The notes beneath the pieces were generated by a model, which saw only the letters and a program-made list of their open reading frames with translations, searched no databases and had not been told where the DNA came from. From a virus, in IMG/VR virus record IMGVR_UViG_3300006750_000092, positions 1 through 22,811 of that record: a stretch of 22,811 bases of DNA; one strand, 5' to 3'. Positions within the stretch are counted from its first letter, which is position 1. Every line of letters begins with the position of its first letter. Shown here piece after piece: positions 1 through 22,811 of this stretch. The position numbers and the translations under genes were made by a program.

Positions 1-225
1 AATCCTAATTACGGTAGAAAAGGATATTGCCAAATATGTTTGAGAAAATTAATTAATTTTACAGTAACGAGCGATTGGCCTACACGAAAATACCACAAAA
101 AATGCTATTTAGAAGCATTACCTGATAATGAATACAAATGTGAAGAGTGTGGTTTTATGTGTAATGAACTCACTCAAAAATTTTGTAATTGCGAATGGGC
201 AACCGAGGGAGATGAAGAAGAATGA
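1..225 (+). CDS. Small zinc-binding protein, 5' partial
   Basis: The frame is open from the first base of the window, so the gene probably begins upstream; a TTG at 40 would cut off the first metal ligands and is not preferred. Counting from base 1, a Cys-x2-Cys pair lies at residues 10-13, followed by His32-x2-Cys35 and then Cys47-x2-Cys50 with another Cys at 54. The first four ligands have the spacing of a treble-clef or LIM-type half site, but the second half does not follow LIM spacing. The tail is acidic. The stop overlaps the next start (ATGA). I do not recognise the family; a nucleic-acid or protein-binding zinc finger is the likeliest role. Confidence 0.6.
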   Translation, partial: NPNYGRKGYCQICLRKLINFTVTSDWPTRKYHKKCYLEALPDNEYKCEECGFMCNELTQKFCNCEWATEGDEEE

Positions 226-503
226 GAGTTAGCAATATGAAATCAGCAAACGGAAATTCCATAGCAAATCAATTTATTATTCACAATGATGGATATATTT
301 ATTTCCAATCGTATAATACTATGATTGCTAGAAAATATGGGTCATCTTTTACAGGTACTTTAGAAGTCATGTTAAACGATGGATATTGGGATATGTATTC
401 AGCAACAACTAACAAGTATCTAAATCAATTTCTTCGTACATCAGGCGTAGCCGAAATTAGAGAAAAGGTTAAGGATGGCACATTTAAGGTTGGGGAACTA
501 TGA
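222..503 (+). CDS. Conserved phage-type hypothetical protein
   Basis: This 93-residue protein starts with an ATG inside the previous stop (ATGA), so it is probably translationally coupled. It has the wording NQFII, YFQSY, then YWD followed by ATTNKYLNQFL. I recall this pattern from small uncharacterised proteins of tailed phages, where an asparagine/phenylalanine-rich core is followed by a WDYS-TT-KY-FL stretch. No catalytic residues, cysteines or membrane segments are visible. The function is unknown. The similarity is from memory and should be treated as suggestive. Confidence 0.7.
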   Translation: MRVSNMKSANGNSIANQFIIHNDGYIYFQSYNTMIARKYGSSFTGTLEVMLNDGYWDMYSATTNKYLNQFLRTSGVAEIREKVKDGTFKVGEL

Positions 504-739
504 CCGCCAAAAAATATCGAATATGTAGAATCTGTGGCTTTGATGAAAGAACAGGTGGAGGATGGGTGGATAAAAGAAACCCACAATATACTGATAAAAA
601 GGTAATTTATGCAAATATAGAAAGATTAGAAGGCCACGGACTATGTTTAATAATGGAAGGAAAGCGTGGCAAAGGATGGGTATGGCCCCAAAGGAGTGAT
701 AAATATGGCAGAGATAATAGCAAAAAGAGCATTAAGTAA
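500..739 (+). CDS. Small basic protein with one CxxC pair
   Basis: This 79-residue, Lys/Arg-rich protein is coupled to the previous gene by an ATGA overlap. It carries Cys9-x2-Cys12 near the start and a His-Gly-Leu-Cys stretch in its middle, which could complete one zinc site. The last 35 bases overlap the start of the next gene, a longer overlap than most here, and the strong ribosome binding site of the next gene lies inside this frame. The overlap slightly lowers confidence in the exact end. The family is not recognised. Confidence 0.6.
   Translation: MTAKKYRICRICGFDERTGGGWVDKRNPQYTDKKVIYANIERLEGHGLCLIMEGKRGKGWVWPQRSDKYGRDNSKKSIK
691..696 (+). promoter_or_regulatory. Shine-Dalgarno that sets the start at 705
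   Basis: AAGGAG is followed by eight bases and then ATG at 705. An upstream in-frame ATG at 666 has no comparable site, so the start is moved to 705. This also shows that the genome uses bacterial-style ribosome binding sites, as many euryarchaea do. Confidence 0.75.
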
Positions 740-1868
740 TGGTAGATGGGATAGGAAACTAAAGGCAAACATGGTTGAACTATCTAATGCAGATGGATAT
801 GAAGAAGCAAAACACGAATGGATTGCAACTGGAAAAGTTTGGTGGCATGAAGTTGGTGATATTGATAATCCACCAGATTGGGTAGCAAAACATCAAGATA
901 AATGCTTATGTGGTCATGACATTGTGTATCACTTTGAGATTCATAATACCGAAACAGATATTAGAGAATGCGTTGGTTCAGACCATATCAATTCATATCT
1001 AATCTTAAGGGCTATTCGTGAAGAGACAGGCTTAACTGATGAGCAAATCACAGATGAAATGATTGAGGAATGGATTCAAGTTAGGGTTGAAGCATTAAAG
1101 AAAACAGCATGGTGGGATATGCATGGGGAGCAATTTACTATGATGTTTGATGCTGTTAAAGACTTAGACCTAAGAGTTAATGTTCGTAAGAAAGGAACCT
1201 ACTATGATTCTGTTCTTAGAATGTATAGACCTAAAACTTTCATTAGGAAAAGAAGTGAAGGCGAATTTGGTAAGGCAGGATATAAGAGTGCTTCAATTGT
1301 ATGGCGATGGAATCATCCAGAAAATCCTAAAGCGCAAATCCGAACAAAAGGTTGGCCTAATAGAAAATTGTATAATGATTTGATGATGTTCTATTATACC
1401 GTTGAAAAAGCCAATGCAATCATAGAAAAAGAGGACAAAATTATTTCTGACCGATTGGCACATCTTAAAAAACTCGATGAAATTACTTGGGCTAGGGCTA
1501 AGGCTCAAACAGAAAGGCGACAAAAAGTTGTTGAAACCATAGAGGACATTCAACATCAACCCGCTTTTATTGAAGCCTGTGACTATTATGGAGTAAAACC
1601 TTTCGTTCCAGAGAACGGCAAAGACAATTGGGAGGAAAGATTCCTTCAAGATATTAAGAATAAGATGATTCGCGGCGCACAATTAACCGAAAAACAATTG
1701 AATAAATTGTGGAGCATCTTAGATGATGATAAAAAACCAATCGAAGATGCCTCCGAAAAACAAAAAAACTATTTAATTAGGTTAGGCTACGAAGGCGACA
1801 TAGACAATATTAGCAAGCAAAATGCTAGTGAAGAAATTTCCAAACTTAGAAAGGAGCGTTGGAACTAA
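705..1868 (+). CDS. Zinc-domain hypothetical protein with C-terminal helical module
   Basis: A 387-residue protein if started at the ATG with the good Shine-Dalgarno. Residues 67-95 hold Cys67-x-Cys69-Gly-His71, then Cys89-Val-Gly-Ser and His94. This resembles the CxCGH...VGS.C.. domain that I recall in uncharacterised phage proteins, where it probably binds zinc. The middle is charged, with a helical Lys/Glu-rich stretch around 230-290. The C-terminus (about 352-385) contains SEKQKNYLIRLGYEGD, a short module often found at the end of phage DNA-processing proteins of unknown role. No nuclease or ATPase motif is evident. Its stop overlaps the next start (TAATG). Confidence 0.75.
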   Translation: MAEIIAKRALSNGRWDRKLKANMVELSNADGYEEAKHEWIATGKVWWHEVGDIDNPPDWVAKHQDKCLCGHDIVYHFEIHNTETDIRECVGSDHINSYLILRAIREETGLTDEQITDEMIEEWIQVRVEALKKTAWWDMHGEQFTMMFDAVKDLDLRVNVRKKGTYYDSVLRMYRPKTFIRKRSEGEFGKAGYKSASIVWRWNHPENPKAQIRTKGWPNRKLYNDLMMFYYTVEKANAIIEKEDKIISDRLAHLKKLDEITWARAKAQTERRQKVVETIEDIQHQPAFIEACDYYGVKPFVPENGKDNWEERFLQDIKNKMIRGAQLTEKQLNKLWSILDDDKKPIEDASEKQKNYLIRLGYEGDIDNISKQNASEEISKLRKERWN

Positions 1869-2062
1869 TGACTGAAAAGAAAACGAAGAAAGACATAGAA
1901 GAAGAATTGGCTGAGAAATCAGAACAATTTGAACAATTGAGTGTTGCGTATCAGCAACTATTAGGGGCAAACCAAACACTCAATTTATTGACAAACAAAT
2001 ATGAGGAAACAATCAACCTCTTGACCGCCCGACTATTAGAGGCGCGTCAAGCGCAAGGTTGA
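1868..2062 (+). CDS. Short coiled-coil protein
   Basis: ATG at 1868 overlaps the previous stop and lies 11 bases after AAGGAG (1851-1856). An upstream TTG at 1859 is only two bases from that site and is rejected. The 64-residue product is almost all helix-forming (Lys/Glu/Gln/Leu) with leucines at heptad-like intervals, so a dimeric or trimeric coiled coil is expected. No enzyme motif is present. It could be a small scaffold or an adaptor for the upstream zinc-domain protein, but that is inference from position only. Confidence 0.65.
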   Translation: MTEKKTKKDIEEELAEKSEQFEQLSVAYQQLLGANQTLNLLTNKYEETINLLTARLLEARQAQG

Positions 2063-2065
2063 TAA

Positions 2066-2093
2066 GCGGGATTCGTCCTGAAAGGAATACCGC
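2066..2093 (+). promoter_or_regulatory. Imperfect hairpin upstream of the ubiquitin-like gene
   Basis: GCGG at 2066-2069 can pair with CCGC at 2090-2093, with ATT...AAT and CC...GG pairs inside and a TGAAA loop. It lies in one of the few real gaps of this compact window, between the coiled-coil gene and the gene at 2118. It could end upstream transcription or shape the 5' leader. There is no T-tract. Confidence 0.35.
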
Positions 2094-2117
2094 GACACGG
2101 AACAAGGAGAGAGATAA

Positions 2118-2318
2118 ATGATATTGAACATATTAAATGATACGGGTCATACGACCCTAGAAGTTACTCAAAGCGAAGTAATAGACCAAATTAATGACCA
2201 CCCTACACATTGGGTGTTTGTTGATGGTGAGATTACTAGTCGAGAAATGATTTCAGATGTTAATTGGGACACCGTTGAATCGGTGGACTTAACTCAAGCA
2301 ATTGTCGGCGGCTGTTAA
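2118..2318 (+). CDS. MoaD/ThiS/ubiquitin-like beta-grasp protein ending GGC
   Basis: This 66-residue protein has a good ribosome binding site (AAGGAGAG) before its ATG. Predicted elements match a beta-grasp fold: a strand pair (MILNIL and TTLEVT), a helix around residues 18-28, a WVFVDGE strand, and a last strand running into IVGG. The V-x-G-E... then ...V-x-L-x-x-x-I-x-GG layout is that of MoaD, ThiS and Urm1, whose C-terminal Gly-Gly is adenylated by E1/ThiF enzymes. Here the di-glycine (64-65) is followed by one Cys, so a peptidase could have to trim it. E1-like (8027) and JAMM (9272) genes lie downstream. Role as a protein modifier or a sulphur carrier is inference. Confidence 0.6.
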   Translation: MILNILNDTGHTTLEVTQSEVIDQINDHPTHWVFVDGEITSREMISDVNWDTVESVDLTQAIVGGC

Positions 2319-2332
2319 GCCTCGATTGCTTG
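2295..2332 (+). promoter_or_regulatory. Hairpin across the stop codon of the ubiquitin-like gene
   Basis: CAAGCAAT at 2295-2302 is the exact reverse complement of ATTGCTTG at 2325-2332; inside, GGC and GCC pair around TGTTAA. It spans the TAA at 2316-2318. It may protect or terminate the transcript, but no T-run follows. Confidence 0.45.
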
Positions 2333-2340
2333 ATAATATA

Positions 2341-2376
2341 GAAAGATTTGAGCGTAGCCCTGCGCTCTTATCTTTC
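2341..2376 (+). promoter_or_regulatory. Strong hairpin before the G-tract leader
   Basis: GAAAGAT (2341-2347) and GAGCG (2350-2354) pair perfectly with CGCTC (2363-2367) and ATCTTTC (2370-2376), with a TT/TT internal loop and the 8-base loop TAGCCCTG. Twelve pairs in such AT-rich DNA are unlikely to be chance. A run of eight G follows at 2384-2391, and CCC in the loop or at 2378-2380 could pair with it, so the element may control the next gene's translation. A terminator is the alternative reading. Confidence 0.55.
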
Positions 2377-2383
2377 GCCCTAC

Positions 2384-2391
2384 GGGGGGGG
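2384..2391 (+). promoter_or_regulatory. G-tract acting as probable ribosome binding site
   Basis: Eight consecutive G lie seven bases before an in-frame ATA at 2399. A similar arrangement (seven G, six bases, ATA) occurs at 16774-16789. G-tracts can pair with the pyrimidine-rich 3' end of 16S rRNA, so these are read as Shine-Dalgarno variants. Confidence 0.4.
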
Positions 2392-2398
2392 TATTACC

Positions 2399-2782
2399 AT
2401 AGAAAAAGACGATTTTAATTTTATAGAAAACGAAACATTCCCCAAATTGATGGAGATTTTTGGATGGACTCTAAAAGAGTATAAAACCTATCAAAACCTA
2501 GCCATAATAAGAGCAGACTTCTATCCCATAGGATATGTGTTAGGATTTAGTAAGAAAGCCATTATTATATGTGATGGTGAAATGCTAATAAACTATCGCG
2601 GAAACTCGTATTCAGATTTTGAAGATTTAGTATCTTTATTCGGGGAAGAAGCCTATGAAACATTTCCTGATTGGGAAATTAAAATAGAAAAACAATGGGC
2701 TGTTAAAAGCCTAGATGGAGAATGGATAACAGCATTCTCAAATTTGGTAGAAATGCCATATAGAACACAAGTGAAGTGTTAA
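2399..2782 (+). CDS. Hypothetical protein, probable ATA start
   Basis: The frame is open from about 2348 to the stop at 2780-2782. A TTG at 2348 would give 144 residues, but that codon lies inside the perfect hairpin and has no ribosome binding site. The stretch from 2348 to 2398 therefore looks like a structured leader, and ATA at 2399 behind the G-tract is preferred (127 residues). The protein is acidic with alternating strands and helices, including a hydrophobic IGYVLGF and AIIICDGE region and a conserved-looking WAVKSLDGEW. I do not recognise the family. It ends one base before the ribonucleotide reductase gene, so the two are likely co-translated. Confidence 0.65.
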   Translation: MEKDDFNFIENETFPKLMEIFGWTLKEYKTYQNLAIIRADFYPIGYVLGFSKKAIIICDGEMLINYRGNSYSDFEDLVSLFGEEAYETFPDWEIKIEKQWAVKSLDGEWITAFSNLVEMPYRTQVKC

Positions 2783-2783
2783 A

Positions 2784-4652
2784 ATGAATGAAGCAAGCGA
2801 ACTAATGCGAGATATAACTCAATGGCTGAAATATGCTAAATATATTCCTGAATTAAACAGGAGAGAAACAAGAGAAGAAACAATAAACAGAAATCTAAAT
2901 ATGCATTTAAAATCATTTAGTCATTTGGATTCAGATACCCAAACCGAAATAAAGGACGTTTACAAAAAGTATGTCCTAACAGGTAAGGTATTACCATCAA
3001 TGCGCTCCATGCAATATGCAGGTAAGCCTATTGAAATAGCACCTAACAGTATCTATAACTGTGCTTACTTGCCTATAGATTCAGTTGAATGCTTTCATGA
3101 AGTATTCTTTTTGTTATTAAATGGAACAGGTGTAGGATTTTCTGTTCAAAACCACCATGTAATTTCCTTGCCTGAAATAAGGCAACCAAACAAATCAAGG
3201 ACTAGAAAAATAGTAATCCAAGATTCAATAGTAGGATGGGCAGACGCAATTAAAGAATTGTTTCGTTCATATACAGGTGAATTAACTCAAACTCCCAGAT
3301 TCATTTATGATGACATCAGGCCAATAGGCACACCCTTAAAAACAAGGGGTGGAAAAGCCCCCGGCCCTCAACCATTGAGAAAATGTATTGTTATTATAGA
3401 AGGCATACTCCAACAAATGGCAGATGGCGACCAACTAACACCATTACAATGTCATGACATCATTTGTCACATGGCGGAGGCTGTTACCGCAGGTGGTAAT
3501 AGAAGGGCAGCATTAATTTCATTGTTTAGTGCTAATAATGCTGAAATGAAAACCTGCAAGGCAGGTAAATTTTGGGACACAAATCCTCAAAGACAACGAG
3601 CAAATAATTCTGCCGTGATTCTACGAAGTAAAGTAACAAAAGAATTTTTCAATTCTCTATGGAAAGACATTGAAAATTCAGGAACAGGAGAACCCGGTGT
3701 GTATTTTACTCACGATAAAGATTGGGGAACTAATCCCTGTTGTGAAATTGCATTACGTCCTTATCAGTTCTGTAATCTAACAGAAATTAATGCTTCAACA
3801 ATCAAGAATGATGAGGATTTGTTTACTAGAGTCGAAGCAGCCACAATCCTCGGAACACTACAAGCAACATATACTGACTTTTATTATCTAAGAGATATAT
3901 GGAGAACAACCACTGAAAAGGATGCATTACTAGGAGTGTCTATGACAGGTATAGCATCTACCAAGATGGATTCATTAGATGTAACAGGAGCAGCACATTT
4001 GGCTAAAAAGGTTAATAAAGAATGGGCATCTCGATTAGGGATAAATACTGCGGCAAGAGTAACTTGTGTGAAACCTTCGGGTACTTCATCTCTAATACTA
4101 GGAACTTCATCTGGAATCCATGCTTGGCATTCTAAATACTACATTAGAAGAATTAGAATAAGTAAGGATGAGTTAATTTATAATTATTTGTTTATGAATC
4201 ACCCTGAATTGGTAGCAGATGAACTAGAGAATCCTAATGGAGCAGTAATCGAAATACCACAAGTAGCGCCAACAAATGCTTTAACTTCTGAATCAGAAGA
4301 CTCCTTTGCATTCTTAGAGAGACTTAAGAATATGACAATTAGATGGGTTAATCCCGGTCACAATGATGGTCAAAACACACATAATATTTCCGCAACTGTT
4401 TATATTAAAGAACATGAGTGGGATGAAATTGGCGAATGGATGTGGCTAAATAGACATTATTATAATGGGTTGTCATGCTACCCTGAATCATCATGGTATG
4501 CACAAGCCCCCTTTGAAAGATGTGATAAGATAACATATGAAAAAATGATGTCTTCTCTTAGAAAGATAGATTTAACACAAATCAAAGAGTTTGAAGATAA
4601 TACTTCGTTTAGTGCTGAAGCCGCCTGTGGCGGTGGTGCTTGTGAAATATAG
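2784..4652 (+). CDS. nrdJ: Class II (adenosylcobalamin-dependent) ribonucleotide reductase
   Basis: This enzyme reduces ribonucleotides to deoxyribonucleotides with a B12-generated thiyl radical. At 622 residues it is somewhat shorter than the monomeric Lactobacillus-type enzyme (about 740). Seen: PSMRSMQYAG at 71-80; Cys93 in YNCAYLP, the first redox cysteine; NPCCEI at 317-322 with the expected thiyl Cys319 and Glu321; Cys330 in FCNL, the second redox cysteine; a KPSGTSSLILG loop; and the C-terminal pair Cys615/Cys620 in CGGGACEI, which recharges the active site. All expected catalytic cysteines are present. The usual Gly after the radical cysteine is replaced by Cys320. It would feed dNTPs to the viral replisome encoded downstream. 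Confidence 0.93.
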   Translation: MNEASELMRDITQWLKYAKYIPELNRRETREETINRNLNMHLKSFSHLDSDTQTEIKDVYKKYVLTGKVLPSMRSMQYAGKPIEIAPNSIYNCAYLPIDSVECFHEVFFLLLNGTGVGFSVQNHHVISLPEIRQPNKSRTRKIVIQDSIVGWADAIKELFRSYTGELTQTPRFIYDDIRPIGTPLKTRGGKAPGPQPLRKCIVIIEGILQQMADGDQLTPLQCHDIICHMAEAVTAGGNRRAALISLFSANNAEMKTCKAGKFWDTNPQRQRANNSAVILRSKVTKEFFNSLWKDIENSGTGEPGVYFTHDKDWGTNPCCEIALRPYQFCNLTEINASTIKNDEDLFTRVEAATILGTLQATYTDFYYLRDIWRTTTEKDALLGVSMTGIASTKMDSLDVTGAAHLAKKVNKEWASRLGINTAARVTCVKPSGTSSLILGTSSGIHAWHSKYYIRRIRISKDELIYNYLFMNHPELVADELENPNGAVIEIPQVAPTNALTSESEDSFAFLERLKNMTIRWVNPGHNDGQNTHNISATVYIKEHEWDEIGEWMWLNRHYYNGLSCYPESSWYAQAPFERCDKITYEKMMSSLRKIDLTQIKEFEDNTSFSAEAACGGGACEI

Positions 4653-5001
4653 TCATCAGATAATTAAGGATATAGAAACCCTTGAATTAGTAATTCCATT
4701 TATAATGGAAAGAGCATCAGAAATGGAGGATATAACTCCTACCTATTCACAATATTATCTTAATGATAATTATGATTACAATGACAAGTCCTCGGCTTTA
4801 ATGGCTCTAAAAAGAGCCGTTGTAGACACTATAGATGGTAAGAATAGTCTTAGAGGACTTCTCAAATATATTAGAAGGCTATTCCTTTGTTCGGGCATGG
4901 CTGACAATGATAACCACTTTAATGAGTTAATGCTTCTTTATTATGATATAGCAATGTATGTAATTGCAAATGAAAATGAAAATAAGAGTGATGTAATATG
5001 A
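4642..5001 (+). CDS. Hypothetical helical protein
   Basis: The frame opens at 4591, but that ATG lies deep inside the reductase gene. A GTG at 4642, just after a GGCGGTGG stretch and overlapping the reductase stop by 11 bases, gives 119 residues and is preferred. The product is mostly helical and acidic, with NDNYDYND in the middle and FNELMLLYYDIAMYVI near the end. No metal-binding or catalytic motif is seen. It is coupled to the next gene by ATGA. It might be an accessory to nucleotide metabolism, but nothing in the sequence shows this. Confidence 0.6.
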   Translation: MKYSHQIIKDIETLELVIPFIMERASEMEDITPTYSQYYLNDNYDYNDKSSALMALKRAVVDTIDGKNSLRGLLKYIRRLFLCSGMADNDNHFNELMLLYYDIAMYVIANENENKSDVI

Positions 5002-5432
5002 AAAAATGTAAATGTGGATGTAATGATTTTATACTATCCCGTAAAATGAAATTGATATGCCAAAAATGCGATAGAATATGGAATCCATTTTCTATTGAAT
5101 ACCATAAGGTTATGGAACCAGACGGTTTCCATTACTTTTGGGTTAAACTAACCCCTCAATTTATTGATAGGTTGGAAACTTCCCTACCAGACCTAGATAT
5201 GGAACAAGTCTTAAAGGATACTATAACCTTAAAGAAAGATTCTAAACAAAACCGTACTTATGCTTGTAAGTATCATGGTAAGCACATATTCTGGAAACTT
5301 AAGTTTAATCATAAGTTGAAAAGACTAGAACTAGAATTGATTATGCTTACCCCCCCTAGCGTCTTAGAATTAAGATATGAAAAGAAAGTAAAAATTATCT
5401 CTCCTGACTTTGGTTATGATGTAGGTGCTTAA
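4998..5432 (+). CDS. Zinc-ribbon hypothetical protein
   Basis: The 144-residue protein begins with a zinc ribbon: Cys4, Cys6, Cys8 and then Cys21-x2-Cys24. The rest is a mixed alpha/beta domain of about 115 residues with several Lys-rich strands and no recognised catalytic motif. ATGA coupling to the upstream gene and direct abutment to the next ATG place it in a polycistronic run. DNA or RNA binding is plausible from the ribbon and the basic surface. The family is not recognised. Confidence 0.7.
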   Translation: MKKCKCGCNDFILSRKMKLICQKCDRIWNPFSIEYHKVMEPDGFHYFWVKLTPQFIDRLETSLPDLDMEQVLKDTITLKKDSKQNRTYACKYHGKHIFWKLKFNHKLKRLELELIMLTPPSVLELRYEKKVKIISPDFGYDVGA

Positions 5433-5867
5433 ATGACGAATAAAGAAATATTAAATTTAATTGAGGGCTTTCCTAAAAGCGATTTGATTAAAGCGTATAA
5501 ACATTACTTAAGAGAAAACAAAAGGTTTAGAAACAGAAGGGACGGCTACGGTAAAGATTCTGGTAATGGACTAGAAAGACCCTCTATCGGTAGAACAACT
5601 TTGAGTTGGGGTCAATTTTCAAAGATTCCGAAGGAGGCCGTCTTTGTTCATGTCTTTACTGAGGGATGTGACCTAACATATTTAAATAGTTTGTCAGAAC
5701 AAGGCTTCTTTGAGAAAACGATTACCTTTGGCAGACGAGATGGAAAAGTTTATGTATATTACAAACAACAAAAAAATTCGCATAAAGGATTTCATTGGTG
5801 TGATGAACATTGTTGCTCCAACTTTAAGAAGCATAATTTTATTGTTAAGATGGAGGAAGAAGAATGA
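5433..5867 (+). CDS. Hypothetical protein with His/Cys cluster
   Basis: The ATG follows the previous stop with no gap. The 144-residue product has a basic N-terminal half rich in Arg and Gly, a central VFVHVF strand region, and a C-terminal FHWCDEHCC cluster that could bind a metal. No known family is recognised. The stop overlaps the next start (ATGA). A frame at 5710 inside this gene is a shadow. Virus-specific function is unknown. Confidence 0.65.
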   Translation: MTNKEILNLIEGFPKSDLIKAYKHYLRENKRFRNRRDGYGKDSGNGLERPSIGRTTLSWGQFSKIPKEAVFVHVFTEGCDLTYLNSLSEQGFFEKTITFGRRDGKVYVYYKQQKNSHKGFHWCDEHCCSNFKKHNFIVKMEEEE

Positions 5868-7180
5868 CATTAGAAGACTATACCTATTTAAGTAAAATTT
5901 GTGTCAAAATTATGTCAGCCAATGACGACAAAGATAATTTCTTTGTAACACATATTGATGTATATTCTACCTATAAGTTAAAACAACTTAGTGCTCGTAA
6001 TTCATTCTGGAAGCCAACGCTTACTTGTTATATAAGTAGAACTAGGAAGAAAGGCGACCCCTTAGTATTGGGAATAAGTGAAACATTACAACAATATTTT
6101 GGTTGGGGCAGCAAAAGACATAGTGCTTCTCCTGTGGAATTTAAAATGGCACTTGTATTTCCTAATTGTGGAAATGCTACCATTCTTATAGAAAAGAAAA
6201 ACCCATACTATCATCTAATGTCTCAAAGATTAACTAAAAATAATACTATGGTGACAGTGAGTAGAGCAATATACAAATCATGTTTTGTGGATGACCCAAT
6301 CAAATTAATGGACTATGTATTCCAAATGATTGTTCTTCCCGAAAACATAAAGTATGCTCTAGAAAATAGAACTCCATATTTCTTTATTGATATAATTGCT
6401 AGAGAAAGACTAGAAGTTAGATTAAATACTAAAATGATTTCCGATGACGAATGTGCATTAGAAATATCAGATGGTGTTTGGGCTCCAATTTCTGTTAAAG
6501 ATTTAGATATATTCATTAACTTCTTTTATCATGGTCACACTCGTACTAAAAAGTGGATGCATATGAGTCCGGCTAGATTATGGGAAACACTATTAGGAAC
6601 TAAACCAACTACTTCCCAAGCATTATTAATGGTAGAATTTCTAACTCAAAATAGAACTCAAGATTTAATTGAATTTAGAGCAGAACAATTAATGAATTCA
6701 TTAGTAGAAAAATATCCTGAAAGAATTAAATTAATTTCATTCAATACTGACAAGGGTAAGAAAGCAACTGCTATGGTTGTTAGAGGAAAATTGTGTGATT
6801 GGATAATTATAGATTCTGAGTTTAAAACACAAATTCAAAAAGTAAAAACATTTGTATATATTTCCGATGAGGCGTTAGAAGATAATAAGCGCCAACCATT
6901 TGGCTATACTAATTCTGGTAATCATCGCCTACCTAATTCTGAGGGCTATAGTGGAATGTTGCGAGGGCCAATTTGTATTGATAATATTCATACTAATTCC
7001 AGTCTTGGTGACCAATACGTTGCTAGAGCATTAGCATTGTTAAATGATAAAACAACAATAGAACTAGTTAATACCATTCGTAGGTATATACCAAAAATCA
7101 TACTAGATGGTATGATGGAATCTAGACTAGATTATGATGGTTTAACTGCTAAAGACTTACAAGAGTTGAAATTAACATGA
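5864..7180 (+). CDS. Unrecognised 438-aa protein with E2-like C-terminal stretch
   Basis: The N-terminal 280 residues match nothing I know. The last 150 show strands (RIKLISFN, ATAMVVRG, WIIIDSEF, TFVYIS), then a Pro-Phe, a His-x-Leu-Pro-Asn, and GPICIDN with Cys371, followed by two helices. This order resembles a ubiquitin-conjugating (E2/UBC) fold: strand meander, HPN, G-x-I-C-L-D, helices. The HPN is imperfect and the usual tryptophan after the cysteine is missing. The gene lies 5' of TFB, E1-like and JAMM genes, which makes an E2 role attractive but unproven. It overlaps its neighbours by ATGA on both sides. I am sure of the gene and unsure of the function. Confidence 0.7.
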   Translation: MTLEDYTYLSKICVKIMSANDDKDNFFVTHIDVYSTYKLKQLSARNSFWKPTLTCYISRTRKKGDPLVLGISETLQQYFGWGSKRHSASPVEFKMALVFPNCGNATILIEKKNPYYHLMSQRLTKNNTMVTVSRAIYKSCFVDDPIKLMDYVFQMIVLPENIKYALENRTPYFFIDIIARERLEVRLNTKMISDDECALEISDGVWAPISVKDLDIFINFFYHGHTRTKKWMHMSPARLWETLLGTKPTTSQALLMVEFLTQNRTQDLIEFRAEQLMNSLVEKYPERIKLISFNTDKGKKATAMVVRGKLCDWIIIDSEFKTQIQKVKTFVYISDEALEDNKRQPFGYTNSGNHRLPNSEGYSGMLRGPICIDNIHTNSSLGDQYVARALALLNDKTTIELVNTIRRYIPKIILDGMMESRLDYDGLTAKDLQELKLT

Positions 7181-8034
7181 GATGTCTTAATTGTAATAGT
7201 GCTAATCATACTATGAGTAATCAATTAGATGAATGGGTTTGTGATGATTGTGGATTTGTAATAGTTCTTAAAATAGAGGAAAACGTAACATTTAATTATA
7301 ATCCTAATGCTACTAATAGAGACAAACCCTATGTGTATAATATGTCATTAGAATGTAATATGATTCTATCAAGATTTATTCATAGAATAGATTTTAATAC
7401 TGCTAGGGATAAAACAATTCATTACCTTGATTTGTTAGAAAACGATTCTAAGTTTAAGGAATTTACAATGCCTCGCGCTGCCTACAAAGTAAAATTTATT
7501 AAAAATAAACCAATAACACAAGATAAAACTATGTTAGCAGCAGCAGTTGTTTTTCTTGTATTGAAAGAACAAAACGTAGCAATAAGACTCACTGATATGG
7601 CTTTAGCAGAAGGATTACCTCCTACTAGATTAAGTAAATTAACCAAAAAAATTGCTAGACTAATAGAAAAGCCATACTTACTTACAAGTATTCCTATTGA
7701 AGCATGGTTAGATAGAATAAATCATTATGCAAATCAAGAGTTGAAAGAGGAATGTCTTCTCTTTTATTACAAAGTTCAAGAAATATTTAATGCTAAGCAA
7801 TTAACTTTTACATTGAAAGATTTGAAAGCAGTTATTTGGCTTCATGGTCAAGTAAGCCCACAATTCACAATATATTGGAAAGACATTAAACATTCCTTTG
7901 GCGAACCAAAAAGTCTAAAAAATGCCGGTGGTTTTACTGGCGCAAAAAGAGTATTAAGTGCGTTAAATCTTACCAAAGAGCAAATTAAACAATTAACTAT
8001 GGATGAATTGATTGGAGGAATAAGATATGAATAG
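7177..8034 (+). CDS. tfb: Transcription factor B (TFIIB-like)
   Basis: Archaeal TFB bridges TBP on the promoter to RNA polymerase. The 285-residue protein starts with the TFB zinc ribbon (Cys3-x2-Cys6, Cys22-x2-Cys25-Gly) and a short B-finger-like linker. Two helical repeats of cyclin-box type follow, at about 75-165 (containing the PITQDKTMLAAAVVFLVL helix and RLTDMALAEGL) and about 170-275. The length fits a lean TFB (usually about 300). A viral copy could redirect the host polymerase to viral promoters. It also ties the virus to an archaeal host. The stop overlaps the next gene's start by eight bases. Confidence 0.88.
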   Translation: MRCLNCNSANHTMSNQLDEWVCDDCGFVIVLKIEENVTFNYNPNATNRDKPYVYNMSLECNMILSRFIHRIDFNTARDKTIHYLDLLENDSKFKEFTMPRAAYKVKFIKNKPITQDKTMLAAAVVFLVLKEQNVAIRLTDMALAEGLPPTRLSKLTKKIARLIEKPYLLTSIPIEAWLDRINHYANQELKEECLLFYYKVQEIFNAKQLTFTLKDLKAVIWLHGQVSPQFTIYWKDIKHSFGEPKSLKNAGGFTGAKRVLSALNLTKEQIKQLTMDELIGGIRYE

Positions 8035-8605
8035 AAAAGTATTAATAATAGGAGTAGGTGGAATAGGTAGTTATCTATTTCCATTATTAGATAAAACTAG
8101 TAGTTATGATATTACTGTTGCAGACCCCGATGTAGTGGAGAATAAGAATATTTCATATCAAAATTTTTATGTAGATGATGTGAGTAACCACAAGGTTACT
8201 TCACTTAAATCTATGAATGGTTATAGTAGTAGTAGATATCCTATTCTAACAGATAAACAAATTATGGACTATGATTTAGTAGTTTGCTGTGCAGACAATC
8301 TAGACGTTAGAAGACTATTGTATCGTCAAGGATTTCAAGACGGTGCTAAGATTAAATGGTTAGACTTAAGGGCGCAAGGTAGGAATGGAGCGTTAATCAG
8401 TTATCTTACTGACCCTAAATTTAGTGATATGTTCCTACAAGGCCCAGAAGGTTCTTTTTCGTGTCAAGGAGAAACCTTTAATGAAACAAATGACACAAAA
8501 CAATTACATTTCACCCATGTAGCAATCGCTGGCTATGGCGCACAATGGATACAACGATGGTTTAATGGGGAAGAAGTAAAAGATAAAATGGTGATAAATA
8601 TATGA
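8027..8605 (+). CDS. ThiF/MoeB/E1-like adenylating enzyme
   Basis: E1-like enzymes bind ATP and adenylate the C-terminal glycine of ubiquitin-like proteins. The 192-residue product begins with a Rossmann strand and GVGGIGS (9-15). It continues with VADPDVVENKNISYQ (31-45), equivalent to D-x-D-x-V-E-x-x-N-L-x-R-Q but with the Arg changed to Tyr. Lys56 and CCADN (87-91, in the DxVVxCxDNxxxR stretch) follow. Cys146 in FSCQGE is a candidate catalytic cysteine. The CxxC zinc sites of MoeB/ThiF are absent, and the protein is shorter than the usual 240 residues. A GGAGG site precedes the ATG. The neighbouring JAMM gene and the GGC-ending protein at 2118 supply a plausible partner and substrate. Confidence 0.85.
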   Translation: MNRKVLIIGVGGIGSYLFPLLDKTSSYDITVADPDVVENKNISYQNFYVDDVSNHKVTSLKSMNGYSSSRYPILTDKQIMDYDLVVCCADNLDVRRLLYRQGFQDGAKIKWLDLRAQGRNGALISYLTDPKFSDMFLQGPEGSFSCQGETFNETNDTKQLHFTHVAIAGYGAQWIQRWFNGEEVKDKMVINI

Positions 8606-9282
8606 GTAAAAGAAAGAAAAATATGGGTCCACGAAAGTGGACAATAGCACAAAAAGACTATTTAAGAAGTCTTTTGAATGAAACGGATGCAAATGGGAAC
8701 CCCTTTCCACGACAAGTGGTGGTTGTATTCTTGAATAAAAAGTTCCCAACTAGGCCTAGAACCCTTAAAGCAGTAGAGGCTATGACAAAAATATTGAGGG
8801 ATGAAACCAAAGCAGAAGAACTTGCTGAAAAGATAGTAAGAGTTAAGCCTAAACCTAAGCCCAAAACAGTTGAGGTTGAGACTATTGTATCGTCAAAGAT
8901 AACGCCCAAAAAAGCAAAGAAAGGTAGGGGCCATCATGTTGATACGACTAACTCTGGTAAGGGGTGGACAACTACAGACGATAGGTTCTTAGTAGAGAAT
9001 TGGTCTGCTATTGATAGTGTGCGTGAAAAGGTAGCAAACCATTTGGGTAGAACAACATTAGGATGTCAAGCAAGACTATGGAAGGTTAAGAAAAACACCG
9101 ACTATTACCACACATTAGTAGGCAATGTGAATGTAACTATTCACAATACTATTCCCGGTAAGCCCGGATTGTTGGAAAAACTATTGACCTACCTAATTAA
9201 TAGAAGGGCCAACAAGCAAGCAAAGAAGGTTGAAAAGTTACAACAACAACTAGCAGAGATGAGTGTTAAATATGAAAACTGA
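8602..9282 (+). CDS. Myb/SANT-like DNA-binding protein
   Basis: The 226-residue basic protein has two Trp-led helix-turn-helix-like segments: RKWTIAQKDYL near residue 11, and KGWTTTDDRFLVENW followed by VANHLGRTTLGCQARLWK around 120-160. These match the tryptophan spacing and final recognition helix of Myb/SANT repeats seen in phage and archaeal DNA-binding proteins. A Pro/Lys linker (KPKPKPK) separates them, and the C-terminus (195-225) is a Lys/Gln coiled coil. It sits between E1-like and JAMM genes, with ATGA coupling upstream. A transcription regulator or genome-architecture protein is the likely role. Confidence 0.65.
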   Translation: MSKRKKNMGPRKWTIAQKDYLRSLLNETDANGNPFPRQVVVVFLNKKFPTRPRTLKAVEAMTKILRDETKAEELAEKIVRVKPKPKPKTVEVETIVSSKITPKKAKKGRGHHVDTTNSGKGWTTTDDRFLVENWSAIDSVREKVANHLGRTTLGCQARLWKVKKNTDYYHTLVGNVNVTIHNTIPGKPGLLEKLLTYLINRRANKQAKKVEKLQQQLAEMSVKYEN

Positions 9283-9874
9283 AATAGAAGATTGGAAAGA
9301 ACAAATTGTTCGCTCTTATGAAAATGAGAGCGTTCAATCCTTCCATGATTGTATATGGGAAATGTCTATAAAGGCATTTGACATACCACGCGAGGTTCAA
9401 GTTGTTATTGATAAGACTAATACATTGTTTATCAGTGTTGGTAGCCCCGGTTTTGTATCCTTTGATGGACAAGAGAGCGCATTGAATGGCATGAAACTTC
9501 CTTTGAAGGAATGGATTCATACTCATCCTTTTGGTCAAGCCTACTTTAGTAGCACAGATAAAAGCACCGTTGCTGTATGGAATACAAAGTTAGATTCAGC
9601 AACAGTATTAGGTAATGGAGAAAAAGCACATTGGTATTTTAGGTGTGGTCCCGATGGGAGCCATGTAATGACTAAGGAAGTGTTTGACTGGCAATCTTCA
9701 GATTATAATTTCTATGAAAATACTACTGATGTATTTTTGGATGTTTCTAAAGTCGTTATGGCAGGACTAACTGATTATCAAAAGTATAAGAAAGCAAAGA
9801 AAGAATATAAGAAAGCAAAGGAAAAATTTCGTAGTAGTTATTGGTTGAATGAGGATAAAGGTGATGAAGAATGA
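9272..9874 (+). CDS. JAMM/MPN+ metallopeptidase
   Basis: JAMM enzymes use zinc to cut after the Gly-Gly of ubiquitin-like proteins. ATG at 9272 is chosen over GTG at 9263; both overlap the previous gene. The JAMM signature is EWIHTHPFG...SSTD: His83, His85, Pro86, Ser93 and Asp96, one residue tighter than the standard H-x-H-P-x7-S-x2-D. The supporting Glu is probably Glu19 or Glu30, not certain. The domain covers about 1-140; the last 30 residues are a Lys/Tyr-rich helix (YKKAKKEYKKAKEK). The protein could mature the GGC-ending modifier from 2118 and remove it from targets. The tail's DNA is repeated at 17261. Confidence 0.8.
   Translation: MKTEIEDWKEQIVRSYENESVQSFHDCIWEMSIKAFDIPREVQVVIDKTNTLFISVGSPGFVSFDGQESALNGMKLPLKEWIHTHPFGQAYFSSTDKSTVAVWNTKLDSATVLGNGEKAHWYFRCGPDGSHVMTKEVFDWQSSDYNFYENTTDVFLDVSKVVMAGLTDYQKYKKAKKEYKKAKEKFRSSYWLNEDKGDEE
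9785..9810 (+). repeat. 26-bp exact direct repeat, copy 1
   Basis: The 26 bases at 9785-9810 are identical to those at 17261-17286, about 7.5 kb away, in the same orientation and reading frame. Here they encode the YKKAKKEY part of the JAMM protein's tail. Confidence 0.8.
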
Positions 9875-9939
9875 ATATAATATTAACCATATCAGGTTGG
9901 GTATTCTTTTGGATATTATTTTTCAAAATGTTTGAGTAA
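9871..9939 (+). CDS. 22-aa single-span membrane micropeptide
   Basis: An ATG overlaps the JAMM stop (ATGA) and opens a 22-codon frame whose product is MNIILTISGWVFFWILFFKM plus two residues, almost entirely hydrophobic and aromatic. It fits one transmembrane helix with a short positive/negative end. It fills the gap before the lipoprotein gene exactly. Its size is below usual gene-calling limits. The overlap architecture is the main support, since chance frames rarely tile a gap this neatly. A membrane partner of the lipoprotein is one possibility. Confidence 0.45.
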   Translation: MNIILTISGWVFFWILFFKMFE

Positions 9940-9947
9940 GTGATAAA

Positions 9948-10388
9948 ATGAACAAAAACAAAATGATGGTGTTGCTAATTGCAGCAAGTATGATGGCGGG
10001 TTGTGCGGAGATAATCCCAGAACCCCCAAATAGTGTAGAGGGTGAAAATCCTCCTGAGTGGAAATATGTAAATGGAACCTACACTATAATAATAGGTGAC
10101 AACAATACAACAGCACCTTTAATTACTGTTGGAAACAATAGCACATGGCTTCAAATCCATAGTGTAACCTTGAATGCCAGCCACCTTAGTTTTGAAGTTG
10201 ATGGGAACACCATCACCTTTCATAACTATACCTTTACATTGGGTGGCTACTTAAACCAAAGCGGTTATTTGTGGAATGAGGGATATGCCTCAAACATAGG
10301 CAATGCTACATTGCATACCCCAGATTTCCCTTATGATATAACTATTGAGTATTCAATTGTTTATAGAGAGTGGACGGGTAAAGAATGA
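9948..10388 (+). CDS. Secreted lipoprotein dense in N-glycosylation sequons
   Basis: The 146-residue protein has a Lys-rich start, a hydrophobic core (MMVLLIAASM) and a lipobox MAGC with Cys19, so it should be exported and lipid-anchored on the cell surface. The mature part is polar and beta-rich. It carries nine overlapping N-x-S/T sequons at seven places (Asn42, 52/53, 63/64, 76, 93, 103 and 119), far more than expected and suggestive of heavy N-glycosylation in the archaeal host. A short Pro-rich linker follows the lipid anchor. No catalytic motif is seen. Superinfection exclusion or surface remodelling is inference. Confidence 0.75.
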   Translation: MNKNKMMVLLIAASMMAGCAEIIPEPPNSVEGENPPEWKYVNGTYTIIIGDNNTTAPLITVGNNSTWLQIHSVTLNASHLSFEVDGNTITFHNYTFTLGGYLNQSGYLWNEGYASNIGNATLHTPDFPYDITIEYSIVYREWTGKE

Positions 10389-10576
10389 GTACATCTTGCA
10401 TATCTTGTGGCAGAATTGAATGGAAGGCCGATGTCGTGCTGATGACCGGAAAATGGGCTAGGCTGTTTAATTATTCAAACAAGAAATACGATGCGATTTC
10501 TTGCTTGAATTGTGGATATACGATGTTTTTCAAAAAGGATGCAAGGTTTAGCCCACTTGAGTTGATATTCGGATGA
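10385..10576 (+). CDS. Zinc-ribbon protein
   Basis: This 63-residue protein has Cys5-x2-Cys8-Gly and Cys40-x2-Cys43-Gly-Tyr-x-x-Phe-Phe-Lys, with a KLFNYSNKKY-like stretch between them. That layout resembles small nucleic-acid-binding zinc ribbons in which a C..CGY.EFYK half site ends the domain. It is joined to both neighbours by ATGA overlaps. Binding of single-stranded nucleic acid or a regulatory role is expected from the fold but not shown here. Confidence 0.7.
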   Translation: MSTSCISCGRIEWKADVVLMTGKWARLFNYSNKKYDAISCLNCGYTMFFKKDARFSPLELIFG

Positions 10577-10992
10577 AACAAGCAATAACTGTTACATTTC
10601 CTGCACCAATGCCAGCAGAAATACCCTGTCCTGTTTGTCGTAAAGAACAAGGCAAATTAGGACAAGGGTGTATCGCTTGTGATTGGAATGGCAAACTAAG
10701 TGTAACAGTTGATGCTAAAATACCAATTCAAAGAACACATATTATTAAATATGTGTCTGAAAATTTAAGCGTGGTTTCGTCTGAATTAACTCGTCTTTAT
10801 GGGTTAGTTCCCGAAGTAGATACTTCGGAAGTAGTTGATAGTGAATTGGGTCAATACGAAGTTGTGCAAATTAGTAGTTTAGGTGGAGCAGTTTGGATAG
10901 CAAATAGGCTAGATGAATTTGAAGCGCCTAAATACTTCTATAATGTGAAAGAACTTAAAGCATTTAAGGAGGGAATGATTCGTGAAGGATGA
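10573..10992 (+). CDS. Protein with N-terminal zinc knuckle
   Basis: The 139-residue protein has Cys19-x2-Cys22 and Cys33-x2-Cys36 followed by DWNGK, similar to the spacing of DnaJ-type or rubredoxin-like zinc knuckles. After it comes a beta-rich region (LSVTVDAKIPI), then a helix and a strand pair. The DnaJ comparison is limited to the cysteine pairs; there is no J domain. The stop is just past the GTG start of the PC4-like gene, so the two overlap by 11 bases. Confidence 0.7.
   Translation: MKQAITVTFPAPMPAEIPCPVCRKEQGKLGQGCIACDWNGKLSVTVDAKIPIQRTHIIKYVSENLSVVSSELTRLYGLVPEVDTSEVVDSELGQYEVVQISSLGGAVWIANRLDEFEAPKYFYNVKELKAFKEGMIREG
10966..10973 (+). promoter_or_regulatory. Shine-Dalgarno supporting a GTG start
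   Basis: AAGGAGGG followed by eight bases and GTG at 10982 gives a near-perfect ribosome binding site and settles the start of the PC4-like gene inside the end of the previous one. Confidence 0.7.
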
Positions 10993-11218
10993 AAGAATAA
11001 TAGCAAGAATACCACGCAACGCTTCTGATGAAGTAGTGGTGAGAAAAGCCAACTTTTGGAATATAGATATTATAGATATTCGTTGGTATAAGGATGGGAA
11101 CCCCACTAGAAAGGGGATAAGAGTAAATATGAAAGAAGCAAAGGTAATGCTTCAAGCAATTAAAAAAGCAATGCGTGATGAAAATGGTAACGAAGAACGA
11201 GATGAAGAGGAAGATTAA
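10982..11218 (+). CDS. PC4/Sub1-like transcription coactivator, ssDNA-binding
   Basis: PC4-family proteins bind single-stranded DNA as dimers and modulate transcription and repair. The 78-residue product starts with GTG behind a strong ribosome binding site. Its core, IDIIDIRWYKDGNPTRKGI, follows the PC4 pattern v-D-I-R-x-[YF]-y-x-d-G-x-x-x-p-t-x-K-G-I, and the following helix (KEAKVMLQAIKKAM) matches the C-terminal PC4 helix. The tail is strongly acidic. With TFB (7177) this gives the virus two general transcription factors. The acidic tail here is at the C-terminus. Confidence 0.65.
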   Translation: MKDERIIARIPRNASDEVVVRKANFWNIDIIDIRWYKDGNPTRKGIRVNMKEAKVMLQAIKKAMRDENGNEERDEEED

Positions 11219-11405
11219 AGAAAAGATGCCTGATGGCACTTATATAAATCCTGATGTATATAATTATGTAAAAGACTTAGTAGATGAATATGTTGACATT
11301 TTAATATCAGGGATGCTATCAGATTATATTCAAAAAGATAGGAAGAAATTAGATAGGGACCATGTTAATGCATCCTATGTCAGCATTTGGAGGGGTACAT
11401 TTTGA
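11202..11405 (+). CDS. Histone-fold protein
   Basis: The frame is open from ATG 11175, but ATG 11202 (67 residues, close to the 66-69 of archaeal histones) reduces the overlap with the PC4-like gene. A short basic helix (KRKIKEKM) is followed by a long helix starting PDVYNYVKDLVDEY, a loop with DRKKL, and DRDHVNASYV as a third helix. Counting from the start of the long helix to the RKxL loop gives 34 residues, the same as from DDAR to RKTI in HMfB. The Arg-Lys-Lys-Leu pair sits where histones contact DNA. Likely a small DNA-packing or TAF-like protein. Confidence is moderate because the similarity is judged by pattern only. Confidence 0.55.
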   Translation: MKRKIKEKMPDGTYINPDVYNYVKDLVDEYVDILISGMLSDYIQKDRKKLDRDHVNASYVSIWRGTF

Positions 11406-11524
11406 TTAATTGGTGTCTATGTTGGAGAACGGCATGGGAATTTGATAAGATGGCAGATGATAGAGGAACCTGTAAACATTGTGGTGAAAAAATAAGACAC
11501 TTTTTTAGGAGGTCAACTATATGA
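11402..11524 (+). CDS. 40-aa zinc-binding micropeptide, TTG start
   Basis: A TTG at 11402 lies six bases after GGAGGGG (11389-11395), an excellent ribosome binding site, and overlaps the histone-fold stop. The 40-residue product has Cys5-x-Cys7 and Cys24-x2-Cys27-Gly, enough for one zinc site, with aromatic and basic residues around it. It ends inside the ATGA of the next gene. The tight tiling and metal pattern make it a real gene despite its size. Confidence 0.6.
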   Translation: MINWCLCWRTAWEFDKMADDRGTCKHCGEKIRHFFRRSTI

Positions 11525-11706
11525 TATGTTTTAGATGTGAAAAAGAAGAAGAACAAATGATGGTAATAGATAATAAAGAATTAAATTTCAAAGAAACTGT
11601 GTGTTTTCCTTGTATCGTTAGATGTTTGAAAGACCATAAAAAGGAACAAGCAGAAAAACTAATGAGACAAGTATTGTCAGCAAGCGATGGGATGGATAGA
11701 AAATGA
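11521..11706 (+). CDS. Small Cys-rich helical protein
   Basis: AGGAGGT at 11507-11513 lies seven bases before the ATG. The 61-residue protein has Cys3-x2-Cys6 and Cys28-x2-Cys31-x3-Cys35, which fit one or two zinc sites, followed by a basic helix. It overlaps both neighbours by ATGA. No family is recognised; a zinc-stabilised protein-binding or nucleic-acid-binding role is likely. Confidence 0.65.
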   Translation: MICFRCEKEEEQMMVIDNKELNFKETVCFPCIVRCLKDHKKEQAEKLMRQVLSASDGMDRK

Positions 11707-11771
11707 ATATTCATAATGAGATGATAGTGTGGAGAAAACATTTAGCAAATTGTAGGAAGGATGACAAATGA
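11703..11771 (+). CDS. 22-aa micropeptide before DNA ligase
   Basis: An ATG in the previous stop opens 22 codons that end in the ATGA of the ligase gene, so it fills the gap exactly on both sides. The product (MNIHNEMIVWRKHLANCRKD plus two residues) is basic and amphipathic. It could be a real peptide, or mainly a device that couples ligase translation to the upstream genes; an AGGAAGG stretch near its end would serve as the ligase ribosome binding site. Confidence 0.4.
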   Translation: MNIHNEMIVWRKHLANCRKDDK

Positions 11772-13294
11772 CATTAGCAAAATTTGCTAGGCTTTGTGAA
11801 AGTATAGAATTTGTAACACCTACTACTAAGGTAAAACTAATTTCTAAGGCTATGTCTGGATTTAGTGATAAAACACTATTAATTAAAATATTATCTTTAG
11901 AATATTCTGTCAATAACATTGGTGGTAAGAGAGCAGTAACTTGGTTAGCAAACGCATTAGGTTTGTTTCAAAGCGAAGTAGAAGACGCAGTATATACATG
12001 GGGAGATATTGGCGAAGCATTAGCAGAAATAGATGTAGGTAATGAGGAAGATTCTAATATTACTTTAACACAATTTAGTTCTCTTCTAGATTTAAATTGT
12101 TCTAAAATTAATAGTGATGCCTATGTAGTATTTGCTGAGGCAATGCAACAAATGAGTTCTAGAGAAAAGAAATGGTTTGCTAGATATTGGCTACATAAAC
12201 CAAGAAATGGGGTAAACAATAAGATTCCATTAAAGGTAATGAAGGAGTATTATAAGAATGATAACATCGAAAAGTATTATCAGTATAATAAAGCATCAGA
12301 TATCTGCGCCGAATTAGAAGCAGGTAATGAGCCTGAATGTAAATTAGTGCATGGACAATTTGTTAATCCAATGTTGGCTAAGGCTCGTAAAGGTAAGGAA
12401 AAACCTAATAGTTATATTATGGATATTAAGTATGATGGAAATAGATATCAAATTCATAAAGAAGGAGTCTCTGTAATTATCTTCAATAGGAAGGGAAAGG
12501 TTGTAACAGACCAATACTCTGATATTGTTGATATAGTCAAAGGTTTTGAAGTGGATAATGTTATTCTTGATACTGAAATCTATCCTGTGAATTCTGATGG
12601 TTCTCCTGCACCCTATAAATTATTGGGTAAAAGAGTTCATATGAAAGATAAGGTTAAGGCCATAGAACAATGTCCTGTAAGATTAGTAGCGTTTGATTGT
12701 TTATCTAGTTATGGCTCTTCAAGGTTAGATAGCCCACTAGTAGAAAGAATAATGTTATTGGCTTGTATTCCCAAAGAGTATAGAGCAAAAACATTTGATA
12801 ACCAAACAATACAAGCAGCCTATAACTTAGCAATTGATTGGGGATTTGAAGGAGTTATGATTAAAGATGCTGATTTGGGCTATCAACCCGGCAAGAGAAG
12901 TAAGGGTTGGTTGAAATACAAACCTCCCCGTATCTCTTTAGATGTAGTCATTACATCTGCTAAGTATGGTAAAGGCAAAAGAAACAATGTATTTGGTACA
13001 TTTGGTATATCTGTAAAGGATGGTTCAGACTACGTTTCTGTTGGTAGGGTTGGAACAGGGTTCTCGGATTGGGATTTAACCTTCCTTACTACAGAACTAA
13101 GAAAGAATGTAGACCATTATACAGAAGATGAGTTCTTCTTTCTACCTAGAATAGTATTAGAAGTAACAAGCGACTTAGTGACTAATGATGCTGATGGTAA
13201 CATTGGTTTGAGGTTCCCTAGAAATGTTAGGATTCGACATGACAAGTATGCTGCTGATATTGATACGCTCGCAAGGCTTATGGAGATGGCATAA
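11768..13294 (+). CDS. lig: ATP-dependent DNA ligase
   Basis: The 508-residue enzyme seals DNA nicks. It has an N-terminal all-helical DNA-binding domain (1-190), an adenylation domain with motif I KYDGNR (221-226, Lys221 takes the AMP), LDTEIYP (motif III), FDCL, FEGVMIK (motif IV) and KGWLKYK (motif V), and an OB-fold domain whose end holds FPRNVRIRHDK (motif VI). The three-domain layout and length match archaeal and T4-like replicative ligases (about 500-560). It should join Okazaki fragments made by the PolB/PCNA system encoded downstream. It starts in ATGA overlap with a 22-codon frame. Confidence 0.93.
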   Translation: MTLAKFARLCESIEFVTPTTKVKLISKAMSGFSDKTLLIKILSLEYSVNNIGGKRAVTWLANALGLFQSEVEDAVYTWGDIGEALAEIDVGNEEDSNITLTQFSSLLDLNCSKINSDAYVVFAEAMQQMSSREKKWFARYWLHKPRNGVNNKIPLKVMKEYYKNDNIEKYYQYNKASDICAELEAGNEPECKLVHGQFVNPMLAKARKGKEKPNSYIMDIKYDGNRYQIHKEGVSVIIFNRKGKVVTDQYSDIVDIVKGFEVDNVILDTEIYPVNSDGSPAPYKLLGKRVHMKDKVKAIEQCPVRLVAFDCLSSYGSSRLDSPLVERIMLLACIPKEYRAKTFDNQTIQAAYNLAIDWGFEGVMIKDADLGYQPGKRSKGWLKYKPPRISLDVVITSAKYGKGKRNNVFGTFGISVKDGSDYVSVGRVGTGFSDWDLTFLTTELRKNVDHYTEDEFFFLPRIVLEVTSDLVTNDADGNIGLRFPRNVRIRHDKYAADIDTLARLMEMA

Positions 13295-13792
13295 ATGATT
13301 ACCGAAGGTGCAATCACCCTTATTGATAGTCTGCCCTATACTTGTATTAAAATTGAGCATGGAGTGGCACATTTGAAGAGGGTCGGGGATGAGAAGCGTG
13401 GTAGGTTCAAGAAAATGGATGCCAAAATGGTCCCTTACTTAGATAAAGAAAAAAATCTTATCGTCCCAAAGCATCCTCGATTCGATAGAAGAAAGATGAC
13501 AAGATTTCCTTACATGAAAGTCATTAAAGATGAAGTGGAGTTATCCCTATCGCATGATTTGGCTTATTTTGTAGCAGAACATTTAGATACTCTTGTTAGA
13601 CAATTGGCTTTAAAAGCAGAAATCAATGCTAATCAACGCGGAGACAAAAGAATAACTTCTGCTCATTGGAAATGGCTAGAGTTAGACGTAAACGATGGGC
13701 ATGGATATTGGGCCGAACAAGTTGAGTTTGGTAAAGACTACAAAGAATATCTAAGGACTAACAATAAGTGGGAAAGGCAGGAGGAAGAATAA
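13295..13792 (+). CDS. Histone-fold protein with terminal extensions
   Basis: The 165-residue protein begins directly after the ligase stop. Residues about 66-130 follow the histone fold: RFPYMKVIKDE as helix 1 (compare APIGRIIKDAG in HMfB), SHDLAYFVAEHLDTLVRQLA through INANQR as the long helix 2, then DKRITSAHW for the loop and helix 3. The KRIT loop resembles the RKTI DNA contact. Small strands precede it and a charged 35-residue tail follows. The similarity to histones is stronger in pattern than for the gene at 11202. A heterodimer between the two is possible. Confidence 0.6.
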   Translation: MITEGAITLIDSLPYTCIKIEHGVAHLKRVGDEKRGRFKKMDAKMVPYLDKEKNLIVPKHPRFDRRKMTRFPYMKVIKDEVELSLSHDLAYFVAEHLDTLVRQLALKAEINANQRGDKRITSAHWKWLELDVNDGHGYWAEQVEFGKDYKEYLRTNNKWERQEEE

Positions 13793-14139
13793 TGGGAATA
13801 AAAGGAAATTATGAAACTACACTAGAAGAAGTATTAGGTAGACATGGGGCGTGTGATGTTGTATCATTTATGTTCTATGCCCAACCCGGAATAAGGGACA
13901 TGGCTATAATCAATGAAGGAATAACTACAATATATCATGGCGATTTTTATATTAATGTAACAGAAATAGATTCTGATTTAGCCTCGACATTTGGCTTGAC
14001 AAGAGGATATAAAATAACATTCATGTTTACCACAAACATAAAAGAATTAGCAATGGCAGATTGGATTTCATCAGGATTTCAAGAACTAAGAGTCAAGTTT
14101 GATTTAATAGAAGTAAAGGAAGTAATAAACGATGTTTAA
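13792..14139 (+). CDS. Hypothetical protein
   Basis: ATG 13792 overlaps the previous stop (TAATG) and lies seven bases after AGGAGG (13779-13784), so it is preferred over an upstream GTG-region start at 13768. The 115-residue product is mixed alpha/beta, with a FMFYAQPGIRDM stretch, a TTIYHGDFYINV strand pair and a regular C-terminal LRVKFDLIEVKEV strand/helix. I do not recognise the family. It overlaps the next gene by eight bases. Confidence 0.65.
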   Translation: MGIKGNYETTLEEVLGRHGACDVVSFMFYAQPGIRDMAIINEGITTIYHGDFYINVTEIDSDLASTFGLTRGYKITFMFTTNIKELAMADWISSGFQELRVKFDLIEVKEVINDV

Positions 14140-14530
14140 TAAAGGACAGTTAGAAGGAATATTGTTGTCCCTGACCAAGCCCGAAGTGCATTTGTCAAGG
14201 ACCGAAGATACCTTGATAGGATATAGAGTTAGAATAAGAGTAAACTTTAGAGCATCTAAAGAATTTCTCTATGCACTAGGATTATCATTAGATAAAAAGG
14301 GAATTAAATATATTCTAAAAGAAAAGGAACATAAAAGTAGACCCCGGCCTATCTTATCTATTGGTGGTCTAGTGAATATATGGAAACTATGTGAATTAGT
14401 TCCCAAAGACCTGCCTGATTCAAAAAATATGTGGGGCGATTTTAAAAAGATAGTCAAACTTATTGACGAAGGACAACATTTAACACTAGAAGGTTTTGAA
14501 AAAATCTTAGCACTCAAAGGGGAGATTTAG
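14132..14530 (+). CDS. LAGLIDADG-like domain protein, catalytic motif not seen
   Basis: The 132-residue protein looks like one half of a LAGLIDADG homing-endonuclease fold: a basic strand region (YRVRIRVNF), a helix and strand (LDKKGIKYILKEKE), RPILSIGGLVNIWKL, and the ending QHLTLEGFEKILALK, which matches the typical HLT-x-EG-x-x-K-I-x-x-L-K signature of the family's last helix. The GDG/DADG catalytic helix is not visible, so it is probably a domesticated DNA-binding derivative rather than an active nuclease. Length is about half to two thirds of a typical endonuclease. Confidence 0.5.
   Translation: MFNKGQLEGILLSLTKPEVHLSRTEDTLIGYRVRIRVNFRASKEFLYALGLSLDKKGIKYILKEKEHKSRPRPILSIGGLVNIWKLCELVPKDLPDSKNMWGDFKKIVKLIDEGQHLTLEGFEKILALKGEI
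14519..14524 (+). promoter_or_regulatory. Ribosome binding site before an ATT start
   Basis: AAAGGGGAG (14516-14524) lies six bases before ATT at 14531. No ATG, GTG or TTG exists in that frame until residue 62, past all its zinc ligands, so this site supports initiation at ATT. Confidence 0.5.
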
Positions 14531-14737
14531 ATTTTCAGTCGTAATGATATTCAAACCCTAGCATGGCACGCCGAAGAAACTATTAAAAAAGGATGTAAAG
14601 AATGTGGTTATGACCAGTTAGCATTTACAGCAGCAATTAGTGTTGAGCCTAAAATAAAGGTATTCTTTCTAGATATTGATTGTCCTAAATGTGGCGCGTC
14701 TTACAAAGATATAATGAACATGGAAGAGATTGAATGA
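14531..14737 (+). CDS. Zinc-ribbon protein with probable ATT start
   Basis: The frame after the stop at 14528-14530 codes for 68 residues with Cys22-x2-Cys25-Gly and Cys51-x2-Cys54-Gly, a clear zinc ribbon. It fills the gap between two genes and ends in the ATGA of the next one. No ATG, GTG or TTG is available at its beginning; ATT at 14531 has a good ribosome binding site at the right distance, so ATT initiation is proposed. A sequencing error is the alternative explanation. The product is likely a small nucleic-acid-binding or transcription-related ribbon. Confidence 0.6.
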   Translation: MFSRNDIQTLAWHAEETIKKGCKECGYDQLAFTAAISVEPKIKVFFLDIDCPKCGASYKDIMNMEEIE

Positions 14738-15576
14738 TAAATATTAATATGACAAGACCAATTATAATAGTAGGAAAAACAGGAACAGGTAAGACCACTA
14801 AGGCTCTAGAGATTCTTGGGGATAATCCTATCATTAGGTATGCTAATGAGTATGACATAGAGGATAACTTTAGTATCCCTATTGATAGAGGAATTCTTAT
14901 TGAAGAAGCCAACTATAAACCAAAATTGGAACTAATTGTAAATACTATCAATCAGTATCAAGGACAAGTAGTATTGACTTCTCTCAACCAAAAAGATGTT
15001 CCGAAAGGAATCTTTGGTCTTTGTAAGTTAAAGAGAGCAGGTACTAAAAACTACTATCAAGTCTCCTTATCGGAAGACCTCGTAGGTTCACAAGACCCCG
15101 TTGATTATGATAAAAATATATTTGAATTGTTTTATGATTATTTAAGAAACAAAGATAGAAATGATATTGTAATACAACTTAAACTTAATAAACCATACGA
15201 TGAACAATTTTTATCTTGGTTAGCATTAAATATCCATCCTAATAAAATAGCATATTTAGATGCGAAAGTTAAAAGAAGATGGTCTCAAAGTTATTTTTAT
15301 GAGTTATTAGCATATGCGCATAAACCATCATCCCATTCCCATAAGGCTATTATTCCACAAAGAAAGGCACGACCAAAAATAATAGATGTTTGTCGTAAAC
15401 TTGGACTAAGACCTTATGAACATCATTTGATTAAACAATTAATTCAAGATGATGGTTTTGCTAAGTATGCTAGTAAAACATTAAACAACTATGAAAGAAG
15501 GATGCTTCATTTGCCTGAACCACCCAGAAAGAAAAAGGTATTAACGCATCGTGTAGCAACGCTAGGTGATTTTTAA
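14734..15576 (+). CDS. P-loop ATPase, possible clamp-loader relative
   Basis: The 280-residue protein has a Walker A GKTGTGKTT (14-22) and a Walker B-like strand GILIEEAN about 40 residues later. A polar strand with VVLTSLNQ follows, which could hold sensor 1. The C-terminal 150 residues are helical and basic, with a KARPKIIDVCRKLGL segment and a Pro/Lys-rich tail. The core is shorter than a full AAA+ module. It lies two genes before the RFC small subunit, so a second, divergent clamp-loader or helicase-loader ATPase is possible. A start at ATG 14749 would remove five residues. Function unproven. Confidence 0.65.
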   Translation: MININMTRPIIIVGKTGTGKTTKALEILGDNPIIRYANEYDIEDNFSIPIDRGILIEEANYKPKLELIVNTINQYQGQVVLTSLNQKDVPKGIFGLCKLKRAGTKNYYQVSLSEDLVGSQDPVDYDKNIFELFYDYLRNKDRNDIVIQLKLNKPYDEQFLSWLALNIHPNKIAYLDAKVKRRWSQSYFYELLAYAHKPSSHSHKAIIPQRKARPKIIDVCRKLGLRPYEHHLIKQLIQDDGFAKYASKTLNNYERRMLHLPEPPRKKKVLTHRVATLGDF

Positions 15577-15818
15577 TGTCAATAAACCATTACTATAAAA
15601 GAGTGGCTTTGAAAGAGTTTGGTCAAGGAAATCCATATCCTTACGTTTTTAGTACAGAACAAGCAGTAGATTATTTAAATACATATAAAAACCTAACTGG
15701 CTCTTTACATAAAAGGACACAAACCACTAATCAACAAACAGGTAATTTATTGTCAATGATGAAATCCTTTAAAAATATGGGATATAAAAAATGGATGTAT
15801 ATAGGAGAGAAAGAATAA
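15576..15818 (+). CDS. Hypothetical protein
   Basis: The ATG overlaps the previous stop (TAATG), and its own stop overlaps the next start in the same way. The 80-residue product is basic, rich in Tyr, Asn, Thr and Lys, with a FGQGNPYPYVFST stretch and a KNMGYKKWMYIG end. No known motif. It lies between two ATPase genes and may be a small cofactor of either, which is inference from position only. Confidence 0.6.
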   Translation: MSINHYYKRVALKEFGQGNPYPYVFSTEQAVDYLNTYKNLTGSLHKRTQTTNQQTGNLLSMMKSFKNMGYKKWMYIGEKE

Positions 15819-16723
15819 TGTTATGGACAGAACAATACAGACCAGCAACTCTAGATGAAATTATAGGACAACCTAAGTTTTACATAGATGCTATTACATG
15901 GAAAGAAGGTATGCCTAATCTATTGTTATATGGTGATGCAGGCACAGGTAAAACAGCAGCAGCAATAGCAACTGCTAACTTTGTTTTAGGAGAAGATAAG
16001 CAAGGCAATTTCTTTGAAATAAATGCATCAGATGATAGACGATTAGAAGTAGTTAGAACAACAATTAAAGAGATATCATCCTCAATGAAATTAGGGGATA
16101 TTCCTCACAAAATTATACTACTCGATGAAATGGATGGGATGACTCCCGATGCACAAAACGCCTTGAAAAGGGTAATGGAACGATATAGTGGCAATGTAAG
16201 ATTTATTATTACTTGTAATAATAGATTCAAAATCATTCTACCTTTACAATCAAGGTGTGCAAACTATCTCTTTACTAAGATTAGTGAGGAAGACATGAAG
16301 ATAGTATTAGAATCAATTCTTGAAAAAGAAGGCATAGATTCGATACCAACCGAAGAATTGGAAATGTTTATTAAGGAGATGCGCGGTGACTTACGCAGGG
16401 CGATTACTGAACTTCAGGCATCGGCCAACAGCAATGCATCATTAAATATACAAATAAAAAGAATGGAAGAACCTTACGATAATATATTGGAATCCATTCG
16501 TAATAAACAATACGAATCCGCACTCAACCAAATTCATGCGTTGATACACCAATCGGTAGATATAAAATATGTGTGTCAATCATTACATGAAGCGATTCTT
16601 AGAAAGGAATTAGATGCTGGAATGAAATTCAAATTACTAAGGGTGATTGGGGAGGCTGAGTGGAGAAGTAGTAATATGACTCCAAAGGTATTATCATCTT
16701 GGATGATAGGTCAGATGATATAA
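15818..16723 (+). CDS. rfcS: Replication factor C small subunit (clamp loader ATPase)
   Basis: RFC opens PCNA and loads it on primed DNA. ATG 15818 with AGGAGAG (15803-15809) gives 301 residues, starting MLWTEQYRPATLDEIIGQ, the classic RFC box II. Walker A is GDAGTGKT (39-46), Walker B LLDEMDGM, sensor 1 ITCNNR, followed by the SRC motif (QSRCANYLF) and the sensor 2 region with RGDLRRAI. It is slightly shorter than host RFC small subunits (about 320). No large subunit is seen in this window; the virus may use a homomer, host RFC-L, or the ATPase at 14734. It should load the PCNA encoded at 19977. Confidence 0.92.
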   Translation: MLWTEQYRPATLDEIIGQPKFYIDAITWKEGMPNLLLYGDAGTGKTAAAIATANFVLGEDKQGNFFEINASDDRRLEVVRTTIKEISSSMKLGDIPHKIILLDEMDGMTPDAQNALKRVMERYSGNVRFIITCNNRFKIILPLQSRCANYLFTKISEEDMKIVLESILEKEGIDSIPTEELEMFIKEMRGDLRRAITELQASANSNASLNIQIKRMEEPYDNILESIRNKQYESALNQIHALIHQSVDIKYVCQSLHEAILRKELDAGMKFKLLRVIGEAEWRSSNMTPKVLSSWMIGQMI

Positions 16724-16797
16724 TGGATGGATTAGTTGTAATTTTAGTATTATTAATCCTATGGAAATTATTTGGGGGGGATAAATATAACGGATAG
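16723..16797 (+). CDS. 24-aa single-span membrane micropeptide
   Basis: ATG overlaps the RFC stop (TAATG). The product is MDGLVVILVLLILWKLFGGD plus a four-residue polar end: one transmembrane helix with a positive/polar cytoplasmic end. It is the first of three membrane-protein frames in a row (16723, 16787, 16888), and the G-tract inside its end doubles as the probable ribosome binding site for the next. Confidence 0.5.
   Translation: MDGLVVILVLLILWKLFGGDKYNG
16774..16780 (+). promoter_or_regulatory. G-tract acting as probable ribosome binding site
   Basis: Seven G followed by six bases and an in-frame ATA at 16787. It mirrors the G8-ATA arrangement at 2384-2401. Confidence 0.4.
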
Positions 16798-16891
16798 TGA
16801 AATGAAAGCAATGTTATGTTTCTTAGGTGGAATTTATATGTTCTTATTTGTATATGGATTTTATATATTACTTGGGAGGAAACCATTATGA
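16787..16891 (+). CDS. Small single-span membrane protein, ATA or ATG start
   Basis: With ATA at 16787, six bases after the G-tract, the product is 34 residues; with ATG at 16802 it is 29. The ATA start is favoured because the ATG has no ribosome binding site at usable distance. The body is one hydrophobic helix (MLCFLGGIYMFLFVYGFYIL) ending in a positive GRKPL tail. It ends in the ATGA of the EF-hand protein. Likely function in the membrane, possibly with its neighbours; nothing more can be read. Confidence 0.5.
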   Translation: MTDSEMKAMLCFLGGIYMFLFVYGFYILLGRKPL

Positions 16892-17154
16892 GATTATTTG
16901 ATTTTAATAGAGATGGTAAGTTTGACAAAGAGGACTTAATGAGATATGAGTGGATAGTTATAACAGGAATGTTATTGACAATCATACCACTCTTAAATGT
17001 ATTTGGTATTACTGAGATTAATTCAGATTTATTCTGGACATTAGCAGGAGTATGTTTGACTGTGGAAGGAGTGATAGAATTGTACTACGAACAAAAGCAT
17101 TGGGATGAAATAAAGAAACAAAAAGAAATAATTAAACATGAGGAAGAAAGATGA
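16888..17154 (+). CDS. Membrane protein with N-terminal EF-hand
   Basis: ATG 16888 follows GGGAGG (16874-16879) by eight bases; a longer frame from 16816 would read through the small membrane gene and is rejected. Residues 5-16 (DFNRDGKFDKED) are a textbook calcium-binding EF-hand loop, with Asp5, Asn7, Asp9, Gly10, Phe12 and Asp16 in canonical places. Two transmembrane helices follow (about 22-42 and 50-66), then a charged Lys/Glu tail. At 88 residues and two spans it has the size of a holin, which might couple membrane permeabilisation to calcium; that role is speculative. It is coupled to the next frame by ATGA. Confidence 0.7.
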   Translation: MRLFDFNRDGKFDKEDLMRYEWIVITGMLLTIIPLLNVFGITEINSDLFWTLAGVCLTVEGVIELYYEQKHWDEIKKQKEIIKHEEER

Positions 17155-17246
17155 AACAAAAAACATTAATAGACTATGGATTTATGTATGGTTTTAGTAA
17201 AATAGATAAGGGTCGACAAATGACATTAACGGAGTTTGTAAAATGA
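17151..17246 (+). CDS. 31-aa micropeptide
   Basis: The ATG overlaps the stop of the EF-hand protein, with an AGGAAG ribosome binding site just upstream, and its stop overlaps the next ATG. The product is soluble and basic, ending in MTLTEFVK. It has no recognised motif. Support comes from exact tiling on both sides. Confidence 0.45.
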   Translation: MKQKTLIDYGFMYGFSKIDKGRQMTLTEFVK

Positions 17247-17311
17247 TGACATGGGAAGAATATAAGAAAGCAAAGAAAGAATATAAAGAAAGAAAAAAGA
17301 AATGGAAGTGA
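17243..17311 (+). CDS. 22-aa Lys-rich micropeptide related to the JAMM tail
   Basis: The frame begins in ATGATGA overlap with the previous stop and ends five bases before the next ATG. Its product contains EEYKKAKKEYKERKKKWK, and its DNA shares a 26-bp exact match with the part of the JAMM gene that encodes YKKAKKEY. It looks like a detached copy of that tail. A short basic helix that binds nucleic acid or the same partner as the JAMM tail is possible. Confidence 0.45.
   Translation: MMTWEEYKKAKKEYKERKKKWK
17261..17286 (+). repeat. 26-bp exact direct repeat, copy 2
   Basis: Identical to 9785-9810 over 26 bases and read in the same frame (YKKAKKEY). Similar peptide context on both sides argues for duplication rather than convergence. 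Confidence 0.8.
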
Positions 17312-17315
17312 AAAT

Positions 17316-18551
17316 ATGGAAGAAAAAGTAAGTAAGGAAATTGCTAAGGCTGCAGAAGTCTTAGGATTAGAAATGAATGAAGTAGAAGAAAAGTGGTTGG
17401 ATATATGTGATAAGAATAATCTATCACCAACCGATGAATGGAAACTAGCATTGTCATTATTTAGACAATGGTTTAGTGGTAAGAATGCATATAAGGATGT
17501 ACCCGTTGCTGAAACAGGTGGAAGCAGCAGTTTAATTAAGCAAGCGTTAGGGTTTTTCCTATCTATTGAAGCCGCAAGAGATATGGGTAAGTGGCAAAAT
17601 GATAGGGTTAAAGCCGAATATGATAGAAACCCAGAAGAAGCCTATAATACTGGTAGGGTTGCTATCATAACTAAGACTGATGAGGGCTATTCTGCTAAGA
17701 AAAAGGACAACACAACAGGAGAAGAAAAGACCGCAATTCTAAAGGAGTTGCCAGCAAATAACTTCTCAGTTGACACAGATAAGTGGATTGTACCTTTGGA
17801 TAATATGCCATCTTTTGGTGCAAATAAGAACGTAAACTATGGTAAGCCTTTACCCGCCGAACAATTTAGGAGTGCAGGTGTATTTTTAGGAGATGTTAAT
17901 GGAGAGAATGGAGTATATTTCTTTTCATACAAGGGTGAGGCTTCAAAGACGTTTACCCCAACAACCTTTAAATTAGTGAGTATGAGTGTTATTAGGGATA
18001 GTAATTTCCCTAACAGGATTTATGGCTTTAAGGAAGGGACTTTAGAGAGTTTAAAATACAATGCAGACCTACCAGAAGATAGCCGTAAGGATGAACCAAC
18101 TGTGGTTGAACTTCAAAACTATGCTATGGAACACGCTATGAACCACTATAGCCCATTGTTAGATTTGAATAGGTATCACATGGAATTGCAATCTAAGGAT
18201 GTTAGAGCAGCCGAAAAGTTTGTGATAACTGATGGAACAGTATCTAGTGTCAATATGACCCCTAATAATTTTGGGACTCGTAGGGTAACTATAACAGATA
18301 TTAATTCTGACTTTGACTATGATGGTGGCTCTTGGGCAGGAACAACTTGTTGGGTTCCACCACATATTGATATCAATTTTGGTATTGGTTCAAGTGTTGT
18401 CTTTGTTGGTAGAACATCACAACGCCGAATGGATGATGGTTCATGGGGAGATGTATCACTTAATGTTAGTGGTATGCTATGCACTGAAAACAAAGGTGTT
18501 GTAACTGAACCCTTTGAGTCTGCTGAAGAAGAAGACATTGATTGGTTTTGA
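17316..18551 (+). CDS. Probable single-stranded DNA-binding protein with acidic tail
   Basis: The 411-residue protein has an N-terminal helical region (1-80), a middle alpha/beta region, and a C-terminal beta-rich segment (about 305-395) with strands such as GTVSSVNM, RRVTITDI and SSVVFVGRTS that fits an OB fold. It ends in an acidic tail with an aromatic tip, ESAEEEDIDWF. Such tips are the hallmark of SSB and T7 gp2.5-type proteins, which use them to recruit replication partners. It is followed by a RecA-like ATPase and PCNA, the expected neighbours. The assignment rests on tail, fold pattern and context, not on a clear family match. Confidence 0.55.
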   Translation: MEEKVSKEIAKAAEVLGLEMNEVEEKWLDICDKNNLSPTDEWKLALSLFRQWFSGKNAYKDVPVAETGGSSSLIKQALGFFLSIEAARDMGKWQNDRVKAEYDRNPEEAYNTGRVAIITKTDEGYSAKKKDNTTGEEKTAILKELPANNFSVDTDKWIVPLDNMPSFGANKNVNYGKPLPAEQFRSAGVFLGDVNGENGVYFFSYKGEASKTFTPTTFKLVSMSVIRDSNFPNRIYGFKEGTLESLKYNADLPEDSRKDEPTVVELQNYAMEHAMNHYSPLLDLNRYHMELQSKDVRAAEKFVITDGTVSSVNMTPNNFGTRRVTITDINSDFDYDGGSWAGTTCWVPPHIDINFGIGSSVVFVGRTSQRRMDDGSWGDVSLNVSGMLCTENKGVVTEPFESAEEEDIDWF

Positions 18552-18555
18552 TTAA

Positions 18556-18804
18556 ATGTATGATATAGAAAATGGAGTAATTCATGGTGTTAGTTTTGCA
18601 GTAAAGTTAGAAACTGTAGAATTTTTAACATGGAGTTTAAACGAAGAAACCTCCGAATATTGGGTAAAGTTTCATGTACCCTCTCGCAAGGAAATCAGGA
18701 TTAAAGTAACTGAGAATGCATTAAGAGAAATAGTAAATGAATGGAACTATGGAATGGGAAAGGTAAATTTAGATTTTGGTGATGAAAATGGATTGGACTA
18801 CTGA
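18556..18804 (+). CDS. Hypothetical beta-rich protein
   Basis: The 82-residue product starts four bases after the previous stop with no clear ribosome binding site, and overlaps the next gene by 17 bases. It reads as a small beta sandwich or sheet (SFAVKLETVEFLTW, YWVKFHVPS, EIRIKVTE) with a C-terminal helix and acidic end. No motif is recognised. Its place between the SSB candidate and the RecA-like gene hints at recombination, which is inference. Confidence 0.6.
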   Translation: MYDIENGVIHGVSFAVKLETVEFLTWSLNEETSEYWVKFHVPSRKEIRIKVTENALREIVNEWNYGMGKVNLDFGDENGLDY

Positions 18805-19708
18805 TAAAAAAGGTGACGCTGTAAAAAGCAATGATGAAAATGAAGAAGCGGTTGAGAAAACTTTCTTTCAAATACAAAAAGAAAAGATTCTACAACAAAT
18901 AAAAAATAGATTAGAAAGGGATAGAGCATTTTTGTATTGTTCTGTTACTGGGAATGAAAAAGTAGGTAAAACAGGAATTGTCTTAGATTGTCGAACCGTG
19001 GAAGAGATTGAAAAAGGAATGAAAGTTCTTCTATTAGATTTAGATGATGGGGCAGAAGCAACTTGGGATTCTGGTTGGGATAGAACTGAAGATATTATTA
19101 TCTTCAATCCTTTAGAATTGAAAAGAGATGGTACTCCAGATTGGGATGCCATCTTTAATAATGCTAGAGGATTTGTAGAGTTTGCTAAGGAAATGATTGA
19201 AGAAGGAAATGTTAAGGCTTTTATTCTTGATGGGGTAGATAAGGCTTACGAAGGTTCAAGCGATGTATTGCGTGACCACTTGGTTAAGCAACAACAAAGA
19301 ACAGGAACCATTATTCATGCTTCTGATTCTGTTCATGTTAGTCCATTAGATTGGAAAATAAGGAATAGAATTTATAACCGCTTGTTGGATTTGGTTGGTT
19401 CATTAGAATGCGATAGGTTTATGGTTACTCATATGAAACCTTTGTATGATAATATCAATGTACCTGTGCCTATTGGTGAAACCCCTGATTGGCATAAATC
19501 TACACCCGCTAGATTTAACCAAATGATACATATAAATACTGTAACAAAAGATGGTGTAACAAATCATATTGCTACCCTTAAAGCAAGTAAGACGAATCCC
19601 TCCCTCGTAGGAAAGGAATGGACAATCTTTACTACAAGTGGTCACGATTCAGAAGAAGAAGTGAATGCTTGGTATGGTGTTCTTGAACTACGAGAGGGAA
19701 CTATATGA
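18788..19708 (+). CDS. RecA/Sak4-like recombination ATPase
   Basis: ATG 18788 is preferred, with GGTGA five bases upstream; TTG 18776 and ATG 18782 are alternatives. The 306-residue protein has a Walker A GNEKVGKT (55-62), a KVLLLDLDDG strand after it, and a Walker B VKAFILDGVD at about 140-150. A MVTHMKP strand follows, typical of the small RecA-fold ATPases of phages (Sak4/AAA_24 group). These bind single-stranded DNA and promote annealing or strand exchange. The order SSB candidate - RecA-like - PCNA - PolB supports a role in replication-linked recombination. Confidence 0.75.
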   Translation: MDWTTDKKGDAVKSNDENEEAVEKTFFQIQKEKILQQIKNRLERDRAFLYCSVTGNEKVGKTGIVLDCRTVEEIEKGMKVLLLDLDDGAEATWDSGWDRTEDIIIFNPLELKRDGTPDWDAIFNNARGFVEFAKEMIEEGNVKAFILDGVDKAYEGSSDVLRDHLVKQQQRTGTIIHASDSVHVSPLDWKIRNRIYNRLLDLVGSLECDRFMVTHMKPLYDNINVPVPIGETPDWHKSTPARFNQMIHINTVTKDGVTNHIATLKASKTNPSLVGKEWTIFTTSGHDSEEEVNAWYGVLELREGTI

Positions 19709-19974
19709 GCCATCTTCAAAAAGTTCCATATGGATTATGGAATGATGGGTCTTCAGTCCCCCGTTGTAGTTGCGTAGAATGTGAGAACCATTTAAAAAGG
19801 GCTCCATTAAATAGTCCTGATAAGTGTAACATAACAGATTGTGTTTATCACAAGCCCCGACCTAAAGGGTGGCCCCAATCCACCTGCCAATATTCTTGCT
19901 TTGGTAAGATGGTAAAGGGTCACGAGGATAAGTTTGCTGGTAAAAAATATTCGTGGTCAGAAGAGGAAGTATAA
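19705..19974 (+). CDS. Cys-rich small protein
   Basis: The 89-residue protein carries Cys21-x-Cys23-x2-Cys26, Cys41, Cys46-x2-His49, Cys61 and Cys65, enough for two zinc sites. The spacing does not match a finger I know. It is coupled to the RecA-like gene by ATGA, and its stop is two bases before the PCNA start. The positive centre (HKPRPKGW) suggests nucleic-acid contact. Function unknown. Confidence 0.65.
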   Translation: MSHLQKVPYGLWNDGSSVPRCSCVECENHLKRAPLNSPDKCNITDCVYHKPRPKGWPQSTCQYSCFGKMVKGHEDKFAGKKYSWSEEEV

Positions 19975-19976
19975 TT

Positions 19977-20747
19977 ATGATGAATGTATCTGTAAATTTA
20001 AATGAATTTAAAGATGCAGTTGAGGCAATTTGGCTTAAGGGCAAATATAAGTCCTCAACTGTATCAAAGATAGATGCTATTAGTAATATGGGTGTAGCCT
20101 TTATTAAAACTAATAATACACTAACATTGGCTAATGCTAGTGAATCCATTGCAGCGAGTGTTACAATAAGAGCATCGGCAGAAGATGCTAAAGAAGACAT
20201 GATGGTTATTTTTGACATCGAAAAATTGAATAAATATTTAAAGGTGTTCAAAGAAGACCATCTAATTCTTAGAATTACAGATTCCCAAATGATACTAAAG
20301 GATGAATCGCAAAGGGCTAAGATGCAACTATCTGTTGAACACGGAAGCATCGGAGCAATACTCAAAATTCAAACTTTGAAGATTCCAACAGAAGGTATGC
20401 CTGTATTTGGTACAACTCCATTGGAAGCCAAACTTACTATTCAAGGTGAAGTTTTGGCTAAAGCAATTAAGCATTGTAATATTGTTGGGACCGCTACATT
20501 TAAGATTGATTATAACCAAGAAAGATGTGTAATGTCTTCTGCGAATTTTCATGCAACAGAACATTTTGAATGTGAATTACCTTTAGTAGCCCACGAAGGA
20601 GAATCTGCTACGGTAGAATTTTCTGCGCCTATTGATAAATTTTGTATGAGTGGTGTAATGTATCTCTTTTTGAGAGATGACAAACCCATACTACTTATTG
20701 GGCCTAATAGAAAATTAATTGTAGCCCCATATATTAGGGTGAGATAA
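19977..20747 (+). CDS. pcn: PCNA sliding clamp
   Basis: PCNA encircles DNA and tethers the polymerase and ligase. ATG 19977 follows GAGGAAG by seven bases (ATG 19980 is equally possible); the frame upstream to 19953 has no support. The 256-residue length is normal (about 245-260). The pattern of two similar alpha/beta halves is visible: SVNLNEFKDAVEAI at the start, FDIEKLNKYLKVF near 80, the interdomain LRITDSQMIL, AEGLAKAI-like VLAKAIKHCNIV in the second half, and a C-terminal KPILLIGPNRKLIVAPYI replacing the usual Y-x-LAPR ending. Sequence is divergent from host PCNA. It pairs with the RFC gene (15818) and the next gene, PolB. Confidence 0.82.
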   Translation: MMNVSVNLNEFKDAVEAIWLKGKYKSSTVSKIDAISNMGVAFIKTNNTLTLANASESIAASVTIRASAEDAKEDMMVIFDIEKLNKYLKVFKEDHLILRITDSQMILKDESQRAKMQLSVEHGSIGAILKIQTLKIPTEGMPVFGTTPLEAKLTIQGEVLAKAIKHCNIVGTATFKIDYNQERCVMSSANFHATEHFECELPLVAHEGESATVEFSAPIDKFCMSGVMYLFLRDDKPILLIGPNRKLIVAPYIRVR

Positions 20748-22402
20748 TGATAATCAGTGCAATAGATAAAGAAAATATGTTTGCTCTCAGATGGAGGGAA
20801 GAAGGTGAAAGAAAAGAAACCACCATTCCGTATTTGAAGGCCCGTCCTTATTTTTTCATTGTTGGTGATGCTCCTGAAAAGAATCGCGTTTATATTAACG
20901 AACATGGAGTAAGGCTTCGCGTAGACATATACTATGAAACAAATAAAAACTGGGTATCTCTTGATGGAAGAGAATTAAAAAAGGTTATGTGGAACCCACC
21001 AAAACCCGGCTACGCTAGGATGATTAGAAAAGAATGGGAAGAAACTTTTGAAGCAGATGTACCTTTTCATTACCGCTACGCAGTAGATAACCTAACTGAA
21101 ATACCCGAATACGAATTAAGAAAATGGTATTGGGATTTGGAATGGCAACAAGGCGGAAAACATAATGGTGCAATTACCTGTATGTCGTTTTATGATTCCT
21201 TCAATAAGAGAAGTCGTATTTTGTATTGGATTCCTAAAGGTTCTGGAATTAAAAGAAATTTAATTGGACAAGGTTTTTTCACAGAAAAAGAAATGTTAGA
21301 AAGTTTCATGACTATTTTAGAAACTGAAGACCCTGATATGTTAATCTCTTGGTTCGGTTCTAAGTTCGATTTACCTAAACTAATTGAGAGGCTTCACGCT
21401 AACGGGTTGGACCCCCGAAAACTTTCTCCCTATAATGATGTGAAGGGAGTTTATTTTTCTGATGGGATAAAACTTTCAAAGGCAGCACAAGGCTACAACC
21501 CCGTTGAACAACCAGTTAGGGGAAGAATTTTACTTAACCTTGACCTAGCATTTGAGCGTCAATGGAATGATGCACAACGAGGGACACTACCTTCTATGGC
21601 ATTAGACTATATTGCAGAAATTGTCTTAGGTGAGAAGAAATTAGTGAGCGAAAAATTTCCTGATAAGAATGAGTTTTTCGCTAGAGCATGGTTAGAAGAC
21701 ACAAAACATTATCTTGACTATGCCGTAAAGGACGTTGATTTACTTAGGAGAATAGACGAAAAAAACTATACTTCAGAAGCAATAGTTGCTCTACAAAGAT
21801 TAATAGTTGCGCCATTTGATGCTTGTTTTTATGCGAGTAATATGGGTAGTATTTATTTCATGAGAAACGCTACATGGAAAGCACCAACAGGAATACAAGG
21901 CAAGAAAATTTCTTATAGAGGGGCTTTAATTTATGACCCCTCCATTGAAGGAACAAATGGACTACACGAAAATGTAGCAGCATTTGATTTTGCTGGACTA
22001 TACCCTTCTATAACTATTGCTCTCAATATTTCATGGGAAACAAAAAGTTTAGAGCCAACGGATTTTGCTGTGAACATTGCTACTCCAAGAGATTTAAGTG
22101 AAGAAGAAGATTTAGATTGGCGTTATTATAAGACAGATAAACTTGGAACTCTACCTAAAGCATTATTGGAATTAAAAGTATTGCGTGAGTCTTACAAAGA
22201 AAAAATGAAGGCCGCAGAAACCAAAGAAGAGTATGCCAAATGGTATAATAATCAAATGGCTGTCAAAAGATTAATGGCTTCTTTCTACGGCATTGTTGCA
22301 TATCAGGGCTTTGGATGGGCTGATATTGATTTGGCCGCAAGTATTACCGCAGGTGCAAGAAAGGCAATTAGAATGGCAGCATTCAAGGTGATGGAATTAT
22401 GA
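20747..22402 (+). CDS. polB: Family B DNA polymerase, N-terminal part (split before motif C)
   Basis: The 551-residue protein carries the 3'-5' exonuclease (ExoI WDLEW with Asp130/Glu132; ExoII WFGSKFD with Asp208; ExoIII YAVKD with Tyr325 and Asp329). It also has polymerase motif A DFAGLYPSI (Asp414) and motif B KRLMASFYG (507-515, with Ala in place of the usual Asn). It then stops after the helix RKAIRMAAFKVMEL. The YGDTDS motif C with the second catalytic aspartates and the whole thumb (normally 200 or more further residues) are missing. A complete enzyme would need a second fragment encoded downstream. The stop is in ATGA overlap with the repeat-bearing frame, so the break looks natural, not a sequencing slip. 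Confidence 0.88.
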   Translation: MIISAIDKENMFALRWREEGERKETTIPYLKARPYFFIVGDAPEKNRVYINEHGVRLRVDIYYETNKNWVSLDGRELKKVMWNPPKPGYARMIRKEWEETFEADVPFHYRYAVDNLTEIPEYELRKWYWDLEWQQGGKHNGAITCMSFYDSFNKRSRILYWIPKGSGIKRNLIGQGFFTEKEMLESFMTILETEDPDMLISWFGSKFDLPKLIERLHANGLDPRKLSPYNDVKGVYFSDGIKLSKAAQGYNPVEQPVRGRILLNLDLAFERQWNDAQRGTLPSMALDYIAEIVLGEKKLVSEKFPDKNEFFARAWLEDTKHYLDYAVKDVDLLRRIDEKNYTSEAIVALQRLIVAPFDACFYASNMGSIYFMRNATWKAPTGIQGKKISYRGALIYDPSIEGTNGLHENVAAFDFAGLYPSITIALNISWETKSLEPTDFAVNIATPRDLSEEEDLDWRYYKTDKLGTLPKALLELKVLRESYKEKMKAAETKEEYAKWYNNQMAVKRLMASFYGIVAYQGFGWADIDLAASITAGARKAIRMAAFKVMEL

Positions 22403-22811
22403 ACGAAAAGGAAAATCGCCATCTGATAGAATTGTCAGAATTATTAATGACAAAAATTAAGAATAAAGAAATTACTATTTGTGAAACTTGTGACTCCTTT
22501 TTTGAGTATGTTCCTCAAAAGGAATATTGTGATGATTGTAGAAGATATACGCGCAAGTATTACGAAGAGAATCGCGAGAAGATAAATGCGCGAAGACGCA
22601 AGCATCGCAAAGAGAACCGCGAGAAGATAAATGCGCGAAGACGCAAATTCCGCGAAGAGAATCTTGAGAAGATAAAAGCGAAAGACCGCAAGTATTACGA
22701 AGAGAATCGTGAGAAGATAAATGCGAAACAACGCAAGTATTACGAAAAGAATCGTGAAAAAATAAAAGCGAAACGACGCAAGCATCGCAAAGAGAACCGC
22801 GAGAAGATAAA
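22399..22811 (+). CDS. Zinc-motif protein with 15-residue tandem repeats, 3' partial
   Basis: The frame begins in the PolB stop and is still open at the window end. A short helix is followed by Cys28-x2-Cys31 and Cys44-x2-Cys47, a zinc site. From residue 52 there are nearly six copies of a 15-residue unit of the form RKYYEENREKINARR, highly basic and helical. I recall the combination of such Tyr/Asn/Arg-Glu-Lys repeats with a CxxC pair from HNH-type or free-standing homing endonucleases in phages and giant viruses. The position, interrupting PolB before motif C, suits a mobile endonuclease, but the nuclease domain itself would lie beyond the window. Confidence 0.65.
   Translation, partial: MNEKENRHLIELSELLMTKIKNKEITICETCDSFFEYVPQKEYCDDCRRYTRKYYEENREKINARRRKHRKENREKINARRRKFREENLEKIKAKDRKYYEENREKINAKQRKYYEKNREKIKAKRRKHRKENREKI
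22552..22811 (+). repeat. 45-bp in-frame tandem repeats
   Basis: Units start at 22552, 22597, 22642, 22687, 22732 and 22777 (the last cut by the window end). Each is 45 bases (15 codons) with GCG/CGC/CGA-rich ends, richer in GC than the surrounding DNA. Units 1, 4 and 5 read RKYYE..., units 2 and 6 RKHRKE..., unit 3 RKFRE.... The near identity of units 2 and 6 points to recent unequal exchange. There are no spacers, so it is not a CRISPR array. Confidence 0.85.

What the first reader, a model, noticed from the sequence alone, without database searches (positions are those of the whole stretch)
2118..9874. Possible virus-encoded ubiquitin-like modification pathway (modifier, E1, JAMM)
Three parts of a ubiquitin-like system lie in one strand of one compact genome: a 66-residue MoaD/ThiS-like protein ending Gly-Gly-Cys (2118), a 192-residue E1-like adenylating enzyme with GVGGIGS and a candidate Cys146 (8027), and a JAMM peptidase with HTHP...SSTD (9272). 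The extra C-terminal Cys after Gly-Gly is what a JAMM peptidase would trim before E1 activation. Known: JAMM, E1 and beta-grasp proteins cooperate in archaeal SAMP and bacterial ubiquitin-like operons. Inference: the virus tags host or viral proteins, or sulphur-modifies a substrate, during infection. I know of no described example in archaeal viruses, but I could not search.
Basis: partly seen in the sequence, partly recalled or inferred. Interest (0 to 1): 0.88.

Follow-up and report, generated by a model that had tools for sequence, protein, structure and literature searches.

The report
Ubiquitin-like tagging kit in archaeal viruses
Viruses that probably infect abundant ocean archaea carry, always in the same order, genes for a small ubiquitin-like tag, an enzyme that activates it, a probable enzyme that attaches it and a protease that trims or removes it, so they may chemically tag proteins in the infected cell much as our own cells do.

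Summary
The 66-residue protein predicts as a beta-grasp (ubiquitin/MoaD/ThiS) fold. About 100 distinct relatives in IMG/VR all end in Gly-Gly followed by 0-8 variable residues, the pattern of a processed ubiquitin-like precursor. The E1 is a ThiF-family adenylation domain with invariant Cys146. The JAMM has the complete E...HTHP(x6)S(x2)D motif and matches AMSH deubiquitinases. No record that spans the region has one part without the others; the apparent gaps lie at contig ends. A 438-residue protein between modifier and E1 is present in every triad locus. AlphaFold gives its C-terminal domain a fold whose best structural matches are E2 enzymes, with an invariant Cys in an E2-like G-x-I-C-x-D motif. 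A viral TFB almost always sits between it and E1. The order modifier, E2-like, TFB, E1, JAMM holds in 174 loci without rearrangement. The cassette resembles Iyer et al.'s bacterial type 6d operons. I found no description in archaeal viruses, but key magrovirus papers were not held. Best reading: a virus-encoded, reversible protein-conjugation system in magroviruses. A sulphur-carrier role is less likely, not excluded. Substrates are unknown; no activity was tested.

The parts
2118..2318 (+). Ubiquitin-like modifier, 66 aa, beta-grasp fold, precursor ending Gly64-Gly65-Cys66 (Gly-Gly codons 2307-2312)
   Evidence: AlphaFold model pLDDT 86.6; PDB fold matches to ubiquitin/MoaD/SAMP2/TtuB, VIA Z 5.0-5.8; Gly-Gly invariant in about 100 distinct homologues with a 0-8 residue variable tail
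5864..7180 (+). 438-aa protein with probable E2/UBC-fold C-terminal domain (residues about 265-423, about 6656-7132); invariant Cys371 (codon 6974-6976) in G-P-I-C-I-D-N; N-terminal domain of unknown role
   Evidence: AlphaFold pLDDT 88.4; best VIA matches are E2/UEV folds: TSG101-UEV Z 5.1, UBE2S 4.7, Ubc9 4.1, Ubc13 4.0; present in 103/103 triad loci and 29/29 long records; [IVFY]C[IV]D in every untruncated homologue
7177..8034 (+). TFB-like transcription initiation factor (zinc ribbon), between the E2-like gene and E1 in almost every locus; not shown to be part of the pathway
   Evidence: Pfam Zn_Ribbon_TF 0.012, below cut-off; conserved C3, C6, C22, C25; position
8027..8605 (+). E1-like adenylating enzyme, 192 aa, GVGGIGS nucleotide loop, candidate catalytic Cys146 (codon 8462-8464)
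   Evidence: Pfam ThiF 1e-14; profile matches MoeB, UBA5, Cap2, ThiF at 1e-8 to 1e-10; G9xGGIG, D33, D35, N41, Q45, K56, D90, R95, C88, C146 invariant
9272..9874 (+). JAMM/MPN+ metallopeptidase (E41 codon 9392-9394; HTHPx6SxxD at 9518-9559)
   Evidence: Profile match to AMSH-like protease 1.5e-5; full JAMM motif invariant

Best explanation
The cassette is a virus-encoded, reversible ubiquitin-like protein-conjugation system, inherited as a core module of magrovirus-like viruses. Inferred steps: (1) JAMM (9272) trims the 1-2 residue tail where there is one, exposing Gly-Gly; (2) the E1 (8027) uses ATP to adenylate the Gly-Gly carboxylate and passes it to a thiol, probably Cys146; (3) the C-terminal UBC-like domain of the 5864 protein accepts it on Cys371 and, perhaps with its N-terminal domain choosing substrates, joins it to lysines of target proteins; (4) JAMM removes the tag again. 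Shown here by computation: folds or families, conserved catalytic residues, strict co-occurrence and gene order. Not shown: any activity, the order of transfer, or any substrate.
For: Modifier fold and invariant Gly-Gly with a variable 0-8 residue tail. E1 family and invariant nucleotide-binding residues and Cys146. Complete JAMM motif and profile match to deubiquitinases. JAMM catalytic motif intact in all nine loci whose modifier already ends in Gly-Gly and where JAMM is visible, which argues for removal of the tag and not only maturation. A fourth gene in 103/103 triad loci and 29/29 long records whose C-terminal domain has the E2 order of elements and whose best structural matches are E2s, with an invariant Cys in an E2-like motif. 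Fixed order and strand in 174 loci, with 112 distinct E1 sequences among loci holding all five genes, and correlated divergence (r 0.57-0.82). No PAPS reductase, rhodanese, Ncs6/TtuA-type ATPase, CysM-type PALP enzyme or MoaE in 28-29 long viral records, so no in-virus sulphur donor or acceptor of those kinds. Modifier body almost lysine-free (86 of 100 distinct have no Lys after residue 4, against 8.4% Lys in the window's proteins), as expected if self-conjugation is avoided.
Against: No biochemistry. The E2 assignment rests on one predicted model with modest scores (Z about 4-5), no Foldseek match at E<=0.001, and a weak profile-profile alignment to E2s (E 0.02); no HPN motif. The E1 lacks MoeB's Arg73 (Tyr44 here) and MoeB's N-terminal arginine helix, and Cys146 aligns with a MoeB zinc cysteine, not its conserved Cys187 (MoeB sequence and residue roles from memory). 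No E3 or substrate was identified. ThiS-type sulphur carriers share the fold and Gly-Gly, and E. coli ThiS is also lysine-free (from memory), so lysine avoidance does not discriminate.
Confidence: 0.68

Rival explanations
1. Sulphur-carrier pathway: the modifier is a ThiS/MoaD/TtuB-like carrier, the E1 makes its thiocarboxylate, and the JAMM frees it (as Mec+ does with CysO). It would thiolate tRNA or a metabolite during infection, perhaps with host enzymes as acceptors.
For: Fold matches include MoaD and TtuB; the E1 is ThiF/MoeB-like; JAB + ThiS + E1 neighbourhoods with sulphur genes exist in bacteria (Iyer 2006, PMC1779556); some magroviruses are reported to carry CysH (PMC10160649).
Against: No PAPS reductase, rhodanese, ATP_bind_3 (Ncs6/TtuA), PALP (CysM) or MoaE in 28-29 long records of these viruses, all with working controls. 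The universally linked E2-like protein has no place in a sulphur relay. Host donors and acceptors could still serve.
Confidence: 0.17
2. Dual system, like Urm1 and the archaeal SAMPs: the same modifier both carries sulphur and is conjugated to proteins.
For: Urm1 is dual-function (PMC5349211 and PMC7527816, abstracts); the viral modifier predicts with the same fold as SAMP2 and TtuB.
Against: Those systems are known to run without an E2 (own knowledge), whereas an E2-like gene is present here; no sulphur-pathway genes found in the viruses.
Confidence: 0.1
3. Virion or tail-assembly processing, like the lambda/T1 tail assembly protein I (ubiquitin-like) and protein K (JAB + NlpC/P60) pair.
For: JAB and ubiquitin-like domains are paired in phage tail clusters (PMC1779556).
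Against: The cassette lies among RNR, TFB, ligase, RFC and PolB genes, not tail genes; it has an E1, which the described tail clusters lack; the modifier is a stand-alone 66-aa protein.
Confidence: 0.05

Closest known systems
Bacterial E1/E2/JAB/Ub-like operons of Iyer, Burroughs and Aravind 2006, type 6d (PMC1779556)
   Same: Four stand-alone components: Ub-like protein, JAB, E1-like, E2-like; the E2-like protein lacks the classical His/HPN but keeps the Cys.
   Different: Viral carrier; a TFB gene is interposed; the E2-like domain is C-terminal in a 400-440 aa protein; the E1 is a minimal 192 aa domain; no alpha-helical partner was identified; the modifier has no sequence match in the phage records or in the sampled genomes outside one contaminated MAG.
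Archaeal SAMP system (SAMP1/2, UbaA, HvJAMM1/JAMM2)
   Same: MoaD/ThiS-type modifier with Gly-Gly, E1-like enzyme, JAMM that removes the tag; SAMP2 is among the fold matches.
   Different: SAMP conjugation is known without an E2 (own knowledge); the viral E1 is far from the UbaA model (28 bits against a cut-off of 450).
crAss-like phage ThiF-JAB gene pair (crAss001 gp76-gp77)
   Same: Closest E1 outside this virus group among phage records; ThiF gene directly beside a JAB gene with a similar HSH...FSGTD motif, in the replication/RNR region.
   Different: No stand-alone modifier found; the E1 has a long N-terminal extension; gp78 and gp75 have no detectable relation to the viral E2-like protein.
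Bil and CBASS type II (Cap2/Cap3) anti-phage conjugation systems
   Same: E1 (and E2) plus JAB chemistry; the viral E1 has hits to PADLOC E1-E2 models.
   Different: Those are host defences against phage; this is encoded by the virus itself, and the hits cover only the shared nucleotide-binding region.

Membership tests
Ubiquitin-like / ThiS-MoaD modifier | Beta-grasp fold | tested here: met
   AlphaFold model pLDDT 86.6 with bb-a-bb-a-b order; Foldseek probability mostly 0.9-1.0 to ubiquitins though best E only 1.5e-3; VIA Z 5.0-5.8, top match MoaD
Ubiquitin-like / ThiS-MoaD modifier | Conserved C-terminal Gly-Gly | tested here: met
   Present in all about 100 distinct homologues; variable tail 0-8 residues
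Ubiquitin-like / ThiS-MoaD modifier | Conjugation or thiocarboxylation of the C-terminus | not testable with these tools
   Needs biochemistry
ThiF/MoeB/E1 adenylating enzyme | Rossmann adenylation domain with GxGGxG, D, N, Q, K, D core residues | tested here: met
   Pfam ThiF 1e-14 over cut-off, 28/28 long records over cut-off, invariant columns
ThiF/MoeB/E1 adenylating enzyme | ATP-contacting Arg of the NLxRQ motif (MoeB Arg73) | tested here: not met
   Tyr in 92 of 95 homologues, Asn in 3; aligns to MoeB Arg73
ThiF/MoeB/E1 adenylating enzyme | Conserved cysteine available for a (per)thioester | tested here: inconclusive
   Cys146 invariant but aligned to a MoeB zinc cysteine; zinc CxxC pairs absent
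JAMM/MPN+ metallopeptidase | E-x(n)-H-[ST]-H-P-x6-S-x2-D | tested here: met
   Invariant; H[ST]HPx6SxxD in 151 of 152 distinct sequences, the exception cut by a contig end
E2 / UBC fold | UBC fold (alpha - four beta - alpha - alpha) | tested here: inconclusive
   Model has this order; VIA top ranks are E2/UEV chains at Z 3.4-5.1; Foldseek best E 0.11 to an unrelated fold; hhalign E 0.02
E2 / UBC fold | Catalytic Cys in a conserved position after strand 4, before helix 2 | tested here: met
   Invariant Cys371 in [IVFY]C[IV]D, after the strand at 364-370 and before the helix at 381
E2 / UBC fold | HPN motif | tested here: not met
   Variable region before GPICIDN; prokaryotic 6d E2s also lack the classical His (PMC1779556)
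E2 / UBC fold | Match to Pfam UQ_con (PF00179) | tested here: not met
   0 of 28 long records at E<=1
Iyer type 6d operon | Linked Ub-like, E1-like, E2-like and JAB genes | tested here: inconclusive
   Ub-like, E1 and JAMM linked, same strand, fixed order; depends on the E2 call
Archaeal SAMP system | UbaA-type E1 (NF047750) | tested here: not met
   28 bits against a cut-off of 450
Sulphur-carrier operon | Sulphur donor or acceptor enzymes in the same genome | tested here: not met
   PF01507, PF00581, PF01171, PF00291, PF02391 absent from 28-29 long records
Order Magrovirales | Large (about 90-110 kb) marine genomes with PolB, RFC, PCNA, TFB, ligase | tested here: inconclusive
   Relatives' records reach about 85-103 kb; ligase, RFC and PolB by Pfam in the window, TFB by weak evidence; ICTV profiles. 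No named magrovirus turned up in the searchable phage collection

The most novel reading that the evidence does not exclude
These viruses run a complete viral E1-E2-modifier-JAMM cascade to take over host transcription. The cassette tags host basal transcription factors (TBP or TFB) for the host proteasome, while the viral TFB encoded inside the same gene block replaces them. This would parallel the known tagging and proteasomal turnover of TBP2 in Haloferax (PMC4895103).
Probability: 0.14. Interest if true: 0.96.

Novelty: new variant of a known kind. Interest (0 to 1): 0.83.

Why it matters
Ubiquitin-like conjugation cassettes with E1, E2, modifier and JAMM were described in bacteria, as operons on chromosomes and plasmids and in anti-phage defence, and in a few archaea. 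A conserved core copy carried by abundant, uncultured ocean viruses would be the first such system in archaeal viruses that I could find. It would give a minimal four-protein cascade for reconstitution, with natural precursor tails of 0-8 residues. It would also raise the question of which archaeal proteins a lytic virus needs to tag. It bears on how ubiquitin-type systems moved between viruses and cells.

Tried and rejected
Modifier by sequence alone: no Pfam hit, only chance-level hits in PHROGs, NCBIfam and PDB sequences; only fold prediction and family comparison settled it. Hypothesis that crAss001 gp78 or gp75 are relatives of the E2-like protein: no signal, dropped. Hypothesis that the crAss E1 N-terminus (AIVGGS) is a fused copy of the modifier: no profile support, dropped. 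Canonical E2 (PF00179) elsewhere in the viral genomes: none at E<=1. Sulphur-pathway partners: none. Modifier in cellular genomes: only three contigs of one MAG, all of which also carry other genes of these viruses, so binned virus. Modifier and JAMM in 50,697 phage records: none by tblastn. Lysine avoidance as proof of conjugation: rejected as proof because E. coli ThiS is also lysine-free (from memory). Foldseek with the whole 438-aa E2-like model gave no confident match; the VIA second look was needed. Philosof 2017, Zhou 2023 and Prabhu 2025 could not be read: not held.
Full report
WHAT WAS CHECKED. The window is a 22,811-base IMG/VR virus record. Its genes, nearly all on the + strand, include an adenosylcobalamin-type ribonucleotide reductase, a TFB-like factor, an ATP-dependent DNA ligase, an RFC-type clamp loader and family B DNA polymerase. 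This matches the replication module described for Magrovirales, viruses of marine archaea (Poseidoniales, formerly Marine Group II), in the ICTV profiles (PMC10768690, PMC12999244). Assignment to that order is therefore by gene content. No named magrovirus turned up in the searchable phage collection; the nearest polymerases there are haloarchaeal tailed viruses, at about 25% identity.

THE THREE REPORTED PARTS ARE REAL. The E1 (8027-8605) passes the Pfam ThiF cut-off (1e-14). Its family profile matches MoeB, UBA5, Cap2 and ThiF at 1e-8 to 1e-10. The JAMM (9272-9874) is below the Pfam cut-off on its own (0.0046), but its family profile matches human AMSH-like protease at 1.5e-5. Every residue of E-x(n)-H-T-H-P-x6-S-x2-D is invariant in about 100 distinct homologues. 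The 66-residue protein (2118-2318) matches nothing known by sequence. With 69 family members AlphaFold gives a beta-beta-alpha-beta-beta-alpha-beta fold at mean pLDDT 86.6. Foldseek returns ubiquitin chains, best E 1.5e-3. VIA-align ranks MoaD, ubiquitin-like domains, Pyrococcus SAMP2 and TtuB among the first, Z 5.0-5.8 over 53-64 residues. These Z values are modest, as expected for 66 residues, but the list is almost entirely of one fold.

THE C-TERMINUS BEHAVES LIKE A UBIQUITIN-LIKE PRECURSOR. Across about 100 distinct modifiers the Gly-Gly never changes. Nearly all end [AV]-x-V-G-G or close to it; a few divergent ones end IGG or QGG. What follows varies in sequence and in length: of 93 distinct sequences, none after Gly-Gly in 7, one residue in 29, two in 55, seven or eight in 2. 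In the nine loci where the modifier ends exactly in Gly-Gly and the JAMM is visible, the JAMM catalytic motif is intact. So the JAMM is unlikely to be only a maturation protease; removal of the tag from substrates is the simplest second role (inference). The body of the modifier is almost free of lysine: 86 of 100 have none after residue 4, while lysine makes up 8.4% of the other window proteins. That fits avoidance of self-conjugation, but E. coli ThiS is also lysine-free (from memory), so this alone does not separate conjugation from sulphur transfer.

THE PARTS TRAVEL TOGETHER. In 49 long virus records, profiles of modifier, E1 and JAMM each hit 47. The gaps are explained by contig ends: one 66-kb record, fetched by its polymerase about 4 kb from the contig start, lacks all three; one lacks only the modifier near its end; one ends just after the modifier. 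Among 252 fetched loci, every locus with the E2-like gene but no modifier has less than 3 kb of sequence upstream of that gene, within the observed spacing of up to 6.7 kb; no E1 lacks a JAMM. Most loci were fetched by similarity to these genes, so they cannot by themselves give prevalence. The 15 long records fetched by DNA polymerase are the fairer sample: 13 have all three and the other two are cut by contig ends. That sample is limited to the 80 polymerases nearest to this one.

A FOURTH COMPONENT. The 438-residue protein at 5864-7180 is in 103 of 103 triad loci and 29 of 29 long records, with no Pfam match. AlphaFold predicts it well (pLDDT 88.4). Its C-terminal part has a helix, four strands, a loop, a conserved cysteine and further helices, the order of an E2 enzyme. 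In the VIA second look the top ranks over residues 265-423 are the TSG101 UEV domain (Z 5.1), UBE2S (4.7), Ubc9, Ubc13 and other E2s, followed by RWD-type relatives of the same fold. The cysteine lies in G-P-I-C-I-D-N, close to the E2 signature G-x-I-C-L-D-I. [IVFY]C[IV]D is present in every untruncated homologue. Foldseek alone gave no confident match. I rate the E2-like assignment as probable (about 0.7), not settled.

ORDER. Modifier, E2-like, TFB, E1, JAMM, all on one strand, in 174 loci, with no rearranged locus; two loci carry a duplicated TFB hit and one lacks a TFB hit. Some of these loci come from the same contig; 112 have distinct E1 sequences. Pairwise divergences of the five proteins correlate (r 0.57-0.82), as expected for shared descent. 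The TFB position may be chance linkage in a compact genome. It also suggests the speculative reading in the section on the most novel reading.

MECHANISM. Most likely: JAMM trims, E1 adenylates, E2-like transfers to lysines, JAMM reverses. The E1 has two oddities: Tyr replaces the conserved Arg of the NLxRQ motif (MoeB Arg73), and Cys146 aligns with a MoeB zinc cysteine. Invariance of Cys146 in 142 of 142 distinct sequences still makes it the best thiol candidate. The sulphur-carrier rival predicts donors or acceptors; none of PAPS reductase, rhodanese, ATP_bind_3, PALP or MoaE was found in 28-29 long records, while the controls rang. Host enzymes could supply these, so the rival is weakened and not excluded. 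Tail-assembly processing as in lambda (PMC1779556) is unlikely given the E1 and the replication context.

COMPARISON WITH KNOWN SYSTEMS. By anatomy the closest is Iyer et al. [quoted passage not shown] Differences: a viral carrier, an interposed TFB, an E2-like domain inside a 400-440-residue protein, and a minimal E1. It is not a SAMP system by E1 type. The nearest E1 sequences outside the group are in crAss-like phages, also beside a JAB gene. The magrovirus papers that could be searched do not mention ubiquitin, ThiF or JAB, nor does the survey of haloarchaeal tailed viruses. Philosof 2017, Zhou 2023 and Prabhu 2025 could not be read, so an earlier passing mention cannot be excluded.

VERDICT. 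Confirmed and extended: a new variant of a known kind, of high interest, with biochemical function untested.

Noticed in passing
L229 (crAss001, 8259-10657) and L230 (cr106_1): crAss-like phages carry a ThiF/E1 gene directly beside a JAB gene (HSH...FSGTD); the crAss001 E1 has AIVGGS near its N-terminus. Possibly another phage-borne ubiquitin-like system, annotated as thiamine biosynthesis.
   Followed up: partly
window 666-1868: A 400-aa protein with strongly conserved LCGH, HFEI.NTE and ASIVWRWNHP motifs, in 95 of 103 triad loci, no Pfam or NCBIfam match; function unknown.
   Followed up: partly
window 2348-2782: A 144-aa protein directly after the modifier, conserved GW, DFYP and a C-terminal Cys in relatives, in 61 of 103 triad loci; no known family.
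   Followed up: partly
window 8602-9282: Variable-length gene between E1 and JAMM, weakly similar to phage D5-like transcription regulators (PHROG 323, 3.9e-5); found in only part of the relatives.
   Followed up: no
window 9948-10388: Predicted small lipoprotein-like protein (LIAASMMAGC signal) in a probable archaeal virus genome, present in 63 of 103 triad loci.
   Followed up: no
window 20747-22402: The PolB frame stops inside the polymerase domain (551 aa), consistent with the split PolB-NTD/CTD shown in the ICTV Aoguangviridae figure legend.
   Followed up: no
window 22444-22785: Repetitive stretch near the end of the record: the minus-strand frame reads as repeated ILFVILAxFRIYLL-type units.
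   Followed up: no
L226, L227, L228 (MAG Altibacter sp. EAC109): Three contigs of one bacterial MAG carry the modifier together with other genes of these viruses (E2-like, TFB, E1, JAMM or RNR), so virus contigs seem to have been binned into a bacterial genome.
   Followed up: yes
L224/L275 (IMGVR_UViG_3300021958_000021, 184,733 bases): A record about twice the usual genome size with two copies each of modifier, E2-like, E1 and JAMM; probably two virus genomes joined in assembly.
   Followed up: no
L044/L065 (IMGVR_UViG_3300047157_000174): The cassette is split over both ends of a 96,094-base record (E1 and JAMM pieces at each end), as expected for a circularly permuted or terminally redundant genome.
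   Followed up: no

Follow-up and report, generated by a model that had tools for sequence, protein, structure and literature searches.

Split replicative family B polymerases are known from a single archaeon and from a small number of T4-like phages. The polymerase of Methanothermobacter thermautotrophicus is described in a review as an archaeal PolB of two polypeptides (PMC7776575). In Aeromonas phage 25, a T4-type family B polymerase is encoded by two genes with a homing endonuclease gene between them (NC_008208), and another review records that the gp43A and gp43B halves of this phage (and of 44RR) co-purify and are active (PMC2988022). Poseidoniales virus YSH_150918 (Aoguangviridae, Magrovirales) appears in a figure legend of the ICTV profile with the labels PolB-NTD and PolB-CTD (PMC10768690), so the split itself was already labelled before this analysis. 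That profile gives the label only, without discussing split site, fixation, cargo or nuclease inserts, and our literature searches returned no account of the split site, its fixation or nuclease inserts, with earlier mention possible in Philosof 2017 and Zhou 2023. The locus described here is likened to that of YSH_150918 by its labelled N- and C-terminal parts and the same replication gene set, and to the cellular M. thermautotrophicus enzyme, being itself viral, by the two-polypeptide make-up only.

The window analysed, 22,811 nucleotides, is an entire viral contig of 22.8 kb that ends inside the gene 3' of PolB. Its end at position 22811 is an assembly break within repeats and no biological terminus; a contig 99.96% identical to the window (L002) continues past it and is the only one to cover the complete gap of this virus. 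The Magrovirales replication set (PolB, clamp, RFC-S, ATP ligase and TFB), as listed in the ICTV profile (PMC10768690), is present in the window, with RFC-S and ligase domains above cut-off and clamp and TFB matches weak and below cut-off. The PCNA-like sliding clamp gene (19953..20747, + strand), whose weak match is to a Rad1-type clamp, lies directly upstream of the first polymerase gene and overlaps it. No Magrovirales major capsid or terminase gene was seen within this 22.8-kb fragment of the genome. The virus is very probably a magrovirus-like archaeal tailed virus, which forms part of one joint reading with the two-subunit polymerase set out below.

PolB-N, the first half of the polymerase (551 aa; 20747..22402, + strand), comprises an N-terminal region, a 3'-5' exonuclease, palm with motif A and fingers with motif B, as in family B (Pfam DNA_pol_B). 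It scores 34.1 bits for the exonuclease profile PF03104 and 64.8 bits for DNA_pol_B PF00136 (cut-off 23 for each), the latter only over profile positions 38-195 of 453, so that the protein ends before motif C. This coverage bears out the earlier note, which had read from the sequence alone an exonuclease with motifs A and B that stops short of motif C. PolB-N also matches phrog_262 over profile positions 19-560 of 856. Six residues are invariant in 29 PolB-N rows (D130, E132, D208, D329, D414 and K507), which we take to belong to the Exo and A/B motifs. The AlphaFold2 (AF2) model aligns to residues 6-604 of RB69 gp43 and 2-532 of a KOD-type enzyme with Z of about 27-31. Predicted alone, from alignments of 29 rows only, PolB-N has pLDDT below 50 at residues 382-429 and 514-551; these are the parts against which the second half should pack, which is compatible with an assembly of the halves.

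In L002, PolB-N is followed by a repeat gene, a 75-aa frame and then PolB-C, a 300-aa protein (L002:5976-6878, about 23335 onward in window numbering and outside the window). This is the short downstream gene with motif C and thumb that had been sought after position 22811, although motif C reads YGHTDS and not the expected YGDTDS. PolB-C opens MKLVYGHTDS and contains motif C, the remainder of the palm, the thumb and a clamp-binding-like tail; the first Asp of motif C is replaced by His, and the second (D9) is invariant in 29 rows. It matches PF00136 with 32.8 bits over profile positions 223-381 and aligns to the KOD-type enzyme from residue 534 on (Z 14.4). A PIP-like tail is present in 126 of 133 PolB-C proteins from dereplicated loci, and the clamp of the window is proposed as its candidate partner.

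We found both halves in 265 of 308 viral loci, and all 265 are split at the identical place, with none fused; the other 43 loci hold one half only, and the 308 do not include L001 (the window copy) or the two haloviruses L160 and L161. Because the same contig often recurs among the 265, they were dereplicated by shared 4-letter words, which left 133. A motif-C frame occurs in 65 of 80 loci and is a separate gene in 65/65; the scan pattern behind some motif-C counts included His, and the N-half scans are independent of motif C. A scan with haloviruses in its alignment gave, as its best 80 matches, sequences all 73-100% identical to L080, with no unsplit clade member among them. Each scan took the best 80 matches, so the absence of unsplit PolB is limited to the sampled clade and remoter unsplit relatives could be missed. 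Records of 73-103 kb match PolB only at the two halves (24/24), and the relatives therein carry two complementary, non-overlapping genes and no intact copy, the window itself being a fragment. The two halves are inherited jointly (Mantel r 0.881, best of 500 permutations 0.094, n=123). A quick tree took in 124 of the 133 loci and two outgroups, nine loci with a short PolB-N being left out. In genome contigs of hosts, a scan found a single relative, which sits in a MAG labelled Maricaulis and is most likely a viral contig binned there by mistake.

Haloviruses HCTV-1 and HRTV-26 have a PolB homologous over both halves (20-30% identity), but as one continuous gene with YGDTDS in place of YGHTDS, and an HCTV-1 query returned five HCTV-1-like loci, each with PolB matched as a single continuous stretch. 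The unsplit HCTV-1 protein reads ...EICEELGYEVIYGDTDS, whereas the split pair reads ...AAFKVMEL-stop and MKLVYGHTDS, about two residues short of the unsplit halovirus PolB. The AF2 models of the halves abut on the same solved structures (KOD-type 532/534, RB69 604/615), and the halves correspond to residues 304-676 and 692-823 of yeast Pol delta. As part of the same joint reading, the break very probably falls in the loop that precedes the motif C-bearing beta strand. In Aeromonas phage 25, by contrast, 43A ends at RB69 residue 511, so that the break found here (604/615) lies about 100 residues later, and the T4-like split that had been cited as a parallel falls at a different position in the enzyme. 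The phage also differs from the present clade, in which the split occurs in 265/265 loci with varying cargo.

At the seam (22385..22402, + strand), a Shine-Dalgarno (SD)-like sequence, AAGGTGAT, lies in the last PolB-N codons and is followed by ATGA. As the earlier note had seen, the next frame starts within the PolB-N stop, its ATG at 22399 overlapping the TGA at 22400-22402. An SD-like motif occurs at the seam in 128 of 133 dereplicated loci, compared with 1049 of 6650 same-phase control windows. The PolB-N/PolB-C junction is the most cargo-laden of the replication block, with a median of 459 nt against -86 to 58 at seven neighbouring junctions (not dereplicated). Ten of the 265 loci have no intervening sequence, only overlap or abutment. 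Frames below 40 aa were not counted as cargo, and 72 of 74 cargo families were scanned, the other two being pieces of the broken PolB-N of L157. The gap between the polymerase halves now serves as a landing site for a changing set of small genes, DNA-cutting ones included.

With PolB confirmed as split, the best explanation, to which we assign a probability of roughly 0.86, is an obligate two-subunit family B polymerase whose seam hosts translation-coupled mobile cassettes. PolB-N would supply the exonuclease and motifs A and B, and PolB-C motif C (YGHTDS), the remaining palm, the thumb and the clamp-binding-like tail, the two proteins presumably folding together into a single active site. The split lies at the loop before a catalytic motif in every sampled member, from which an active site built from two chains would follow. 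Both halves may be made from one message by translation coupling, through the SD inside the upstream gene end and the ATGA overlap. The seam would act as a tolerated insertion site, used by free-standing HNH and GIY-YIG genes, with cassettes going in immediately behind the PolB-N stop and bringing their own copy of the SD/ATGA end; the position is observed, and the copy would serve to keep the next gene coupled.

The cargo gene of the window (5' part at 22399..22811, + strand, cut by the contig end) encodes two Cys pairs (CETC...CDDC; 22480-22539) and basic 15-aa repeats, in agreement with the zinc pair and repeats previously noticed. The repeat unit, measured in L002, is 45 nt, and the gene is complete there (L002:5040-5684, 214 aa); in near-identical L083 it encodes 124 aa and has lower repeat number by six units. 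The nuclease domain that had been sought downstream of the repeats is absent from the complete L002 copy, so this genome has no nuclease gene at this position, and the suggestion that the repeat gene is itself mobile is therefore not supported. Its repeat part matches the HNH endonuclease family phrog_7091, and the basic repeats match the L239 nuclease with E 4e-5. Judged by these matches, the gene is most likely related to the DNA-binding portion of a seam nuclease and lacks the catalytic domain; the likeness lies in charged, low-complexity sequence and could reflect convergence.

Among relatives, 7 of the 133 dereplicated loci have an HNH or GIY-YIG gene immediately following the PolB-N stop. 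Three of these nuclease loci have near-identical counterparts with empty sites, from which they differ by clean inserts of about 590-660 nt (L234 vs L080; L239 vs L237 and L246; L307 vs L224). The earlier proposal of a nuclease gene at the split is thus borne out in the gap of relatives and not for the window gene, and that note's interpretation is, overall, partly supported. An HNH gene also overlaps the PolB stop of halovirus HRTV-26. The inserts at this site bear on how the split arose. A free-standing homing endonuclease may have invaded an intact PolB at motif C and later been replaced by the present cargo, an origin that has its precedent in Aeromonas phage 25, whose 43A and 43B genes have a homing endonuclease between them (PMC2988022). 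However, the loci with inserts are already split, the same review notes that an endonuclease of this type may invade a gene that is in two parts beforehand, and no unsplit allele in the sampled clade reveals the ancestral target; we regard this origin as plausible but somewhat short of even odds.

It is less likely that the polymerase has two subunits while the seam is an ordinary spot for small genes, with the nucleases as chance passengers unrelated to the split. Only 3 of the 72 scanned cargo families carry a nuclease signal (the window repeat gene's own PHROG match aside), and the seam also carries MazG and PemK/MazF domains, as such a reading would have it. Against it stand the excess of cargo over the seven neighbouring junctions, the first position of all seven nuclease genes (7/7) and the three near-identical comparisons differing by a clean nuclease insert at the seam. 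Going beyond the two-subunit reading, and more speculatively still, the broken replicase gene might be a permanent, selected docking site, kept open ahead of the catalytic motif throughout this large clade; nuclease cassettes ending in an SD and ATGA copy would enter and leave it and be replaced there, resident cassettes would mask the seam when co-infecting viruses bring nucleases of their own, and the PolB-C:PolB-N ratio would be set by the length of the cargo.

A single polypeptide restored by a split intein or a cargo-bearing self-splicing intron is very improbable. Inteins are known to insert at motif C of archaeal PolB, and the PolB of N. equitans is rejoined by a split intein. Here, however, the C-end of PolB-N lies some two residues ahead of the homologous position, and four residues precede motif C in PolB-C; neither half has extra end residues, which leaves no room for intein halves, and none of the N. 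equitans type were found at the PolB-N C-end or the PolB-C N-end. No Rfam family, group I and II introns included, matched at gathering score in the 8 of 308 loci searched (L002 among them), so the intron or intein boundaries for which the earlier note proposed a search did not appear, and 10/265 loci lack any intervening sequence to splice. Frameshifting or recoding into one product, by which the earlier note would have fallen, is ruled out by whole genes in the gaps and a near-random frame relation: across the 133 loci, PolB-C is out of frame with PolB-N in 83 and in frame with at least five stops in 50. The abutting seams, in our reading, have no slippery look. Four records seemed to have open frames of 948-987 aa that cover both halves; these frames read through stops, which crowd the stretch between the halves, so that the four are split as well. 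An artefact, in which a frameshift or assembly break mimics two genes, might be suspected from a window that ends in tandem repeats, where assemblies break, and from a gap spanned by one contig of that virus, but it is already refuted by the relatives, with 265/265 loci split at one place, gaps of up to 1613 nt holding whole genes, and these frame counts.

In conclusion, all members sampled from a broad clade of marine archaeal viruses carry the split, which is a natural example of an essential gene that persists in broken form and is put to use. The 133 distinct PolB-N/PolB-C pairs offer a natural two-part polymerase for testing, and near-identical occupied and empty genomes make it possible to catch nucleases as they invade a split essential gene. 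Caution is warranted with 'PolB' phylogenies of these viruses, which may rest on the N-terminal part only. If the docking-site reading were true, the split would serve viral competition and polymerase dosage and would not be a neutral scar.

We identified the family B DNA polymerase of this virus as two separately encoded parts, PolB-N and PolB-C. PolB-N (20747-22402, 551 aa) includes the exonuclease and motifs A and B and stops short of motif C, as an earlier note on this DNA had read it, and its stop codon, TGA, and the start codon of the following frame overlap as ATGA (22399-22402). That frame, which also has the two Cys pairs and basic repeats described at the time, continues past the contig end. 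A downstream gene with motif C, for which the note had advised looking, is present in L002, a contig of the same virus (its positions 1-5452 equal 17360-22811 of the window at 99.96%). In L002, the repeat-bearing gene and a 75-aa frame are followed by PolB-C (L002:5976-6878, 300 aa), which starts with MKLVYGHTDS, ends with QKTLDEWW and matches Pfam DNA_pol_B (32.8 bits) over profile positions 223-381, the portion absent from PolB-N. The near-identical virus L083 (99.8% over 4962 nt) independently confirms the PolB-C side.

The window is the entire record (22811 bases) of one uncultured virus. Its replication block is dense, with all genes on one strand, and comprises ribonucleotide reductase-like, TFB-like, ATP-dependent ligase, RFC small subunit, clamp-like and family B polymerase genes. 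This matches the gene set of magroviruses, the viruses of marine Poseidoniales archaea (PMC10768690), and the replication genes make membership of the magrovirus order likely. No capsid genes were found within the 22811 bases. The ribonucleotide reductase-like gene (2784-4652) has a weak barrel-domain match (34.3 bits). A ThiF/E1-like gene (8027-8605; PF00899, 54.7 bits) and a weak, under cut-off JAB/JAMM-like gene (9263-9874; HTHP...SSTD) lie near each other and are a possible viral pair for ubiquitin-like activation and removal.

The split is placed by comparison with the unsplit PolB of halovirus HCTV-1 (...EICEELGYEVIYGDTDS): PolB-N ends in AAFKVMEL, PolB-C begins at its YGHTDS-bearing start, and about 2 residues are missing between them. 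In AF2 models (mean pLDDT 72.3 for PolB-N and 83.5 for PolB-C), the two parts match neighbouring segments of the same solved enzymes: PolB-N covers residues 2-532 of a KOD-type polymerase and 6-604 of RB69 (Z about 27-31), and PolB-C takes over at KOD-type residue 534 and RB69 residue 615 (Z about 13-14). Profile searches agree, placing PolB-N on 304-676 and PolB-C on 692-823 of yeast Pol delta. The PolB-N model is poor (pLDDT < 50) at 382-429 and 514-551, the regions where PolB-C would pack. Rejoining of the halves via an intein or intron is unlikely: the residues missing at the boundary relative to HCTV-1 leave no space for intein halves, and in the 8 of 308 loci searched, L002 included, no Rfam family, introns among them, scored at its gathering threshold. 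Most likely, PolB-N and PolB-C assemble as one enzyme, as predicted here. A PIP-like motif is found at the PolB-C end in 126 of 133 dereplicated loci, and the clamp-like gene lies directly 5' of PolB-N. The T4-like precedent raised in the earlier note holds in part: in Aeromonas phage 25, gp43A and gp43B are reported to purify together and to be active (PMC2988022), and a homing endonuclease lies between 43A and 43B; however, 43A ends at RB69 residue 511, a different split site. In the record of that phage (L320:1-2957), 43B is annotated with a group IA2 intron interruption.

Four viral scans, taking the best 80 matches each and excluding the window copy and two haloviruses, gave 308 loci, of which 265 had both halves and 43 a single half. 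Among these matches listed, the polymerase was split in all 265 loci with both halves and fused in none. In the 133 loci dereplicated from them, PolB-C was in a different frame from PolB-N in 83 and in the same frame with at least 5 intervening stops in 50, near the two-thirds to one-third proportion that independent translation of the two proteins would give. In each of the 24 long records (73-103 kb), PolB matches were confined to the two halves, and distances of PolB-N and PolB-C were correlated (r 0.881, n=123; best of 500 permutations, 0.094). PolB is unsplit in haloviruses HRTV-26 and HCTV-1, and there may be remoter unsplit relatives, since the scans cover the best 80 matches. The first Asp of motif C was replaced by His in all 276 loci where the motif was read among the matches listed (YGHTDS in 246, YAHTDS in 30), the search pattern of one scan having included this His. 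The second Asp, which we take to be an essential metal ligand, was invariant in 29 of 29 alignment rows. The PolB-C alignment (A2) has a Cys-rich zinc-ribbon-like insert toward the C-terminal half; of 133 loci, 93 have two Cys pairs and 15 have none, and the insert is absent in, for example, L069 and L074. A contig of a Maricaulis sp.-named MAG (L321) carries this PolB-C and is most likely a mis-binned virus.

Nuclease genes were found at the seam, the PolB-N stop region, in 7 of the 133 loci, and all seven begin within 3 nt of the end of the PolB-N stop. They belong to an HNH family (L220, L234, L307 and L178), an HNH/endonuclease VII-like family that carries zinc fingers and basic repeats (L239 and L185), and T5orf172/MUG113 (L302), which we take to have the GIY-YIG fold. 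The L307 HNH Pfam score (26.9) is narrowly below the cut-off of 27.5; L220 and L234 were called by membership of the L307 family, and L178, L239 and L185 by PHROG matches and motifs read by eye. Three inserts of about 590-660 nt lie at the PolB-N stop when compared with near-identical empty sites: L234 against L080 (flanks 99 and 97%), L239 against L237 and L246 (90-95 and 94%), and L307 against L224 (91 and 85%). The pairs L302/L299, L178/L180 and L185/L187 are concordant in position, with more divergent gaps and without a clean insert. When occupied and empty sites are aligned, the ends show an overlap of 12-36 nt, since the insert terminates in a copy of the PolB-N end, which in L234 reads AAAGGAGATGGA followed by ATG and is least exact in L307. 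The PolB-N end is Shine-Dalgarno-like in 128 of 133 loci, compared with 1049 of 6650 control windows, and we infer that an incoming cassette would carry such an end, so that the next gene would stay coupled. By the time these nuclease inserts arrived, the gene was already split. In HRTV-26 (L160:3923-6915), an HNH gene shares one base with the stop of the unsplit PolB.

The repeat gene of the window virus (L002:5040-5684, 214 aa, 45-nt units) also occupies the first position after the PolB-N stop, as nuclease genes do. Its repeats align at 34% over 50 residues with the corresponding part of the L239 nuclease (E 4e-5 in one single comparison), and the repeat part matches phrog_7091, an HNH family. 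Profile searches of the complete L002 gene found no nuclease domain after the repeats, where the earlier note had suggested seeking one. Common descent with the nuclease repeats is likely from these sequence matches, short of proof because the repeats are charged and of low complexity. The gene is an in-frame variable repeat, with 124 aa in L083 (compared over L083:1-750) against 214 aa in L002, a difference of 90 aa or six 15-aa units.

The gap between PolB-N stop and PolB-C start was between -4 and 1613 nt long, with a median of 459 nt, and exceeded 100 nt in 94% of the 265 loci among the matches listed, whereas seven neighbouring junctions had medians of -86 to 58 nt, with 0-46% exceeding 100 nt. 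A cargo-free seam, just ATGA or TAATG, was seen in 10 of these 265 listed loci. Counted at 40 aa or more, the cargo comprised 361 frames in 74 families. Examples at L127:4380-4718 and L181:3912-4232 include a PemK/MazF-like and a MazG-like protein. Gap DNA turns over: less than 10% was shared in 296 of 411 pairs at 65-70% PolB-N identity, and the window virus and its sister L004 have the gap flanks in common and share nothing else there.

The split is already in print, as PolB-NTD/CTD labels in a figure legend of the ICTV profile of Aoguangviridae (PMC10768690). It is not mentioned in the available parts of PMC7544198, PMC10160649, PMC12999244, PMC5628999, PMC5332604 and PMC8651126, which concern these viruses or PolB, and our search of the literature outside Philosof 2017 and Zhou 2023 found no description of where the split lies, of its fixation or of the inserted nuclease genes. 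In conclusion, the split is real and clade-wide; its anatomy is well supported, and the product is a putative two-chain enzyme.
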